A stretch of DNA of 64,000 nt from Enterococcus pallens ATCC BAA-351 (lineage in GTDB: Bacteria; Bacillota; Bacilli; Lactobacillales; Enterococcaceae). Both the position numbers and the translations under genes were made by a program. This document shows, one piece after another, positions 1-64,000 of the stretch. Below the pieces are notes generated by a model. The model worked only from the letters and a program-made list of their open reading frames with translations, ran no database searches and was not told where the DNA came from. The stretch lies in assembly GCF_000407485.1 (NCBI RefSeq), contig NZ_ASWD01000003.1, positions 62,001 to 126,000 on the forward strand. The letters run 5' to 3'. Every line of letters starts with the position of its first letter. The stretch's first letter is position 1.

Positions 1-53
1 AGGGATGCAATAATATGATCCGCAAAAGCTTCTAAGTCAATGTTTTTTTTCAT
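1..53 (-). CDS. 5' end of a gene running off the left edge
   Basis: Only the first 17 codons are inside the window, reading MKKNIDLEAFADHIIAS. The ATG is preceded by AGGAGGGATC at 61-70, a strong ribosome-binding site. The start lies 32 bases after the stop of the upstream BglG-type antiterminator, so the two are almost certainly co-transcribed. Such antiterminators usually sit beside a beta-glucoside-type PTS permease or a phospho-glycosidase, and the short N-terminus would fit a PTS EIIB start, but this is inference from context and the product cannot be identified. Confidence 0.5.
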   Translation of the reverse strand, partial: MKKNIDLEAFADHIIAS

Positions 54-85
54 CTGCTGCGATCCCTCCTAGATGGTTCCTGTGA

Positions 86-931
86 TCAATGGACATCTTC
101 TCTTGCGCAAAGTCGATTGACGTGCAGCATGAGATAGAATCGTTCTTCGTCAGAGATATTCCAGTTAATCATCTCATCAAGAAACATCGCCATTTTCTTA
201 ACGCAAACATACGTAGCTGGATATTCACCTTTTAATATGCTATACATTTTTCTATTTTCAGTGATTAAAGCTTGGTTTTCTTTCTTTCGTTTTAAAAGAT
301 ACTGAACGTGAGAAACAAAACGAGCAAAATTAATACCATCACGGTCCACACGCATCTCAAAAGTATCATCAACAATTGTTGCCAGCTGATCAATAATCGC
401 CTCATCATCGATAATAGTACTGCCCTCATTCTTTGTATGGCTCAGTGTGTCAATAAAATGAAGCGCAATTCCAAAGGCATCTTCTTTCGGGAGGTAAACC
501 TTCATCTCTTTATTAATCATTTTAACTGCATCACGACCAATCTCTAACTCCTGCTGATAAAATTGCTGAAGATCGTAATAAATCGGTATTTTTACAACGA
601 TATTTTTTTCATATCTTTCAACAGCAAAATTAATATGATCTGCTAATGCGAAAAGAACTTTTGGAGGAATCTCTTCCATTATTCTACTTTGAGCCATATC
701 TATAATTTTTGCAGTTAAGTCAATAATTTCTGCAGGGATTTCATTAAGCAATTGGACATATTGTGAATCTATTCCATAATAGGTGCGATCAATCTTACTC
801 AAATCCGTCAAAGTATACGGCAACTTAGGGAAACCAATTCCTTTGCCAAAAGCGATTAGTTCATTTTGATTGTTATCAAGGCAAAACGCGACATTGTTAT
901 TAATTCTTTTAATAACCTCCACGTGGCTCAT
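86..931 (-). CDS. BglG/LicT-family transcription antiterminator
   Basis: This 281-residue protein has the architecture of PTS-controlled RNA-binding antiterminators: an N-terminal co-antiterminator RNA-binding domain (about 1-55) followed by two PRD domains (about 65-170 and 172-281). The four PRD histidines that PTS proteins phosphorylate are in place at about H99, H158, H208 and H270. Family members bind a ribonucleic antiterminator hairpin and prevent termination ahead of sugar PTS genes. No convincing antiterminator/terminator pair is visible in the 32-base gap to the next gene, so its target is either upstream of itself or elsewhere. Length and domain order are normal. Confidence 0.85.
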   Translation of the reverse strand: MSHVEVIKRINNNVAFCLDNNQNELIAFGKGIGFPKLPYTLTDLSKIDRTYYGIDSQYVQLLNEIPAEIIDLTAKIIDMAQSRIMEEIPPKVLFALADHINFAVERYEKNIVVKIPIYYDLQQFYQQELEIGRDAVKMINKEMKVYLPKEDAFGIALHFIDTLSHTKNEGSTIIDDEAIIDQLATIVDDTFEMRVDRDGINFARFVSHVQYLLKRKKENQALITENRKMYSILKGEYPATYVCVKKMAMFLDEMINWNISDEERFYLMLHVNRLCAREDVH

Positions 932-971
932 CCCCTTTACTCTAGATGTAAATCAAACACACATTTTCTTT

Positions 972-1290
972 TTAATTCTTGGTTACGTCAAACTTGAAAA
1001 ATAGAACGGAGGATTCAAGTGCTGCACACTGATTTACCAGTAATTTTTTCGGAGCATCATTTTGCTTAGGTAATCCTTCTATGCAGCTTAAAAAACACTT
1101 TCTTAAGCTGCAATCTTTTTTTAATCGTTCAAGTATATTTACGATCTGACGGTATTTTTCACCTCATTTATTTCTTCTAGCAAAATTTGCTTTCCTTTCT
1201 GGCAATGTACTGGATCCTGATTGATAAACAAAATAATTTAGCCTTAGAATCTCTGCAGCAAGCTCTCCAAAAGAAATAGCATTTATTGTA
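972..1290 (-). pseudogene. Possible decayed coding remnant between antiterminator and MerR gene
   Basis: This 364-base gap has no intact gene. Leftward reading gives coding-like peptide stretches in alternating frames: FGELAAEILRLN, then DPVHCQKGKQILLEEINEV in another frame, then KYRQIVNILERLKKDCSLRK, which runs open to a stop at 972-974. The peptides look protein-like and would need about two frameshifts to join. I do not recognise the family. It could be chance in AT-rich DNA, so the call is tentative. Confidence 0.25.
1082..1122 (+). terminator. Hairpin with T-run on the plus strand
   Basis: A perfect 10-bp stem (TGCAGCTTAA / TTAAGCTGCA, 1082-1091 and 1103-1112) is followed on the plus strand by ATCTTTTTTT. 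It has the form of an intrinsic terminator for rightward transcription, but no rightward gene lies to its left. It may stop antisense transcription, or be incidental within the decayed remnant. Confidence 0.4.
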
Positions 1291-1295
1291 GATAT

Positions 1296-1673
1296 CTATA
1301 CAGCAACACATCGCAAACAATTTTTTTCTTCGTGTGTATAATGATCGATCTTTTTATTTAAACGTTCAATCGTTTCACCTAACTCACGGTAACGAGCCAG
1401 TAACCCGTCCCTTTCATCTTTCAGCAGCTGTTCCTGCTCTCCTTTAGTTTCAGGACCTTGCTGATACAATTGAACAAACTCTGACAAAGCTTCGATGCAT
1501 AAACCTGATTCCCGCATCTCCTTGATAAATTCAATCCAGCGAATATCCTTTTCTTGAAATTCACGAACACCACCATTTTTTCTTTTTACTGGTGGGATGA
1601 GCCCGACTCTTTCATAGTAGCGTAAAGCTACTGGCGTCAATTGAACTTTCCCTGCAGCTTCTGAAATATTCAT
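1296..1673 (-). CDS. MerR-family transcriptional regulator
   Basis: The 125-residue protein begins with the MerR winged-helix motif (MNISEAAGKVQLTPVALRYY, then ERVGLIPP) and continues with a coiled-coil helix (about 80-115). It ends in EEKNCLRCVAV, where two cysteines could bind metal or act as a thiol sensor, as in the AdhR/aldehyde-sensing branch. It follows the MFS transporter gene by 16 bases in the same direction, so it is probably the last gene of that operon and its regulator. The ligand is unknown. Confidence 0.85.
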   Translation of the reverse strand: MNISEAAGKVQLTPVALRYYERVGLIPPVKRKNGGVREFQEKDIRWIEFIKEMRESGLCIEALSEFVQLYQQGPETKGEQEQLLKDERDGLLARYRELGETIERLNKKIDHYTHEEKNCLRCVAV

Positions 1674-1689
1674 AATAATCTCTCCTCGT

Positions 1690-2868
1690 TTACCCTTTCA
1701 AATCAACCTTAGATAGATTTGTTTTTTGTAAATACATTCGCAGAACAATAGATACTAACCCTAAAACAACAAAGATCAAGGTACCGAATAATGAGTATTG
1801 TGTGCCCATTTCGGTAATGAAAAATCCACAGAAGAAGGTTCCAAAGGTTGTTCCTAAATTCGCAGCTGTTAAATATAAACCATTAGAAAAATCTGGCGCC
1901 TCTGACCCTGCCTCACTAATCAAATATTGATTCACGTTTGAATTTATACCTGCTAAAACACCAATTAACGCTACGATAACAGTAGTTACAAGACTCAAAT
2001 GTCCGAAAATAAAGAGCAACAAATAAGTAGCAAATAAAGTAAATGGCAAAACAACTGTTGAACGGCGGGGATCAATCGTTAAAATTCTTCCAGCAATCAC
2101 ATTTCCAACGATATTAGCCAATCCATAAAACAACAATACCAAGCTGATCGTTCTGACTGAGATTTCTGTAATGTTCCCTAAAAAATCGGAAAGATAACTA
2201 TAAAAACCAAAGATAGCACCATTCAAAAAGACGACGATCAAAATAGAAAAAATCATTATCGGTTTTTTCAAAACACCAAGTTGCTTACCATAGGACAAGG
2301 TTTCTTTTACCGGCATCGAAGGAACAACAAAAATTGTTGCAATAAATACCAACGCATTAACCGCAGCGAAAAATAGCATTGCCATCATAAATGATGTTTC
2401 CGTAGCAATAAAGCTGGTCACAGGAACACCTAATACCATTCCTGCTGAAACACCGATAAATACTCGAGAAACAGCTTTTGCAGATTGTTCAGGAGGGACG
2501 GAGGTCCCAGCTACAGTCATCGCCATAGAAACATAGATCGGATGAAAAGCTGCTGGAATAATTCGTGCTAAAAGCAAAACAGTAAAATTAGTCGCAAACA
2601 TTGAAATCACATTGCTTACTGTAAAAATTCCTAAAGCTAGAAGCATCACTGACTTGCGATTCACTTTAGAAAATAGCAATGGCATTGTTGGTCCAGCAAA
2701 TGCCACAACTAATGCGAATCCACTTACCAGCCAGCCTGCTGTTGGTACACTAACATTAAACTGTTCAGCAATCTGGGGCAATATCCCAACAATCCCCATT
2801 TCAGTATTTAGAATGCCAAAAACTCCAATGGTTAATAATAAAATCAATAATTTATTCTGTTTATCCAT
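1690..2868 (-). CDS. MFS transporter, DHA1-like drug/sugar exporter
   Basis: A 392-residue, strongly hydrophobic protein with about twelve membrane segments, consistent with a major facilitator of the AraJ/DHA1 type. The N-terminal segment carries a negatively charged residue in helix 1 (NTEMGIVGILPQIAEQF), typical of DHA1 proton antiporters. Its ATG follows the stop of the upstream flavodoxin-fold gene directly, with AAGAAGGAGCG inside the upstream coding end as ribosome-binding site, so translation is coupled. The substrate cannot be named; co-expression with a flavodoxin-fold oxidoreductase and MerR suggests export of a toxic or electrophilic compound (inference). Confidence 0.8.
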   Translation of the reverse strand: MDKQNKLLILLLTIGVFGILNTEMGIVGILPQIAEQFNVSVPTAGWLVSGFALVVAFAGPTMPLLFSKVNRKSVMLLALGIFTVSNVISMFATNFTVLLLARIIPAAFHPIYVSMAMTVAGTSVPPEQSAKAVSRVFIGVSAGMVLGVPVTSFIATETSFMMAMLFFAAVNALVFIATIFVVPSMPVKETLSYGKQLGVLKKPIMIFSILIVVFLNGAIFGFYSYLSDFLGNITEISVRTISLVLLFYGLANIVGNVIAGRILTIDPRRSTVVLPFTLFATYLLLFIFGHLSLVTTVIVALIGVLAGINSNVNQYLISEAGSEAPDFSNGLYLTAANLGTTFGTFFCGFFITEMGTQYSLFGTLIFVVLGLVSIVLRMYLQKTNLSKVDLKG

Positions 2869-3408
2869 TTAAACGCTCCTTCTTAACTCTGTTTTTTCCT
2901 TTAGTGCTTCTCGAATGTAGGTTGAAACTAACTGGTCTAGGTCCTGTCGATTGTCCATTAGTTGTTCCTTTAAGACGATTGGTTTCAAATAAATCAGGCC
3001 TAAATCTTTTGCCAATGCTTCAAATGGCCGTAATAATTCGTCTATTTCACATCTGCAATGATTTGTTTCTTGATCTTTTGTTACGATTAATAGCAGCTCT
3101 TTCCCTTCAAGTTGTTTTCCTTTTTCATTGAAGGCCCAATTTGAGGTCAATACTTCTTCTTCCCATTCAACTAATAAAGAGGGAGAACTATATCGTTGCA
3201 GCGGAAATTGGAAAACGATTCTATCCGCCTGCTCTAATAGTTTTTGCTCCTTCAAAACATCGATCGTTCCTCGAGTGTAAATATCATAAAGCCTTCGTAC
3301 CGTCGTTTTAGGTTGAAGCTCAATGTTGTCCGCAAAGCAATCGTTGATCTGAGTTTGGTCTAAGTCAGGGTGAAAGATTAAAATTAAAGTTTTCATAGGC
3401 ATCCTCAC
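2869..3408 (-). CDS. NAD(P)H dehydrogenase (quinone)-like flavodoxin-fold protein
   Basis: The 179-residue protein resembles the KefF/MdaB/NQO-type flavodoxin-fold family: an N-terminal beta strand (KTLILIFHPDL), the segment ADRIVFQFPLQRYSSPSLLVEW matching the FMN-site and dimer loop (canonical FP-W/Y..P..LK.W), and KGKQLEGKELLLIVT as a later strand. Such enzymes reduce quinones or other electrophiles by two electrons. It sits between a cyclophilin-like gene and an MFS gene in one operon, which supports a detoxification role. Length is normal for the family. Confidence 0.75.
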   Translation of the reverse strand: MRMPMKTLILIFHPDLDQTQINDCFADNIELQPKTTVRRLYDIYTRGTIDVLKEQKLLEQADRIVFQFPLQRYSSPSLLVEWEEEVLTSNWAFNEKGKQLEGKELLLIVTKDQETNHCRCEIDELLRPFEALAKDLGLIYLKPIVLKEQLMDNRQDLDQLVSTYIREALKEKTELRRSV

Positions 3409-3762
3409 TTACTCGTGCATCTGTCTAAAAGACACGAAAATGTTTTCGCTATATTTCTCGAATGGAATTACTTCCTCCATACTTCCCAAATTGACCAACC
3501 CTTGGCTATAAGGGAAAGCTTTGTAGAAAAGACAGAGATTTCCCATTGGAGTATAATAATTCAGTTGACCGCTTTCTGCTGTCATCCCTTTAGGAGAATC
3601 ACGAACATCTAATCTTTCTGACAGATGACAAATTTTCTCGGTCCCATTGTATTCGTTTAATGTTACATTCAATGGAAGCAATCGATAGAAATCCTTCGCT
3701 GCCTGAGAATCGTTCAATAGAACTGGGTAAGGGTGGTCTCCAATAAACATATTGATTCGCAT
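3409..3762 (-). CDS. Cyclophilin-like fold protein
   Basis: I place the start at 3762 (MRINMFIG), ten bases after AGGAGG; a closer upstream ATG lies only one base from that site and looks unusable. The 117-residue product has the small beta-barrel pattern of the bacterial cyclophilin-like family: MRINMFIGDHPYPVLLNDSQAAKDF at the N-terminus, a central LSERL, and YYTPMGNLCLFYK later. These proteins are often encoded beside flavodoxin-like oxidoreductases, as here. Biochemical role is unknown. It is the first gene of the leftward operon and divergent from the LysR gene. Confidence 0.65.
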   Translation of the reverse strand: MRINMFIGDHPYPVLLNDSQAAKDFYRLLPLNVTLNEYNGTEKICHLSERLDVRDSPKGMTAESGQLNYYTPMGNLCLFYKAFPYSQGLVNLGSMEEVIPFEKYSENIFVSFRQMHE

Positions 3763-4002
3763 TTCCTTCATACCTCCTTTATTAGTGCCTATAGAATTTC
3801 CAATCAGCACTCAACTCTACTACTTGAAAACAAAATATGTTGTTCATCAGCTACGCAAATTTACTACTTTAAGGCCCTTTTTTTCCGAAAAGCAATTTCG
3901 CTTAACTTGATATCTCTATCTTAATCGGGTAAACTAACAATGTCTAATTCTTATATAGAATACTCATCCATAACAAAAAGTAATACATAAGGAGTGATTG
4001 AC

Positions 4003-4881
4003 ATGGAGCTGCGTGTATTGAATTATTTTTTGGCTGTAGTAAGAGAAAAAAATATCACGAATGCCGCGAACTTTTTGCATCTGTCACAACCGGCCTTATC
4101 AAAGCAGTTAAAGCAGTTAGAAGATGAGCTTGGTGTCACGCTTTTTCAAAGGGGAAATCGTGAAATAGAATTAACGGATGAAGGAAGGTATCTTGCAAAT
4201 AGAGGCAAAGAAATACTAGATTTGGTCGAGAAAACAACTGCTAATATCTCTTCTGAAGAAGTCATTACTGGTTCTGTGGCGATCGGTGGTGGTGAAACTG
4301 AAGCCATGCAAGTCATTGCAAAAGCAGTAAAAAAAATGAAAAAGCAGCATCCCGACATATATATCCAATTGTATAGTGGCAATGGAGACCATATCAGTGA
4401 AATGTTAGATAGTGGGATTTTAGATTTTGGTTTGGTCATTGATCCAGTTGAGAAACAACGATATAACTATTTTAAACTTAATGAAATCAACCAATGGGGA
4501 CTCCTAGTCAGAGAAGATAGCCCTTTAGCAAAAAATGAAACGATAACTGTAGATGACCTGCACGGTATTCCATTGTTAATTGCTGACCAAACGCTGGTTG
4601 ACAATCGCATTGCGGAATGGGCAGGTGTGAGTCTACAAAATTTTCAAGTAGTCGGAACTTATAATTTGTTGTACAACGCGTCTCTTATGGTCAAAGAAGG
4701 ATTAGCATCTGCCCTTTGTATCAATGGGATTATTAATACGGCTGCCAGTACATTAGTTTTTGTCCCTTTAGAACCAGTCTTAATCTCAAATTTGAATATT
4801 ATTTGGAAAAAAGATTTTTTACCCTCAAAAGCCGCGAGTGTTTTTCTGGATAATTTGAAATCCATTATTCAGTCTGATTAA
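4003..4881 (+). CDS. LysR-family transcriptional regulator
   Basis: The start at 4003 (MELRVLNYF) is chosen because AAGGAG precedes it by a good distance; an upstream in-frame GTG overlaps that site. The 292-residue protein has the LysR winged helix (residues 1-60, ITNAANFLHLSQPALSKQLKQ) and a periplasmic-binding-like effector domain (about 90-290). It is divergent from the cyclophilin-like / flavodoxin-fold / MFS / MerR operon and probably controls it from the shared 240-base intergenic region. The effector is unknown. Confidence 0.85.
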   Translation: MELRVLNYFLAVVREKNITNAANFLHLSQPALSKQLKQLEDELGVTLFQRGNREIELTDEGRYLANRGKEILDLVEKTTANISSEEVITGSVAIGGGETEAMQVIAKAVKKMKKQHPDIYIQLYSGNGDHISEMLDSGILDFGLVIDPVEKQRYNYFKLNEINQWGLLVREDSPLAKNETITVDDLHGIPLLIADQTLVDNRIAEWAGVSLQNFQVVGTYNLLYNASLMVKEGLASALCINGIINTAASTLVFVPLEPVLISNLNIIWKKDFLPSKAASVFLDNLKSIIQSD

Positions 4882-4896
4882 CAGAAATATACGTAA

Positions 4897-4932
4897 AAAA
4901 AATGACATTCATTCATTTGGATGTCATTTTTA
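4897..4932 (+). terminator. Terminator after the LysR gene
   Basis: AAAATGACAT (4899-4908) pairs with ATGTCATTTT (4921-4930), with A- and T-rich flanks on both sides, so it could act in both directions. Confidence 0.75.
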
Positions 4933-4969
4933 CAAGCCTTTTTTCCATAAACTGACTATGATCAAATAT

Positions 4970-5136
4970 AAGTCGTGTTTCTCCCTATAACAAGCAGTAG
5001 TTGATAGTTACACTGCTGCTAATCCCTTAGTGAAGGAAAGCAGCTAGGATTTCGTTTCTGTATTGACAATATTATGAGGACAGGAAATATAAGTACCTGT
5101 TGAAGCAATGTTCAAAATAGGTTTATAATTACATTC
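4970..5136 (-). pseudogene. Degenerate partial copy of the neighbouring SDR gene
   Basis: This stretch aligns over about 160 bases with 5455-5625 inside the SDR gene, in the same orientation. Shared blocks include ATCCCTTAGTGAA, ATTATGAGGACAGG and CCTGTTGAAGCAATGTTCA. It carries substitutions and a roughly 15-base deletion, and has no open frame. The matching part of the intact gene encodes the catalytic Tyr-Lys region. It lies beyond the SDR terminator, so it is probably silent. A tandem duplication followed by decay explains it best. Confidence 0.75.
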
Positions 5137-5144
5137 GATTAAAA

Positions 5145-5179
5145 AAAGCTAGAAACCGTGATAAATGGCTTCTAGCTTT
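5145..5179 (-). terminator. Terminator after the MerR-SDR operon
   Basis: A 10-bp stem (AAAGCTAGAA / TTCTAGCTTT) is followed on the minus strand by a seven-T run. Confidence 0.75.
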
Positions 5180-5240
5180 AGACTTTGGGTACTTCACAGA
5201 GACTTTCATTTAACAGTAAGCATCTATTCAATACAGCCAA

Positions 5241-6011
5241 TCAACTCATTACCTTCAAACTAACCTGATTAATTAAACGACTAGGCAATAATTTACTAGA
5301 GAGGACTAATAACTTATTGTGCAGGCCGATAATACTCACCTTTTTACCAGTCATCAGAGCTTTGTAGCTTCTGGCAGCGACTACCTTTGAATCCATCACG
5401 AAATATTTGAACAATAAGGATTGATCGAGACCAGCTTTCTTTGGAAAATTGGTTCTTGTTGCTCCAGGACAAGCAGCAGTGATAGTTACTCCAGTATTTT
5501 CCAACTCTGCTGCCAATCCCTTAGTGAAAGAAAGCAGATAGGATTTGGTTGCTGTATAGACAACATTATGAGGACAGGGAATATAAGAACCTGTTGAAGC
5601 AATGTTCAGAATTCGTCCATAATTCTGTTGGATCATCCCAGGTAATAAATACTTGGTGAGCTTGGTTATGAAGGTGATATGCAGTTGAATCATATCTAGT
5701 TCATTGTCTAACTCAGTGTGTAAAAAGCTGCCTACCTCATTGAAGCCAGCATTATTGACTAAATAATCAATGGGAAGGTTTTTTTCGTTTAGCTGTCGAA
5801 TTATTGACTCAGCAGCATCCGTTTTAGTTAAATCATAAGAGATTATTTCAACTTGAATACCGTAAAGCTTCTCCAAGTCCTGCTTTTGTTTGAGAAGCTT
5901 GGCTTCACAGCGGGAAACTAGAACAAGATTGGTTTGATTGCTGGCAAATTGATGACACAATTCGTAGCCGATACCACTGGTAGTTCCTGTAATCAAGGCT
6001 GTTTTAGTCAT
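5241..6011 (-). CDS. Short-chain dehydrogenase/reductase
   Basis: This 256-residue classical SDR has the nucleotide-binding motif TGTTSGIG (residues 8-15), NNAG (86-89), and a catalytic triad of Ser139/Ser142, Tyr152 and Lys156 (YTATK). The fold gives an NAD(P)-dependent carbonyl or alcohol oxidoreductase; the subfamily resembles DltE-like SDRs with a C-terminal extension (PSRLINQVSLKVMS). Its start overlaps the end of the upstream MerR gene by eight bases, so the two are translationally coupled and the MerR protein likely controls it. The substrate cannot be read from sequence. Confidence 0.85.
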   Translation of the reverse strand: MTKTALITGTTSGIGYELCHQFASNQTNLVLVSRCEAKLLKQKQDLEKLYGIQVEIISYDLTKTDAAESIIRQLNEKNLPIDYLVNNAGFNEVGSFLHTELDNELDMIQLHITFITKLTKYLLPGMIQQNYGRILNIASTGSYIPCPHNVVYTATKSYLLSFTKGLAAELENTGVTITAACPGATRTNFPKKAGLDQSLLFKYFVMDSKVVAARSYKALMTGKKVSIIGLHNKLLVLSSKLLPSRLINQVSLKVMS

Positions 6012-6444
6012 GGCTCTCCTCCAAAATCAGCTTGAAATGTTCCCAATCTTTTTTATAATCGTAGCAGTTTTCAGCCTCATTAGCGGGGCTTTCTGCTTGA
6101 TCATAAAACGCCAGCTTTTTCTTAATTAGTTGTTGAACTGTTAAATAGTGCTGGAGGTCCTCTTCTATTTTTTGCTGAAACAGTAATAGGATTTCTTTGC
6201 GCTTTTCTAAAGTGCTCGTTTCGTCTAGCAACAGCTTTACATAGGACCGTATTAACTGAATGGGCATATTAATATCTCTTAAGCAACAGATTAGATATAT
6301 CCAGGATATATCAGAGTCAGTATACACGCGATTGCCTCGTTGATCTCTTTGGATTGGCGGCAGCAATTCTGCTTTTTCGTAATAATACAAGGTGTGTTTG
6401 GTAATGCTTAGTTTTTCGGCAGCTTCTTTAATGGAATAGGACAT
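6004..6444 (-). CDS. MerR-family transcriptional regulator of the SDR gene
   Basis: The start at 6444 (MSYSIKEAAEKL) follows AAAGAGGTG. The 146-residue protein has the MerR DNA-binding domain (about 1-70; ITKHTLYYYEKAELLPP and RVYTDSDI) and a long helical coiled coil (about 75-125). It has no obvious metal-binding cysteine cluster. It overlaps the SDR gene and is preceded by a promoter with the unusual 19-bp spacer that MerR activators use, which suggests it activates its own operon. Confidence 0.85.
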   Translation of the reverse strand: MSYSIKEAAEKLSITKHTLYYYEKAELLPPIQRDQRGNRVYTDSDISWIYLICCLRDINMPIQLIRSYVKLLLDETSTLEKRKEILLLFQQKIEEDLQHYLTVQQLIKKKLAFYDQAESPANEAENCYDYKKDWEHFKLILEESHD

Positions 6445-6465
6445 CTCGTTCACCTCTTTACCGCA

Positions 6466-6496
6466 AGTATAGGGTATAGAGTGCACACTATGTCAA
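6466..6496 (-). promoter_or_regulatory. MerR-type promoter with 19-bp spacer
   Basis: On the minus strand TTGACA (6491-6496) and TATACT (6466-6471) are separated by 19 bases. This over-long spacing, with strong hexamers, is the hallmark of promoters that MerR proteins remodel. The spacer contains the short inverted element AGTGTGCACT. Confidence 0.75.
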
Positions 6497-6537
6497 CAGT
6501 AAATCTGGGATTTCTTAACCTACGTAACAGTAAAAAT

Positions 6538-6571
6538 CCCCTGCAATAACATATTTCTATACTTGCAGGGG
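6538..6571 (-). terminator. Terminator after the integrase-like gene
   Basis: CCCCTGCAA (6538-6546) pairs with TTGCAGGGG (6563-6571), followed on the minus strand by ATTTTTA. Confidence 0.75.
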
Positions 6572-6582
6572 TATTGTGATAA

Positions 6583-7554
6583 TTAGTAAGAATCCGGAGT
6601 GTTCCCTCTTTTATTATTTAAGAAAGGCCACATAGGCAGCACCTTTTTAAAACCTAGTTCAACATATGTATCACTTATTCTTGGTTCAGTCCACAGCGTG
6701 CGATCTCTTCTAAAGACAAACTCATCCTTCGAAAATTTCTCCAACTCCTGCAAAACCTGATAAGTGATATCCGGTATTGGCAGCTTGCGAGTTATAGGCG
6801 AATCAATGACTTCACTAGCCACAATATGATAGGCAGCGTTTAAATCAATCACTCGTTTTTCAAGATCCACGTCTTCCCACCTTAGCGTTAACAGCTTGCT
6901 CATTTGTAATTTTGTTTCCTGGTTGACACATAAAGCCGCTTTTAGCTGGAATCCATCACTTTCTACTGGCTCTTCCAGCAGGTCCTCGATTGAGAAATGA
7001 GTAAAGAATTCCTCTTTATTTGGCCGCCAAGCATAATAATAAGGATTATACCGTATAAATTTCGCTTTTTTGGCTTTCCACATTAAATGATTAAACAGCA
7101 AAAAAATTTCTTTGGCTTTTTCTTTTTCATACTGATTAATCAGTTTTTTGATAAATTGATTGACTCTTTCAGGTGTAATCATTGTGATCGGCAGCTCACC
7201 AAATTCTGGAACGAGATATTCCTTGATTAGCCCTTCATATCTTAGATGCGTGGATTTTTTTCTTTCTGGCCTTTGCTTATCGAGCTTTAGAAAATAGGTA
7301 CACCATTTTCTAAAGGTAAAAACCTTTGTCGTTGCATACTTTCGATTAGGCAAATCCCCTACAAATCGATGAGTTCTTCTAAAGTTCTTTTCGTATGCTT
7401 TCTTTACTTCAGGTAATTTTGCTTTGACTTCTTCTTTGGTTTCACCATAGACAGAAAAATAATTTGTTCGGCCACTTTTTCTTATGCCGATTGAGAATCT
7501 TCCCTCCCAACGACCATCTGTTCTTAAATAAATATTATCTCCTTGTTTCGGCAT
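6583..7554 (-). CDS. Tyrosine-recombinase-like protein lacking catalytic residues
   Basis: The 323-residue protein opens with an AP2-like arm-type DNA-binding domain (about 1-60; DGRWEGRFSIGIRKSGRTNYFSVYGETKEE is spread over residues 13-42), then a SAM-like core-binding domain (about 75-175). The catalytic region begins with KLQMSKLLTLRWEDVD (215-230), where the first catalytic arginine is Gln217. The protein ends soon after, without the HxxR box or the nucleophilic tyrosine context. It is about 60-80 residues shorter than Tn916-type integrases. It has a good ribosome-binding site (GGGAGATGG) and an intact frame, so it may be a degraded integrase or a DNA-binding protein derived from one. Confidence 0.7.
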   Translation of the reverse strand: MPKQGDNIYLRTDGRWEGRFSIGIRKSGRTNYFSVYGETKEEVKAKLPEVKKAYEKNFRRTHRFVGDLPNRKYATTKVFTFRKWCTYFLKLDKQRPERKKSTHLRYEGLIKEYLVPEFGELPITMITPERVNQFIKKLINQYEKEKAKEIFLLFNHLMWKAKKAKFIRYNPYYYAWRPNKEEFFTHFSIEDLLEEPVESDGFQLKAALCVNQETKLQMSKLLTLRWEDVDLEKRVIDLNAAYHIVASEVIDSPITRKLPIPDITYQVLQELEKFSKDEFVFRRDRTLWTEPRISDTYVELGFKKVLPMWPFLNNKRGNTPDSY

Positions 7555-7921
7555 CCAACCATCTCCCTAACCATAAACGAACCAATCGTTTGAATCATTT
7601 TGCCTTATTATTTTACTATAGCAGGAAGAGATTTCCCAATATTTCCATTAATCGTATAATCAAAACTAACTATCGTAACGCATGAATCAATTTAATAATC
7701 GAATGATTACATAATTATGAGAAATTGGGCAGGTTGAGCTGCAAAAAGGAACAGTGCTGAATCAGCGGTATAATTATCCTTTATGGCAGGCAAAGGATCC
7801 TTTGTTCTAAGCTATATTCAATTCATTTACAAATTCTTGTAAATAGACGAATTATTCAATCTGTCCATCCTTGAACACGGTACCAAGTATCAGTAAAATA
7901 CCAATACACTTATTACGATTA
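7555..7921. other. 367-base intergenic region with two inverted repeats
   Basis: No gene is seen. It contains a 14-bp perfect palindrome CAAAGGATCCTTTG (7791-7804) and an inverted repeat ATTTACAA-attc-TTGTAAAT (7825-7844). The second could be a weak terminator for the HAD gene or an operator. No attachment-site repeat could be identified. Confidence 0.5.
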
Positions 7922-8428
7922 CTAAATTAAATGAAAAATTCTTAGTCCTTCAACGACTCCAAATTCTGAATTACTTTTGGTTATATAATCACTTTGCTCC
8001 TTAATTTTTGAGCAGGCATTTCCCATGGCAACTCTAGTAGTACAAATTTTAAATAGTGCTAAATCTGCTTCAGTATTCCCAAAGGCGTATAGTTTTAACT
8101 TATCATCAGCGAATTCCTGAACAACTTTTCTCAGTCTTCTTTCTTTAAGTGTTTCAGGGTCATCTTCAACCGTATTCTCAATGTCTTTCAACTCTGCTCC
8201 ATTTAATAAGATACGGCTTTCTTTGTCACTGATAATTGAGTTTATCCCTAATCTTCTTACAATAACCTGCAAATTATCAAAACATTTATCTGTCACGATA
8301 ATTGGCAGGTATCCATTCCATCTCAAGTTTTTCATAGCAGTAATCATGGAAAACTCTATCTCATTCTTCTTATTTAACAGCACGCCTTCCACATTAAAAA
8401 AAACTAATCCGTTCATTTTTTTGATCAT
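7922..8428 (-). CDS. HAD/Cof-like protein lacking the nucleophile
   Basis: The 168-residue protein resembles Cof-type HAD phosphatases but is about 100 residues shorter, with most of the C2 cap missing. Motif I, normally DxDGTLL, reads FFNVEGVLL: the nucleophilic aspartate is Asn12 and the general acid is Glu14. Motif IV, normally GDxxND, reads GNTEAD (117-122), with Asn118. The C-terminal part AMGNACSKIKEQSDYIT is otherwise typical. GAGGTG precedes the ATG well. It lies downstream of the PTS 1 terminator. A phosphatase activity is unlikely; a binding or regulatory role, or slow decay, is inferred. Confidence 0.7.
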   Translation of the reverse strand: MIKKMNGLVFFNVEGVLLNKKNEIEFSMITAMKNLRWNGYLPIIVTDKCFDNLQVIVRRLGINSIISDKESRILLNGAELKDIENTVEDDPETLKERRLRKVVQEFADDKLKLYAFGNTEADLALFKICTTRVAMGNACSKIKEQSDYITKSNSEFGVVEGLRIFHLI

Positions 8429-8518
8429 ATTAACACCTCGGCTTTCTCAGTCACTTTATCCTTTTTGTTTACTTCTAACATCAATTATCCTCAACCCTTC
8501 AAAAGCAGAGGATAATTA

Positions 8519-8562
8519 TAAAAAAGCGGACAAGTCACTTTTTACAGTGACTCGTCTGCTTC
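8519..8562 (-). terminator. Terminator of PTS operon 1
   Basis: A long stem (AGCGGACAAGTCAC with GTGACTCGTCTGCT, 8525-8538 and 8547-8560) followed on the minus strand by TTTTTTAT separates EIIA from the HAD gene. Confidence 0.85.
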
Positions 8563-8567
8563 AATTA

Positions 8568-8996
8568 CTAAAGCGCTTCATCTTCTTCATCGTTTTCAGC
8601 ATGGTTAAAAAACTCAATAGTAGTAGACTTTAATCCATCTATATCCTGATGAATTTCATCTAAATTCTTTCCGTCTTTTGTTAAAAGTGTATTCAAAACA
8701 ATGGGCATATTCATTCCACTAACAATTAAAGAGTTATTGATCATATCTTTTTTATTGATTAGATCTATTGCGTTTGTAAATGGAGAACCTGATAAAATAT
8801 CGCAAAACAAGAGTATCTTATCTTCCTTTTTGATTTCCTGTAGAACTAGACTAAATTTCCTTCTAAAATCAGCTACCTGCATATCTTCTTCAAGTCCGAT
8901 TGCTTTAAAATCCTTACGCTCAGAAGTCATCATTTCTACAGCATTTTTTAATCCTTCCGCGAATTTACCATGACTAACTAAGAGAACATACTTCAT
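8568..8996 (-). CDS. PTS 1 EIIA, mannose family
   Basis: I choose the start at 8996 (MKYVLLVSHGKF), seven bases after AGGAG; the adjacent ATG at 8999 is also possible. The 142-residue protein is a mannose-family EIIA with the phosphorylated histidine at H9 in VSHGKFAEGL and the second conserved segment CDILSGSPFTNA. It passes phosphate from HPr to EIIB in the cytoplasm. It is the last gene of the operon EIIB-EIIC-EIID-GH1-EIIA, which is an unusual distal place for EIIA. Confidence 0.85.
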   Translation of the reverse strand: MKYVLLVSHGKFAEGLKNAVEMMTSERKDFKAIGLEEDMQVADFRRKFSLVLQEIKKEDKILLFCDILSGSPFTNAIDLINKKDMINNSLIVSGMNMPIVLNTLLTKDGKNLDEIHQDIDGLKSTTIEFFNHAENDEEDEAL

Positions 8997-9006
8997 CATT
9001 TCACTC

Positions 9007-10401
9007 CTATTCAATTGCACCCGCATCTATTATTTCTTTAAACCAATATAGGGATTTTTTAGGTTGTCTTTTATAAGTTTCCAAATCTAATTCCAGTAGC
9101 CCATAACGATTTTTGAAAGCATTCCGAGCTGAAAGATTATCAACGAATGACCACACCAAATAACCAAAACAATTTGAGCCCAGTTCTTTAATTCTCAGAG
9201 TGTTTTTCAAGTGTCCTTTGAGAAATTCAATTCGATAATCGTCATCAATTCGTCCATTCTTATTTCTAAAGCGGTTTTCACCTTCAATTCCGATTCCGTT
9301 CTCACTGACGAACCAAGGAATGTTCCCATAATCATTTTTGATTCTCATTCCAATGTCAATAATCGCTTCTTCATAAATCTCCCAGCCTCTATCGCTATTA
9401 AATTTACGCTCCGGCATTACCCATGGTTCATAATAGTATTCTGGATGAAAAGCTGTCTTATCAAACCTTGACTCTCTAGCTTTGACACGGATAGGAAAAT
9501 AGTAGTCCACACCGAGTACATCAATTTTATGATTTTTGATTTCTTCTAGATCCCCATCACGATAGTTAAACATGCAATCATGCTTTTTCAATTCTTCAAT
9601 AAATTCAGTTGGAAATTGTCCTTTAAGATAAGGATCAAGATACATCCGAACATGAAACAAATCGGCGTAATAAGCTGCTTGAACATCTCTAATTTCAGTA
9701 CTCCGAGCATAAATTGGAGTCATATGGACCATCGCGCCAATTTTACAGCCGTAATCTTTATATTGATGAACAATTTGCACAGCCTTGGAAGTTGCCAGGA
9801 TTTTATGAAAATGTGCTTGATAGGCTTCTTTGGGATCATGTTTAAATGGATACCAAATGCTATCCATATACCCATTGTCAATTGGAATATTTGGCTCAGT
9901 AAAAGCAAACCACCAATTAACCTCTGAGTGGAAATTTTCTAACACCTTCTCAACATATAATTGATAAAGCTCAACAGTTTCCCTTCCTACCCAGCCATTA
10001 TATTTTTCAAATAGAATAGCTGGAATATCCCAATGCTCTAAAGAAATCATTGGTTCCATCCCGTTCTTTTTAATTTCTTTAATAACTGATCGATAGTAGT
10101 CAACTGCTCTATTATCAACTTTACCAGTTAGAGGGTCTTTCATGAATCTTGCCCATTGAATGGTAAAACGAAAAGTGTTTAACCCAAAAGAGGCTATCGT
10201 TTTAATATCCTCTTTGTAGTTTGTATAAAAGTCACTCGCTTTTTGCGGCCCTACTTTGTCAAACCATATATCTGGATTCGTTTCATAAAATAGTTCTGCC
10301 CAGCTTTTTTGATCTGAATCCTTTCCTGCTATTCCTTCAATTTGCCAGGCACTGCTAGACGTTCCTATTAAGAAATTTTCCGGTATTTTTATTCTGCTCA
10401 T
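9007..10401 (-). CDS. GH1 glycosidase, probable 6-phospho-beta-glucosidase
   Basis: The 464-residue protein is a full-length GH1 TIM barrel: FLIGTSSSAWQIEG near the N-terminus, HWDIP (123-127), acid/base Glu169 and nucleophile Glu367 (VSENG). The C-terminal SARNAFKNRYGL retains Ser, Lys and Tyr in the arrangement used for 6-phosphate binding in phospho-glycosidases, which fits its place in a PTS operon. The residue before the acid/base, nearly always Asn, is Thr168 (FTEPN), so specificity may differ from ordinary phospho-beta-glucosidases. It lies 12 bases after EIID and 10 before EIIA. Confidence 0.85.
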   Translation of the reverse strand: MSRIKIPENFLIGTSSSAWQIEGIAGKDSDQKSWAELFYETNPDIWFDKVGPQKASDFYTNYKEDIKTIASFGLNTFRFTIQWARFMKDPLTGKVDNRAVDYYRSVIKEIKKNGMEPMISLEHWDIPAILFEKYNGWVGRETVELYQLYVEKVLENFHSEVNWWFAFTEPNIPIDNGYMDSIWYPFKHDPKEAYQAHFHKILATSKAVQIVHQYKDYGCKIGAMVHMTPIYARSTEIRDVQAAYYADLFHVRMYLDPYLKGQFPTEFIEELKKHDCMFNYRDGDLEEIKNHKIDVLGVDYYFPIRVKARESRFDKTAFHPEYYYEPWVMPERKFNSDRGWEIYEEAIIDIGMRIKNDYGNIPWFVSENGIGIEGENRFRNKNGRIDDDYRIEFLKGHLKNTLRIKELGSNCFGYLVWSFVDNLSARNAFKNRYGLLELDLETYKRQPKKSLYWFKEIIDAGAIE

Positions 10402-10413
10402 TATTTTTCCCTC

Positions 10414-11226
10414 CTAAAAAATACCAACAGCAACACCAGCTAAAGCAATGATCAAAAATACTAGAATCATTTTTAATGAGGATACATTCTTCCTCGACAT
10501 CAGCCACCAGCTAAGTAAAATTACCAAAAGGGGAACCAGATTGGGAAAGATCGTATTTACCATATCATTCGCAACAATACCTTCGCTTCCGCCAGTAGCA
10601 CCAATCGTAAAATTCAACTTCAATGAAACATATGAAGCACCCACTCCGCCAACGACAATTGCGCCAAGAACGTTAATTGCTTTTCTGACCTTTTGTGCAG
10701 TTTCCCCAATTAAAATATCAATCGATTTTGTTCCTAATGTATAGCCTTTCATGAAAAGAGTATACGAAATTGGAATCATGGCTCCTAAGTAGGCAATGAT
10801 ATAAAACAATGGACCAATAATGCTGCCATCCTGTGACATTCCAACTGCAATCGAAAGTAATAATGGAATTAGCATACCTGGTACCATCGCATCACCGATA
10901 CCAGCTAATGGACCCATTAAACCAACTTTAATGCTATTAATGGTTTCATCATCAATTTCCACACCATTTGCTCTTTCTTCTTCTAGTCCGCACACAACGC
11001 CGCCAATAATACTACCAATTTGCGGCTCGGTACAATAGAATCCGCTATGTCGCATCAATCCCTTTTGAACTTCCTCAGGTCTGTTGGGATATAGCTCCTT
11101 TAATATGGGAATCATTGAATCGCAAAAGCCAAAAGCCATTTCCCATTGATAGGTCATATCTACTAAATAGCCTGCCTCCCAACGAATCCAACTTTCTTTC
11201 AAGGCTTTTTTACTAAGCTTTTTCAT
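10414..11226 (-). CDS. PTS 1 EIID, mannose family
   Basis: The 270-residue membrane protein matches EIID of mannose-family PTS: a cytoplasmic N-terminal region with MRHSGFYCTEPQIGSIIGG, the conserved GLMGPLAGIGDAMVPG (about 127-142), and C-terminal membrane segments. With EIIC it forms the translocation channel. Its ATG overlaps the EIIC stop by one base, showing tight coupling. Confidence 0.9.
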   Translation of the reverse strand: MKKLSKKALKESWIRWEAGYLVDMTYQWEMAFGFCDSMIPILKELYPNRPEEVQKGLMRHSGFYCTEPQIGSIIGGVVCGLEEERANGVEIDDETINSIKVGLMGPLAGIGDAMVPGMLIPLLLSIAVGMSQDGSIIGPLFYIIAYLGAMIPISYTLFMKGYTLGTKSIDILIGETAQKVRKAINVLGAIVVGGVGASYVSLKLNFTIGATGGSEGIVANDMVNTIFPNLVPLLVILLSWWLMSRKNVSSLKMILVFLIIALAGVAVGIF

Positions 11227-12044
11227 TACAAAACCTCCTCTAAATCATCATCATCTGCCGCTAAGTTTTTTGGCATACCATCACTTTTCTGATAAGACAT
11301 TAAAGCAAAGAAGCCAGCGATTATTGCTAAAGAAACCATATTTACACCAAGAGCAGATACTAATGTAAATCCAAAAACAATTGTTAAAAGATCGCCTAAA
11401 TCCTTTACTAGGTTTTTCACTAAAAGCCCTACTCCAATTGCTGGGAATAAACCACCTAAAACAGTTAATACTCTCATAACGTAGGACTCAGCAGGAAATG
11501 TATTAATAATCCATGCTGCCACATCTTGTCCGTAATACAACACCATAAAAGTAGGAATCAAACGAGATGCAAGTAGCAATAATTGAGGAAAAATCCAATG
11601 ATTTCTTAAAAATACCTTCTCATCTCCATTTTGGATAGCAGTAATCACACGTTCATTGAACCCCGAGTTTAAAATACACACGAGATTATGCAAAATAATA
11701 CCGACAGCTCCCATCGCGGTGGCGATCGAAACGGCAGCCTCAATACTTGAACCATTTCTAACAGCTACAATTCCTAATCCAACCCCAATGAATGCAGCCG
11801 CATTGAGATCGGTAGGCATGGTGCCCCCCGGTGTAACCATTGCAATAAACACAGTCTGGACCGCTGCCCCTACAATAATTCCAGTTTGAATATCACCAAG
11901 AATTACCCCAATTAATAAGCCAGATACCAATGGTCGTCCAACCACATACCAACCACCTATACATCCTAGTAACCAAGGTGACATAAATGATCCTATATAC
12001 GCGAGAATACCTATTAAAAAAGCCTGAAAGATATTTATATCCAT
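11226..12044 (-). CDS. PTS 1 EIIC, mannose family
   Basis: The 272-residue polytopic membrane protein is a mannose/sorbose-type EIIC (GRPLVSGLLIGVILGDIQTG, then VTPGGTMPTDLN). It binds and translocates the sugar with EIID. It ends in an acidic tail (AADDDDLEEVL). Substrate is not deducible, but the GH1 gene in the operon suggests a beta-linked disaccharide or glycoside. Confidence 0.9.
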   Translation of the reverse strand: MDINIFQAFLIGILAYIGSFMSPWLLGCIGGWYVVGRPLVSGLLIGVILGDIQTGIIVGAAVQTVFIAMVTPGGTMPTDLNAAAFIGVGLGIVAVRNGSSIEAAVSIATAMGAVGIILHNLVCILNSGFNERVITAIQNGDEKVFLRNHWIFPQLLLLASRLIPTFMVLYYGQDVAAWIINTFPAESYVMRVLTVLGGLFPAIGVGLLVKNLVKDLGDLLTIVFGFTLVSALGVNMVSLAIIAGFFALMSYQKSDGMPKNLAADDDDLEEVL

Positions 12045-12061
12045 AATTTTACCTACCTTTT

Positions 12062-12565
12062 CTATTTGTTAGCGAAAGCTAAAAGCTCATCTTTTACAGC
12101 AGAAAATTTTACCTTAGTAGCATCTGGAACAATTTGATACTCAATCTCATATCCTTTGTCAAAAATCTTTTGATATGCTTCAACATCAGAAGCTGTTACA
12201 TCACAGTTTTTTCCAACTTGAAAAGCATCTTCTTTGGCACTTTGAGGACCAACGTTAAGAACAGTTACATTTGTTTGCATGTCATGATCGACTAATAGTT
12301 TACACATCGTTTCGGGTTCCTTAGTAATTACAAAATAGTTTTTGGCACTCTTTTCTGCCTCGTGCATTTTTGATAGGAACTGTTCCATAGTCCAAACGAA
12401 TGTCTTTTTGTCCGAAGAAGCCTTCAATGCTTGCTTAATTAACGGATCTTTTGCCGCTTTATCGTTAACTGCAATTAGACCATCGCATTGACGTTCCATC
12501 GCCCATCTTGTTACAACTTGCCCATGAATAATCCTATCATCGCACCTCAAAAAACTAATTGTCAT
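12062..12565 (-). CDS. PTS 1 EIIB, mannose family
   Basis: The start at 12565 (MTISFLRCDDRIIHGQ) follows AAGGGGAT. The 167-residue protein is a mannose-family EIIB with its phosphorylated histidine at H14 in RIIHGQV. It takes phosphate from EIIA and passes it to the incoming sugar. It is the first gene of PTS operon 1. Confidence 0.9.
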   Translation of the reverse strand: MTISFLRCDDRIIHGQVVTRWAMERQCDGLIAVNDKAAKDPLIKQALKASSDKKTFVWTMEQFLSKMHEAEKSAKNYFVITKEPETMCKLLVDHDMQTNVTVLNVGPQSAKEDAFQVGKNCDVTASDVEAYQKIFDKGYEIEYQIVPDATKVKFSAVKDELLAFANK

Positions 12566-12686
12566 AAAAATCCCCTTCCCCATTGCTAGAATTTTTTTCA
12601 GATAGTTGCGCTAAGCTAACTGATGTCTAACACTTTTGTATTGTTTTTTCTATACTAAACTAGTTTTGTATTTTTAATACATTCCT

Positions 12687-12723
12687 ACTATAGTATAAAA
12701 AAAACATTTTGTAAACGCTTTTT
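12687..12723 (-). promoter_or_regulatory. PTS 1 promoter overlapped by a cre site
   Basis: On the minus strand TTTACA (12710-12715) and TATAGT (12687-12692) are 17 bases apart. The plus-strand sequence TTTGTAAACGCTTTTT (12708-12723) fits the catabolite-responsive element consensus WWTGAAARCGYTTWNN with one mismatch and covers the -35 box. CcpA repression by steric block is the expected effect. No sigma-54 element is seen here. Confidence 0.75.
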
Positions 12724-12763
12724 GTAGTTTTTTTACAAAAAAATTTCCTGCTTATTTACTAGA

Positions 12764-12793
12764 AAAAGCCACGGAGAAATTTCCATGGCTTTT
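12764..12793 (-). terminator. Terminator after the chimeric remnant
   Basis: AAAAGCCACGGA pairs imperfectly with TCCATGGCTTTT; a T-run follows on the minus strand. Confidence 0.7.
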
Positions 12794-12810
12794 GACTAGT
12801 TTACTACTTT

Positions 12811-13345
12811 TTATGTACTAAAAACTTTATAGTAATGTCTCAAGCAACTCTTCATTGAATGGGAAACTACTTTTTTCAATTCAAGATAGTTTACTAGTTT
12901 TTCTTTACTAATTCCTTCTTGGGCAGCATTTATCAAGTCGGAAAAAATATTCATTTTGCTGATTCCCTCTAATCCACATCGTTTAAGATTTTCATCACCT
13001 GATGAAGAACCGCCGTGTAATACTAAGGGAGTTTGTATTGCTGCAACAATTTCTTCATAGGTAATCCAATCTTCCACATCTAACAAAAATTTCACAATGA
13101 AAAATATTCTTTCTTCAAACGCGAAGTGTTCACTAACCTTTAAATCTTCAACAGCACCCGTAAGGATGTATCCTTTATTCTTGTTGGTAAGAAGCTGAGA
13201 ATCAATCAAATAGTTTTCATTTAAATCTTTCACTTAATTCCGGACACTACGATCTGAAATACCTAGTCTTTTAGCAATCTCTCTTCCTTTTAAGTCATTG
13301 TGTTCTTCTTGCAGCATAACGATTAATCTTAAATATTTTTCCTTC
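12811..13345 (-). pseudogene. Chimeric remnant: HTH regulator N-terminus fused to aldolase C-terminus
   Basis: Reading leftward from about 13345, the frame encodes a helix-turn-helix segment (MLQEEHNDLKGREIAKRLG, then ISDRSVRN) of the kind that opens PRD-type regulators. It meets an in-frame TAA just before VKDLNENYLID. The frame then continues to 12811. Its last 75 residues, from TPLVLHGGSSSGDENLKRCG, are the C-terminal third of a class II aldolase and closely match the intact aldolase at 14956-15795. So a deletion joined a regulator gene to an aldolase gene, and a nonsense codon followed. The tail carries one zinc ligand only and cannot be an enzyme. Confidence 0.8.
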
Positions 13346-13400
13346 TAAAAAAAATTACAGCCTTTAAAGCTTTCTAATAATTGGTTTGGTCACTCTTAAC

Positions 13401-13441
13401 TAATATGTTTATCTACCACACCGTTAGGAAATATTTGTTTA
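13401..13441 (-). repeat. Sequence block A shared with the region upstream of the iron ADH gene
   Basis: On the minus strand this block contains ACAAATATTT, TTTCCTAA and GGTAGATAAA in the same order as block B at 14852-14907. It lies upstream of the HTH remnant. It may be an old operator. Confidence 0.45.
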
Positions 13442-13555
13442 TTACATCAATGTATCTAAACTAATAATAATTTGGATGTTTGTAATTAGAATACATAGAG
13501 TTATAAATGTAAACTATTATTCAACTTTTCTAATTTTTTCTTTCTCCTGAAAAAA

Positions 13556-13592
13556 GAAAGGGCCATAAACAAACAATCTGTTTGACCCTTTC
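13556..13592 (-). terminator. Terminator after the iron alcohol dehydrogenase gene
   Basis: GAAAGGG (13556-13562) pairs with CCCTTTC (13586-13592), with an inner AAACA/TGTTT stem, and T-rich sequence follows on the minus strand. Confidence 0.7.
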
Positions 13593-13625
13593 CTCATCTA
13601 GTTCCATCGCTAGTCGTTCTTTTTC

Positions 13626-14786
13626 CTATTCAAATGCTTGTTCAAAAAGATCCATAATTTCTTCTTTATTCCCTTTACGAGGATTACTGAATGCATTTCC
13701 ATCTCTCAAAGCATTTTCCGCCATTAATCCAAAGTCTTCCCGTTTTACTCCCATAACTTTAAGGTTCTTTGGAATACCAACATCGGCAGAAAGACGCTCA
13801 ATTGCTTCGATTGCTTTATCGGCAGCCTCTAAAGTAGAAAGTCCTGTAGTATTCTCTCCAAGATAGTCAGCAATTTTTGCGAACTTCTCAGGATTTGAAA
13901 TCAAGTTGTACCGTTCTACTACAGGTAACAGTATCGAATTGGCTACACCGTGAGCCATATCGTATTGTCCTCCCAATTGATGTGCCATCGCATGGACATA
14001 ACCTAAATCACCATTATTGAAAGCCATACCTGCTAATACCGATGCATAAGCCATTTTTTCTCTTGCAGCGATATCTTGACCATTGGCTACTGCTTGTCTC
14101 AGGTTTTGAGCAATCAACCTCATAGCCTGGATCGCACATCCATCTGTTAATGGCGTTGCGTTAGCTGATACATAGCATTCAACCGCATGAGTCAAAGCAT
14201 CCATTCCAGTAGCTGCTGTAAGTCCTTTGGGAACACTTAACATCAGATATGGATCATTAATTGAAACCAGAGGAACATTTCTCCAACTAACAATTACAAA
14301 TTTCAAATGTGTCTCTTCGTCTGTTAAGACACAATGTTTTGTAATTTCGCTTGCGGTACCAGCGGTAGTATTAACGGCAAAAATCGGAGGGAGCTTTTCT
14401 GTTAGCAGCTCAATTCCGGCATATTTTTTTAAATCTTTGCCGTGGGTAACAGCGATTGCTATACCTTTTCCGCAGTCATGAGAAGATCCGCCACCAACTG
14501 TGATAACTGAATCACAGTTCTCTTTGTTGTAAAGATCTAGTCCAGCAATACAATTAGCGATTTTGGGATTTGGCTCAACTTGATCAAAGATGGCATATTC
14601 AAGCCCTTTATCTTCTAAAGACTTCACTACTTGTGCAACAGGTCCATCCTTTAGTGTTCGTAAGAAAGCATCGGTTACTATCAGTGACTTCTTAGCCTCG
14701 AACATCTCAACTTTATCACCTAAAACATCGACAGAACCTTCACCGAAGTAGTTCAGGCTAGGCATTAAAAAATCTTTTACAGTCAT
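13626..14786 (-). CDS. Iron-containing alcohol dehydrogenase
   Basis: The 386-residue protein belongs to group III iron-dependent alcohol dehydrogenases (1,3-propanediol dehydrogenase / lactaldehyde reductase / methanol dehydrogenase type). It has the NAD-binding GGGSSHD (98-104) and the metal ligands Asp196, His200, His265 and His279. It has its own ribosome-binding site (CGGAGAG) and lies between two terminators, so it is a separate transcription unit next to the PTS 2 operon. Reduction of a short aldehyde released by the neighbouring aldolase is a plausible role (inference). Confidence 0.85.
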   Translation of the reverse strand: MTVKDFLMPSLNYFGEGSVDVLGDKVEMFEAKKSLIVTDAFLRTLKDGPVAQVVKSLEDKGLEYAIFDQVEPNPKIANCIAGLDLYNKENCDSVITVGGGSSHDCGKGIAIAVTHGKDLKKYAGIELLTEKLPPIFAVNTTAGTASEITKHCVLTDEETHLKFVIVSWRNVPLVSINDPYLMLSVPKGLTAATGMDALTHAVECYVSANATPLTDGCAIQAMRLIAQNLRQAVANGQDIAAREKMAYASVLAGMAFNNGDLGYVHAMAHQLGGQYDMAHGVANSILLPVVERYNLISNPEKFAKIADYLGENTTGLSTLEAADKAIEAIERLSADVGIPKNLKVMGVKREDFGLMAENALRDGNAFSNPRKGNKEEIMDLFEQAFE

Positions 14787-14851
14787 TTTATTCTCTCCGA
14801 TCTGATTTCCTTTTTCATTCTGGTTATAGAATAACTATTATTAATGTCTTG

Positions 14852-14907
14852 GACTACGATATTTATCTACCTAATTATTAGGAAAGATTTCACAAAATAT
14901 TTGTTTA
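14852..14907 (-). promoter_or_regulatory. Block B: candidate operator upstream of the iron ADH gene
   Basis: It shares three ordered sub-blocks with block A at 13401-13441 and has a 12-base insertion relative to it. It also contains the inverted repeat CCTAAT-A-ATTAGG. Both blocks lie just 5' of a gene, which suggests a common regulator site. Confidence 0.4.
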
Positions 14908-14938
14908 AAAGCAACCAGAAAAATACCTGGTTGCTTTT
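14907..14938 (-). terminator. Terminator of the PTS 2 operon
   Basis: A perfect 12-bp stem AAAAGCAACCAG / CTGGTTGCTTTT lies 17 bases past the aldolase stop. Confidence 0.8.
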
Positions 14939-14955
14939 GTTCTAAAGATTAGAAA

Positions 14956-15795
14956 TTAGCCTTTGAGCTTTTGGGTTTCAAAAACTTCAAAATAGTGAGT
15001 TAAGCAGTCTTTCATTCCCGCATTCGCGGCTTGCTTAACATCCAAATAATTGTCTGGTTTTTGTTGTCGTATATTTTCCATTGCCGCATTAACTAAATCT
15101 GAAAAAATATTAATTTTAGCAATCCCTTCAAGACCACAGCGCTTAAGGTTAGCGTCACCTGAAGAGGAGCCCCCGTGCAGAACAAGTGGTGTAGCTACTG
15201 CTTCAGCAATCTCCTTCAAGCGTTCAAAATTAATTTCTGGTACCCCTTTGTACATTCCATGAGCAGTGCCAATTGATATAGCTAATGAATCTACTTCCGT
15301 TGCCTCAATGAATTTTTTTGCATCTTCAACAGTGGTATATTTTGAATCTGTCTGAGCGTGATTTTCGTAGTTCACCCCTGAACCAACGTGACCGATCTCT
15401 GCTTCCACCACCACCCCTTTAGGATGAGCATAAGCGATAATTTCTTTTGTCTTTTTAACATTTGTTTCAAAATCATCTTGGGAAGCATCAATCATGACGG
15501 AAGAAAAACCTAGGTCAATCGCTCTTTTAATAATGCTAGGCGTCATTCCATGATCCAAATGAAGAACTACTGGAACGGATGCTTGTTCAGCCAAATATTT
15601 ACCATTTAATGCAGCTTCTTCTAAAGATATCAGTTCAATATGAGATTCAGCTAAGGCGATAATAACTGGAACACCCAATTTTTCTGCCGTCTCCACATGA
15701 CACTTCATTGATTCAATATCGATAAAATTTGGTGCTGGAATCGCACAATGCTTGTCTCGTGCTTGTTTAAACAATTCCTTTGATGTTACTAACAT
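14956..15795 (-). CDS. Class II fructose/tagatose-bisphosphate-type aldolase
   Basis: The 279-residue protein is a zinc-dependent class II aldolase of the FbaA/GatY/KbaY/IolJ family. It shows LHLDHG (catalytic Asp81, zinc His82), GTAHG (second zinc His) and LHGGSSSGD (third zinc His and phosphate loop). It is the last gene of the PTS 2 operon, 13 bases after the zinc dehydrogenase. No kinase is encoded in the operon, so the substrate may be a mono-phosphorylated ketose instead of a bisphosphate (inference). A truncated copy of its C-terminus lies in the remnant at 12811-13345. Confidence 0.85.
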   Translation of the reverse strand: MLVTSKELFKQARDKHCAIPAPNFIDIESMKCHVETAEKLGVPVIIALAESHIELISLEEAALNGKYLAEQASVPVVLHLDHGMTPSIIKRAIDLGFSSVMIDASQDDFETNVKKTKEIIAYAHPKGVVVEAEIGHVGSGVNYENHAQTDSKYTTVEDAKKFIEATEVDSLAISIGTAHGMYKGVPEINFERLKEIAEAVATPLVLHGGSSSGDANLKRCGLEGIAKINIFSDLVNAAMENIRQQKPDNYLDVKQAANAGMKDCLTHYFEVFETQKLKG

Positions 15796-15808
15796 AGTTC
15801 AGCCTCCT

Positions 15809-16867
15809 TTATAATCTAACACTCACACGATATCGACCAGGTTGACTAGCATATTCAAATGCTTCTTGAATATCCTTTAAATCAAAAACCTTTTCAATCA
15901 GTGGTGTAACGTCAATTAACTTATGACTTAAAATGTCCGCTGCTGTATAGAAATTCTCCATATACGCCTCGAAAGCACCGATCAATTTCAATCTTCTGTA
16001 ATGCAGCTCATTGGGGCTCATTGGAATTTCTGGTGCTGGATATCCTGCAGAAAAGAATAAGATTTCTCCATCTAATTGTCGAACTAATTCAAAGGATTGT
16101 TTTGCTGCTTGTTTCGCTCCTACACCAAGGATTACAATGTCAGCCATTTCACCATCGGTCAGTTCACCCAGTTTTTCCTTCACATCTTCTTTCCCTGCAT
16201 CAATTACCTCGAATCCATAGGCTTTCGCTTTTTCGATTTTATTCTCCATTAGTTCGGAAATAATCACGCGAGCACCACTTAACCTTGCTACTAGAGCATT
16301 TAATATCCCCATTGTTCCAGCACCAACAACAAGAACTGTTTTACCAAGTTCAATTGTAATATTTGATTGTGCGCTGACAACTGTAGCCAAAGGCTCAATA
16401 AATGCTGCAAAGGAGGGATCTAAGTCTTTATTCGTTTTTACTAAAAATTCAGTCTTTCTTACTGCATACGTAGCGAATCCGAAAAATCCTTTAATACCTT
16501 CCATCACTTGAATATTTTTACGCTCGGTACAATTATCCGTTCTGCCGATCTTACAGTTCTTACATCTTCCACAGTAGCTATAAGCGAAGCTCACTCGATC
16601 TCCAACTTTAAATTCTTTAACATCCTTACCTACTTGAACAATGGTTCCAGAGCTTTCGTGTCCGCCAGCCATTGGATATCCCTGGTGTTCTCTAAGTCCC
16701 AGCCATTGTCCATAATCAGTGGTACAAATGTTACAAGCATCCTGTTTTATCAAAACCTCTTCATTATCGAGTTCTTCAGGCATGGCCACCTGCTGAACGA
16801 CCGCTTCTCCTTTTTTCAATAAGACTCCATAATCAATAACCTTTGTTTCAGCTTCAATTTTGCACAT
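15809..16867 (-). CDS. Zinc-dependent medium-chain dehydrogenase
   Basis: The 352-residue protein is a zinc MDR enzyme of the sorbitol/galactitol-phosphate/threonine dehydrogenase type. Catalytic zinc residues Cys48, His70 and Glu71 and the structural zinc cysteines 99, 102, 105 and 113 are present; VVGAGTMGILNA (about 178-189) is the NAD-binding loop. It lies between EIID and the aldolase of PTS operon 2 with AAGGAGG before its ATG. By analogy with GatD it would oxidise the phosphorylated polyol or sugar to a ketose phosphate for the aldolase. Confidence 0.85.
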   Translation of the reverse strand: MCKIEAETKVIDYGVLLKKGEAVVQQVAMPEELDNEEVLIKQDACNICTTDYGQWLGLREHQGYPMAGGHESSGTIVQVGKDVKEFKVGDRVSFAYSYCGRCKNCKIGRTDNCTERKNIQVMEGIKGFFGFATYAVRKTEFLVKTNKDLDPSFAAFIEPLATVVSAQSNITIELGKTVLVVGAGTMGILNALVARLSGARVIISELMENKIEKAKAYGFEVIDAGKEDVKEKLGELTDGEMADIVILGVGAKQAAKQSFELVRQLDGEILFFSAGYPAPEIPMSPNELHYRRLKLIGAFEAYMENFYTAADILSHKLIDVTPLIEKVFDLKDIQEAFEYASQPGRYRVSVRL

Positions 16868-16882
16868 CTATACTTATCCTCC

Positions 16883-17698
16883 TTAGAAAATACCAATAAT
16901 AGAACCACCGATAGCTAAAGCTAAAATCAAAAGCATAATAACTGTAAAGTTTTGATTTTTCTTACTTAACCACCAGTAAATTCCAAAAGTTACTGCTAAA
17001 GGTAATAAACCGGGTAAGATGCTATCTAACATTTCTTGTAAAACAAATGTATTGTCAGCCCCTAAGCTAAATTTGATTGGTGTGGTTAGATTTACATAGG
17101 TTGAAGATAGACAGCCCATCATAAATAGTCCCAACGTCCCAGCACCAACGATTAATTCGTTAATCCAACCAGATGATAAAATATTTCGAATAGATTCTTT
17201 GCCAAGCTTATAGCCATAGTCGCATAAGAAGGTACCAATAATAAATTGCAGTAAAGGAAATAGCAGAATTACAAATGCTCCAAGTACACTACCTTGAGCT
17301 GATAACGCTGCAGATAAACCGAAAATAATCGGCTTCAAGGTTGCCCAATCAATTGAATCACCAATTCCAGCCAAGGGACCCATCAATCCTGTTTTCATGC
17401 CGGTAATCGCTTCGTCAGGAATATCCTCACCATTAGCCTTTTGTTCTTCAAGTGCTAAGGTTACCCCATTGATTACTCCGCCCCAAACTGCTTCAGTATT
17501 AAAGAAAACCAAATGGCGTCGCAAGGCGCTTTTCATATCTTCTTTATCAGGATAAAGCTTCTTAAGTACTGGGATGAGTGCGGTACAGTACCCTAAGCTT
17601 TGCAAACGCTCATAAGAAATCGCCACTTCAGAAATTAAAAAATAATACCAATAATGTTTCCGAACATCCTTTTTTGTAAGTGTTTTTCTTTCTTCCAT
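16883..17698 (-). CDS. PTS 2 EIID, mannose family
   Basis: The 271-residue protein carries the EIID signatures RRHLVFFNTEAVWGGVING and GLMGPLAGIGDSIDWAT, plus C-terminal membrane helices. It partners the EIIC encoded 14 bases upstream. It differs clearly from PTS 1 EIID, so the two PTS systems are not recent duplicates. Confidence 0.9.
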   Translation of the reverse strand: MEERKTLTKKDVRKHYWYYFLISEVAISYERLQSLGYCTALIPVLKKLYPDKEDMKSALRRHLVFFNTEAVWGGVINGVTLALEEQKANGEDIPDEAITGMKTGLMGPLAGIGDSIDWATLKPIIFGLSAALSAQGSVLGAFVILLFPLLQFIIGTFLCDYGYKLGKESIRNILSSGWINELIVGAGTLGLFMMGCLSSTYVNLTTPIKFSLGADNTFVLQEMLDSILPGLLPLAVTFGIYWWLSKKNQNFTVIMLLILALAIGGSIIGIF

Positions 17699-17712
17699 CG
17701 TAATCCCCCTCG

Positions 17713-18453
17713 CTAGGCTTCTTGTGATTGGCGTTTATTTATTGTAATTAGAAGTACTGCACAAATTCCAAATACAGCGGCTCCCATAACTGGTAGACCA
17801 GCATATTGGACTAAAAAGTATCCTATGAAGAACCAGGGAAGTAGTTCTTTTTTTCCAATGACGAAAATAGTAATGGCGAATCCTAAAGCCGGAAGCATGC
17901 CACCTGCAACAGTAAATCCATGTGTCAGCCATTCTGGAATAGCATTCATTACTTTAGTAACGGCGTCTGCCCCATATAGATTTGCTAAAAATGGAATTGG
18001 AAATCTTAGGACAAAGCTCAATAAAAGTGGGTACAAAGTAGCTGCTAAAGTAATTTTTCTAGTGTCTCCTTCTTCTGCATATTTATCTGCCATATGAATA
18101 AAAGTAGCATTCAACGTTTTTCTCAATTGATCAATAAACACACCAACAATTCCAACTGGAACGGCAATTGCAATTGCAATCGAAGGCTCAAGATTGGCTT
18201 GTAAGGCAATTGGGACAGCAATTAAACCTGCCAGCGCGTCATCAGCCGGCATATTGGATCCCGCTGGTACTAAGCCGATGTATAGAACCTCTACTGCTGC
18301 TCCAATAATCATCGCTTGTTTCAAATCACCCATAACAATCCCTATCAACATTGCGGAGAAGATGGGTTGTCGAATAGCATGATTCAATCCGTAACCCCAG
18401 TCAGCTTTTACAATGAAGTACCAAATTCCTGTAAAAATGGCAACACCAGTCAT
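17713..18453 (-). CDS. PTS 2 EIIC, mannose family
   Basis: The 246-residue polytopic protein has mannose-family EIIC features (RQPIFSAMLIGIVMGDLKQA and LVPAGSNMPADD). The start is supported by GAGGGGG before the ATG. It forms the sugar channel with EIID. Confidence 0.9.
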   Translation of the reverse strand: MTGVAIFTGIWYFIVKADWGYGLNHAIRQPIFSAMLIGIVMGDLKQAMIIGAAVEVLYIGLVPAGSNMPADDALAGLIAVPIALQANLEPSIAIAIAVPVGIVGVFIDQLRKTLNATFIHMADKYAEEGDTRKITLAATLYPLLLSFVLRFPIPFLANLYGADAVTKVMNAIPEWLTHGFTVAGGMLPALGFAITIFVIGKKELLPWFFIGYFLVQYAGLPVMGAAVFGICAVLLITINKRQSQEA

Positions 18454-18473
18454 AACAATTCCCCCTCATATTT

Positions 18474-18959
18474 TTAAAATTTATTTCCTACCTTTTCAAT
18501 TGAAACTGGTGAATCCTCTGGAATCATTTGTATATACACTTTTGTTCCAGCAGCTGCCATATCAGAAAGGTCTTGATACTCTTCCTTCGTTAAAGCAATT
18601 CCTTTACTGATATTGACCTTTCCAGCCCCACTTCCAGTTCCGCCAATTTGTAATTCCTTTAATTTGACACCGTTATCAAAAAGTTGTTTAGCTGTTTCAA
18701 TTGATTTAAGCAGTACTAAAATAGAACTATATTCGAAGTTATTTTCTAAGCATTTTTTTGAAAAATCGTCGACGGTACAGATTTCAACGGAAACGCCCGG
18801 CGGTGCAGCCATTACATAAATGTCAGCCATAAATGGATCTTTAGATAATTGATCGTCGACAATCATAATTTGTTTTGCTTGGGCTTTTTTGTTCCACTTT
18901 GTAATTACCTGTCCGTGAATAAGACGAAAATCAATTCTTACTAATTTTAGACTATCCAT
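18474..18959 (-). CDS. PTS 2 EIIB, mannose family
   Basis: The 161-residue protein is a mannose-family EIIB with the phosphorylated histidine at H15 (RLIHGQVITKW). AAGGAGAAA precedes the start, within the end of the EIIA gene. It transfers phosphate to the transported sugar. Confidence 0.9.
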   Translation of the reverse strand: MDSLKLVRIDFRLIHGQVITKWNKKAQAKQIMIVDDQLSKDPFMADIYVMAAPPGVSVEICTVDDFSKKCLENNFEYSSILVLLKSIETAKQLFDNGVKLKELQIGGTGSGAGKVNISKGIALTKEEYQDLSDMAAAGTKVYIQMIPEDSPVSIEKVGNKF

Positions 18960-18961
18960 AA

Positions 18962-19372
18962 CTATTTCTCCTTATTTTCAAATTCTTGAACAACATCTCG
19001 AACACCTGACTTAGCAGCATCCATACATTTTTCGACGGCATAGCTATGATCTTTTTGAAGGCGCGACATTTCAAATTCGATTAACATTGGTAAACTTACA
19101 CCTGAAATCAGTTGAAAATTTCTTTCCTTTGAAAGTTTGAGTGCTACATTAGATGGCGTACCACCAAATAAATCAACGAAGATCACTGATTTTTCCGGTG
19201 CATCTTTCACCTCTTCTGCAATCGAGGCATATAATTCTTCTGGTGACATCGAATGTTCTAAGGCAAACCCATAAGCATTCTTAATTTCACCAAGAATCAT
19301 CTTTGCACTGTTCAAAAGTTCTTTTCCAAAAAATCCATGTGTCACAACAATAATCCAAGGTTCCTTTTCCAT
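18962..19372 (-). CDS. PTS 2 EIIA, mannose family
   Basis: The 136-residue protein is a mannose-family EIIA, with phosphorylated H12 in VTHGFFGKEL and the conserved DLFGGTPSNVA. It is the first gene of the operon EIIA-EIIB-EIIC-EIID-dehydrogenase-aldolase and starts about 20 bases after the predicted transcription start of the sigma-54 promoter. Confidence 0.9.
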   Translation of the reverse strand: MEKEPWIIVVTHGFFGKELLNSAKMILGEIKNAYGFALEHSMSPEELYASIAEEVKDAPEKSVIFVDLFGGTPSNVALKLSKERNFQLISGVSLPMLIEFEMSRLQKDHSYAVEKCMDAAKSGVRDVVQEFENKEK

Positions 19373-19403
19373 TAAAATCCTCCTTCCTTTTCACTTAACT
19401 ATT

Positions 19404-19421
19404 AAGCAAGTGCCGTGCCAA
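19404..19421 (-). promoter_or_regulatory. rpoN-dependent: Sigma-54 promoter of PTS operon 2
   Basis: The minus strand reads TTGGCACGGCACTTGCTT, an essentially exact match to the -24/-12 consensus TGGCAC-N5-TTGCW. It sits about 30 bases upstream of the EIIA start and next to the gene for a LevR-type activator with a GAFTGA loop, which makes the call strong. Confidence 0.9.
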
Positions 19422-19495
19422 AAGATTTATGTTGCTGTTTTCTTCCTTCAAATAGGTTAAACTAGCTCATTATCGGTTAAGGTTTTATAAAATAG

Positions 19496-19527
19496 ACATA
19501 GAAGAATTAAGAAAGGTTCTTCTATGT
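19496..19527 (-). promoter_or_regulatory. Candidate LevR enhancer (upstream activating sequence)
   Basis: An 11-bp perfect inverted repeat, ACATAGAAGAA / TTCTTCTATGT with a 10-base centre, lies about 75-105 bases upstream of the -24 element. Enhancers of LevR-type activators are inverted repeats at about this distance. A second half-like copy ACATAG follows near 19538. Confidence 0.55.
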
Positions 19528-19564
19528 TCTTCTTTTAACATAGTTTTGGAAATTCCCGCCAAAT

Positions 19565-19606
19565 ACAAAAAAATCCATGTTAATCGTACAAGGATTAACA
19601 TGGATT
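19565..19606 (-). terminator. Terminator of the LevR-type gene
   Basis: A perfect 14-bp stem AATCCATGTTAATC / GATTAACATGGATT is followed on the minus strand by seven Ts. Confidence 0.85.
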
Positions 19607-19622
19607 TGTAGCAGCAAAGATG

Positions 19623-22334
19623 CTATAGATTTTCTAAGATCATCTCAACTATATAAGCAATTTCACTTTCAGGAATCTCAATGGAATAATAGTCTTCCAT
19701 ATGTTTTACACTTGATTTAATTAATTGAAACTGTTTTGGAAATTTCTCTTTTAATTCTGATAATGATTCGTTCTCGAGAATTTCGTTCTTTTGTACTCTT
19801 TCCACCAAAAACGAAGTGTGAAGAATATATCTGACATAGAAATTCGCATTTTTATCTAGGAATGGATATTCGTCAACAGTAATTTTGTACGCTTTTCTCA
19901 AATTGTCCAGCACAATTTCGGCATCAATAACTTCTAATGATTCTTTCAACAGGCTGACAAGAGAATTTACGGGACTTCTTTCACTTTTCTCTGCTAAATT
20001 AATGTTTAGAACATTGAAAATGATAGTTTCTAATCGGTTAAAGCCATTGCCGAACATCATATCATTCATTGAAATAAAAGGAATATTCGGAGCCTTAATG
20101 TCCACCGTACCAATCGTCGCTATCACTCGTTCCATTTCGTGGAACATAAAAGGTTCCCCTAATGGAACGATTTCAAGCTGGTTGATAAGCTCATTTTGAA
20201 AATAGTTTTCTTTTAGATAGTCAGAAATCTTTTGCGCCGTCCCTGTTCCTGAAGAACAAGAGACAATTATTACAGGCTTGGCTTTCTCACTGCTTCTGTC
20301 AATTCCTTTATTCAATGACAAGGAATTTCGGCTTATATAATTTGAGTATGAGGCCAGATAGCTCTCCAGTTTTTCGAGAGTGATCCCAATTAAGGAGCAT
20401 TTCATTCCTGCTTCAAGTGCTAGAGCAGTAGTCACACGATCAATTGATACAATATTGATTTGAAGTTCCTCAGCCAACATTGCTGAAAAGTTAACTAATG
20501 ACCCCATATCTACTAGTAATAATGCACCCTTCTCAGTATTAACTTCCTTAAGCAATTCTTTTGTTTTGTCATACATCTCAGATGAAGGCATGCTTAGCGG
20601 CATATCAATTCCATAACAACACTTGATACCCAGCAATTCGTTCACAAAGGATGCAATACTTGTAGCTGTTGAATTTCCGTGAGCAATAATAATCAAAGGA
20701 ATTCTTTGACTTACTTTTTCTTCGTCAATTGTATTTTGAATAATTTCAATGATCGGCAGCAGCTCTTGATCTGGAACTTTTAAGAAAAACTCTTGTTCAA
20801 AGCAAACCCTTATCATCTTGGCGATTGAAATCTCTAATCCATCTAAGTCTTCTAGCACATTCTCTTGAAATTCCACTGCAAAATGATCACTTCTAAGTCT
20901 TTCATACAAAAACTGTAAATAAATAGACAAATTATTCTGCAGCTGTTGCGTTGATTTAAATCCTCTTTTTTCATTAAAATAGTTCAGAGCGAACTGGACG
21001 TTATTGTATATGCCACGATCGACGAATTTAAGTAATTCTGATTTATGGAGCATCCTTTTTTCAGCGTTTGTTCCCATAATCGTTCGTATGTATTCATCGA
21101 ATTCAAAGGTTTTCATCTTTTTAGCTTCTTCATCTAAATCCTCTACGGCCATATTTTTGTCATCCAAGTAGTCAAAAATTATATAGTTATTCATCTTCGA
21201 AAAGAGAGGAATATTGTGTGAATTAAGTATCTCTTTTTGAATACTGTCAGGTAGATACTCTTCTCTTATCGATATTTTACCGGAATTATTTTGATGACCT
21301 TCTAAATAGGCTCTGGCACAGATCATCTTTATATCACTTTTGAGTTGTCCAATGTTTCCTGACGGATTATAAAAAATTAATCCTTTTAAGCACTCGTGAG
21401 TAATCGAAATGGAGCTCTTCAAGTTTTTACTTTCCATTTTTAAAAAGTAATCAACGATATCTAGTTTTTCTGAAATGTCCTTTTGGCCTAGACTGGGTAG
21501 AGAGATGGTGACAGGAATTCTTCTGAGCAGCGTTTTTAGCATAACTTCTTCTAAATTCTCCGTCGTAGCACAAATAATTAATACCTGTGATTTTTCAAAA
21601 TCATTGGAGGATCCGAGTTTTCTATACTGCCCCTTATCTATTAATTGGAACAACATTTCTTGGGATTGAAAAGACAACCTATGAACCTCGTCTAAAAATA
21701 GAACACCATTATTTGCCCGACTGACAAGACCTTCCTTTTCTTTATTCGCTCCAGTAAAAGCGCCTTCAACATGTCCAAATAAATGAGAAAAAAGTAAATC
21801 TCCATTGTCCGCATATTCGGAACAATTAAATGAAATGAATTGACCATTGCAATCGATCGTTCCACTTTGTTTTGCATACTCAAACATTTTTTGCGCGAAC
21901 GTAGTTTTCCCTACGCCACTAGGTCCTTGCAAAATAGTATGCAGTCCGTTTGGAGGATATATCATCGCAGATTTTGCCTTTTTGATTGCTCTTCGCAAGC
22001 TTTGCTTATGTCCAATGAGCTCTTTGAAAGGGTCACTATTTTCTAAAAAGTCAGCAAGGGAAGATACTAAGAGTTGATCTTTTGATAGCGGCTTTCTTAA
22101 AAGCCCTTCCATTTGTCTTCTTGAAAAAAACCTTACAGGCTTTTGTTTTACCTTAATTAGGACGCCCTCTTTATGCAGTTGATTACAGTCCCTGTTGACG
22201 TTATTAAAATCCAATGTTAGCTCAGCACCAATTTCTTTTGTAGTAACGCCTTGTGTAGTGTTGAGATCACTGGTGTGGATCACTTTGGATGAGTACTCTT
22301 CAATATAATTCTCAATTTTTTCTTTTCTCTTCAT
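19623..22334 (-). CDS. LevR/ManR-type sigma-54-dependent PTS activator
   Basis: The start at 22334 (MKRKEKIENYI) follows GGAGG. The 903-residue protein has an N-terminal winged helix (about 1-75), an AAA+ domain with Walker A GPSGVGKT (137-144), the sigma-54 contact loop GAFTGA (191-196) and Walker B LFLDEV, then PRD1, a mannose-type EIIA domain (AHGNSTATS), an EIIB-Gat-like domain (SCSSGTGTAQ) and PRD2 at the C-terminus. PTS phosphorylation of these domains sets its activity in the family. It is encoded directly upstream of PTS operon 2 and its sigma-54 promoter. Confidence 0.92.
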   Translation of the reverse strand: MKRKEKIENYIEEYSSKVIHTSDLNTTQGVTTKEIGAELTLDFNNVNRDCNQLHKEGVLIKVKQKPVRFFSRRQMEGLLRKPLSKDQLLVSSLADFLENSDPFKELIGHKQSLRRAIKKAKSAMIYPPNGLHTILQGPSGVGKTTFAQKMFEYAKQSGTIDCNGQFISFNCSEYADNGDLLFSHLFGHVEGAFTGANKEKEGLVSRANNGVLFLDEVHRLSFQSQEMLFQLIDKGQYRKLGSSNDFEKSQVLIICATTENLEEVMLKTLLRRIPVTISLPSLGQKDISEKLDIVDYFLKMESKNLKSSISITHECLKGLIFYNPSGNIGQLKSDIKMICARAYLEGHQNNSGKISIREEYLPDSIQKEILNSHNIPLFSKMNNYIIFDYLDDKNMAVEDLDEEAKKMKTFEFDEYIRTIMGTNAEKRMLHKSELLKFVDRGIYNNVQFALNYFNEKRGFKSTQQLQNNLSIYLQFLYERLRSDHFAVEFQENVLEDLDGLEISIAKMIRVCFEQEFFLKVPDQELLPIIEIIQNTIDEEKVSQRIPLIIIAHGNSTATSIASFVNELLGIKCCYGIDMPLSMPSSEMYDKTKELLKEVNTEKGALLLVDMGSLVNFSAMLAEELQINIVSIDRVTTALALEAGMKCSLIGITLEKLESYLASYSNYISRNSLSLNKGIDRSSEKAKPVIIVSCSSGTGTAQKISDYLKENYFQNELINQLEIVPLGEPFMFHEMERVIATIGTVDIKAPNIPFISMNDMMFGNGFNRLETIIFNVLNINLAEKSERSPVNSLVSLLKESLEVIDAEIVLDNLRKAYKITVDEYPFLDKNANFYVRYILHTSFLVERVQKNEILENESLSELKEKFPKQFQLIKSSVKHMEDYYSIEIPESEIAYIVEMILENL

Positions 22335-22385
22335 TTCGGTTCCTCCACGTTTTGAAGACTCTATTTTCACTACATAATTTCATTC

Positions 22386-22414
22386 ATAATATCTGATTAC
22401 TACAATTCAGTCAA
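22386..22414 (-). promoter_or_regulatory. Promoter of the LevR-type gene
   Basis: On the minus strand TTGACT (22409-22414) and TATTAT (22386-22391) are 17 bases apart, a good vegetative promoter about 50 bases ahead of the start. Confidence 0.7.
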
Positions 22415-22456
22415 TATGTGCTTTATTTGAATTGGCATCTCTGCAGATAGTTTGGA

Positions 22457-23416
22457 TTAAGCTTTTAACGCATTATCAATGATTTCTAAAACTGCTTTGC
22501 TTTGCTGAAGCATTACATCTCTGTAGGAAAAATCTTTGTACTCAACCATTTTTACAAATTCTGTAAACTCCTGATACATCCTATGAGAAGAAGAATTTTC
22601 AGCAAATTTTTTTCGTTTTTCTCCCTTTTTTTCAATCGCAATGCTTGGAAGTGTGTTCGTAGGACCTTTTATGAATATAGTCCCTTCCTCTCCTTGGATC
22701 GTTGATATATTATTACCAAAAGAATCTTTTGCTGCCACACAGACAACATGAAAGCTTGAATAGTCTAAAATTAGTATTCCCGAGGTATCGATATCCAGCT
22801 TCATATTTCCAAAATATTTTACATCTACTGGTTTCCCAAATAAACCTACCGCAAGATGGATATTGTACACATTCAGGTCTCTTAATGCACCTCCACCTTT
22901 TTGGAAATCAAATGCAGGTAAAACTATTCCATCTCTAAACTGATCATACCGTGAAGAATACTGAGAATAATTGAATTCAACGACTCTGATTTCACCAATC
23001 TTGGATAAATAGTTTTTAATGAGCTTGTAATTTTCTAAATACTGATTTGTAATTGCTTCTACCAGAATCAACTTTGACTGATCAGCCAGATTGGATAAAA
23101 TAGTTAACTCTTCAGAGTGAAGAGCGAACGGCTTCTCGCAGATTACATTTTTCCTGTTTATTAAAGCATTTAGTGCTTGTTCATAATGTAAGTGATTAGG
23201 TGTCGCAATATAAACCGTATCAAATATCCCTTGCTTTAAACAAAGGTTATAATCAGAAAATACTTCGTCAACTCCGTACTTCTTTTGTAAAGCTACTCCT
23301 TTTTCATAACTTCTTTCTGTTGTGCATAAGGCTGTCACTTCAATTTCAGGGATGTATTGCTGAACCTTTAAAAATTCTTCTGCAATCATCCCCGTCCCGA
23401 TAATTGCTATTTTCAT
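22457..23416 (-). CDS. Gfo/Idh/MocA-family oxidoreductase
   Basis: The start at 23416 (MKIAIIGTGMIAEEF) follows AAGGAG. The 319-residue protein has the NAD(P)-binding GTGMIA at the N-terminus, the family lysine in CEKPFAL (about 98), and a C-terminal alpha/beta domain with a GGGALRDLNVYNIH segment whose Asp and His lie where the catalytic pair is found. Members oxidise or reduce sugars, polyols or inositols. It lies between the transketolase operon and the LevR gene; a role in the PTS 2 sugar pathway is inferred. Confidence 0.85.
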   Translation of the reverse strand: MKIAIIGTGMIAEEFLKVQQYIPEIEVTALCTTERSYEKGVALQKKYGVDEVFSDYNLCLKQGIFDTVYIATPNHLHYEQALNALINRKNVICEKPFALHSEELTILSNLADQSKLILVEAITNQYLENYKLIKNYLSKIGEIRVVEFNYSQYSSRYDQFRDGIVLPAFDFQKGGGALRDLNVYNIHLAVGLFGKPVDVKYFGNMKLDIDTSGILILDYSSFHVVCVAAKDSFGNNISTIQGEEGTIFIKGPTNTLPSIAIEKKGEKRKKFAENSSSHRMYQEFTEFVKMVEYKDFSYRDVMLQQSKAVLEIIDNALKA

Positions 23417-23472
23417 AAACTTCTCCTTGTCATCGTCCACCTAAGCTATTTCGAATTTTTAACTAAGTAAAG

Positions 23473-23515
23473 AGTATCTAATCAACATTTTACAGTGGAT
23501 GATTGAATAGATACT
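23473..23515 (-). terminator. Hairpin after the transketolase gene
   Basis: AGTATCTA (23473-23480) pairs with TAGATACT (23508-23515), with inner TCAA/TTGA pairs. The T-run on the minus strand is weak, so some read-through into the Gfo/Idh gene is possible. Confidence 0.55.
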
Positions 23516-23524
23516 TTTTATATT

Positions 23525-25522
23525 TTAGTTCAATGAATCAAATGTATTCACTACGTTATCGATAGTGAAACCAAGCCGTTCTAAAACCAGACCTCCTGGA
23601 GCAGAGAATCCAAAGTGATCAATACTGATCATTTTACCAGTGTCTCCCAGGTATCGCTCCCAACCAAATGAAGTACCAGCTTCAACAGCTAATCGTTTAG
23701 TTACTGCTTTTGGTAAGACGGATTCTTTGTATTCATCATCCTGCGCCTCGAAAAGATCAAAACTAGGTAATGATACTACAGAAACATCTTTTCCTCTCTT
23801 TTTCAAAACTGTTTGTGCTGCAATTGCTAAACTAACTTCAGAACCAGTGGCAATAATGATGCCTTCTGGTATAGCCGATTGAGCTTTTGACACGATATAC
23901 CCACCTTTTTCTACACCAATTCCGGCATTTTCTTGTGTGTCTGGTAAAACAGGTAGATTTTGTCTGCTCAACACTAACAAAGTTGGTTTGTTTTTTGTCT
24001 TTAGTGCTACCTTCCAAGCCGCGGTGGTTTCATTACCGTCAGCTGGCCGGATTACTTGGACATTAGGCATACAGCGTATACTTGCTAATTGCTCGACTGG
24101 TTCATGGGTTGGACCATCTTCTCCAACTGCAACTGAATCATGAGTCAAAACATAGATCACAGGCAATCCTTGTAAAGCTGACATACGAATAGCGGGTCTT
24201 AAATAATCAACGAATACAAAAAATGTACCGCCATAAACTCGAGTTCCACCATGTAACTGAATACCATTCATTGCTCCAGCCATTGCGAATTCACGAACTC
24301 CAAACCAAATATTGCGTCCTTCATAAGAAGCAGGTTGAAATTCCTTTTCCGCTACAACTGTTGTGTTATTCGATCCTGACAAATCTGCTGATCCGCCCCA
24401 AAAACTTGGTACAGCTTTAGAAATTTCTTGGATGATATCTTTACTTGACACACGGCTAGCTTGACTGGAGCCTTCTGGATAAACTGGTAAATCAACATCC
24501 CATTTTTCTGGAAGTTTCCCATCAAAAGCTTCTTCAAATTGCTTAGCCAGCTCTGGATAAACAGTTTTATACTCTTCAAAAAGTTGATTCCATTCTCCTT
24601 CAGCCGCTCCACCTTTATCAATCATTTCTGCTTTAAAACGTTCAGCTACTTCATCTGGAACAGTAAAGTCAGGATACTCCCAATTATAAACCTGTTTAGC
24701 TGCTCTGATTCCTTCATCACCGATTGGGGCACCATGAACGGCAGAAGTTCCTTCTTTTGGAGCACCATAGCCAATTACTGTTTTTATCTCAATCAAAGTC
24801 GGTTTTTCTGTCTCAGCTTTCGCCTCATCAATCGCACTGTTGATTGCTTCTAAATCATTGCCGTCTTCTACCAGAATATGCTGCCAACCATAGGCTTCAT
24901 AACGAGCGCCCACGTTTTCTGTAAAGGCTTTAGATGTTGGTCCATCTAAAGAAATATCATTAGAATCATACAATACAATCAATTTGTTTAATTTCAAATG
25001 CCCTGCCATTGAACTAGCTTCCTGAGATATGCCTTCCATCAGATCGCCATCTCCACAGATAGTGTACGTGTAATGATCCATTATATTATACTTTCCTCGA
25101 TTATAAACCGCCGATAAATGAGCTTCTGCCATAGCCATGCCTACAGCCATAGCAATTCCTTGTCCTAATGGTCCAGAAGTTGCTTCTACACCATCTGTCT
25201 GTCCATATTCAGGATGTCCAGGTGTTTTACTTTCCCATTGTCGGAAGTTTTTCAAATCGTCAATCGTTACTTTGTAACCCGATAAATGTAATAAACTGTA
25301 TAACAGAGCAGAGCCATGTCCTGCCGAAAGAATAAAGCGGTCTCGATTCGGCCAGTTCAACGAGGTTTTGGGATTCACACTTAGATGCTTCGTCCATAGC
25401 GTGTAAGCCATTGGAGCTGCCCCCATAACAATACCTGGATGGCCTGAATTGGCTTGTTGAATTGCGTCAATCCCTAGTGTGCGTATAGTGTTAACACTTA
25501 ACTGATCAATGTTATCAAACAT
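23525..25522 (-). CDS. tkt: Transketolase
   Basis: The 665-residue protein is a full-length thiamine-diphosphate transketolase: [27 protein letters not shown] (ThDP/metal motif), [12 protein letters not shown] in the pyrimidine domain and [19 protein letters not shown], with [11 protein letters not shown] at the C-terminus. It transfers C2 units between ketose and aldose phosphates. It is the last gene of the RpiR-controlled operon. A second transketolase, about 80% alike over the visible C-terminus, lies at the right edge, so this one is likely the pathway-specific copy. Confidence 0.95.
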
Positions 25523-25558
25523 TCATTTCTTCCTCCTAAGATTTCAAATAACTACCAT

Positions 25559-25798
25559 TTACTCTTGACTAATCGTAGGAAAGAGGCTGTGACGTAAAAC
25601 ATCACAGCCTCTTTCATAACGAATAATCGGTGTGACTAAAGCAACTCTTTCGGAAATAAGCCGAATAATCACAAGATTATAAAAAGCTCTAGGTAGGTAC
25701 TGTTCGACATCAACTTCAAGATCCGCTGTGTCTCTCAGCAATTTTCGGATGATCCCGGTTATTTTTTGGAGCTGAACGCTGTTGTCCCAGCTGCTTTC
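25559..25798 (-). repeat. Intergenic repeat-like element with a strong hairpin
   Basis: The 276-base gap between the TIM-like and transketolase genes holds no credible gene. On the minus strand it begins CAGCTGGGACAACAGCG and ends in a perfect 13-bp hairpin AAAGAGGCTGTGA / TCACAGCCTCTTT (25580-25592, 25602-25614). The layout, a GCTGGGACAA start and a GAGGCTG hairpin, resembles dispersed intergenic elements I recall from enterococcal genomes, but I cannot confirm copy number here. A 60-codon frame across it lacks gene-like features. It may modulate expression of the distal tkt. Confidence 0.45.
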
Positions 25799-26626
25799 CT
25801 ACTTATCTAATTCAGCCTTCAAATTTTTAATCACATCTACAATTTGTTGTAACCGATTTGAATCACTGCCGAACCTGCCTAATAATACACCATCTAAGTC
25901 AGCCATTTTAATCATAGTGATACTATTCTCCGGACTAACAGATCCGCCATATACAACACGAACCTTTTCATTTGCCTCTTCTCCAAAAATTCTGGTCAGA
26001 GCTTTTCGAATAAATGATGTTGCCATTTTAATATGTGGTGCTCCAGCTGCTTTACTTTGGCCCACCGCCCATGCAGGAGTATAAGCAATAACAATCTTAT
26101 CTAAATCTTGTTTATCTACACTATACAAACCATTGAAAACACGTAAGAATAATTCTTGTTCGAGTTCTTGTTCATAATTTGGATTTTTCAAGTCGTCGAT
26201 AACGTTATCTGCATCCTTCTTTTCAAGTTCACCAACACATAGAATGGGACTTACATTATTATTAAGAGCTAATTTTACTTTTTTGTTGATAATGTCATCT
26301 GTTTCATTAAAGAGCTTTCTTCTTTCCCAATGTCCCAGTTCAACAAAAGTTCCTTCCATATCTATTAATGATTCAATTGAAAACTCACCACTTAACTCAC
26401 CATGCTCAATTGATCCAATATTTTGGGCACCCAAATGAACTGGCGTATCTTTAATCACCTCATGTACTGGATAAATTGTTCCCATTGAAGGTAAAATGAC
26501 AACGTCAATTCCAGCATCTGAGTTTCTGCGATCACTAATCTGTTTAGCAAATTCAATTGCATCTTTCATATGATTTTGTCTCATGGACCAATTCATTATG
26601 ATAATTGGTTTTTTTTGGTTATTCAT
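25799..26626 (-). CDS. Triosephosphate isomerase-like protein lacking catalytic residues
   Basis: The start at 26626 (MNNQKKPIIIMNWSM) is nine bases after GGAG. The 275-residue protein is a TIM-family barrel (AQNIG, ELGHWERR, SPILCVGE, YGGSVSPENS), but key positions differ. The catalytic lysine of NWKM is Ser14 (NWSM), and the general-base glutamate of AYEPVWAIG is Thr183 (AYTPAWAVG). His99 is kept, while the following Ser is Trp100. The C-terminal phosphate loop GG is GR. The normal isomerase chemistry should be lost. It lies in an operon with DeoC-like, TalC-like and transketolase genes. Its function is unknown. Confidence 0.85.
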   Translation of the reverse strand: MNNQKKPIIIMNWSMRQNHMKDAIEFAKQISDRRNSDAGIDVVILPSMGTIYPVHEVIKDTPVHLGAQNIGSIEHGELSGEFSIESLIDMEGTFVELGHWERRKLFNETDDIINKKVKLALNNNVSPILCVGELEKKDADNVIDDLKNPNYEQELEQELFLRVFNGLYSVDKQDLDKIVIAYTPAWAVGQSKAAGAPHIKMATSFIRKALTRIFGEEANEKVRVVYGGSVSPENSITMIKMADLDGVLLGRFGSDSNRLQQIVDVIKNLKAELDK

Positions 26627-26699
26627 TATAATCATCTCCGTAGTTTTTCTCATTACGATGACCTAAGAAAAGCAATTTAACAAACAGAATCTAGCATTT

Positions 26700-27347
26700 T
26701 TATTTCTTTGAAAATGCCGACCAGTCTTTCTCAAATTGTTCGATCCCTTTATCCGTTAATGGATGACTCCATAACTTAGGAAATAAGCTGCCAGGAATCG
26801 TCGCAATATCCGCACCTAGTACAGCTACTTTTTCAACGTGCTCAAGTCCTCGAACACTGGCAGAAATGATTTCTGCTTCGTACCCGTAGTTATCTAATAC
26901 TTTTCTTAGTTTCAAAATTAACGCCATACTGTCCGTTCCAATATCATCTAAACGTCCCAAAAATGGACTAATGTAGGTAGCCCCAGCTTTCGCGGCCATT
27001 AAGCCTTGAGCAACGGTAAATACCAATGTAACGTTTGTCTTGATTCCTTTTTTAGATAGATGATTCACTGCTTTTAGCCCTTGTTCAGTCATTGGAATTT
27101 TTACGACTACATTATTCGCCCAATTTGCTAAGGTTTCCGCTTCTGAGATCATTTCTTCGGCTTGAGAACCCGTAACTTCTGCACTCACTGGTCCGTCAAC
27201 TATTGAACAAATTTCTTTGATTACTTCTTCAAAATCTCTGCCTTCTTTAGCAATGATGGTTGGATTTGTCGTAACGCCATCAACCAATCCTAGTTCATTA
27301 ATCCGTTTGATTTCTTCTACATTGGCCGTATCTAAAAAGAATTTCAT
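26700..27347 (-). CDS. Transaldolase / fructose-6-phosphate aldolase (TalC type)
   Basis: The 215-residue protein is the short TalC/Fsa form: [27 protein letters not shown], the Schiff-base lysine in VVKIPMT (about 84-90), and the barrel end with [15 protein letters not shown]. It may transfer a dihydroxyacetone unit (transaldolase) or cleave fructose 6-phosphate directly. It is the second gene of the RpiR-controlled operon. Sequence does not separate the two activities safely. Confidence 0.9.
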
Positions 27348-27369
27348 CTTATACTACCCGCTCCTCTTT

Positions 27370-28092
27370 TTAATATGCGTCAGTACTTACACTGTTATCT
27401 AAGCCTAAAACCGTTGGTGTTGATTTGTATCCTACACCCATGCGGTCAATTCCCATATCGATCAATTCTAAGAAGTGGTCACGAGTACGGATGCCTCCGC
27501 TGCCCTTAATTTTGATGCGTCCTTTGCATTGGTCCATCATGATCTTGATTACTTCATTTGTGGCGCCATTCGATTCGTATCCAGTAATAAAACCAGTACT
27601 TGTTTTTACGAAATCTGCTCCTGCAGTAATCGCACATTCACAGGCTTGACGAACCTGTTCTTCATTCAACGTATCTGTTTCAAAAATAACTTTCACGGCT
27701 GTTCCATACTTATGGCATACATCCACAACCGCTTTAATATCAGCAGTCACATCGTCATATTTTCCACTTCTGATCCAGCCAAAATTAGCCACAATATCCA
27801 ATTCATAAATGTCGCCGCGTTTACAATACTCTTCAGCTTGCATTGCTTTTGAAGCAGTTGTACTTGTCCCGAAAGGAAAATCACAAACTACACAAATCTT
27901 TGTCTTAGTATCTTTCGTCATCTCGGCTGCGATATCTAATGATGAAGGATTGATACATACTGTTGCACAATGGTAATCAATCCCTTCTTGAATATACTTA
28001 CGAATTTCTGCCTCTGTAAAATCTGGTTTCAATACTGATTGATCAATATACATTCCTAATTCTTCTACTGTCATTTCTGCTGCCTTTTTCAT
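27370..28092 (-). CDS. Deoxyribose-phosphate aldolase (DeoC)-like aldolase
   Basis: The start at 28092 (MKKAAEMTVEEL) follows AGGAGG by nine bases. The 240-residue class I aldolase keeps the DERA residues: YELDIVANFG (catalytic Asp), FVKTSTGF (Schiff-base Lys) and IKGSGGIRT (second Lys). The usual IDHTLL motif reads IDQSVL, so the His-Thr that shapes the entrance is altered. No deoxynucleoside genes are nearby; it leads an operon with TalC, TIM-like and transketolase genes. It may therefore act on a sugar other than deoxyribose 5-phosphate (inference). Confidence 0.85.
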   Translation of the reverse strand: MKKAAEMTVEELGMYIDQSVLKPDFTEAEIRKYIQEGIDYHCATVCINPSSLDIAAEMTKDTKTKICVVCDFPFGTSTTASKAMQAEEYCKRGDIYELDIVANFGWIRSGKYDDVTADIKAVVDVCHKYGTAVKVIFETDTLNEEQVRQACECAITAGADFVKTSTGFITGYESNGATNEVIKIMMDQCKGRIKIKGSGGIRTRDHFLELIDMGIDRMGVGYKSTPTVLGLDNSVSTDAY

Positions 28093-28124
28093 AGTAGTAA
28101 ACCTCCTAATATATTTTTCGTTTT

Positions 28125-28172
28125 GTATTTTTACTACATTTTGAGTATAAAACATTTCTAATACTTTGTAAA
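28125..28172 (-). promoter_or_regulatory. Promoter of the DeoC-TalC-TIM-Tkt operon with RpiR-type operator
   Basis: On the minus strand TTTACA (28167-28172) and TATACT (28144-28149) are 17 bases apart. Immediately downstream, over the expected start of transcription, is AATGTAGTAAAAATAC (28125-28140). Nearly the same 16-mer lies in the divergent RpiR promoter. Confidence 0.8.
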
Positions 28173-28328
28173 GAGGAAATTGTAGCAAAATTACTTTCTT
28201 CTCTTTTTTTGAGGACATCTACAAAGACAATAATTTCAGATAAAATATTTACTTCTACTAAATAGAATATTTTTAGCAGAAATCAGTCTGCTCTTTCTGC
28301 TGATTGTACCGGCACTTTTTTATAGGAT

Positions 28329-28370
28329 TTGACGTATCTAAAAAAATACATTACTATGTAGTAAAACTAC
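28329..28370 (+). promoter_or_regulatory. RpiR-gene promoter with overlapping operator
   Basis: TTGACG (28329-28334) and TACTAT (28352-28357) are 17 bases apart. The inverted repeat TTACTA-TG-TAGTAA (28351-28364) covers the -10 box and lies within the 16-mer TATGTAGTAAAACTAC (28355-28370), which matches the operon-side site at 14 of 16 positions. Autorepression is suggested. Confidence 0.75.
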
Positions 28371-28391
28371 TAAAAAGGCTTGGTTAAATCT

Positions 28392-29261
28392 ATGAATGAC
28401 AATCAATTATACTCAGAAACGATTAAATTAAACTATCATTCTCTCAGTAAGTCTGAAAAGAAAATAGCAGATTATGTTTTAGAAACAGGATATAAAGTAT
28501 CTGAAATGGCTTTAGCTGAACTGGCCAAAGCGACTGGGGTCAGTGATCCTTCGGTAGTCCGCTTTACTAAAGCTTTGGGGTACAAAGGCTTTAGTGATTT
28601 CAAATCTCGCGTTTTACGAGACTGGGGAAAAGAAAGTTCTCTCCCTCAATCTGACAAGTTTGTTGATCTGAATATTTCACCAGAGGATAAGCTGGAAAGT
28701 ATCCCTCAAAAAATTGTCAGCTCCTCTATGAAGGGCTTAGAAGATACCATGAAAATTTTTGACTATAAAGCGTACGAAAAAGCTGTTCATCGTATTTCTA
28801 AAGCCAAGCGAATTGAGGTTTTTGGGGTAGGAACCTCTGGCAGTATTGCTTTAGACTTTGTCAGCCGCTTGATTCGTATTGGGTTGAATGCTCGTTATTT
28901 CGCGGACAACCATTTAGAACAGTTAAGCCTTGTCTCTTTAGGAAAAGAAGATGTTGCAATCGCAATTTCTCATTCCGGCAGCACAATTGATGCGGTGAAC
29001 AGTTTAAAAATTGCCAAGGAAGCTGGTGCAACAACGATTGCCTTAACAAACTACAAAGCCTCGCATATCTCTAAGTATTCAGATATCGATTTATTAACTG
29101 GCGATCATGAAACGACCTTCTACAGTGAAACGATGGTTTCTAGAATGTCCCTGCTTTCTCTAGTAGATATGCTGTATATGGGTATTCTGTTAAGTGACTA
29201 TGAAAAATATACAACTATATTAGACAAAGTGAATACCTTGGTGGAAAAGAAAAACTACTAA
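28392..29261 (+). CDS. RpiR-family phosphosugar-sensing regulator
   Basis: The start at 28392 (MNDNQLYSETIKLNYHSLSK) is chosen by family alignment; the ribosome-binding site is weak. The 289-residue protein has the RpiR helix-turn-helix (about 1-80, ATGVSDPSVVRFTKALGYKG) and a SIS phosphosugar-binding domain (about 120-255, GVGTSGSIALDF and SHSGSTIDA). It is divergent from the DeoC-TalC-TIM-Tkt operon and probably represses it and itself until a phosphosugar binds. Confidence 0.88.
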   Translation: MNDNQLYSETIKLNYHSLSKSEKKIADYVLETGYKVSEMALAELAKATGVSDPSVVRFTKALGYKGFSDFKSRVLRDWGKESSLPQSDKFVDLNISPEDKLESIPQKIVSSSMKGLEDTMKIFDYKAYEKAVHRISKAKRIEVFGVGTSGSIALDFVSRLIRIGLNARYFADNHLEQLSLVSLGKEDVAIAISHSGSTIDAVNSLKIAKEAGATTIALTNYKASHISKYSDIDLLTGDHETTFYSETMVSRMSLLSLVDMLYMGILLSDYEKYTTILDKVNTLVEKKNY

Positions 29262-29314
29262 AAAAGATGGTGTATAGCCAAGCCTAATACTAGGACAGCT
29301 ATACATCATCTTTT
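29262..29314. terminator. Bidirectional terminator between rpiR and fhs
   Basis: AAAAGATG-G-TGTATAGC pairs with GCTATACA-T-CATCTTTT (convergent genes on both sides). Confidence 0.8.
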
Positions 29315-29343
29315 GTTGGTTCTAGTTTAATTTATTCTATCAC

Positions 29344-31017
29344 TTAGAACAATCCAATCGCATTACCCTCTGCATCAACATCCATATTCAAGGCTGCTGG
29401 TTTCTTAGGCAGACCTGGCATCGTCATTACGTCACCCGTCAAGGCAACGATGAAGCCGGCACCGATTTTAGGGACAAATTCACGAATGGTTACCGTGAAG
29501 TCGCTTGGAGCTCCTAGCTTAGCTGGATCATCTGACAGTGAATACTGTGTTTTCGCCATACAGACTGGCAGTCGGTCCCAGCCGTATTTTTTGAAGGTTG
29601 CCAGCTGCTGTTTCGCTTTCTTGCTGTAATTTACTTCTGAACCGCCATAGATTTCCTTGACGATGGTTTCTACTTTTTCTTCTATGTCGTCGTGTTCACG
29701 GCTGAAGATAGAGGTGAATTTTGCTTCGCTTTCTTCAATCGTTTGTACGACTGTATTGGCTAAGTCAACGCCACCCTCAGGACCTTTTTCCCAAACGCTG
29801 GCTAGTTCAACCTTGACATCCTCTGCTTCACATAATTCTTTTAGTAAAGTAATTTCTTTGTCGGTATCGCTGATAAATTCATTGATTGCTACGACTACCG
29901 GCAGACCGTATTTCTTCATGTTCGCAATGTGTTTGGCTAAATTGCTAAAGCCCGTTTTTAATGCTTCTAGGTTTTCGGCACTTAAATCAGATTTTGCTAC
30001 GCCGCCATGCATCTTCAAGGCACGAATAGTTGCCACAATTACAACTAAATCTGGTGTTTTACCTAAACTTGGTACTTTAATATCTAGGAATTTTTCTCCT
30101 CCTAGATCGGCACCAAAGCCAGCTTCAGTAACTGTATAATCTCCGCAATGCAACGCTGTGTTAGTGGCAAGAATACTGTTACAACCGTGAGCGATGTTAG
30201 CAAACGGTCCGCCATGTACGAAGGCCGGTGTTTGGTAGATCGTTTGAACTAGGTTAGGCTTAATTGCATCCTTCAAAATCAAAGCAAGGGCACCTTCCAC
30301 CTTCAAATCGCCAACAGTAATCGGTTCACGGTCGTAGGTATAAGCTACTACGATATTGCTCAAGCGTTTTTTCAAGTCTTGAATATCTGTCGATAAACAT
30401 AAAACGGCCATAATCTCGCTGGCAACCGTAATATCAAAGCCATCTTCACGAGGAACGCCGTTAATTGGTCCGCCAAGTCCTACAGTAATGTGACGCAGCT
30501 CGCGGTCATTTAAATCGACTACCCGTTTCCAAATCACTCGGCGAGGATCGATTCCTAGTTCATTTCCTTGATGAAGATGATTGTCTAATAGGGCAGATAA
30601 GGCGTTGTTGGCAGTTGTAATGGCGTGCATATCGCCGGTAAAGTGAAGGTTGATATCTTCCATCGGCAACACTTGTGCATAGCCGCCACCAGTCGCTCCA
30701 CCCTTGATACCCATTACAGGTCCTAAAGAAGGCTCACGAAGCGCAATCACGGTATTTTTGCCGATCTTGTTTAAAGCATCGCCTAAGCCAATCGTTACGG
30801 TAGATTTTCCTTCTCCTGCGGGAGTTGGGTTGATTGAGGTAACTAAAATCAGTTTGCCCTCTGGTTGCTGATGAATACGATCCAAAGCTGAGAAATCAAT
30901 TTTGGCTTTGTATTTGCCATATAGTTCAAGATCCTCCGCTGTAAGGTTTAATTTTTCCGCAATTTGCGTTATCGGAGCTAATTCCGTTGCTTGAGAAATT
31001 TCGATATCTGTTTTCAT
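29344..31017 (-). CDS. fhs: Formate--tetrahydrofolate ligase
   Basis: The 557-residue enzyme has the family length and motifs: [23 protein letters not shown] (ATP P-loop), [23 protein letters not shown] and a C-terminal [15 protein letters not shown]. It makes 10-formyl-tetrahydrofolate from formate, ATP and THF for purine and fMet-tRNA synthesis. It is monocistronic between terminators; TATAAT at 31075-31080 on the minus strand is its likely -10 box. Confidence 0.96.
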
Positions 31018-31273
31018 ATGTCTTCCTTTCCCGAACGATAATCATTCTGGTCTCTTTTTTATTCGTTCATCCACATTATAACGAATTTATTTGAGAAAAA
31101 CACTAAATACCATTAGTAAATTTCTTCTGAAGGCAAAAGCGTTCGGATTCTCCTAGATTCCCCTTTGTTTACTCGTAACGACTTCACTTTTATTAGGAAA
31201 AATTGCTTGTACATTCGCTTTTTTTCACCCTTTCGATTATAATAGAATCACTACTGATAAGGAGTGTGGCTGT

Positions 31274-31492
31274 ATGCAAACGGGGATTGTTAAATGGTTC
31301 GATGAAGCAAAAGGTTATGGCTTTATCACTTATGATGAAGATCAGGAAGTTTTTGTCCATTTTACAGCTATCGAAGAGGATGGCTTCAAGTCATTGAGGT
31401 CAGGAGAAGTAGTACAATTTGTGATTGTTGAAGGCGCTCGCGGTGAACAAGCAGCGCATGTGAAAAAGAATATCGAAAATCCAGGAAATTAG
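31274..31492 (+). CDS. Cold-shock-domain protein
   Basis: The 72-residue protein is an OB-fold nucleic-acid chaperone: TGIVKWFDEAKGYGFIT (RNP1-like KGYGFI) and VFVHFTAIEEDGFKSL (RNP2-like VFVHF), then GARGEQAAHV. The C-terminus is slightly more divergent than CspA. AAGGAG precedes the ATG, and TATAAT is at 31238-31243. It is a single-gene unit. Confidence 0.92.
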   Translation: MQTGIVKWFDEAKGYGFITYDEDQEVFVHFTAIEEDGFKSLRSGEVVQFVIVEGARGEQAAHVKKNIENPGN

Positions 31493-31504
31493 AGTTAAAA
31501 AAAT

Positions 31505-31540
31505 AAACGTAAAGATTAGTCATGGCTGATCTTTACGTTT
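31505..31540. terminator. Bidirectional terminator between csp and ebsA
   Basis: A 12-bp stem AAACGTAAAGAT / ATCTTTACGTTT lies between convergent genes and overlaps the ebsA stop. Confidence 0.8.
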
Positions 31541-31944
31541 TCTTCTTTTACATTGATTTCAGGGAAATGGGCAGCCAGGTTTTCAAAGAAACGCTGTCGC
31601 TGTTTTTTTGACATGGACAAGCGATACTCACCCAGGCCTTTTTGTTGAATAATAATGCCATCTTTTCGGTTACAAATCTCTTCAATATGGGACGTTGGCA
31701 AAAACTTTTTGCGCCAAAACAGTGAATAGTGAATAGTAAGTCCTTTTTCATTGATGGTTAAGTAACGATGCAACCCAATGATTGCAAAAATGAAAAACAC
31801 CCCAATGATCAGGTTGCCCTTCAGAAAAGGCCGCGTGTTTTCTAACGTCACAATTAACCCATAAAACAGGATAATGAAGGTAATTGACCAATAAATGATG
31901 GCAAGTGACAGCTCTGGCTGCCAGAAATAGCGCTTGCTCTTCAT
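31516..31944 (-). CDS. ebsA: EbsA-family membrane protein
   Basis: The 142-residue protein has two N-terminal membrane helices (about 12-35 and 43-60) and a cytoplasmic PH-like tail (LTINEKGLTIHYSLFWRKKFLPTSHIEEICNRKDGIII). The start FWQPELSLAIIYWS matches my recollection of enterococcal EbsA, linked genetically to aggregation-substance-related surface phenotypes. It is divergent from the RNase H-like gene, an arrangement common in this group. The exact biochemical role is not established. Confidence 0.65.
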   Translation of the reverse strand: MKSKRYFWQPELSLAIIYWSITFIILFYGLIVTLENTRPFLKGNLIIGVFFIFAIIGLHRYLTINEKGLTIHYSLFWRKKFLPTSHIEEICNRKDGIIIQQKGLGEYRLSMSKKQRQRFFENLAAHFPEINVKEENVKISHD

Positions 31945-31977
31945 GCATTACTCCTAACTAATAAAAGGATGATTGAT

Positions 31978-32379
31978 ATGATAAAAGTATATACAGACGC
32001 CGCTACGAATGCCCAACAGAAAAAAAGCGGAGGCGGCATTTTGATCGTAGATGATACTCAGCAAAAGCAACTGGCTATTCCCCTTAAAGAAGAAGATAAC
32101 CACACGGCTGAGCTTGCTGCAATTCTTTACGCCTTGCGGTATTTACTTGACCAGCAGCTAGCTGATCAAAATGTTCTTTTGTATTCAGATAGCAAGACTG
32201 CTATAAAAATATTAGACCAGGGCCAGACAAAAAACAACCGTTTTTTGCCATATTTAATGGAGTTTAACGAATTAGCCCCTCAATTTACTTTGCTGGTCCT
32301 GCAGTGGATCCCGGAAAGTAAAAATAAAGGGGCTGACCATCTCGCTCGCCAAGGTCTGCAAAAAAGCTTAAAGCTATAG
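31978..32379 (+). CDS. RNase HI-family protein
   Basis: The start at 31978 (MIKVYTDAATN) lies at a proper distance after AAAGGATG. The 133-residue protein keeps the acidic active site of RNase H: Asp8 in VYTDAA, Glu in HTAELAA, Asp in LYSDSKTA, and a final Asp in GADHLAR. It lacks the basic handle of E. coli RNase HI, so it belongs to the short RnhA-like group. It should cut the RNA strand of RNA-DNA hybrids. Its end overlaps the end of cls by six bases on the opposite strand. Confidence 0.85.
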   Translation: MIKVYTDAATNAQQKKSGGGILIVDDTQQKQLAIPLKEEDNHTAELAAILYALRYLLDQQLADQNVLLYSDSKTAIKILDQGQTKNNRFLPYLMEFNELAPQFTLLVLQWIPESKNKGADHLARQGLQKSLKL

Positions 32380-33834
32380 AATAGGTGACAATAGACGAGA
32401 GAATTTTTGCTTAAAGTTCAACCAGAAGGACTGGTCGGCAATCATTTTATCTGTCAGCAGAATGGAATCTTCCATGTCTTTTTCAAAAATGTCCCGGAAT
32501 TTTTGGGCAATCGCTGGATCATAAATGAAGGCACTGACCTCGAAGTTCAATTCATAGCTGCGGATATCCTGATTGGTGGATCCAAAGCTCGCTAATTCAT
32601 GGTCAACTACGACTGTCTTAGCGTGTATAAAGCCGTTATTGTAGTGATAAATTTTGATGCCGCGCTCATGTAGGAAATTAGCATAATACTGGGTAGCACG
32701 GAAGATAAAGGGATGGTCCGGCATATTTGGTACCATAATCCGGACATCAATTCCTGAACGTGCTGCAATCAACAGTGCCGACAGCATTGTTTCATCTGGT
32801 ACTAAATACGGTGATTGAATCCAGACACTTTCCTCAGCGGCTAAAATCATTCGTACAAAACCGTCTCGAATAATCAATTCCTCTGATTCAGGGCCATCGG
32901 CAACAATCTGCATTGGTACCCCCTTCTTAATTTCTTTTTCCGGCAGCACGAAATATTCCGGCAAATAGGCCATCCGATCTTCTTTCTTAGAAACCGATGC
33001 ATTCCAGTCTCTTAAGAAAATTTCCTGCATAGTAAAGCTGGCTGTTCCTAAGACTCGACCATGAGTATCTCGCCAGTTTCCAAAGCGTTCTGACTCTCCT
33101 AAGTATTGGTCTCCCACGTTAAAGCCGCCAGTCCAGCCGATTTGACCATCGATGATGACCAGTTTGCGGTGCAAGTGATAATTCAAACGGGTTTTGGCTA
33201 TAATATTCTTGGATGTAATAAAGGGGGTTACTTTCCCGCCTTTTTCTCTTAACGTAGCAAAAAATTTCTTATTGGCTTTTGGTGAGCCCCATGGATCATA
33301 AATCAGGCGAACCTCTACACCTTGTTCGGCTTTGTCCTCAAGGATTCGCAAAAAACGATTTCCGATTCGATCGTTAAAGAAGGCGTAATATTCTACGTGA
33401 ATATTGTTTTTAGCATTGCGTAAATCTTCAAACAACCGTTCAAACTTCTCATTGCCATCTAAGAAGAACTCAATTTCATTTCTAATCGCAATCGGTGATT
33501 CATCCCGCCGATCAAAATAGTGGGACAGTGCCTCGGCTGTAGGATACAGATTACTGGGCTCATTGTGACGAACATCTTGATTGTCTATCGCAATAATATC
33601 CGCAATCTCTTTAATCCGGCGATGGTCTTCCTGTTCGAAGCGGTACACCGTTTCTCCATCGATTCCCCGACCACTAAAAGCATACAGGATAAATCCTAAG
33701 ACCGGTAAAAAAATTAGCGTCAGCAGCCATGCTAAGATGGTTGTGATGCTTCGCTGTTTACGAAATACTGTTATAATTGCAATGATCGTATTGACAACGA
33801 TGATTCCTAAAATTATTTCTTCAATCAATCTCAT
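32374..33834 (-). CDS. cls: Cardiolipin synthase
   Basis: The 486-residue protein has two N-terminal membrane helices (about 5-25 and 35-55) and two phospholipase D motifs, HRKLVIID (about 222) and HAKTVVVD (about 400). It condenses two phosphatidylglycerol molecules to cardiolipin at the membrane. Length and motif spacing are normal for the Gram-positive ClsA type. It is monocistronic. Confidence 0.94.
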   Translation of the reverse strand: MRLIEEIILGIIVVNTIIAIITVFRKQRSITTILAWLLTLIFLPVLGFILYAFSGRGIDGETVYRFEQEDHRRIKEIADIIAIDNQDVRHNEPSNLYPTAEALSHYFDRRDESPIAIRNEIEFFLDGNEKFERLFEDLRNAKNNIHVEYYAFFNDRIGNRFLRILEDKAEQGVEVRLIYDPWGSPKANKKFFATLREKGGKVTPFITSKNIIAKTRLNYHLHRKLVIIDGQIGWTGGFNVGDQYLGESERFGNWRDTHGRVLGTASFTMQEIFLRDWNASVSKKEDRMAYLPEYFVLPEKEIKKGVPMQIVADGPESEELIIRDGFVRMILAAEESVWIQSPYLVPDETMLSALLIAARSGIDVRIMVPNMPDHPFIFRATQYYANFLHERGIKIYHYNNGFIHAKTVVVDHELASFGSTNQDIRSYELNFEVSAFIYDPAIAQKFRDIFEKDMEDSILLTDKMIADQSFWLNFKQKFSRLLSPIL

Positions 33835-34162
33835 AAATAAATCCCCATTCTTCCTTCGTAATTCTGCTAAATTTCACAGAATTTTGCTCTTCTCTTTAGG
33901 ATTATACCTATAAAAGAAAAAGATAACAAGAAAAGCGCTGTAGGATTCCTGTTATCTCAAGGGTTGTGGGGGATTTTGAATTTATGTTTTCTATCTACCG
34001 TTTAGCTAGCTTGATATTATTGTTTGGAACTACACAAGAATTTGAGCGCCTTTCTGTTTTACACTAAGTTCAAAATAATTATTGATTTCTTTTTTATCTA
34101 TCTAATATAAAACATGTAATAAAATGGAAATACATTACAAACAAAAAGAAACTATTTATGCT
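33835..34162. other. 328-base intergenic region with the cls promoter
   Basis: On the minus strand TTGTTA (33924-33929) and TATAAT (33901-33906) are 17 bases apart and form the likely cls promoter. The inverted repeat AGATAACA / TGTTATCT (33921-33928, 33950-33957) overlaps its -35 box and may be an operator or the end of another transcript. The rest (33960-34140) shows no gene. Confidence 0.6.
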
Positions 34163-34179
34163 TCAGAATAGTTTCTTTA
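34146..34179 (-). terminator. Terminator of the epsilon/zeta pair
   Basis: AAAGAAACTATT pairs with AATAGTTTCTTT around TATGCTTCAG; the stem overlaps the zeta stop codon. Confidence 0.7.
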
Positions 34180-34993
34180 AGGATTGATATCTAGACACTA
34201 ACTGTTTATAACTTTTCGCTTTTTGATGCCTATTTATTTCCATCAACTGTATAATTCTTTGAATTTGATCAAGAAGGTCTTTTTTCTCTGCTTCTCCATT
34301 TAATATTGGCTCTAAAACCTCTTTTGGATTTTCTAAAGGTGTCCGTTCAGAATTGTACAATAAATTCAGTTCCCTATCAAAAATTTTAATTATTTTAAAA
34401 ATATTTTTCTTATACAATTCCGAAATATTCCCTGATAAATTTTTAACAACTAAATCATGATGTTCTTTTTTTGTTTCCCTAGCTGTTATAGCATTTTTAG
34501 AAAACTGATACTCATATCTTGCAAGTGTCCCTAAATATGACAAATCTTTTGAGACAGCAACTACGTAAAGGCTTATTTCATATCCTTTTTCTTTCAGCAA
34601 GCTAGCAGTCATCGTCGGCACCTCTATTGTTCTTAGAGTTCCTTCTATTATCAAATGATAACTCTCGTTACTCAAATAGGACACGATATCTTCTGTGAGA
34701 CGATTAGAAAATGGTGTCACATATTTTACATAGTCTTTACCATACTGTTCCACAATTCCATCAAAATTTGGATGAGCCTGTTTGAATGAATCATTATCGA
34801 CTACAATTACATTTGTACCAATTTCCTTAATGACCGCATATCTTAATGCTGTCTTCCCAGCTCCAGGTTGTCCACCAAGTAAAAAAGCTTTTGGACTCTC
34901 TGATGGATCTTTTGAGAGTGTCAAAGCTTCTAGGGTATCCTCTAAGACCGAAGAGTACTGTTGTTCACTATAACCTAAATTAAAATTAGACAT
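34163..34993 (-). CDS. Zeta-family toxin (UDP-N-acetylglucosamine kinase)
   Basis: The start at 34993 (MSNFNLGYSEQQY) overlaps the antitoxin stop. The 276-residue protein follows plasmid zeta toxins closely: Walker A GGQPGAGKT (about 41-49), VVDNDSFKQAHPNFD, VKYVTPFSNRLTED and IIEGTLRT. Zeta toxins phosphorylate UDP-GlcNAc and block peptidoglycan synthesis. All the main motifs are intact, so it is likely active when free. Confidence 0.92.
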   Translation of the reverse strand: MSNFNLGYSEQQYSSVLEDTLEALTLSKDPSESPKAFLLGGQPGAGKTALRYAVIKEIGTNVIVVDNDSFKQAHPNFDGIVEQYGKDYVKYVTPFSNRLTEDIVSYLSNESYHLIIEGTLRTIEVPTMTASLLKEKGYEISLYVVAVSKDLSYLGTLARYEYQFSKNAITARETKKEHHDLVVKNLSGNISELYKKNIFKIIKIFDRELNLLYNSERTPLENPKEVLEPILNGEAEKKDLLDQIQRIIQLMEINRHQKAKSYKQLVSRYQSLKKLF

Positions 34994-35261
34994 ACTGTTC
35001 AACTGCCTTCTGATCTGTTATAGATTTAGTATAAACATCCATTGCATTCCAATAAGACTCAACTTTAGCTAAATCACTCATAGACATTTCAAAAAGATTC
35101 ATTTGCAACATTCCTTTTAGTTGATCCAACAACTCAGCATATAAATCATTTTTATTTTGTCTATCAATTTGATGATTAACCACGTATCTCAAAACACGAT
35201 TATAAACATTGCGAGAAAATTCATTTAGTGATTCAATTTTGAAAGTTTTTTCGTAATCCAT
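34986..35261 (-). CDS. Epsilon-family antitoxin
   Basis: The start at 35261 (MDYEKTFKIESLNEFS) follows GGTGAG. The 91-residue helical protein closely resembles the epsilon antitoxin of plasmid pSM19035 type systems (YEKTFKIE, VYNRVLRYVVNHQID, ESYWNAMDVY). It overlaps the zeta start by eight bases (ATGTCTAA), ensuring coupled synthesis. The omega repressor gene that usually precedes it is absent. An extended -10 (TGTTATAAT) lies upstream. Confidence 0.9.
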   Translation of the reverse strand: MDYEKTFKIESLNEFSRNVYNRVLRYVVNHQIDRQNKNDLYAELLDQLKGMLQMNLFEMSMSDLAKVESYWNAMDVYTKSITDQKAVEQYV

Positions 35262-35434
35262 TTTTCTCACCAACCTTCTGTGTTTATTAACTTTGATTAT
35301 AACATAAAATAGTAAATCCCACACTTAGCCTAGTTTTTAAGATTTTCGGTCTTTACCTTTTTGTCCTGAGCTGGACTATATATTATTTTCTTTGTCCGCT
35401 CTGCTTACAGACTATTTAAATTCAAATTCAAAAA

Positions 35435-35489
35435 AATACCGATTCCTCAAAAGTCCATCCAAAGAACAGACTTCTGAAAAATCGATATT
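35435..35489 (-). terminator. Terminator of alaS
   Basis: AATACCGATT pairs with AATCGATATT at the base of a longer imperfect stem; the minus strand then runs into seven Ts. Confidence 0.65.
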
Positions 35490-35517
35490 CTTAAAAACTA
35501 ATTATCTAAAATACTTA

Positions 35518-38151
35518 TTAAGCCAACCACTCTTCTGCAGCTTTCAGGGCATCCGGTAATCCAGCTGGATTTTTCCCGCCAGCTTGCGCCATGTCTGGAC
35601 GACCGCCACCACCGCCACCAACTTTCGGTGCAATTGCTTTAATCAGATCGCCAGCTTTTAGGCCTTTTTCGACAGCTGCTGGGGTCATAGCTACTAATAA
35701 GTTTGCTTTTTCACCTTGAGCAGTTCCTAAAACTAGAATGTCTGAGTAGTTCTTTTGTTTCCATTGGTCAGCCAACTGACGGAGTTGATTCATGTCTTTC
35801 ACATTAACCTGCGCGGTAATCATAGTTGTACCATTGATTTCCTTCACATTTTTGAAGACATCTCCAGCTTGCTGGTTAGCTAATTTGGTGCTTAATTGTT
35901 CATTTTCTTTTTGTAATTCACGTAATTGCTGCTGCAGCTGTTCTGTTTTGCTGACAACATCCTTCATTTGTGGAGACTTCACTGTTTGCGCAACCTGCAC
36001 CAGCAGATCTTCTTCTTCACGGAAGGCTTCATAGGCTTCTTGACCAGTTAAGGCTTCGATCCGGCGAACGCCAGCACCGATTCCTGATTCGGAAACGATT
36101 TTGAACAAGCCGATGTCTTCGGTGTTGCTGACATGGGTTCCCCCACATAATTCGATTGACCAGTCGCCGATATTTACTACACGAACATCATGTCCGTATT
36201 TTTCACCAAACAGAGCCATTGCGCCCATGTTTTTCGCTGTATCGATATCTGTCTCAATCGTTACAACTGGAATTGCTTCCCAAATTTTACGGTTGACGAT
36301 TTTTTCCATTTCTTTTAACTCAGCCGCAGTTACTTGTCCGAAGTGGCTGAAGTCAAAACGTAAATGTTTTGGAGCAACCAATGAACCTGCTTGGTTGGCA
36401 TGTTCGCCCAACACTTCTTTTAACGCTTTATGCAGCAAGTGAGTGGCTGTATGGTTTTTCAAAATCTTGTTGCGCATTGCTGCATTAACCTGAAGGAAGT
36501 AGCTTTCACCTTTTTTAACAGCCTGCAGCAGTTCCACTTTATGCAATGGCTGGCCATTTGGTGCTTTTTGAACATCAACCACCTTAGCCACTACATTACC
36601 GTCTTTGTCCGCCACGATTCCGTGATCGGCAACCTGTCCACCCATTTCAGCATAGAATGGTGTTTGGGCGAAAATCAGCTGCGCTGCGCCACCGCTGACT
36701 GCATCAACGACTGCATCGTCTTGTAAAATGGTCAACAATTGGCTTTCTACTTCTAAATGGTCATAGCCGACGAATTCACTTTGAACCTTAATATCCCCTA
36801 ATAAGGCTGTTTGAACGCCCATCGATGTTTCTGTTGAGCGAGCGGCACGTGCCCGTTCTTTTTGGGCTTGCATTTCTACTTCAAAGCCTTCGTGGTCGAC
36901 TTTCAAGCCTTCATCCTCAGCTACTTCTTCGGTTAATTCCACTGGGAAGCCAAAGGTATCGTACAGCTTGAAGATTACTTTGCCGTCTAAGGTCGTTTCG
37001 TTTTTCGCTTTCAGGTCTGCCAACACATCATTTAGCATTGTTAAGCCTTCGTTGATGGTTTCGTGGAATCGTTCTTCCTCGTTGCGAACCACTTTTTGAA
37101 TGAAGTCTTTTTGCTGAAGCACTTCTGGATAGTAGCTAACCATTACTTCACCTACGATTGGTACTAATTTGTATAGGAAAGCTTCATTAACTCCTAGTTT
37201 TTTACCATGCATAACAGCACGACGTAATAGACGACGAAGTACATAGCCGCGACCTTCATTAGACGGCAGCGCACCATCACCAATTGCAAAGGCCAATGAA
37301 CGAATATGGTCGGCGATAACTTTGAAGGAGACATCCATTAGTTTGTCTGATCCGTATTTCTTGCCGCTTAATTCTTCTACTTTAGCAATAATCGGTAGGA
37401 ATAGATCTGTTTCAAAATTGGTTGGTGCATCTTGAATAATCGAAACCATACGTTCTAAGCCCATACCGGTATCAATGTTTTGATGAGGCAGTGGTTCATA
37501 GGTATTATCTGGTTTGTGGTTAAATTCAGAGAATACTAAGTTCCAAATTTCCAGATAGCGCTCATTTTCGCCACCAGGATAGTTTTCTGGATCATCTTCA
37601 GCTAGATCATTAAAGGATTCGCCGCGATCATAGAAAATTTCTGAGTCTGGTCCACTTGGTCCAACCCCTAGATCCCAGAAGTTGTCTGCTACTTCTACTA
37701 CGTGATCTGTTGGCAAGCCAATTTCTTCCAGCCAGATGCGTTTTGCTTCAGCATCCTCTGGGTAAACAGTCACGTATAATTTGTCAGGATCAAAGCCGAT
37801 CCATTCTGGTGAGGTTAAGAATTCCCAAGCCCACTCAATGGCTTCTTTTTTGAAATAATCACCAATTGAGAAGTTTCCCAGCATTTCAAACATTGTATGA
37901 TGACGCGCTGTTTTCCCGACATTTTCGATATCATTGGTTCGGATAGATTTTTGAGCATTGGCAATCCGTGGATTTTCAGGTGTCACAGAGCCATCAAAAT
38001 ATTTTTTCATTGTAGCAACACCAGAGTTAATCCATAACAAGGATGGATCATTGACTGGTACTAAAGAAGCACTTGGTTCGATCATATGTCCTTTAGATTT
38101 GAAAAAGTCTAGGTACATCTGACGAACCTGCGCACTAGTTAATTGTTTCAT
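35518..38151 (-). CDS. alaS: Alanine--tRNA ligase
   Basis: The start at 38151 ([13 protein letters not shown]) follows GAGGAGAAACG. The 877-residue protein is complete: class II catalytic core with [17 protein letters not shown] (motif 2 region), the editing domain with [12 protein letters not shown] and ELCGGTHV (zinc residues), and the C-terminal C-Ala domain ending in [15 protein letters not shown]. It charges tRNA-Ala. Control is by the T-box leader just upstream. Confidence 0.97.
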
Positions 38152-38173
38152 CGTTTCTCCTCTTTTCTTAAAA

Positions 38174-38381
38174 ATAAAAAAAACTACCACTGCATCCAAG
38201 GACGAAAACTCGCGGTACCACCTTGGTTGCAATGATAGATCATTACCTCTTCAGCTCGTTAACGCCGAGTAGCGTTGGTTTTTCAACCAAAAGTATGCCA
38301 GGGAGCAATTTGCTAGGTTCATCACGCGGCTCTCAGCTATGCCGCACTTTCTGTGGATGTTCGTTAACAAACCTTATCCTG
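38174..38381 (-). promoter_or_regulatory. T-box leader of alaS
   Basis: The minus strand contains the T-box core AAGGTGGTACCGCG (38211-38224). It lies within a terminator stem, TGCAACCAAGG (38221-38231) pairing with CCTTGGATGCA (38191-38201), followed by GTGGTAG and eight Ts. Uncharged tRNA-Ala should favour the antiterminator. The specifier is probably GCU but I could not place it with certainty. Confidence 0.92.
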
Positions 38382-38387
38382 TCAGTA

Positions 38388-38416
38388 AGTATAAGAAAAA
38401 GCAGCCCAAATGTCAA
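38388..38416 (-). promoter_or_regulatory. alaS promoter
   Basis: On the minus strand a perfect TTGACA (38411-38416) and TATACT (38388-38393) are 17 bases apart, about 240 bases ahead of the start codon, which fits the long T-box leader. Confidence 0.85.
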
Positions 38417-38417
38417 A

Positions 38418-39470
38418 CTAGATCTTCACAATAATTGCCTTGCGATACAAGTATTCATTTGGCTTCAAGACTTCTTCATGTAAAAGTGTCCGATCAGGTG
38501 CATAATAAGTCGACAAAGGCAGCTTATCAACGATTGGCAAGCCTGTACTTAATGAACTGGTGGTCAGCTTCAATACACCTGGATCTTCTGTAATTTCATA
38601 TCGTTCCATGGAGGTATCAAAGGACAGACCGAACATGTTCAGTCCTGTCATCATTTGGCGAATCTTTTTGCCGCGATACGGATCAAGGGTATTTAAATCA
38701 TTGCCCCAGCGGAATAAGCGCCGGCTGCCGGCCCCATTTGCATACTCCCACTGATCTTCCGTTAACAAATCAAAATTCCGTTTGCGAACTTTTTTACGTA
38801 AGGTAGTATATGTATGGGTCTCATGGGTGTAAACATGATAAAGATCGCTGTTAGGTACTATCTCGATATACCAGCTGTTTTCTCTTAAAACACTTTTAGG
38901 AAAGCTCCAGCGGATACTTTCTGATGGGGTTAAATTGGGACATAGGACCTCGCGGATTTCTTCTTCAAAAGCCGAAAACTGATCAGCCTGACCAGTAAAG
39001 CTGCCAGTGATCGCATCATAAACACCTAGAAAATTCGTTCCTGCCGGCAATGCGAATCGTTGGACAAACATAGGTGGAATCTTCACCTTCCGCAGGCTGG
39101 TGGTTCGATCGTTAATATAATCTGCCAAGGAATGAACATCCAATAAATCGTAGCTGTTCTGCAGCTCTTCAGGAATGTCCACATGTGGTGAATTAGGTGC
39201 GGTCTCCAAGAGAGACAAGCCTTTAGTTCCTAAATTCCAGCCTAAAATTGCATCCTTGTTTCCAGGAATGAAAACAAATTCTTCCTCATCAATCAAAAGC
39301 TCAAAGGTTTGGCATTTAATGCCGTATAATTCGTATTCTTTTAGTTCTATATCAGTGATTCTCAATAAAGGATTCACAAAGTACATTAATACCTGACTAA
39401 ATAAGGTTCTTTTTTCCTTATCACTTAGTCGTTTCCAGTAGGACCAGTCCAGTTGATCAACGAGATTCAT
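38418..39470 (-). CDS. Hypothetical protein with FGE/SUMF-like C-terminal motif
   Basis: I do not recognise the full family of this 350-residue protein. The C-terminal half has LLTEDQWEYANGAGSRR followed by LFRWGND, which matches the core motif of formylglycine-generating enzymes (LPTEAEWEYAARGG, YPWGD). FGE needs a C-terminal cysteine pair; only two cysteines exist here, both before the motif. So a non-catalytic FGE or C-type-lectin-like fold is likely. The N-terminal part (about 1-140) gives no clue. There is no signal peptide, so it is cytoplasmic. It lies between cshB and alaS. Confidence 0.7.
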   Translation of the reverse strand: MNLVDQLDWSYWKRLSDKEKRTLFSQVLMYFVNPLLRITDIELKEYELYGIKCQTFELLIDEEEFVFIPGNKDAILGWNLGTKGLSLLETAPNSPHVDIPEELQNSYDLLDVHSLADYINDRTTSLRKVKIPPMFVQRFALPAGTNFLGVYDAITGSFTGQADQFSAFEEEIREVLCPNLTPSESIRWSFPKSVLRENSWYIEIVPNSDLYHVYTHETHTYTTLRKKVRKRNFDLLTEDQWEYANGAGSRRLFRWGNDLNTLDPYRGKKIRQMMTGLNMFGLSFDTSMERYEITEDPGVLKLTTSSLSTGLPIVDKLPLSTYYAPDRTLLHEEVLKPNEYLYRKAIIVKI

Positions 39471-39593
39471 AGCTCACGTTGCCTCCTTCAGTTTATCTAT
39501 CCCCCAAATTATACCATTATCTCAAGAATGTGTGAGGAAAATGAAGGAATTATTTGGAAAATAAGCGAGAGAGTTTTGTACCTTTGATGAAAA

Positions 39594-39627
39594 AACAAGC
39601 AATGGACCCTCTTGCCCACTGCTTGTT
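39594..39627 (-). terminator. Terminator of cshB
   Basis: AACAAGCAATGG pairs with CCACTGCTTGTT; TTTTTT follows on the minus strand. Confidence 0.8.
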
Positions 39628-39631
39628 GTGC

Positions 39632-40981
39632 TTACTTATTGGAATCTTTTTTGTTTTTACGAATCGAACGCTCTGCTTGACGACGATTTTGGCGGCGTTT
39701 TTGTTTATTGGATTCAGAAATTGCTCGATCGATTTTGCGTTTGTAGCCCGGTTTGATTTTTTTCTTTTTCTTCTTCACCAATCCAATCAGAGTTGGATCT
39801 AGTTCGTCTTTGTTCTTCTCCCGTTTTTGACGACGGTTGCGATCATAGGTATCCACAATCTCATTGTTTTTAATTTCTTTTGGCTGGAAAGTAATGCCCA
39901 GCTTTTCAATTTGATTGATGGCATCCTCATCGCTAGGATTGTATAAGGTAATTGCTGTTCCAGGCAAGCCGTTTCGACCCGTTCGGCCGACACGGTGGAT
40001 AAAGAAATCCAGTTCATGAGGAACTTCGGCGTTAATAACGTGAGACACGCCCTCAATATCAATCCCACGAGCAGCAAGGTCAGTCGCCACTACATATTGA
40101 TAATCCAGGTTTTGAACCTGGCGCATTACTCGTTTGCGTTCTCGCGGCGTGATATCGCCGTGAATCTTTGCGACCTTTAAGCCTTGAGACTTCAAGTATT
40201 CAGTAATTTCATCCACATGCTGCTTCGTATTGGCAAAAACGATGGCCAAGTAAGGATGACCCAATGTCAACAGCTTGTAGATCAATTGATTGCGGTCTTT
40301 TCCTTTAGTTGAAATCAACCAATTGTCAATAGTATCGGAGATAACTGCTTGAGCCTTGATCTCTTCGATAATTGGATTTTCCATATATTTCAATAGGAAT
40401 GGACGCAATTTTTCTGGAATCGTCGCTGAGAAAACCAGCATTTGAACCTGTTTTGGCAAACGCCCAGCAATTTGATCCACTTCGTTTAAGAAGCCCATGT
40501 CCAAAGTCATGTCTGCTTCATCCACGACAAAGTATTTTGCCGTATGAACTTTTAAGGCTTGTTCATTCATCATGTCCAGAATACGACCAGGCGTACCAAT
40601 TACGACATGAGGCTGATGTCCTTTTAATTTGTCTAATTGACGTTGTTTGTCCGTTCCTCCGACAAAATTAGTGACTCGAATTTCAGTCGGTGAAAACTTA
40701 GCGATCTGAATAGCCGCCTGATAAATCTGTGTAGCTAGTTCACGACTAGGTGCAGTAATTACTATCTGCACTTCATCTTGGTTCCCATCTAATTTGTCCA
40801 TCAACGGCAATAGGAACGTATGGGTCTTTCCTGAACCTGTTTGAGATTGCCCAACAATGTTCTTGCCTTTTTTAATCAAAGGAATGAGTTTTTCTTGCAC
40901 AGGGGTTGGTTCTGTGAAGCCTTTATCCTGGATTGCTTCCATAATAAACGGCTGGAATTGGAAATTTTTAAATGTTGCCAT
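39632..40981 (-). CDS. cshB: DEAD-box RNA helicase CshB
   Basis: The 449-residue helicase shows the Q motif (FTEPTPVQEKLIP), Walker A SQTGSGKT, VVDEADM (DEAD box), FSATIPE and HRVGRTGRNG (motif VI). The C-terminus is a long basic tail (KKKKKKIKPGYKRK, KQKRRQNRRQAERSIRKNKK) for RNA binding, as in CshB. It acts in RNA unwinding, ribosome assembly or RNA decay, chiefly in the cold. Its start overlaps the end of the upstream VanZ-RDD gene by 14 bases. Confidence 0.93.
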   Translation of the reverse strand: MATFKNFQFQPFIMEAIQDKGFTEPTPVQEKLIPLIKKGKNIVGQSQTGSGKTHTFLLPLMDKLDGNQDEVQIVITAPSRELATQIYQAAIQIAKFSPTEIRVTNFVGGTDKQRQLDKLKGHQPHVVIGTPGRILDMMNEQALKVHTAKYFVVDEADMTLDMGFLNEVDQIAGRLPKQVQMLVFSATIPEKLRPFLLKYMENPIIEEIKAQAVISDTIDNWLISTKGKDRNQLIYKLLTLGHPYLAIVFANTKQHVDEITEYLKSQGLKVAKIHGDITPRERKRVMRQVQNLDYQYVVATDLAARGIDIEGVSHVINAEVPHELDFFIHRVGRTGRNGLPGTAITLYNPSDEDAINQIEKLGITFQPKEIKNNEIVDTYDRNRRQKREKNKDELDPTLIGLVKKKKKKIKPGYKRKIDRAISESNKQKRRQNRRQAERSIRKNKKDSNK

Positions 40982-42146
40982 TTTCTACCTCTTTCTTTTC
41001 TAGCGTACTTCTCGTGTACGTGCGGCTCGCCTTCTCATGGAAGAGGCGCGGACTTCTTCTTATGAGAGCATACAATAAGTTGAAGACAAATAAAAGCAAA
41101 ATTCCAAAACTTATCAAAGCTAAAATAGAATACGCGATAAATAGTACATGATCCGTGGTGGTTAAATGCGTAATACTAAATTGGAAAATTTGACTTATGA
41201 TAAACATTAACACATAAAAAAAGCTGTAGCGTTTCACTAAAGAAATAAAACGAACTCTGGAATGATCGTCTTCTTCCACTTTAATCCGTACAACCTTCTT
41301 CCCAACGGTTTGCCCTTGCCAGAAATACATTAAGATCATGAAATAGCAAACCACCTTTAAAACAAACCAACCCAAAGTATTGCTTAACTTGGCTGTGTCT
41401 GCTAAAAAGCTAGTATCAGGAAACAAGGCTAAAAGAATTTGTAAAACACCTGTAACTAAATCAATGACTATCCAATCAATGATTGCGGCTATCCCACGGC
41501 GCAATAATGAGACCTTGTGCCCTTTCTCCAATGATTCTTCGTCCAATTCATTCCGAGTTGGCAGAAAGAACGTGAACAATGGGGCGCAAAGATAACCGAA
41601 AGCACCGCCTAAAGTATTATGCAGCAGGTCATTCACATCAAACAATCGATAAGGCCTAGGATAAATGAAATATAGGCCGCTTAACTGCGTTAACTCAAAA
41701 AAGAGCGACAAACAAAAGCTGGCTATAATCGTCTTCTTCCATGAAAAGCGGAAATAATACCGACAATACACACCAAAAGGAAATAAGAGCAAAATATTAA
41801 ATACAGGTTCCAGAAACACTCCTTGCCGCATAGCTGGCAAATAGGTGCTGGGATCATTGATGCGCAAAACTGTTTGATTCATGAAATTTTCCCATGATTG
41901 AAATAAATGCAGATTATACTTAGGGCTTGTCATGGCTGCAACCTCTTGAATGCTTGGTAATGGCAGAATGATTAAAAAGTAAGCACACAGTAAATAAAAG
42001 ACAAATGAATATAGTATTAGGCTGCGTTTCTTACCTAAAGTGCCATATTTCCGATAGTAGTAAATTAAAAATGGAACGGTAATAAAAAAGGCCAAAAATG
42101 GAAAAAAGATCAGTGCCGTTTTAATGGGAAACACATAACTAGACAT
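40968..42146 (-). CDS. VanZ-RDD membrane protein
   Basis: The 392-residue protein joins a VanZ-like domain (about 1-200; five helices, FELTQLSGLYF and FDVNDLLHNTLGG as signatures) to an RDD domain (about 215-375; RRGIAAIIDWIVIDLV and GQTVGKKVVRIKV). Function of this two-domain family is unknown; VanZ of Tn1546 gives low-level teicoplanin resistance. It is co-transcribed with cshB. Confidence 0.85.
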   Translation of the reverse strand: MSSYVFPIKTALIFFPFLAFFITVPFLIYYYRKYGTLGKKRSLILYSFVFYLLCAYFLIILPLPSIQEVAAMTSPKYNLHLFQSWENFMNQTVLRINDPSTYLPAMRQGVFLEPVFNILLLFPFGVYCRYYFRFSWKKTIIASFCLSLFFELTQLSGLYFIYPRPYRLFDVNDLLHNTLGGAFGYLCAPLFTFFLPTRNELDEESLEKGHKVSLLRRGIAAIIDWIVIDLVTGVLQILLALFPDTSFLADTAKLSNTLGWFVLKVVCYFMILMYFWQGQTVGKKVVRIKVEEDDHSRVRFISLVKRYSFFYVLMFIISQIFQFSITHLTTTDHVLFIAYSILALISFGILLLFVFNLLYALIRRSPRLFHEKASRTYTRSTLEKKEVENGNI

Positions 42147-42306
42147 AGCTTAACCTCCTGTCATTACTTTACTGAATTTTTTTCTTTTTCACAAAGACTA
42201 AGTATTTACTTGACTAATTTCCTTAAATTGTGAAAACTAGTAGATAAAGATAGCGCATCAGTTTTTGCTATCTGTACCTTACTTTTTGAATAAGGAGGCT
42301 TGTTTT

Positions 42307-42621
42307 ATGCTAAATGCTACCTTTGCTTTTGGTGTTCCGATTGGACTTATTGTTTTATATCTTGGTTTCTGGTTCATCAAAAAGACAAAATACTCAGATT
42401 ACCGCCGGTTTGTATTGGCGTTGATTTCAGTTTTCTTAACGACTTTTAGTTATCAGGTTTATCGTTATAGCCAAACAGTTCTTTTAGTTAACTCTGCAAA
42501 AGACTTCAAACAGTCTTTTGGCTATAGTCAGAATCTACTGATGATCCCTTTGCTGCTGGGAATTGTTTTGACTATTCTTAATTTCATCCTTTTATTTCAA
42601 CAATTCAGAAAAAAAGAATAA
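42307..42621 (+). CDS. Small membrane protein, three helices
   Basis: The start at 42307 follows AAGGAGG by eight bases. The 104-residue protein has three predicted membrane helices (about 3-21, 32-50, 75-97) and a basic tail (QQFRKKE). I do not recognise a family. It is a single-gene unit divergent from the VanZ-RDD gene. Confidence 0.7.
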   Translation: MLNATFAFGVPIGLIVLYLGFWFIKKTKYSDYRRFVLALISVFLTTFSYQVYRYSQTVLLVNSAKDFKQSFGYSQNLLMIPLLLGIVLTILNFILLFQQFRKKE

Positions 42622-42640
42622 CAGGGGCTGCCTGTTATTC
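42616..42640. terminator. Bidirectional terminator
   Basis: GAATAACAGG pairs with CCTGTTATTC around GGCTG. It overlaps the ends of both convergent genes. Confidence 0.8.
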
Positions 42641-42982
42641 TTCCATCTGAAACCATTCGATTTCTACCTGCTCGATCTGTTTAAGTATCTTCAGATCAAG
42701 ATCTACCCATTCTTTCGAAGCTGGATAATAATAGTTACTCTCCAGCGTGTCTTCAATATTATTCAACAAGTCCTGATCACTCCATGAATACTTATAGGGA
42801 TTATCCATCAAGATGTGAAGCAAATAAGGATTTTTTAAAAGCAAGAACTCTTCTCCATATTTATAAAGCAGGACTTGGTAAGTCTTTGTTTCCATTCTCC
42901 CACGAATTGCAAATAAACCTTCCCCAGGATTCGAAAGAAGGGCTAACATCTTCTCCGGCTGTATCATCTGTCGATTTAACAT
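42635..42982 (-). CDS. Conserved hypothetical protein, unknown function
   Basis: This 115-residue soluble protein has no recognised motif. It is acidic at the C-terminus (EQVEIEWFQMEE) and contains FAIRGRMETKTYQVLLYKYGEEFLLL as a likely beta-rich segment. AAAGGGGATCGAAGG precedes the ATG, a good ribosome-binding site, which supports expression. Confidence 0.6.
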   Translation of the reverse strand: MLNRQMIQPEKMLALLSNPGEGLFAIRGRMETKTYQVLLYKYGEEFLLLKNPYLLHILMDNPYKYSWSDQDLLNNIEDTLESNYYYPASKEWVDLDLKILKQIEQVEIEWFQMEE

Positions 42983-43057
42983 CCTTCGATCCCCTTTCCT
43001 TGCACCTTATTATACGAAAAAGTCGCTCATAAAGACATCAATTAGTTTATTAATTTT

Positions 43058-43741
43058 TTATTTTATCATTTTCTCTTCATTTTCATCGGAAGTCAATAAC
43101 TTTCCATCCCACTCAGCATAAAATTCTGACAAAAAGTTTTTCGTGAAGATCGTCCGTTGTTTGGCTTCAGCCTGCCCAGCAGATGTATTCATGGTTTTTT
43201 CCAATAAAAGAAGTTTTTCATAAAAATGATTGATTACGGTACTTTTTTCCCGATATTCGGCTTTGGTTTTGAAGTTTTTGGGTGCTACATCTGGCAGATA
43301 TAACGGGCTTTCGCTGTGTCCACCGTAGTAAGCCGTCCGCATAATACCAATCGCTCCTAAAGCATCAATTCGATCCGCATCCTGAACAATCTGGCCTTCT
43401 AAAGTTAAGGTTGCCTTCCCCATTTCCAATTCACGGGAATATGACAAGTTATCAATAATAGCTAGTACATGATTGATCCTTTCAGTTGACCATTCTAAAG
43501 AAGCAAGGAAGTCCACAATATTTTGACGCTCTTGCTCTGGATCGCTAACCACTTTGTCATCAATCACATCATGCAGGTAGCTGGCTGCCCAAATGACAGC
43601 CAGATCTCCTGCTTTCTCTTTTTCTCGCAATGCTTGAGCAATTTTAGCTACCCGTTCACTATGGAAAAAATCGTGCCCGCTAGTATCAGTATTAAGTTTT
43701 TCGTAGCTATATTGGCGAATTGCTTCTAGGTTTTCGCTCAT
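43058..43741 (-). CDS. HD-domain phosphohydrolase
   Basis: The start at 43741 (MSENLEAIRQYSYEKL) overlaps the end of the upstream methyltransferase gene. The 227-residue protein has the HD metal-site residues H...HD...D: GHDFFHSERV, SYLHDVIDD and DADRIDALGAIGIMRT. This is the YedJ/YpgQ-like branch with probable nucleotide phosphohydrolase activity. Substrate is not known from sequence. Confidence 0.85.
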   Translation of the reverse strand: MSENLEAIRQYSYEKLNTDTSGHDFFHSERVAKIAQALREKEKAGDLAVIWAASYLHDVIDDKVVSDPEQERQNIVDFLASLEWSTERINHVLAIIDNLSYSRELEMGKATLTLEGQIVQDADRIDALGAIGIMRTAYYGGHSESPLYLPDVAPKNFKTKAEYREKSTVINHFYEKLLLLEKTMNTSAGQAEAKQRTIFTKNFLSEFYAEWDGKLLTSDENEEKMIK

Positions 43742-44889
43742 TTGTTCTCTTTTCTCGGTGGCCGCTGCCCCCAATATTGGAATAGGTCCGTCCGAATTGC
43801 TCCGTTGTATAGCTTGCGTTTTTTCGTTGCTTTTGATCCATAATACTCTTCAAAGGCTAAATCACTGGTTAAAATGTATTTGCTCCAAGTTTTTAACGGT
43901 GCAAAGACTTGTCCCATTTCATGGTACAATTCATGTACTTTTTCTTCATCCCCTAAACGTTCGCCGTAAGGAGGGTTCGCTACGATTACACCATATTCTT
44001 TATCTGTTTTAAAATCCTTAATTGCCCGCTGCTTGAAGGTGATTGAATCTCCTAAGCCGATTTCTTCAGCATTTCGTTGCGCAATATCAATCATATGTCC
44101 ATTGATATCAGAACCAGCAATATCCAGCTCAATATCGTAATCCGCCGCTTCATCCGCCGCTGTCCGCACTTTTTCAAAAACGGCTGGATCAAACCAATCC
44201 CACGTTTCACAGACAAATTCACGATTAAAACCAGGAGCAATATTATGTCCAATTAATGCTGCTTCAATACACAAAGTTCCAGAACCGCAAACCGGATCGT
44301 AAAATGGACGGTCTTTTCGCCAATTGGTTAATAGAATTAAAGCTGCTGCCATGTTTTCCTTTAATGGAGCACCACCTTTTTCTAAGCGATAGCCGCGTTT
44401 GAACAAACTTGGGCCAGTTGTATCAATGGTCAATACCACATGATCCTTCAACAAAGCTACTTCTAATTGGAAAAAGGCACCCGTTTCTGGCAATGGAACT
44501 CGAGCTGGACGATGGTAAACTTCACGCAAACGTTCAACAATTGCTTTTTTAGTGATAGCTTGGCAATCCGGCACACTGTAAAGCTTTGACTTGATTGAAC
44601 GGCCGGCTACTGGAAATTGTGCATCCATTGGTAAAAAATCTTCCCAAGGCAATGCTTTTACCTTTTCAAACAGCTCATCAAAGGTGAAGGCATCAAATTC
44701 GCCAACAACAATTTTGATGCGATCCGCCGTACGCAGCCATAAGTTCGCTGTCGCGATAGTCTCTAAATCGCCTTCGAAACGAGCCCGGCCATTTTCCACC
44801 TGGCACTCGATCCCTAAATCCCGTAATTCTTTTCCTACCAGTGCTTCAATACCGGCAGCCGCTGTTGCGATTAATTGATATTTTTTCAT
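43738..44889 (-). CDS. THUMP-domain 23S rRNA guanine-N2 methyltransferase (YpsC/RlmL family)
   Basis: The start at 44889 (MKKYQLIATAAAGIEALVG) follows AAGGAGC. The 383-residue protein has a ferredoxin-like and THUMP domain (about 1-155) and a SAM-dependent methyltransferase domain (about 165-383) with DPVCGSGTLCIEAA and the catalytic VANPPYGERL (NPPY). It modifies 23S rRNA. Position downstream of rnpB and gpsB follows the usual Bacillus-type order. Confidence 0.92.
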   Translation of the reverse strand: MKKYQLIATAAAGIEALVGKELRDLGIECQVENGRARFEGDLETIATANLWLRTADRIKIVVGEFDAFTFDELFEKVKALPWEDFLPMDAQFPVAGRSIKSKLYSVPDCQAITKKAIVERLREVYHRPARVPLPETGAFFQLEVALLKDHVVLTIDTTGPSLFKRGYRLEKGGAPLKENMAAALILLTNWRKDRPFYDPVCGSGTLCIEAALIGHNIAPGFNREFVCETWDWFDPAVFEKVRTAADEAADYDIELDIAGSDINGHMIDIAQRNAEEIGLGDSITFKQRAIKDFKTDKEYGVIVANPPYGERLGDEEKVHELYHEMGQVFAPLKTWSKYILTSDLAFEEYYGSKATKKRKLYNGAIRTDLFQYWGQRPPRKENK

Positions 44890-45020
44890 GTTCTGCTCCT
44901 TGTCTCTGTCTATATGTAAGAAAGGCTTCGCAAACTGGTCAGCCAATTGCCGACAAAGCTAGTTTGTGAAGCCTAACATCTCCATACTTCTTTTGTTAAC
45001 AACATCCTATCCTATTTTAC

Positions 45021-45480
45021 GGCAGCGGATCCCAAATAAGGAATCTTTTTCCAAAAACTGAAAAATGAAGTTGATTGTCGTTCGCATACCATCCAACTAA
45101 ACTTTATCCGATAGATAAGGATCAACATTTAGATAGCTATCCCGCAATTTGATCCTGCGAAAAGTTGGACTGGCAGCTATCTCTAAGTAAGGAATTCATT
45201 TTTCAAAAACCGAAAAATGAAACTGATCATCGCTACGCATACCATCCAACTAAATTTTATCCGATAGATAAGGATCAACATTTAGATAGCTATCCCGCAA
45301 TTTGATCCTGCGAAAAGTTGGACTGGCAGCTATCTCTAAGTAAGGAATTCATTTTTCAAAAACCGAAAAATGAAGCTGATCGTCGTTCGCATACCATCCA
45401 ACTAAACTTTATCCGATAGATAAGGATCAACATTTAGATAGCTATCCCGCAATTTGATCCTGCGAAAAGTTGGACTGGCA
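45021..45480 (-). repeat. Three tandem ~152-bp structured repeats downstream of rnpB
   Basis: Three head-to-tail copies (about 45021-45175, 45176-45328, 45329-45480) fill the space between the rnpB terminator and the methyltransferase promoter. Copies 2 and 3 are almost identical; copy 1 differs at its left edge. Each copy, on the minus strand, has TGCCAGTCCAACTTT pairing with AAAGTTTAGTTGGATGG about 80 bases on, GATAGCTATC, and a hairpin CATTTTTC / GAAAAATG. Together they suggest a folded RNA or a palindrome-rich element. No reading frame runs through them. Confidence 0.9.
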
Positions 45481-45512
45481 AAAAAACCTTCTCAACATAG
45501 TTGGAAGGTACC
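45481..45512 (-). terminator. rnpB terminator
   Basis: On the minus strand ACCTTCCAACTATGTTGAGAAGGT folds into a stem followed by seven Ts, directly before the first repeat. Confidence 0.8.
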
Positions 45513-45514
45513 CT

Positions 45515-45901
45515 GAAATCCTGCAATTTTCTGTAAGCCATGTTCTGTACGCAAATCAGCTCAGGGAAGTTGACTTGCGTGGTAACCATCTATCTCCGAC
45601 TAAGTCGGCTCCTTCATCGTTCATTTCCTTAGAAGAAGTGCCCCTACCGTTGTTTGGGTTGCTCGCTCGAGGGGTTTACCGCGTTCCACCATTCTAGTTT
45701 CCTAAAATGCTTCGTCACTGTGGCACTTTCAAGAATACTCAGGCATAGATTGCTCCTTAGCCCTTTTTTCTGCCGTTACTCCGTAAAGAGTACCTTAGCT
45801 TATGGTTTCGCTAAGCACGAACACTACAGACAATCTCAGTCTTGTGCGAGCATGGACTTTCCTCAGCTGCCAAAGCAGCCGCGATTACCCGAAAATTGCA
45901 A
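45515..45901 (-). ncRNA. rnpB: RNase P RNA, B type
   Basis: The minus strand contains the universal RNase P core near the 5' end (GAGGAAAGTCCATGCTCGCA and GTAGTGTTCGTGC) and the 3' core (CAGAACATGGCTTACAG). The ends pair as P1 (TGCAATTTTC with GAAAATTGCA). Middle elements such as GGTAAACCCC and GGTAGGGGCA are those of Bacillus-type RNA. This is the catalytic part of the tRNA 5'-end processing enzyme. Its 5' end is only about eight bases after the gpsB stop. Ends are set from the P1 helix and may be off by a few bases. Confidence 0.95.
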
Positions 45902-45908
45902 AAGTCAA

Positions 45909-46316
45909 TTAAAACTGACGTGTCTTTTCGTTGTCGTCTTCTGCTTGTGTGTAGTTGTTTTTAATGTCATCTACCGCAGTTTGAGTCGCTGAAGCTTGTT
46001 GATCAAGCTTCTTGCCGAATACTTCACGTTCAAGATTTGACAAACGTTTCAAGATATCAAAGTTTGTCACTGCTGAGCTCTTAGGAGCCGCTTCTTTTAC
46101 GCGAGTTGCTGACGGCTGAGCTTTAGATAATTGATCCACTTTTGCTTTCAAACGATCGTTTTCTTCTCTTAATGCCAATAAATCCTTATTGTATGCTTCG
46201 TAGTCTTTAATGATATTGTCCAGGAATTCATCTACTTCGATTGGATCGTATCCACGCATCTTCGTTTTAAATTCTTGTTCCAGGATATCATTAGGAGTAT
46301 AAATTACGTTCGCCAT
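45909..46316 (-). CDS. gpsB: Cell division protein GpsB
   Basis: The 135-residue DivIVA-family protein has the membrane-binding N-terminal domain (TPNDILEQEFKTKMRGYDPIE, VDEFLDNIIKDYEAY) and coiled coil (about 25-70), a flexible linker, and a C-terminal trimer segment (NFDILKRLSNLEREVFGKKL). It coordinates septal and peripheral wall synthesis with class A PBPs, one of which, ponA, is encoded about 1.3 kb away. GAGGTGG precedes the ATG. Confidence 0.95.
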   Translation of the reverse strand: MANVIYTPNDILEQEFKTKMRGYDPIEVDEFLDNIIKDYEAYNKDLLALREENDRLKAKVDQLSKAQPSATRVKEAAPKSSAVTNFDILKRLSNLEREVFGKKLDQQASATQTAVDDIKNNYTQAEDDNEKTRQF

Positions 46317-46388
46317 TTTTCCACCTCATTAACGTCTTTGACTAATTATAGCTTTACTTAACTATCATAGCGGATAAGGCTGCGGAAA

Positions 46389-46946
46389 TCAAACACTATC
46401 ATCCAAATCATACGAATTTTCTAGATCGTCCATTGAAATTGTTTGCAGTAAATAGTCATTTTGTTCCTGAAACTTCTCAATGGATGAAAGTAAAAATTTT
46501 GTTTTTCCAGGAAATTCTGGATCGTAAACTAGTAAGGCTGCATCGGTATGCTGCAGCATGAATTGGGTATAATTGCGAAATTGAACCGGATTCTGATAAG
46601 GATGGTGACTGACTGAATCTACAAAATCCGCCTTTCCTTGCAGCTCTGTCAGCAAAAGCTGGTTAGCTTCGTTCCATTTACCACCGAATTCTTCAAAAGG
46701 AAAAATGATTGCCAGCTTCAATTCAGGATATTCTTCTTTAAGTTCCCAGGCTACCTGCCCTGCCCAAATCTCACAACCCAGGTTGCCACCTGTCATAACC
46801 CATTCCAAACCATTTTCTAAATAATTCTTAAGCTCGCGTTTTAGAACTTTTTTGATTATAGTAACTCGTGGGTCTTTTTGATTAAAAACCCCCATTTCAA
46901 AGCTTTGATAGCCGCTAATGTATAATCTTTTGATAATTTCTGCCAT
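46389..46946 (-). CDS. ypsA: YpsA-family SLOG protein
   Basis: The 185-residue protein is of the DUF1273/YpsA group: RLYISGYQSFEMGVF, the glycine-rich nucleotide-site VMTGGNLGCEIWAGQVA and FPFEEFGGKWNE. YpsA affects cell division in Bacillus and Staphylococcus. It sits next to gpsB as usual and overlaps the 5' region of the divergent recU transcript. Confidence 0.9.
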   Translation of the reverse strand: MAEIIKRLYISGYQSFEMGVFNQKDPRVTIIKKVLKRELKNYLENGLEWVMTGGNLGCEIWAGQVAWELKEEYPELKLAIIFPFEEFGGKWNEANQLLLTELQGKADFVDSVSHHPYQNPVQFRNYTQFMLQHTDAALLVYDPEFPGKTKFLLSSIEKFQEQNDYLLQTISMDDLENSYDLDDSV

Positions 46947-47013
46947 ATTTTTTTCTCTCTTTCAGATAAAAAGTGAATTTTTTGTTATAATGTCAGACAG
47001 GAGCGTGATAAGC

Positions 47014-47625
47014 ATGGCCTTCCGTTACCCTAACGGTCAATTATTTTCATCGAATAGTGCGCCAAAAGACAACTCGAAACTAGCGAAACGAACAAATTTC
47101 GCCAATCGTGGGATGCGTTTTGAGGAAGCCATCAATCATAGTAATGATTATTACCTTACCCATGATATCGCAGTTATCCATAAAAAACCAACACCGCTTC
47201 AAATCGTTAAAGTGGACTATCCGCGAAGAAGTGCAGCAGTCATCAAGGAAGCTTATTTTAGACAACCTTCCACAACTGATTATAATGGTGTATATAAGGG
47301 CTATTATTTGGACTTTGAAGCCAAAGAGACCAAAAACAAAACGTCCTTCCCTTTTAAGAACTTCCATGAACACCAGATTGATCATATGCGGAAGTGTTTA
47401 AAGCAAGGCGGTATTTGTTTTATTTTATTATGGTTTTCCAGCATCCAACGCTGTTTCTTTCTGCCCAGTGAAGTATTAATCACTCTCTGGGAGCAGCAAG
47501 CATCCGGAAAGAAATCAATGACTTTATCTCAAGTCGAAACAGAAGGAATCGAAATTTCTCCTAAAATAGCACCACGGATTCCTTATTTAGATGCTGTTGA
47601 TGAATTTATTTGTAAAAAGGAGTAA
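47014..47625 (+). CDS. recU: Holliday junction resolvase RecU
   Basis: The start at 47014 (MAFRYPNGQLFS) follows ACAGGAG. The 203-residue protein shows the nuclease signature ANRGMRFEEAIN, GVYKGYYLDFEAKET (catalytic D and E-x-K) and FKNFHEHQIDHM. It resolves recombination intermediates. Extended -10 TGTTATAAT lies at 46982-46990. It is followed six bases later by ponA, the conserved recU-pbp pair. Confidence 0.96.
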   Translation: MAFRYPNGQLFSSNSAPKDNSKLAKRTNFANRGMRFEEAINHSNDYYLTHDIAVIHKKPTPLQIVKVDYPRRSAAVIKEAYFRQPSTTDYNGVYKGYYLDFEAKETKNKTSFPFKNFHEHQIDHMRKCLKQGGICFILLWFSSIQRCFFLPSEVLITLWEQQASGKKSMTLSQVETEGIEISPKIAPRIPYLDAVDEFICKKE

Positions 47626-47631
47626 CTCACT

Positions 47632-49944
47632 ATGGCAAAGACCTCTCGTTCAGAGAAACGACCGAAAAAGGCTACAAAGCAAAAGGGAACTAAACGTAAT
47701 GGAAAAAAAGTAAGCCTGGCTATAAAGATTTTAACTGTAATCGTAGGGCTGTTGTGCTTGATGATGATAGCAGGAGTTGGACTCTTTTTCTTTTATGTCA
47801 GAGATGCCCCAAGTTTAGATGAAAAAAAATTAGAAGCTTCGGCATCCTCTAATTTCTACGCGAATGACGGAACCATGTTCTTGGATCTAGGTGCAGAAAA
47901 AAGAGAAACTGCCTCAGCTGATGAAATTCCGCAGGAGCTCGATGACGCAATTGTTTCAGTGGAAGATCGCCGCTTTTTCGATCACAACGGGATTGACCCT
48001 ATTCGTATTATCGGTTCAGCACTGCACAATGTTAGCAGCGACAGTGTTCAAGGAGGAAGTACCTTAACTCAGCAGCTGATCAAGCTGTCTTTCTTCTCAA
48101 CTAAGTCCTCCGATCAAACCTTGCGTCGTAAAGCGCAGGAAGCTTGGCTGGCTTTGAAATTAGAAAAAGATAAATCGAAACAAGATATTTTGACCTACTA
48201 TATTAATAAGGTCTACATGTCTAACGGGATTTATGGCATGGAAACTGCTGCAAAAACCTACTATGGCAAACCGCTGAATGAGTTATCAATTGCTGAAATC
48301 GCTCTGCTGGCTGGAATGCCGCAAGCACCAAACAGCTACGACCCTTATCAGCATCCCGAAGCAGCTAAAAAACGGCGGGACACTGTACTTTACACAATGC
48401 TGGACAACAACAAAATAACTCAAAAAGAGTACGACGAAGCGGTTAATTCAGATGTTCAAGCTGGCTTGCAAACGTTAGAGCCTAACAATGAAGAATTAAA
48501 GGTTACTGACAATTATGTAAAAGAAGTAATTAATGAAGTTCAACGTAAAACTGGACGCGATGTTTATACAGATGGCATGCAGATTTATACTAACTTAGAT
48601 TTAGATACACAAAAAGAGCTATATGATATTGTGAATACTGATAATTACATTCAGTATCCTGATGATCAATTCCAAGTAGCCGCAACACTTGTAGATGTTA
48701 AAACTGGGCAAGTTACTGCGCAAATTGGCGGGCGTAAGATCGCCGATGATGTTACATTAGGAAATAATTTGGCAGTAAATACTAGCCGCGACTTCGGTTC
48801 GACAGTCAAACCGATTACCGATTATGGTCCAGCCTTTGAGTATTTGCAAAAATCAACCGGCACCTATATTGATGATGCGCCTTATAACTATCCTGGTACG
48901 AAAACACCTGTTATGAACTGGGACAACAGTTATTATGGCACGATTACTCTTCGTAAGGCTTTGTACGAGTCAAGAAATGTACCAGCCGTTAAGCTGCTTG
49001 ATGAAGTTGGTACAGAGCGATCAGCTGAATTCATGAAGAAACTGGGCATTGAATACAAAGATGTTATGATGTCTAATGCGATCTCCAGCAACACGGAAAC
49101 GCAGGACGGTACCAAATACGGAATTTCTACTGAAAAAATGGCAGCAGCTTATGCTGCATTTGGCAATGGCGGTACGTATTTTGAACCACAATATGTCAAT
49201 AAAATTGTTTATCAGGATGGTACGGAAGAAGAATTTAAGAGTGATGGCGAAAAAGCAATGGAACCTTATACCGCTTATATGATAACTGATATATTGAAGG
49301 ATGTTATCACACAAGGTACGGGAACAAATGCAAGAATTCCCTCATTAATTCAAGCGGGCAAAACAGGTACATCTAATTATACAACGGATGAATTAGCTAA
49401 GATTCCACATTACGGCACGATTTCACCAGATGTGATGTTTACTGGATATACCACTAACTACGCTATCTCCGTTTGGACTGGCTACAATGACCGACAGCAG
49501 CCGATTACTGCGCAGTCTGATATGATTGCTTCGGATGTTTATCGCGAATTAATGCAGTATGTGTCAGCTAGTGTCCCAAATGTTGACTGGGATTTCCCTA
49601 ATGATCTTGTAAGAGTTGGCAATGAGCTTTATGTAAAAGGCTCAAATGCTGCTACTTATCAAGTTCCAAGTTCTTCTTATTACAATAATTCACCGGGTTA
49701 TACGGTACCAAGTACGACGACACCATCAAGCTCTTCAACAGAAGAAACAGCACCTTCTTCTTCACAAGAGCCAGTGACTCCGTCTGAAACGACACCATCG
49801 TCTAATCCGGCAACTGAACCGAGTCAAACGCCAGAAAGCAGCACGCCACAACAACCAGATCCGGGTACGGGCGGTGATGGTGGCGGCGGCACCGGCGGAA
49901 ACAATAATCAAGGCGGAAACCAAACGCCTCCAGCTACTCAATAA
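47632..49944 (+). CDS. ponA: Class A penicillin-binding protein PBP1A
   Basis: The 770-residue protein has a basic cytoplasmic tail, one membrane helix (about 30-55), a glycosyltransferase domain (about 75-245; EDRRFFDHNGID and GGSTLTQQLIK) and a transpeptidase domain with the active serine in FGSTVKP, SRNVPA and KTGTS. The C-terminal ~80 residues are Ser/Thr/Pro/Gly-rich with no fold. It makes and crosslinks peptidoglycan. It is coupled to recU. Confidence 0.96.
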   Translation: MAKTSRSEKRPKKATKQKGTKRNGKKVSLAIKILTVIVGLLCLMMIAGVGLFFFYVRDAPSLDEKKLEASASSNFYANDGTMFLDLGAEKRETASADEIPQELDDAIVSVEDRRFFDHNGIDPIRIIGSALHNVSSDSVQGGSTLTQQLIKLSFFSTKSSDQTLRRKAQEAWLALKLEKDKSKQDILTYYINKVYMSNGIYGMETAAKTYYGKPLNELSIAEIALLAGMPQAPNSYDPYQHPEAAKKRRDTVLYTMLDNNKITQKEYDEAVNSDVQAGLQTLEPNNEELKVTDNYVKEVINEVQRKTGRDVYTDGMQIYTNLDLDTQKELYDIVNTDNYIQYPDDQFQVAATLVDVKTGQVTAQIGGRKIADDVTLGNNLAVNTSRDFGSTVKPITDYGPAFEYLQKSTGTYIDDAPYNYPGTKTPVMNWDNSYYGTITLRKALYESRNVPAVKLLDEVGTERSAEFMKKLGIEYKDVMMSNAISSNTETQDGTKYGISTEKMAAAYAAFGNGGTYFEPQYVNKIVYQDGTEEEFKSDGEKAMEPYTAYMITDILKDVITQGTGTNARIPSLIQAGKTGTSNYTTDELAKIPHYGTISPDVMFTGYTTNYAISVWTGYNDRQQPITAQSDMIASDVYRELMQYVSASVPNVDWDFPNDLVRVGNELYVKGSNAATYQVPSSSYYNNSPGYTVPSTTTPSSSSTEETAPSSSQEPVTPSETTPSSNPATEPSQTPESSTPQQPDPGTGGDGGGGTGGNNNQGGNQTPPATQ

Positions 49945-49950
49945 ATTAGC

Positions 49951-49990
49951 AAAGACCTCAGAAACTCGTTAAAAAGTTTCTGAGGTCTTT
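49951..49990. terminator. Bidirectional terminator between ponA and nth
   Basis: A 15-bp perfect stem AAAGACCTCAGAAAC / GTTTCTGAGGTCTTT lies between convergent genes. Confidence 0.9.
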
Positions 49991-50008
49991 GCTTTTTGAG
50001 CGTTTTTT

Positions 50009-50659
50009 CTATTTTGCAAGCTTTAGCCGTTCCTTACCTTCTTGACACATGTCCAACAACGGGCAAATCGTACATTTAGGGGCTCGGGCAAGACAATGAT
50101 AACGACCAAAGAAGATCATAGTATGGTGTGTTTTAACCCAAAGCTCTTTAGGTACCTTGCGCATTAGTGTATCTTCTACTTCTGTAACACTAGCCTTCAG
50201 TTTGCAGATTCTTAGGCGTTTGCTGACGCGTTCTACATGGGTATCTACTGCGATTGCTGGGATTCCAAAAGCATCTCCTAGAACAACATTGGCGGTTTTG
50301 CGGCCAACCCCCGGCAGCTTAATCAGCTCCTCACGCGTTTTCGGTACTTCGCCGCCATATTCTACTAACAGCATTTCTGCACAAGCCTTAATATTTTTAG
50401 CCTTATTGCGATATAAACCAATTGTTTTAATCTTCTCAATGATTGCTTCAATCGGTGCTTGGCTTAAAGCCTCCGGTGTGGGGTAAGCTGCAAAAAGTGC
50501 GGGAGTTGCTTTATTGACAGACACATCGGTCGCTTGTGCACTCAATATCACTGCAATCAACAATTGAAACGGGTTATCTGAAACTAATTCCCCATGGGCT
50601 TCGGGAAACATGTCATACATTCGGGAGATTGCCTCCATTGTTTTTTCCTTACTTAGCAT
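50009..50659 (-). CDS. nth: Endonuclease III
   Basis: The start at 50659 (MLSKEKTMEAIS) is ten bases after GGAG. The 216-residue protein has the helix-hairpin-helix LPGVGRKTANVV with catalytic Lys, the catalytic Asp in VDTHVERV, and the 4Fe-4S cluster motif C-x6-C-x2-C-x5-C (CLARAPKCTICPLLDMC). It removes oxidised pyrimidines and nicks the abasic site. It overlaps the end of dnaD, the usual dnaD-nth pair. Confidence 0.96.
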   Translation of the reverse strand: MLSKEKTMEAISRMYDMFPEAHGELVSDNPFQLLIAVILSAQATDVSVNKATPALFAAYPTPEALSQAPIEAIIEKIKTIGLYRNKAKNIKACAEMLLVEYGGEVPKTREELIKLPGVGRKTANVVLGDAFGIPAIAVDTHVERVSKRLRICKLKASVTEVEDTLMRKVPKELWVKTHHTMIFFGRYHCLARAPKCTICPLLDMCQEGKERLKLAK

Positions 50660-51362
50660 CTGAATCATTCTCCTTCAACCAATTGTACAATGAAACCTTC
50701 GGCAATTCTTCAGCACCCTTCACTTCTTCTTTTTGCAGCAGGATTTGCTTGCGGCGCTTTTGCTCTTCTTCTACCTGCTGCTTTGTCCGGATATTCTTGC
50801 GCTCCCAGCTTAAAAGTACCCGATCAATATAAGTTAGATTATAGGCTTGATTCAAAACGGCCTCTCGTAAAGCCAGAGCGATTAAATCAGGTGCATAATG
50901 ATCTTCTTCTAGCCACTGGCCAATCCGTTGATATTCGATGGCCGAGAGTGGCCGGCCAAATTCTTGTTCAAAGGATTGATACATCTTCTTAACTTCCTGT
51001 TCTTCTGTTAGCTGCTCCTCTTGGAAACGTTCCTGCTCTTTTAAAATAGCTAAACGATCGTAGGCAGGCAGCAAGTTGTAGCGGTCCTTTTGACGACCAT
51101 TTTCATCCGGAACAGTCTCTAATGCGACAAAGCCCTTGTTAATCAAATCCCCTAGCAGATCATAAGCCTTTTCCGTGCCGATTCCCATCGAATCTGCCAC
51201 CTTCACCAAATCAGGAAAATCATCTCCCTTTTGGCTAGCTGCTGAAAGCTGCAGCCAAAGCATACATTCAAATGTAGAAAGCCCTAAACGAGCATAATTA
51301 GTCAAAAAAAGATTGGACACTGTCGTCTGTCCACTTGCTAAATATTCTTCCAGTGAAATCAT
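50649..51362 (-). CDS. dnaD: DNA replication protein DnaD
   Basis: The 237-residue protein has the N-terminal winged-helix domain (about 1-100; LSTFECMLWLQL, MGIGTEKAYDLLGDLINKGFV) and the C-terminal DnaB/DnaD domain (about 125-200; FEQEFGRPLSAIEYQRIGQWLEED and LTYIDRVLLSWERKNI). It is a primosome protein for helicase loading at oriC and restart sites. It is the first gene of the dnaD-nth unit. Confidence 0.93.
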   Translation of the reverse strand: MISLEEYLASGQTTVSNLFLTNYARLGLSTFECMLWLQLSAASQKGDDFPDLVKVADSMGIGTEKAYDLLGDLINKGFVALETVPDENGRQKDRYNLLPAYDRLAILKEQERFQEEQLTEEQEVKKMYQSFEQEFGRPLSAIEYQRIGQWLEEDHYAPDLIALALREAVLNQAYNLTYIDRVLLSWERKNIRTKQQVEEEQKRRKQILLQKEEVKGAEELPKVSLYNWLKENDSDAK

Positions 51363-51511
51363 TTTATTGCCTCCGTTCTTTCCTAGTGTACACTAAATAA
51401 TCCAGATATCCAAGACAGCTTTATAGAAGATCACCGCTCCTCTTTCTCGTCTGACAACAACAAAAAGACCTAGAGAATCCCCTAGGTCTAGGCTTCACGT
51501 ATTCAGCAGGC

Positions 51512-52858
51512 TTATTGGTTAATTTTTTCCAAAGCTGCTTGAGCCAAGATATTCAAGTAATTCCAAGGACGGTCAAAATGAGGCTGGAAGAAGAAGTCTT
51601 GTAAAGCTAGATCTTCGACAGTCATTTCATTTTGAATAACAACTGACATAGTGTTAGCCGATTGAGTAATATCATACTTAGAAATAAATTGAGCACCAAC
51701 AATGCGGTTTGTGCCTTTTTCTGAAACTAATTCCATTAGAATCTTTTCAGTGGTTGGCATGAATTCCGGACGATAGTTGTCCTCAATTAAAGTAACATTT
51801 ACATCAATACCTTGCATTTTAGCACCTTCACTAGTTAAACCAGTTGAGCCGATGTTCCAGCCGAACAAGTACAAACCAGAAGTTCCTTGAGTACCACGAT
51901 ATTTCATTTTTTGTTCAGTTAAGTTTTGTCCAACCAGCATACCTTGACGAACTGCATTGGTTGCCAAAGGAATATAACTGTCTTGATGAGTAGGGTTATA
52001 GTGTACAACTGTTGAATCACCCGCTGCAAAAATGTCTGGATTGCTTGATTGCATGTAGTCATTCACTTTAATTGCTCCACTTGGCAGCATATCCACTTTA
52101 CCCTTCAATAAATCAGTGTTTGGTCTGAATCCAACACACAGGATAACCATATCAGCATCGAATTGGGCACTTGGTGTTACTACTTGTTTCACAGCACCAT
52201 TTTCGTCTGCCACAAATTCACTAACGTTTTCACCTAAAGCCAATTTAACACCGTGATCTTCTAATTCTTTTTCCAACAGATCTGTGAATGGTTGATCCAA
52301 GTATTTGTTTAAAATACGTGGTAAGCCATCAATTAAAGTAACATCTTTGCCAGATTCCGCGAAAGCTTCAACTAATTCGATTCCGATATAGCCGCCACCA
52401 ACTACGACAACCTTTTGTGCACTTTTTGCTTCTTCAATAATCTTGTTGGCTTGGTTGTAGTTTTTGCATAGTAGAACATTTTTTGAATCAATGCCTGGAA
52501 TTGGCGGAATAATTGGCCAAGAACCCGTAGTCATTACTAATTTATCATAATCGACGACTTTTTCTTCGCCGGTTTTCAAATCTTTTGCTGTAACTTTTTT
52601 GCCTTCTGTATCGACATTCGTTACATCATGCTCCATGTTCACCTTTGCACCTAGAGAAGCTAATTCTTCAGGGTTTGAGTAAAACAGTCCCGCAGGATCC
52701 TTCACAACGCCACCTACATACAAAGCGATTCCACATGATAGGAACGAAATATTATCGTTACGTTCAAAAACGGTAACCTCTGCTTCTGGATGAACTGCTA
52801 AAATATTTTTTACTGCTGCAGTACCAGCATGGGTACATCCGACAACTACGACTTTCAT
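51512..52858 (-). CDS. nox: NADH oxidase (water-forming)
   Basis: The 448-residue flavoprotein has the redox cysteine at Cys42 (SFLSCGIALY), typical of Nox/CoA-disulfide reductase relatives. It has FAD motifs at VVVVGCTHAGTAA and IFAAGDSTVV, and an NADH-binding VVVGGGYIGIELVEAFAE. Enterococcal and streptococcal enzymes with this architecture reduce O2 to water and regenerate NAD+. It is monocistronic. Confidence 0.93.
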   Translation of the reverse strand: MKVVVVGCTHAGTAAVKNILAVHPEAEVTVFERNDNISFLSCGIALYVGGVVKDPAGLFYSNPEELASLGAKVNMEHDVTNVDTEGKKVTAKDLKTGEEKVVDYDKLVMTTGSWPIIPPIPGIDSKNVLLCKNYNQANKIIEEAKSAQKVVVVGGGYIGIELVEAFAESGKDVTLIDGLPRILNKYLDQPFTDLLEKELEDHGVKLALGENVSEFVADENGAVKQVVTPSAQFDADMVILCVGFRPNTDLLKGKVDMLPSGAIKVNDYMQSSNPDIFAAGDSTVVHYNPTHQDSYIPLATNAVRQGMLVGQNLTEQKMKYRGTQGTSGLYLFGWNIGSTGLTSEGAKMQGIDVNVTLIEDNYRPEFMPTTEKILMELVSEKGTNRIVGAQFISKYDITQSANTMSVVIQNEMTVEDLALQDFFFQPHFDRPWNYLNILAQAALEKINQ

Positions 52859-53335
52859 CTATTATCCCTCTTTCTTTGTAACCAGTATTAGTTTGCAATT
52901 ATTTGCACAATAAGTATAGCAGAGTCGTCGAAAATCCCTATCTATTTTGCTCACAAATTTGCTTTTTTTGTCGATTTATCGAAAATATTCAACCGTTTTA
53001 TTTGACAATCGGTTGAAAAACGCATCAAATCAAGGGATTTAGAAGCTTTACTTCAAAAACAGTTCTTAACGAAATCTTTGCCTCACCTATTCACAAAAAG
53101 CTTTTAGATTGGAAAATCGAATCGAGCAGTTATCATCTTAACTAGACTTATGTTCTCTAAAGTATTGGAAGCCTTTGAAAGCTATCTAAACAATGAAGAA
53201 AAAGCTTTCTCTATTGTAGCAATTACTCGTTTTATTCTTAAATCCACTTTTTAACACGTGATAGTCGTTAAAAAAGGGTAAAATTGCACTTTTAAGGGCC
53301 CGTGATCAAAAGCATCACAAGCCCTATCTCTTCAT
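52859..53335. other. 477-base intergenic region upstream of nox
   Basis: It holds the nox leader: an extended -10 (TGCTATACT on the minus strand, near 52914-52922). An inverted repeat TTCAACCG / CGGTTGAA (52988-52995, 53010-53017) may be an operator or a relict terminator. No gene or complete Rex box was found in 53020-53290. Confidence 0.5.
53295..53325 (-). terminator. Terminator of the surface-protein gene
   Basis: GGGC-cc-GTGAT pairs with ATCAC-aa-GCCC. The T-run is short. Confidence 0.6.
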
Positions 53336-56300
53336 TTATGGAGTTAAATGGTTCTTTAATTTTTTTCTAGTCCATAACCAGATTCCACCAACTAAACAAA
53401 AACCTATGATGCTGCAAATCCAATCTGATTTAGATCCTGATGCTGGATACGACTTATTTTTTGCATTCGATGCAGGTACGGCAGTTGAAACACCTTGAGA
53501 TGTTGCTTTAGCAGCAGTGTTCTTTTGATCGGTTTGAATCTGTTTAGGAATCTTCTTGTTCTTTTTCGTCAGATCAATAAGGTTGTTTTCTTCAGTGACC
53601 GTGAATATTTGAGGAGTTTTATCCAAAAGATAGTTATCCGGTGCCTTTATTTCAGTCAATGAATAGGTTCCTGCTGGTAAATACTGGATATGAATGATGC
53701 CATTCTCATCGGTCACCAAATCACTATCAACATCTACCACTTTCCCATTGCAATCCCGCAGAATAAATTCTGCCCCTTTAAGCTTCTCATTAGTAACACT
53801 ATCTATCTTAGTCAAAGTAATTCCCTGCCTAATTTTAGGATCACGATTAATAACCATATTGTTCTGTGCAGCATTTTCCTCATTAATTATGACCTTTTCT
53901 GGCTCCTTTTCAATTTGATAGCCTTCTGGAGCCTCAATTTCATAGATGAGGTATTCACCGTACGGCAGGTTCGTTACTTCTACCGTTCCATCTGGTCCAG
54001 TCTGAATAACTTCGTCTTCTTTAACCCGCTGATTATTTGAGTCATACAAATGGAAAACTGCATTTGCTAGAGGCTCCTTTGAATCAATATCTATTTTTTC
54101 GAGTAAGAAGCCTCCCGATGGTGCTGAATCCTCTTGATAACGATTGGTAAACTGTTCTGGCGTATTCTCCTTTTGATCATCATCTTCATAGGAAACTGAG
54201 CTTACCAGCTGTCCATCTTTTTCACCTATATCAATAACAGCAGTTACTTTCTTAGAATCATATGTCATCCCTGGCTCTGATCCTGATTTTTCAACAATCG
54301 TATAGCGGTAACTCCCAACCTCCTGAAACTCTCGGTTCAAAAAGTTGATTTCTCCTATTTCATCATTTGTTTGCGTCTCCAGAAGATTCCCTGCTTCATC
54401 GTATAACTCAAACTCAAATTCCTTTGCAGTCAGTTGGCGGCCCTCTAAATGCTTTTGTACTTTTAGACCAACTTCAACCGACTTAGCTTGCTCTTTCTGA
54501 TTTTCAACTAAAAAGTTGATTGACCTCTCTGATTCAAAGTCGACAGTTATCGTATCTCCCTTTACTAAATCACCTTCTTCGTTCGAATGAAAGTACTCAG
54601 GTTGATAATCATTTGTCTTCATTTCTATCAGCGTATATTTTTCGCCATTCTTTAGCAATGCTTGCCAATTTTTCACTTTGGCAGCAGCCTCGAAATCAGG
54701 TGAGGAATAAAACTCAATTGGAAATTCTTTTTCCTTTTGGTCGATTACTGTTCGTCCATATGCCACAGCTTGATTTTGTTGGTCCCGCAATTCAAAGGTA
54801 AAGTCCTGCGATTCAGTCAGTTCAGCGGTTCCGGTTACCTTCTTCCAAGCGTCAAGCCCGATTGAAGGTGTATTAGTGATCATAAAATGTGTCACCTTGT
54901 TTATTTTTTCATTGTAATCAAAGCGATTTTTTTCTTCTCCCAAGCCCCCGGTAAAAGATACGCTGTAGCCTGAACCGGATACTTCCTGAAGATAATAACT
55001 GTGACCACTGATGAACACGGATTTCCAGCCATTTACAGCATCATTGCCAATGATTTCATTCTGATACTTTCCATCCGTATCTTTCGTGCGATAAAATTTT
55101 ACTTCTTCTGTTTTCCCTTTTTCAACTATTGGCTGGCTGGTTATTCCATAAGCTACTGGTAGCTGTGGAGCAAGCTCATCAACAATTTCAAATTCGAAGG
55201 TTCTTGGTGGTACGATTTGCCCGTTTCCCTCTACCAGCTTATCTGCTTGAATCATTTCACCCTGGACTAGTCCGCCTATATCGAAGAAGTCGGTCTCCGT
55301 TTCCCAGGTTTCGGATTCATTGTCGTTCCAAATCAACTCCGCCTGATTTAGATATTTCCCTTCACCATACCCCTCCTGCAACTGAACATCTACATTAAAG
55401 GATATATCGTAGGCAACCACACCAGTATCACTGGGGCTATTTAATGGATCACAATAAATATCCAGCATTTTATTCCGCTGATCTTTAGAAAGAGAATCAT
55501 CCTGTTGAATAGCTCTAGCTATTTCTCCCTCATGTATATCGTTGTAAGAATAATTACTAGGAAGACTGTTAAAGGCAATTAGTACAGTCTCTCTGCCTTC
55601 CTTGTCCAAGTAAACCCCGTAAGCTTTGTTCCCTGTTTGTGAGGGAGCATTTCTGACGCGCTCCTTAAAGCTTTCAAACTCTTCTCCAGATAAAGGTTCG
55701 ATCCGCAGGAAGCTATCTTGTATCTGCAGATTGTTCGTCCCTTTTACAACGCGTGTTCCCATCTTTCCATTACTGTTAACAATGAAAATAGGAGCTGTTA
55801 CAAAAAGAGAATCTGGTTGAAATTTCGTTCCCGGTGCTAATCTATCTATTAACAAAACATTTTCACGAGCACTCATTTTGGCGCCAGGTCCACCTGCTGA
55901 ATAAGTATCGATCATATTCTTTATTCCAGCGTAATTGACACGAAAAGCCCAGTTGATGCTATTTGTGTTATTGATCTGATTCCCAGTCTTATAAAAGGGT
56001 AAATCGTACTCTTTAAACTCTTCATCATCCTCAGTAGTCCCACCGCCGCCGCCAGGATCAATAATCTCCAGCTTTGGAACAGCTTCAGAGCCGTTTCCAC
56101 CACCATCAATTCCGTTACCTTCTTTTAATGCTTTCACGTGAGCACTTAACCAACCATTGACTAGCTCAGTTTGTTTAGCCCCTTCCTCATTGATGGTTAC
56201 TATAAAATTGGTGCCCTTAAGCTCATAAGTTCCCAAAGAAGGTCCTCCGGAAGGATTCTCCAAGGCGTAAGGTCCAGCATCACTATAACCGCCAAAATAT

Positions 56301-56593
56301 TCGGGATCAGGCAGCGCGACACTAAAGCTGTCCCCTGCTTTAATCCCTGCCATATTCTCCCTTGAGACCCCCCATATATATTTTATTCGAATAATATCTC
56401 CCAGCTTAATAGGATTATCCTCCGTAACTGGTTGACCATCACCGGATTGCATTTCAAATCCTGAGATAGTGACCTTATGAGTAATATCCGACTGTGCAGC
56501 AGCTGTATCACCTAAAAAAATAGTTAGTGTTGAAAAACAAGATAAAATCAGTAAAACGAGCATCCCCCAATATGATAATTTGGCATTTTTCAT
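53336..56593 (-). CDS. Cell-wall-anchored Cna-B-type surface protein
   Basis: The 1085-residue protein has a signal peptide (1-33, cleaved near AAAQS), a long N-terminal adhesin-like region (about 40-450), Cna-B/FctA-like domains (SVEVGLKVQKHLEGRQLTAK at about 715), two Cna-B repeats at the C-terminus (LEKIDIDSKEPLANAVFHLYD and LTKIDSVTNEKLKGAEFIL) and a sorting signal. That signal is YPASG (1049-1053), not LPxTG, followed by a hydrophobic helix and KKLKN. Isopeptide crosslinks are expected. No pilus sortase is nearby, so it is likely a single adhesin anchored by the housekeeping sortase. Confidence 0.88.
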   Translation of the reverse strand: MKNAKLSYWGMLVLLILSCFSTLTIFLGDTAAAQSDITHKVTISGFEMQSGDGQPVTEDNPIKLGDIIRIKYIWGVSRENMAGIKAGDSFSVALPDPEYFGGYSDAGPYALENPSGGPSLGTYELKGTNFIVTINEEGAKQTELVNGWLSAHVKALKEGNGIDGGGNGSEAVPKLEIIDPGGGGGTTEDDEEFKEYDLPFYKTGNQINNTNSINWAFRVNYAGIKNMIDTYSAGGPGAKMSARENVLLIDRLAPGTKFQPDSLFVTAPIFIVNSNGKMGTRVVKGTNNLQIQDSFLRIEPLSGEEFESFKERVRNAPSQTGNKAYGVYLDKEGRETVLIAFNSLPSNYSYNDIHEGEIARAIQQDDSLSKDQRNKMLDIYCDPLNSPSDTGVVAYDISFNVDVQLQEGYGEGKYLNQAELIWNDNESETWETETDFFDIGGLVQGEMIQADKLVEGNGQIVPPRTFEFEIVDELAPQLPVAYGITSQPIVEKGKTEEVKFYRTKDTDGKYQNEIIGNDAVNGWKSVFISGHSYYLQEVSGSGYSVSFTGGLGEEKNRFDYNEKINKVTHFMITNTPSIGLDAWKKVTGTAELTESQDFTFELRDQQNQAVAYGRTVIDQKEKEFPIEFYSSPDFEAAAKVKNWQALLKNGEKYTLIEMKTNDYQPEYFHSNEEGDLVKGDTITVDFESERSINFLVENQKEQAKSVEVGLKVQKHLEGRQLTAKEFEFELYDEAGNLLETQTNDEIGEINFLNREFQEVGSYRYTIVEKSGSEPGMTYDSKKVTAVIDIGEKDGQLVSSVSYEDDDQKENTPEQFTNRYQEDSAPSGGFLLEKIDIDSKEPLANAVFHLYDSNNQRVKEDEVIQTGPDGTVEVTNLPYGEYLIYEIEAPEGYQIEKEPEKVIINEENAAQNNMVINRDPKIRQGITLTKIDSVTNEKLKGAEFILRDCNGKVVDVDSDLVTDENGIIHIQYLPAGTYSLTEIKAPDNYLLDKTPQIFTVTEENNLIDLTKKNKKIPKQIQTDQKNTAAKATSQGVSTAVPASNAKNKSYPASGSKSDWICSIIGFCLVGGIWLWTRKKLKNHLTP

Positions 56594-57372
56594 TTTCTAT
56601 TCTCCTTTACTGTATATCAACATCACCAGTTCAAAATCATCAAAAAAGATAAACCAACAAACCTTCTATTAAACGCTCCGATTGTCTTTAAAACTACAGG
56701 TCACGGGCAACACAACTGATCTCCTCTCTGCTTACCACCTCGCTTTTTAGTTATTTTGAAAAAGATAAATTGCAGTTCTATATACGATACAATTTTCGAA
56801 CATATGAAACAATCGATAATTAATTTACTATAAAAAAAACGAATTACACTTTTAAAACCACTGAAAAAAGGAATTATTCCATACTTCTATATTATCACAA
56901 ATGTATTTTAATTATCCACTTTTTTTGCATAAAAAGGCTGAATATTGCAAATTAAGTATCAATCCGAGGCATTTTGATAACTAAATTCATTTCTTTAACC
57001 AGATAGAAAAAAATTGAATAATATAACGATATTTAAAAATATTGATTTTTTATCCACTGATTAAAAAAGTTCTGAATACATGCAGAAGAAAAAATCAATT
57101 TCAGAATAAGTCAGTATGTATAGTTATTTTAAAAACTCAAAGGATTTCTCACCTACTATAGGAAATTTTCTAAAACTAAGCAGAATTTTTGTTCAACGCA
57201 AAAAGACATCGTTCAACTACAAACGATGTCTTTAATATTTATTGAATTTAACTAATTATATTTAACAAAAAAGTATCCTTACTAAAATCAAAAAAATTCC
57301 AGTTATCCAGCCTTCTTGCTCTACATTAAAATCAGCTTTACTAACAAAAAAAAGATAAATCGTCGAGACGAT
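56594..57372. other. 779-base AT-rich intergenic region
   Basis: No intact gene is seen. The surface-protein ribosome-binding site (AAAGGAG) is at its left edge, and a hairpin lies at 57202-57233. The minus strand between that hairpin and the perR terminator reads open as ADFNVEQEGWITGIFLILVR but has no start codon or ribosome-binding site. Confidence 0.5.
57202..57233 (-). terminator. Orphan terminator downstream of perR
   Basis: AAAGACATCGTT / AACGATGTCTTT, a 12-bp stem followed by TTTTT on the minus strand, lies about 140 bases beyond the perR stop and its own hairpin. It may end a small RNA. Confidence 0.65.
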
Positions 57373-57377
57373 TTATC
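57354..57377 (-). terminator. perR terminator
   Basis: GATAAATCGT / ACGATTTATC overlaps the perR stop codon; eight Ts follow on the minus strand. Confidence 0.85.
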
Positions 57378-57804
57378 CTTTCGTTTGGCAATTTGGACAT
57401 AATCCATATACTTCTAATCGGTGTTCTCCGATTTCGTAACCAGTTAGTTCACTAGAAGCCATTTCAACGTCTTCTAAACCTGGATAGAAAAAGTCTTCGA
57501 TCTTGCCGCAATCTGTACAAATCGCATGATAGTGCTTTTGAACACCAAAATCAAAACGACTTGCCGCGTCTCCATAACTCATTTCTTGCACGATACCGAT
57601 TTCAACAAATTTTCTCAAATTATTATAGATTGTTGCCACACTCATATTTGGGAAACGACTTTCCAATGCTCGGAAGATTTCGTCTGCCGTAGGGTGACTG
57701 CGATGCTCAATTAAAAACTCTAAGATCGCATAACGCTGTGGTGTGATTCGCACGTTTGATTCTTTCAGCTCTTCAATTGCATGTTTTACAGTTTGTTCAG
57801 CCAT
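57373..57804 (-). CDS. perR: Peroxide-responsive repressor PerR (Fur family)
   Basis: The 143-residue protein has the winged helix (RITPQRYAILEFL, HPTADEIFRAL, SVATIYNNLRKF), the regulatory metal site (HYHAICTDC and the Asp in SRFDF, which is Asp in PerR and Glu in Fur) and two CxxC zinc pairs (CTDC, CPNC). Oxidation of a metal-site histidine by peroxide relieves repression in this family. A Per-box-like sequence lies upstream of its own start. Confidence 0.9.
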   Translation of the reverse strand: MAEQTVKHAIEELKESNVRITPQRYAILEFLIEHRSHPTADEIFRALESRFPNMSVATIYNNLRKFVEIGIVQEMSYGDAASRFDFGVQKHYHAICTDCGKIEDFFYPGLEDVEMASSELTGYEIGEHRLEVYGLCPNCQTKG

Positions 57805-57844
57805 AATATCTCACTCCCCCTTGTAATCTTTCTTAAATAATACT

Positions 57845-57859
57845 ACTATTCAATTATAA
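57845..57859 (-). promoter_or_regulatory. Possible Per box upstream of perR
   Basis: The minus strand reads TTATAATTGAATAGT, which matches the 15-bp Per box TTATAATNATTATAA at about 11 positions, all in the left half and centre. Autoregulation is inferred. Confidence 0.45.
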
Positions 57860-57899
57860 AAGCTAGAGAGAATATTAAATCTTCACAAATACTCAAAAA

Positions 57900-58829
57900 C
57901 TAGTCATCAAAATTAAACAATTCAGTTGACAGGTAACGTTCTCCATTATCAGGCAGTAAAACTAATACCTTTTTGTCTGGTGACATCGTTTTTGCCAAAT
58001 CTAATCCTGCTTTTAAGGCAGCACCTGAAGAAATCCCAACCAAAATTCCTTCTTTCTTAGCAATTTCACGAGCTGTTTCCATTGCATCAGCTCCGCTGAC
58101 TGCTGATACATCATCATAGACTGAAGTATCCAAATTATCTGGAATAAACCCGGCACCAATTCCTTGAATTTTGTGAGGTCCTGGTTGTCCACCTTCTAGT
58201 ACAGGTGATTCCTTAGGTTCAACTGCAACGACCTTAATTTGCTGATACATGCGTTTTAGCTCTCTACCTACACCTGTAATGGTTCCCCCTGTTCCAACAC
58301 CTGCTACGAAGGCATCTAAGCCATTGCTGCCAAAGGTATCTAAGATTTCCTTGGCTGTGGTTTTTTCATGAATGTCAGGATTTGCTGGATTTTCGAATTG
58401 TGAAGGAACAAACCAGCCATTCTCTTTTGCTAATTCATCAGCTTTTGCAATTGCACCTTTCATGCCGTCCGGACCTGGTGTTAAAATTAGTTCTGCGCCA
58501 TAGGCCTGCATTAGCTTTCTTCTTTCGATACTCATTGTTTCCGGCATTACCAAAATAACTTTGTAGCCCTTTGCTGCTCCAACCATCGACAAGCCGATTC
58601 CTGTATTACCAGAGGTGGGTTCGATGATTGTTGCTCCTTCAGTTAGTTTTCCTTCTTTTTCAGCGCGTTCAATCATACTTAACGCAATCCGATCCTTTAC
58701 ACTGCCTCCAGGATTAAAAGACTCTACTTTTACATATACCTGTGCCATGTCATCAGAAGCTAAGCGCTTTAATTTTACAATGGGTGTCTGACCAATTGTT
58801 GCTAAAATGGAATCATAAACTTTTGTCAT
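57900..58829 (-). CDS. cysK: Cysteine synthase
   Basis: The 309-residue PLP enzyme has the lysine in NPGGSVKDR (about 44), the substrate loop [11 protein letters not shown] and the phosphate loop [10 protein letters not shown], and [10 protein letters not shown] near the C-terminus. It forms cysteine from O-acetylserine and sulfide. An inverted repeat CTTAC-ATAAG-GTAAG just 5' of the ribosome-binding site might be regulatory. Confidence 0.95.
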
Positions 58830-59129
58830 CGTTACGTCCTCCCTTACCTTATGTAAGTATAGTAAACGAAAATGCGAATATATGCTAGAAATATGTCACG
58901 AGTTCTTATAAAAGTGCTAACAAGTTACAAAGAAAAATTGATCTCCAATTGATTAGAAGATCAACATTCCTTATTCTTCATTTTACGAATTAAAGATGCG
59001 TCTCAGACTGGCAAGGTCCATTTCCCAGCTTTCAGTTTAATCAATACTTAGATAGTAAAAATCTCTACCAAATGAAATACCTTATTCGTCAATGTTCTTA
59101 GCTTATCTATTTCATTATTCATCACTTAC
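58830..59129. other. 300-base intergenic region with the treB terminator
   Basis: TTGATCT (58938-58944) pairs with AGATCAA (58958-58964), followed on the minus strand by TTTTTC; this is a likely terminator, though 165 bases from the treB stop. The region also holds the cysK promoter (TATACT near 58855-58860). No gene was seen. Confidence 0.6.
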
Positions 59130-60548
59130 CTAAGCTTCTTCAGGTATCATCACCTCTTCTGGTACAGCAAATAAATACGTGATGACAAATGCTAAAGCAA
59201 AAATTAGTATTCCTACAATGACATAAGTAATAATCTGAGATGGCTCGTAAATATACATTAACGGCGACAGAATAACTGCTAAGCCATAAGAATTTGCTTG
59301 AACACCCAAGACTGATAAAATCGCTCCACCTAGTGCAGAACAAGCTAACATAACTATTAACGGCTTGGTTCCATAACGAATCGTAATCCCGAATAATGCT
59401 GGTTCACTGACTCCTAACAGCTGAGTAATCCCGGCACTAGTACCGATTACTTTAACCTTCTTGTTTTTCGCCTTAATACTGATAGCAAAACAAACCGCTG
59501 CATTAGCAAAACCGTACATCGCACATAAAGTAATTAACGGATTAAATCCTGTTTGAGCCAACAAACTTGTTTCAATCATAATAAACAAATGATGCATCCC
59601 TGTCATAACCGCTAACGGATAGATAAAACCGATCACTAAGCCGCCTAACCCCATAGGAATATAAATCAAGGCTTTTACCACAACAACCAATCCTGCTTCT
59701 ACATAGTGCAGCAATGGCCCTAAGACCAATAATCCCATCAAAAGCATCCCTAAAATGACGACAAAGGGTGTAAACATCAGATCTAGCGAGTCCGGCATGA
59801 TCCTCCGCAAACGTTTTTCTAAGTTAGCTCCAACAATCCCTACAACTAAGGCTGTCAAAACACTTCCCTGATAGCCAACAATCGGAATAAAACCAAATGC
59901 AATTAGCGGTTCAACTCCACTATTGATATCAGCTACTGAATAAGCATTCGGCAGCATTGGCGACACCAGCATTAGTCCAATTACAAAGCCGATAATCGGT
60001 GTTCCGCCGAATTTTTTGAAAGCGGACCAGCAAATTAAAGCGGGTAAAAAGGCAAAGACTGTATCTGTCAATACATTCATTAAAGTTAGCATGTATTCAG
60101 GAATTTGAGCGGCTGAGGTCCCAAACAACCCCAAGACATTGTCATTTAAGATTACACCTTTAAGTCCTAAAAATAGTCCGGTTGCTACAATACCTGGAAT
60201 AATTGGAATGAAAATATCAGCCAAGGTACGAATTCCACGTTTGATAGGATTCCCCTCTCGCTTGATCGACTCTAAACTTGTTTCCTTGTTTTTCAGTTCA
60301 TCATCGTCCTGAATAAGCGCATCATATACCTTATTGACTGTTCCAGTTCCCAAAATGATCTGATATTGACCAGCATTAAAGAATACCCCTTTCACCTGAT
60401 CAACATTTTCGGTTTTTTTATCGTCAATCGCTGCTCGGTCTTTTACTTCCAACCTTAAACGTGTTGCACAATGAGTCATTGAGAGAATATTGTCCTTTCC
60501 CACGATCTCAACGATTTCATCCCCAATTTTTTTGTAATCTACTGCCAT
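59130..60548 (-). CDS. treB: Trehalose-type PTS EIIBC
   Basis: The 472-residue protein joins an N-terminal EIIB (1-90; Cys in MTHCATRLRLEV) to a ten-helix EIIC of the sucrose/trehalose family (about 105-460; GTPIIGFVIGLML, VSEPALFGITIRYG). It lacks a C-terminal EIIA, so it must borrow one, as in other TreB proteins. It is 16 bases after the gene for the phospho-trehalase-like GH13 enzyme, which supports trehalose as substrate. Confidence 0.88.
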   Translation of the reverse strand: MAVDYKKIGDEIVEIVGKDNILSMTHCATRLRLEVKDRAAIDDKKTENVDQVKGVFFNAGQYQIILGTGTVNKVYDALIQDDDELKNKETSLESIKREGNPIKRGIRTLADIFIPIIPGIVATGLFLGLKGVILNDNVLGLFGTSAAQIPEYMLTLMNVLTDTVFAFLPALICWSAFKKFGGTPIIGFVIGLMLVSPMLPNAYSVADINSGVEPLIAFGFIPIVGYQGSVLTALVVGIVGANLEKRLRRIMPDSLDLMFTPFVVILGMLLMGLLVLGPLLHYVEAGLVVVVKALIYIPMGLGGLVIGFIYPLAVMTGMHHLFIMIETSLLAQTGFNPLITLCAMYGFANAAVCFAISIKAKNKKVKVIGTSAGITQLLGVSEPALFGITIRYGTKPLIVMLACSALGGAILSVLGVQANSYGLAVILSPLMYIYEPSQIITYVIVGILIFALAFVITYLFAVPEEVMIPEEA

Positions 60549-60564
60549 CTGTGAACACTCCTTT

Positions 60565-62217
60565 TTATTTGCTGATCAAAATACTTTGGTAAGGCAATAA
60601 CTCAATACTCATTCCAGAAAAATCTTGATTATGTGAATCAAAGTGGACCTCTTTAATCGGCTCCTCTAGAACGAAGGCAACTTTTTCAGAACTAAAATTC
60701 GTATACGAAACTAAGCTTCCTGAAGCGGCTGTACGTTGATATGCAATTACAGATTCTGGTACATCTTCAATAAAAGCAATATCACCCTTTTGCAAAACAT
60801 CAGAAATCTCTGATTGCTGACGCAGAGAAATCATTTTTTGATAGCCTTTGAACACTGCGTTATCCTCAGCATTTATTTTGGGATACTCCTCAGTCATTGC
60901 CAACCATGGTTTCTGCTGAGAAAAGCCGCCATATTGACTGCCATCCCAAGGCATCGGTGTTCTAGAATTATCTCGACTTCTCTGATTGACAAAGCGCAGA
61001 GCTTCCTGTGCCGAAAAACCTTCCTTCATACTCCGTTCATAATTATCAATGCTTGAGATATCATCAAATTGCGAAATATCCGTTCTTTCTGCATTGACCA
61101 TTCCCAGCTCCTGGCCCTGATAGATGAATGGCGTTCCTCTAAGGAAGAAATACATTGCTCCTAACCCTAAAGCTGACTGGGCATTCTGGAAGTCTTCTGC
61201 AACAAATTTTGATAGAGCTCTTGGTTGATCATGATTTTCAATGAAGTTAGCCCCCCAACCAGCCTTCTGCAGTGCATCCTGAGACTGCTTCAATAAAGCT
61301 TTAAATTCTGCTGCTGTCCAGTTGGTTCGCTTAAACCAATCAGAGCCAGACTCCACATCAATGTCCGCATAATGAAAATCAAAAATCATTGAAAAATACC
61401 CGTTGTCTCCAACATAGGTAGGAAACTCCTCGTAGCTGACTCCCGGCGCTTCTCCAACAGTTACACAATTATACTTATCAAAGGTTTCACGTCTCAACTC
61501 GTGTAGGAATGTGTCAATTCCTGGGCGATTACGCGTTTTTTCTTTACAGGAAACCAGACCGTCCACACCATCAGCCGGCAAACTAGCATAATCCTGATCC
61601 TTTTTGATGAAGGTAATAGAATCAATTCGAAAACCTGCAATTCCTTTTTCTAACCAACGATTAATCATAGCATACAATTCCTGCCGCATTTCAGCGTTTT
61701 CCCAATTTAAATCCGGCTGACGTTTGTCAAAAACATGCAGGTAATAGCAATCTTCATTTGGTACCTTTTCCCAAACCGAACCGCCAAAGATTGAACGCCA
61801 ATTATTCGGTGGTTCTTTGCCCTCTTTAAAAATATAGTAGTCGCGATACGGACTGTTTTTATCAGCCAAGGCTTTCTGAAACCAAACATGTTCATCCGAT
61901 GTATGATTAATTACCAAATCCAGCATGATTTTCAAATTAAGCTTCTTTGCTTCAGCTAGCAGCAGGTCTACATCCTCCATTGTGCCAAACTGAGGGTTAA
62001 TTCCTTCAAAATCTGCAATATCATATCCGTTATCCACCATCGGCGAAGAAAAAATAGGACAAATCCACAGTGTTGTTACACCCAGCTTCTTTAAGTAAGG
62101 CAGCTTTTCAATAATTCCTTTTAGATCACCAATTCCATCCTGATTAGAATCCTTAAAGCTTTTAGGGTAAATCTGATAAATAATTTCCTTCTGCCACCAA
62201 TTCTTTTCTGTCTCCAT
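60565..62217 (-). CDS. treA: Trehalose-6-phosphate hydrolase
   Basis: The start at 62217 (METEKNWWQKEIIYQIYPKSF) follows GGAGG. The 550-residue GH13 enzyme has DLVINHTS (region I), the nucleophile in FRIDSITF (region II), the acid in TVGEAPG (region III) and FIENHDQPR (region IV). The PTS partner favours trehalose 6-phosphate over oligo-1,6-glucosides; sequence alone does not settle it. It is the first gene of the operon. Confidence 0.88.
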   Translation of the reverse strand: METEKNWWQKEIIYQIYPKSFKDSNQDGIGDLKGIIEKLPYLKKLGVTTLWICPIFSSPMVDNGYDIADFEGINPQFGTMEDVDLLLAEAKKLNLKIMLDLVINHTSDEHVWFQKALADKNSPYRDYYIFKEGKEPPNNWRSIFGGSVWEKVPNEDCYYLHVFDKRQPDLNWENAEMRQELYAMINRWLEKGIAGFRIDSITFIKKDQDYASLPADGVDGLVSCKEKTRNRPGIDTFLHELRRETFDKYNCVTVGEAPGVSYEEFPTYVGDNGYFSMIFDFHYADIDVESGSDWFKRTNWTAAEFKALLKQSQDALQKAGWGANFIENHDQPRALSKFVAEDFQNAQSALGLGAMYFFLRGTPFIYQGQELGMVNAERTDISQFDDISSIDNYERSMKEGFSAQEALRFVNQRSRDNSRTPMPWDGSQYGGFSQQKPWLAMTEEYPKINAEDNAVFKGYQKMISLRQQSEISDVLQKGDIAFIEDVPESVIAYQRTAASGSLVSYTNFSSEKVAFVLEEPIKEVHFDSHNQDFSGMSIELLPYQSILISK

Positions 62218-62235
62218 TGTTTTCCTCCACCTTGA

Positions 62236-62249
62236 TGATATCGATACCA
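62236..62249 (-). promoter_or_regulatory. LacI-type operator 1 of the tre operon
   Basis: The minus strand reads TGGTATCGATATCA, close to the treA ribosome-binding site and fitting the LacI-family half-site pattern TGNNANCGNTNNCA. Confidence 0.65.
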
Positions 62250-62328
62250 TAAGTAGTATTAGCAAGCTCCGTTGTTATTAACGGATTTCATGCATTGATT
62301 CTTTTCTTAATTTATTCCATCGTCGTTG

Positions 62329-62342
62329 TGATATCGTTACCA
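62329..62342 (-). promoter_or_regulatory. LacI-type operator 2 of the tre operon
   Basis: The minus strand reads TGGTAACGATATCA, differing from operator 1 at one position; centre-to-centre spacing is 93 bases. Confidence 0.65.
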
Positions 62343-62435
62343 GTTTGTTTTAAAAATTTATTGCAAGACTACTCTCGCTCTATTCTATCGAATTTTCTTT
62401 CCATATCTAGATTACCAAGACACTAAATATTTTTG

Positions 62436-62483
62436 TGATATCGATTTCATCTATAATGTACTATGGATTGAATAACCTGTCAA
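62436..62483 (-). promoter_or_regulatory. tre operon promoter with operator 3
   Basis: On the minus strand TTGACA (62478-62483) and TACATT (62455-62460) are 17 bases apart. TGAAATCGATATCA (62436-62449), a third LacI-type operator that also fits a cre core, begins just downstream of the -10 box. The transcript would have a leader of about 230 bases with no gene. Confidence 0.7.
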
Positions 62484-62542
62484 GCACTATTTAAAAAATT
62501 AACCTGTCTATTTTTAGAAAACTCTCTCTTTTCTAATCAAAA

Positions 62543-62583
62543 AAATATCCTAACAGCTGAACTTCACAGCTGCTAGGATATTT
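62543..62583 (-). terminator. Terminator of the GH73-LysM gene
   Basis: AAATATCCTA-A-CAGCTG pairs with CAGCTG-C-TAGGATATTT; seven T-rich bases follow on the minus strand. Confidence 0.85.
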
Positions 62584-62599
62584 GGATTCAATCATCATT

Positions 62600-63460
62600 T
62601 TATACGGCTAATTGTTGACCTGGCATTAACATGGAATCCATACTTAACCCATTATTGGCTAATAATTGATCGACACTGATTCCGAAATGCTGAGCAATTG
62701 CCCATAAAGAGTCGCCGTTTTGAACAGTATATGTTTGTCCGCTGGCTTGCGTGGACACCTGTGCTTGAGCTTCAGGCTGCGCTGTCGCTTGAGTTGTCTG
62801 TTGCTCAGTTACTGCTGCTGTTTGAACAGCGGTTCCAGCCCCCGGTGTGTCAAAGCGCGTTAGATTATACATTTGAATCAAGGAAATTAATTTTCCTGCG
62901 TAGCTTGGATCAGTTGCATAACGTCCGGTTAGATAAACCGCAGCATCTTGATAGCTTGACGTATGACTCTTCCATGCTCCAGCGTAATAAGAATTACGCA
63001 TAATATTCGCATGATCTAAAAATGATTCTTCATAGCTGCTGTAAACAGCGAAAGGTTCCGACATGGTTACCCATTGCCCGTTCAAATACTCTTGCGTATT
63101 CATGTATACGCTTGGTCCACCATTGTATTCCTTTACACCGAAAAGATTATAATATGGAGCGGCAGACAAGGTTGAAGAGCCAAATCCGGTTTCAACTAAT
63201 GCTTGAGCTACCATGATAGATGCATATAGATCGTTTGATGCGGATACTTGCATAGCTGAGGCACCAAGCTGCTCAATGAAAGCTGCCTGATTTTGTGTTT
63301 GTCCTGTTTCAGCAGCTGCTGCCTTCACAGTATTCATCCCCATAACTGCTGGTGTGACAGCCAAAGCCGTTCCCAAAACAGGCATGATTTTTTTCATTTT
63401 CTTTTGACGTTGTTGCTTCTCATATGTATGACGTTCACTACGAGTCTTAAACTGGCTCAT
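62600..63460 (-). CDS. Secreted GH73 glucosaminidase with LysM domain
   Basis: The 286-residue protein has a long basic n-region and signal peptide (1-about 48, AAAAE). A GH73 domain follows (about 55-205; VAQALVETGFGSSTLS contains the catalytic Glu), then a Gln/Thr/Ala-rich linker and one C-terminal LysM repeat (YTVQNGDSLWAIAQHFGI, SVDQLLANNG). It should cut the glycan strand of peptidoglycan during growth or separation. One LysM is fewer than in AtlA-type enzymes. Confidence 0.9.
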   Translation of the reverse strand: MSQFKTRSERHTYEKQQRQKKMKKIMPVLGTALAVTPAVMGMNTVKAAAAETGQTQNQAAFIEQLGASAMQVSASNDLYASIMVAQALVETGFGSSTLSAAPYYNLFGVKEYNGGPSVYMNTQEYLNGQWVTMSEPFAVYSSYEESFLDHANIMRNSYYAGAWKSHTSSYQDAAVYLTGRYATDPSYAGKLISLIQMYNLTRFDTPGAGTAVQTAAVTEQQTTQATAQPEAQAQVSTQASGQTYTVQNGDSLWAIAQHFGISVDQLLANNGLSMDSMLMPGQQLAV

Positions 63461-63600
63461 TTTTTACCTCCAAATATCCATTGCTTCAGTTCCTCAGATT
63501 CATTCACATTAAAAGTATACGCTATAATATTTTCTTAAACAATTTAAACATAGCTTCTTCATTCATTTGTTAAGCTGGTGTAACATGCGTAACACAAAAA

Positions 63601-63630
63601 CAAAGTGCAGAAATAAATCTCTGCACTTTG
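63601..63630 (-). terminator. Terminator of the second transketolase gene
   Basis: CAAAGTGCAG / CTGCACTTTG with T-rich sequence on the minus strand. Confidence 0.8.
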
Positions 63631-63645
63631 TCATTTTATTATTTT

Positions 63646-64000
63646 TTACAATTCGTTGTAAGTAGCTACTACATTATCAACTGTGAAGCCAAATTGCTCT
63701 AACACAAATCCGCCAGGAGCTGATGCGCCAAAGTGATCAATGCTGATCATTTTTCCAGCATCGCCAATGTAACGTTCCCAACCGAATGATGAAGCAGCCT
63801 CAACTGCTAGTCGCTTAGTCACAGCTTTTGGCAGGACAGTTTCTTTGTATGCTTCATCTTGCGCTTCAAATAGATCGAAGCTTGGCAATGATACCACTGA
63901 AACATCTTTTCCTTGTTCTTTCAAGACTTTTTGTGCTTCAACAGCTAAGTTCACTTCTGAACCAGTTGCAATCAAAATACCATCTGGTGTATCAGTAGCT
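63646..64000 (-). CDS. tkt: Transketolase, C-terminal part (runs off the right edge)
   Basis: The visible 117 codons encode the end of a transketolase, from TDTPDGILIATGSE through [18 protein letters not shown] to SIDHFGASAPGGFVLEQ. It is about 80% like the C-terminus of the tkt at 23525-25522. It stands alone with its own terminator and is probably the housekeeping pentose-phosphate enzyme. Confidence 0.95.
   Translation of the reverse strand, partial: ATDTPDGILIATGSEVNLAVEAQKVLKEQGKDVSVVSLPSFDLFEAQDEAYKETVLPKAVTKRLAVEAASSFGWERYIGDAGKMISIDHFGASAPGGFVLEQFGFTVDNVVATYNEL

Follow-up and report, generated by a model that had tools for sequence, protein, structure and literature searches.

A triosephosphate isomerase relative of Enterococcus pallens and its Lactobacillales clade with both catalytic residues replaced

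Triosephosphate isomerase (TIM) serves in textbooks as the near-perfect enzyme, with a catalytic lysine and glutamate that are treated as indispensable; TIM lacking Lys12 or Glu165 is less active by several orders of magnitude, Ser96 contacts the catalytic glutamate, and the serine of loop 7 and the glycine of loop 6 help to bind phosphate. TIM-like genes also occur together with those for DhaKLM, RpiB, TalC, transketolase, and a GolD-type SDR, a set regarded here as the golD operon of Listeria; judging by their operon content, the genomes of family f7, genus g23, are likewise taken here as Listeria-type. DhaQ, whose NCBIfam model name was met among the profile matches, is a catalytically dead paralogue. 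According to excerpts of the respective papers, lmo0347 and lmo0348 of Listeria are DHA kinases (PMC4217532), the isomerisation of tetrulose phosphates is an established role of one TIM relative, LerI (PMC10733421), and a sourdough study of Limosilactobacillus fermentum finds only 33%-identical matches to the Brucella enzyme, annotated as TIM (PMC12542623). Catalytically dead paralogues that activate are documented in excerpts of PMC3663545 and PMC6221367, and the trypanosomatid prozyme and the DHS partner share the feature of a paralogue devoid of catalytic residues that is kept beside an active relative. Within the open-licence PMC full text, judged by titles and the beginnings of abstracts, no literature was found on the variant described here.

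This variant is encoded in a 64,000-nucleotide stretch of Enterococcus pallens (the window, by which the whole analysed stretch is meant; positions 62001-126000 of contig 3 in a 5.44-Mb genome). A first, sequence-only reading of this DNA had noticed a TIM relative without the catalytic lysine and glutamate, an observation that is confirmed and proves broader than first reported.

The E. pallens operon and its TIM-like gene

The TIM-like gene belongs to a long series of minus-strand genes headed by a divergent regulator, with the features listed below in minus-strand order from deoC to the iron-dependent dehydrogenase (window coordinates; where two bit scores are given, the second is the cut-off).

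28380..29261, plus strand: divergent RpiR-type regulator, HTH_6 and SIS domains (profile matches)
27370..28092, minus strand: DeoC, deoxyribose-phosphate aldolase (TIGR00126, 194.9 versus 117.3 bits, 194.6 in a second scan; the open frame reaches 28218)
26700..27347, minus strand: TalC/FSA, fructose-6-phosphate aldolase family (TIGR00875, 300.3 versus 245.95 bits)
26636..26639, minus strand: GGAG, Shine-Dalgarno-like, 9 nt 5' of the ATG at 26626 (read from the sequence)
25799..26626, minus strand: TIM-family protein with Ser14 and Thr183 for Lys and Glu, His99 kept, Trp100, and a GRFGS loop 8 (profile match, alignment, column counts)
25580..25614, minus strand: terminator-like hairpin AAAGAGGCTGTGA..TCACAGCCTCTTT at the junction of the TIM-like and transketolase genes (read from the sequence; the terminator scan did not list it)
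23525..25522, minus strand: transketolase (TIGR00232, 923.3 versus 682.25 bits)
22457..23440, minus strand: Gfo/Idh/MocA oxidoreductase (profile match)
19623..22370, minus strand: sigma-54-dependent PRD regulator (Pfam; the best NCBIfam match, DagR, at 546.3 versus 1400 bits, is far under its cut-off)
19405..19420, minus strand: sigma-54 -24/-12 site TGGCAC-N5-TTGCT, an exact match upstream of PTS IIA (the sole site without mismatch in the window)
18962..19372, minus strand: PTS IIA, mannose family (profile matches)
18474..18959, minus strand: PTS IIB, mannose/sorbose family (profile matches)
17713..18453, minus strand: PTS IIC (profile matches)
16883..17698, minus strand: PTS IID (profile match under the curated cut-off)
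15809..16867, minus strand: Zn-dependent alcohol/polyol dehydrogenase family (under cut-offs)
14956..15795, minus strand: class II ketose-bisphosphate aldolase family (TIGR00167, 228.3 versus 215.6 bits)
13626..14786, minus strand: iron-dependent alcohol dehydrogenase, lactaldehyde reductase-like (under cut-offs)

The gene context of DeoC-like, TalC-like, and transketolase genes under an RpiR regulator, as described by the sequence-only reading, is present in full, with the RpiR gene divergent; the hairpin, however, splits off the transketolase gene. In the closest relative (L007), the same junction is occupied by another hairpin, which has a T run, and because a hairpin lies ahead of the transketolase gene in both loci, the tight unit is deoC, talC, and the TIM-like gene. 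The 276-bp gap that follows the TIM-like gene (25523-25798) contains an imperfect repeat that is also found 3' of the TIM-like gene of the same subgroup (tier 3, see below) in locus L009 (88% over 94 bp) and resembles the intergenic repeat elements of enterococci; the corresponding gap in L007 is 79 bp long, and the match is limited to its last 44 bp. In the window as a whole, sigma-54 matches with up to two mismatches occur at chance level (33 found, 30.4 expected), as do cre sites in a pattern scan (2 found versus a mean of 1.45), the promoter scan is near chance (58 versus a mean of 47.7), and Rfam at the gathering threshold yields RNase P as the sole match, namely a bacterial class B RNase P RNA at 45529-45896. 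Downstream of the operon, the region 8571-12583 holds a second mannose-family PTS and a GH1 glycosidase gene.

The TIM-like gene itself is open over 275 codons on the minus strand, with no internal stop, so that its first-reported position and intact frame are borne out. An in-frame ATG upstream, at 26653, would give a protein of 284 aa; the ATG at 26626 is favoured because of the GGAG found 9 nt ahead, at 26639-26636. Residues 7-264 match the Pfam TIM family PF00121 (E 7e-55, 186.6 bits versus a cut-off of 20.1), and the protein scores under the curated equivalog cut-off of TIGR00419 (104.2 versus 130.6 bits). Alignment with solved TIMs places Ser14 at the catalytic lysine (NWKM of TIM reads NWSM), Thr183 at the catalytic glutamate (AYEPxW reads AYTPAW), and His99 at the retained catalytic histidine, exactly as had been read from the letters. 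The accompanying statement that the remaining barrel is preserved stands for His99 and does not stand for two other sites: TIM Ser96, which adjoins the catalytic histidine, is Trp100 (in 14 of the 14 proteins of this type found), and loop 8 reads GRFGS versus GGAS in TIM, with Arg in place of Gly233. By TIM numbering, both changes presumably fall in the region of the active site and the phosphate site. Altogether, the protein shares with TIM the fold, the PF00121 match, His95, Glu97, and the YGG of loop 7, and differs from it by the absence of Lys12 and Glu165, by Trp at Ser96, and by Arg at Gly233.

An AlphaFold model built from four sequences (pLDDT 78, pTM 0.84; pLDDT below 50 at residues 189-192) adopts the TIM fold and matches TIM structures in Foldseek (E 1e-21) and 1b9b in VIA (Z 31.2, rmsd 2.2 over 249 residues). 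The Brucella L-erythrulose-1-phosphate isomerase (EryH/LerI, 11ef and 11eg), compared by structure only, is also matched through its TIM fold (E 2e-18), at ranks 29 and 39 and below many true TIMs. Judging by alignment and TIM numbering, from which all pocket assignments derive, Trp100 probably fills the pocket that the glutamate occupies in TIM.

Six PF00121 matches are found in the E. pallens genome: one canonical TIM encoded between pgk and eno, three proteins of the Ser/Thr type that share the motifs NWSM, GHWERR, and AYTPAW, and two distant members. The two further Ser/Thr-type copies (contig 3, 180 kb and 334 kb) are 75% and 61% identical to the window protein, and the three copies belong to three different PTS operons. 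Proteins with Trp at the Ser96 position and Thr at the glutamate position (Trp/Thr proteins) are not the TIM of the cell: a canonical TIM (GHSER, AYEPIW) separate from the Trp/Thr gene is present in the E. pallens genome and in eight of the nine other carrier genomes, and all nine have another TIM-family match, which in eight is a full canonical TIM. The ninth, G292 (82% complete), has a third TIM-family match that is partial only.

Distribution, phylogeny, and selection of the Trp/Thr clade

Relatives were searched in 105 genomes of the family, 395 of the order, 398 of the class, and 398 of the phylum, the last three sets being drawn samples of larger groups and some genomes being shared between searches, as well as in 29 genomes of family f8. 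The Trp/Thr type is found as 14 distinct proteins in 10 Lactobacillales genomes, 8 of the 105 in the family of the window and 2 of the 29 in f8; homologues of the kind that the sequence-only reading had proposed to look for do exist, with Ser or Ala for the lysine and Thr for the glutamate, in operons of related gene content. The class and phylum searches give matches in 13 and 59 other genomes, respectively, each among 398, whose E values (1e-60 to 1.5e-66) fall some 50 orders of magnitude short of the 1e-118 with which the lowest-scoring clade member was found in the order. Outside the order, no Trp/Thr motifs occur in the matches read, those of 13 of the 13 class genomes and 29 of the 59 phylum genomes, all of which are canonical TIMs; the scope of these searches is such that remoter families devoid of Lys and Glu would escape detection. 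Seven of the 29 phylum matches are PGK-TIM fusions, which were left out of the tree and the column counts. Peptide patterns taken from the subgroup of the window, which fit that subgroup and are blind to tier-2 members (see below), hit three loci among 84,980 species genomes, all in Enterococcus sp. 665A, whose relative is 95% identical to the window protein. Among 72,556 plasmid records, one reaches E 1e-40 or better: the 919-kb E. gilvus plasmid pCR1A, on which a golD-type operon (L131, NZ_CP030933.1 375143-393904) contains a TIM-family gene, EGCR1_RS15835, annotated 'triose-phosphate isomerase family protein' and assigned to the golD type by its operon and its 41% identity.

In a tree of 62 proteins, the 14 Trp/Thr proteins form one clade (support 97/90), whose sister consists of 32 proteins that keep Lys and Glu and have the GRF loop (94/92; the inner order of this clade is unsure, several branches being long), and the 16 canonical TIMs lie outside. 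Two tiers of seven proteins each are distinguished within the Trp/Thr clade: tier 2 has Ala at the lysine position, and tier 3, to which the window protein belongs, has Ser together with a 12-residue insert; tier 3 is the only supported clade of the two (100/100). Three of the four sister-clade proteins scanned likewise score under the TIGR00419 cut-off. Within the Lactobacillales genomes sampled, the Trp/Thr clade appears to have a single origin.

The column counts separate what is lost, kept, and gained. Lys and Glu are present in 32 of 32 sister-clade proteins and in 36 of 36 canonical TIMs examined; in the Trp/Thr clade, the lysine position holds Ser in seven and Ala in seven of the 14 proteins, and Thr183 is found in 14/14. 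Trp100 is equally invariant (14/14), versus Ser in 36/36 canonical TIMs. His99, Glu101, Tyr226, Gly227, Gly228, and Gly250 are invariant across all three groups. Fixed residues specific to the clade are Met11, Gln17, Val188, Pro197, Ser254, and Arg258 (each 14/14) and Arg16 (13/14). Glu96, Arg251, and Phe252 are common to the Trp/Thr and sister clades (Glu96 and Arg251 in 32/32 of the latter), and do not compensate for the lost residues, because the sister that shares them has Lys and Glu. Restoration of the two residues at nearby positions, which the sequence-only reading had named as evidence that would count against it, is not seen in the column tables: of the residues specific to the clade, Arg16 alone is both charged and no more than three positions away from Ser14 or Thr183, and none is acidic. 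Three positions that are fixed in the sister (32/32) and canonical (36/36) groups vary in the clade, namely the loop 7 serine Ser229 (S10, T3, A1), the loop 6 glycine Gly189 (G12, N1, S1), and the dimer-loop threonine at 79 (S10, T3, N1); the variation of the loop 7 and loop 6 residues implies that phosphate binding may be weakened.

The clade is under strong purifying selection, with a dN/dS of 0.062 between the window and L007 genes (50 synonymous and 15 non-synonymous differences) and of 0.110 between L002 and L009, the two of eight measured pairs in which dS is trustworthy, the rest being saturated or nearly so. The residue changes appear coordinated, with Trp always in place of Ser96 and the new residues fixed, and on the whole the pattern points to remodelling under selection and not to decay. 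Gene decay, or an error of sequencing or reading, to which the missing catalytic residues might lead one, is refuted by the open frame, by the dN/dS of 0.06, by the same replacements in 14 proteins of 10 genomes, and by the three copies in the E. pallens genome, and retains a negligible weight. Judging by these comparisons, the Trp/Thr proteins are a new TIM-family variant, maintained by selection, in which both catalytic residues are replaced.

Gene neighbourhoods of the relatives

In tier 3, a class I aldolase gene lies upstream of the TIM-like gene in 7/7 loci, of the KDPG-like type in five (L008, L009, L109, L110, L111) and DeoC in two (the window and L007), TalC is encoded between the aldolase and the TIM-like gene in five of the seven, and mannose- or fructose-type PTS genes are near in all seven. 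The KDPG-like aldolases of the five loci belong to a diverged family; they retain the Schiff-base lysine and the glutamate, and their PTGG motif reads ATAG. In L008 and L110, the interval from the PRD regulator to the TIM-like gene holds PTS genes and the aldolase gene only, with the aldolase and TIM-like genes of L008 443 bp apart. Past the regulator, the same strand encodes aldo/keto reductases and a SnoaL-like protein in L008, and a MerR regulator, a histidine phosphatase, two flavodoxins, and an SDR in L110; these genes look unrelated to the TIM-like gene.

In tier 2, DhaK-DhaL genes are near in six of seven loci. A paralogue that keeps Lys and Glu is encoded in the same stretch in 6/7 tier-2 loci and in 0/7 tier-3 loci, and in four of those six the two are neighbours or have a single gene between them. 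In the seventh tier-2 genome, G013 (78% complete, with the gene 3.2 kb from a contig start), a sister-clade gene was not found. The tier-2 operon of genome G277 (L104, 7299-15719) contains genes for a D-threonate kinase-like protein (under cut-off) and a PdxA-family dehydrogenase together with the TIM-like pair, a content that may point to C4 chemistry. The same region also holds a 2-keto-3-deoxygluconate transporter-like gene and genes for TalC, RpiB, and transketolase. The tier-2 loci L102, L103, and L105 encode GalM, XylB, a fructose PTS, a D-lyxose-isomerase-like cupin, DhaK, DhaL, and the TIM-like protein, and L117 (genome G001), whose operon resembles these but lacks the Trp/Thr gene, provides a natural comparison; a class II aldolase is encoded in three of these four loci, of which L105 begins inside the operon. 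Gene names in the four loci derive from one representative each and cluster membership.

The suggestion of the sequence-only reading that the protein modulates the real TIM finds no specific support, since the normal TIM is a separate gene and the nearby paralogue of tier 2 is the Lys/Glu-keeping sister-clade protein, not the glycolytic enzyme. Similarly, the parallel that it drew with a Listeria carbohydrate operon, from which a conserved pathway had seemed plausible, is not supported for this variant. Specifically, the Listeria-type genomes carry sister-clade proteins (GHAER, AYEPEW) with Lys and Glu present, and the matching golD-type locus L112 likewise encodes a TIM-like protein with both residues. 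The Listeria-type proteins share with the window protein the GRF loop 8, Glu96, and the operon partners, whereas the sister clade has Lys, Glu, Tyr16 (32/32), and His254 (31/32) where the Trp/Thr clade has Arg16 and Ser254 instead; the window protein, with Ser14, Thr183, Arg16, and GRFGS instead of GRFGH, lacks the sister-clade features, and the tree separates the two. Nine golD-like loci (L106-L108, L112-L116, L118) encode, beside DhaM, DhaK, and DhaL, two small proteins that belong to a single cluster and may be a polyol or ketose transporter; both members of the L108 pair, the one pair scanned, match DUF6905.

Candidate functions of the Trp/Thr proteins

Activity of the Trp/Thr proteins as triosephosphate isomerases is very unlikely, because TIM needs both the lysine and the glutamate and no clade-specific acid replaces the latter; the claim that known TIM chemistry should not run is thus supported by the replacement of both residues. 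Of the earlier interpretation, the loss of TIM chemistry, the operon context, and a phosphosugar role, which fits, have stood, and neither the Listeria parallel nor the modulation of the cell's TIM finds specific support.

The leading reading, held tentatively and with less than even confidence, is that of a repurposed phosphosugar enzyme. The Trp/Thr proteins form a distinct TIM-barrel subfamily beside the Lys/Glu-keeping sister of the DhaK-DhaL-RpiB-TalC operons. They keep His99 (His95), Glu101 (Glu97), the loop 7 YGG, and the initial glycine of loop 8, have new residues fixed in what was the TIM pocket region (Trp100, Arg16, Gln17, Thr183, Ser254), and would have lost the proton-transfer chemistry of TIM. 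Such a protein may bind a phosphorylated short sugar that the class I aldolase and TalC make or use after PTS uptake, and may convert it by a step other than the DHAP-GAP isomerisation, with His99 and Glu101 as the likeliest catalytic pair; as a guess, the substrate would be a C3-C5 phosphosugar, perhaps the phosphate of a tetrulose or of a triose in the L configuration. This reading fits because the His/Glu pair is kept, the new residues are fixed, and the aldolase and the TIM-like gene alone follow the PTS genes in the short operons of L008 and L110, which therefore leave little for a pure accessory to assist. Counted against it are the loss of both proton-transfer residues, which together with a Trp that probably occupies the glutamate pocket also suits a non-catalytic binding protein, the Lys/Glu-keeping paralogue that shares the locus with six of the seven tier-2 members, which suits a subunit role, and the 443-bp gap between aldolase and gene in L008. 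The variation at the loop 6, loop 7, and dimer-loop positions further lowers its probability and raises that of a non-catalytic partner or sensor.

A partner or sensor of this kind, to which an only slightly smaller weight is given, would bind a phosphosugar and activate, stabilise, or regulate another enzyme, either the Lys/Glu-keeping paralogue in tier 2 or the aldolase or TalC in tier 3. The loss of catalytic residues under purifying selection, as found in the Trp/Thr clade, suits a pseudoenzyme subunit; both residues are gone in 14/14 proteins with three further positions relaxed, the paralogue is adjacent or near-adjacent in four of the six tier-2 stretches that hold it, and the excerpted reports on activating dead paralogues cited above offer precedents. 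Two of the 10 Trp/Thr genomes, however, those of the window (G000) and G020, are near-complete and contain no Lys/Glu-keeping GRF-type paralogue, so that such a partner is not general, and a heterodimer with the sister protein is out as a general answer. Moreover, the strict fixation of the His/Glu pair and of several new residues near the old site, with no drift, and the sparse content of the L008 and L110 operons speak against a purely non-catalytic role. An improbable third reading is that the protein has remained an isomerase, for triose or tetrulose phosphates, whose catalytic roles have moved to Arg16, Glu96, Glu101, and Arg251. Arg16 lies two residues past the lost lysine, the invariant Glu96 three residues ahead of the histidine, and Arg251 in loop 8; yet the intact sister has Glu96 and Arg251 fixed as well, so that neither is a replacement, the column table offers no clade-specific acidic residue, the serine that contacts the glutamate in TIM is replaced by Trp, and, as stated above, TIM deprived of either catalytic residue is severely impaired. 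The remaining weight falls to other outcomes.

Within the preferred reading of a repurposed enzyme, a more specific and rather doubtful version is that a new phosphosugar reaction, such as one that epimerises or isomerises a tetrulose phosphate or a triose phosphate of L configuration, runs on the TIM barrel through the His95-Glu97 pair, and that the gene forms with the aldolase, and often TalC, a module placed on three different sugar PTS systems in one genome, which would amount to an undescribed catabolic route. For the large enterococcal genomes, the finding points to PTS-aldolase sugar pathways. It also carries a warning for annotation: if Trp/Thr genes are named in the manner of the E. 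gilvus gene, metabolic models would miscount them as TIM. For the family, a clade under selection and of apparently single origin without both catalytic residues, with an intact sister, is a natural experiment in the dismantling and re-use of a perfect active site.
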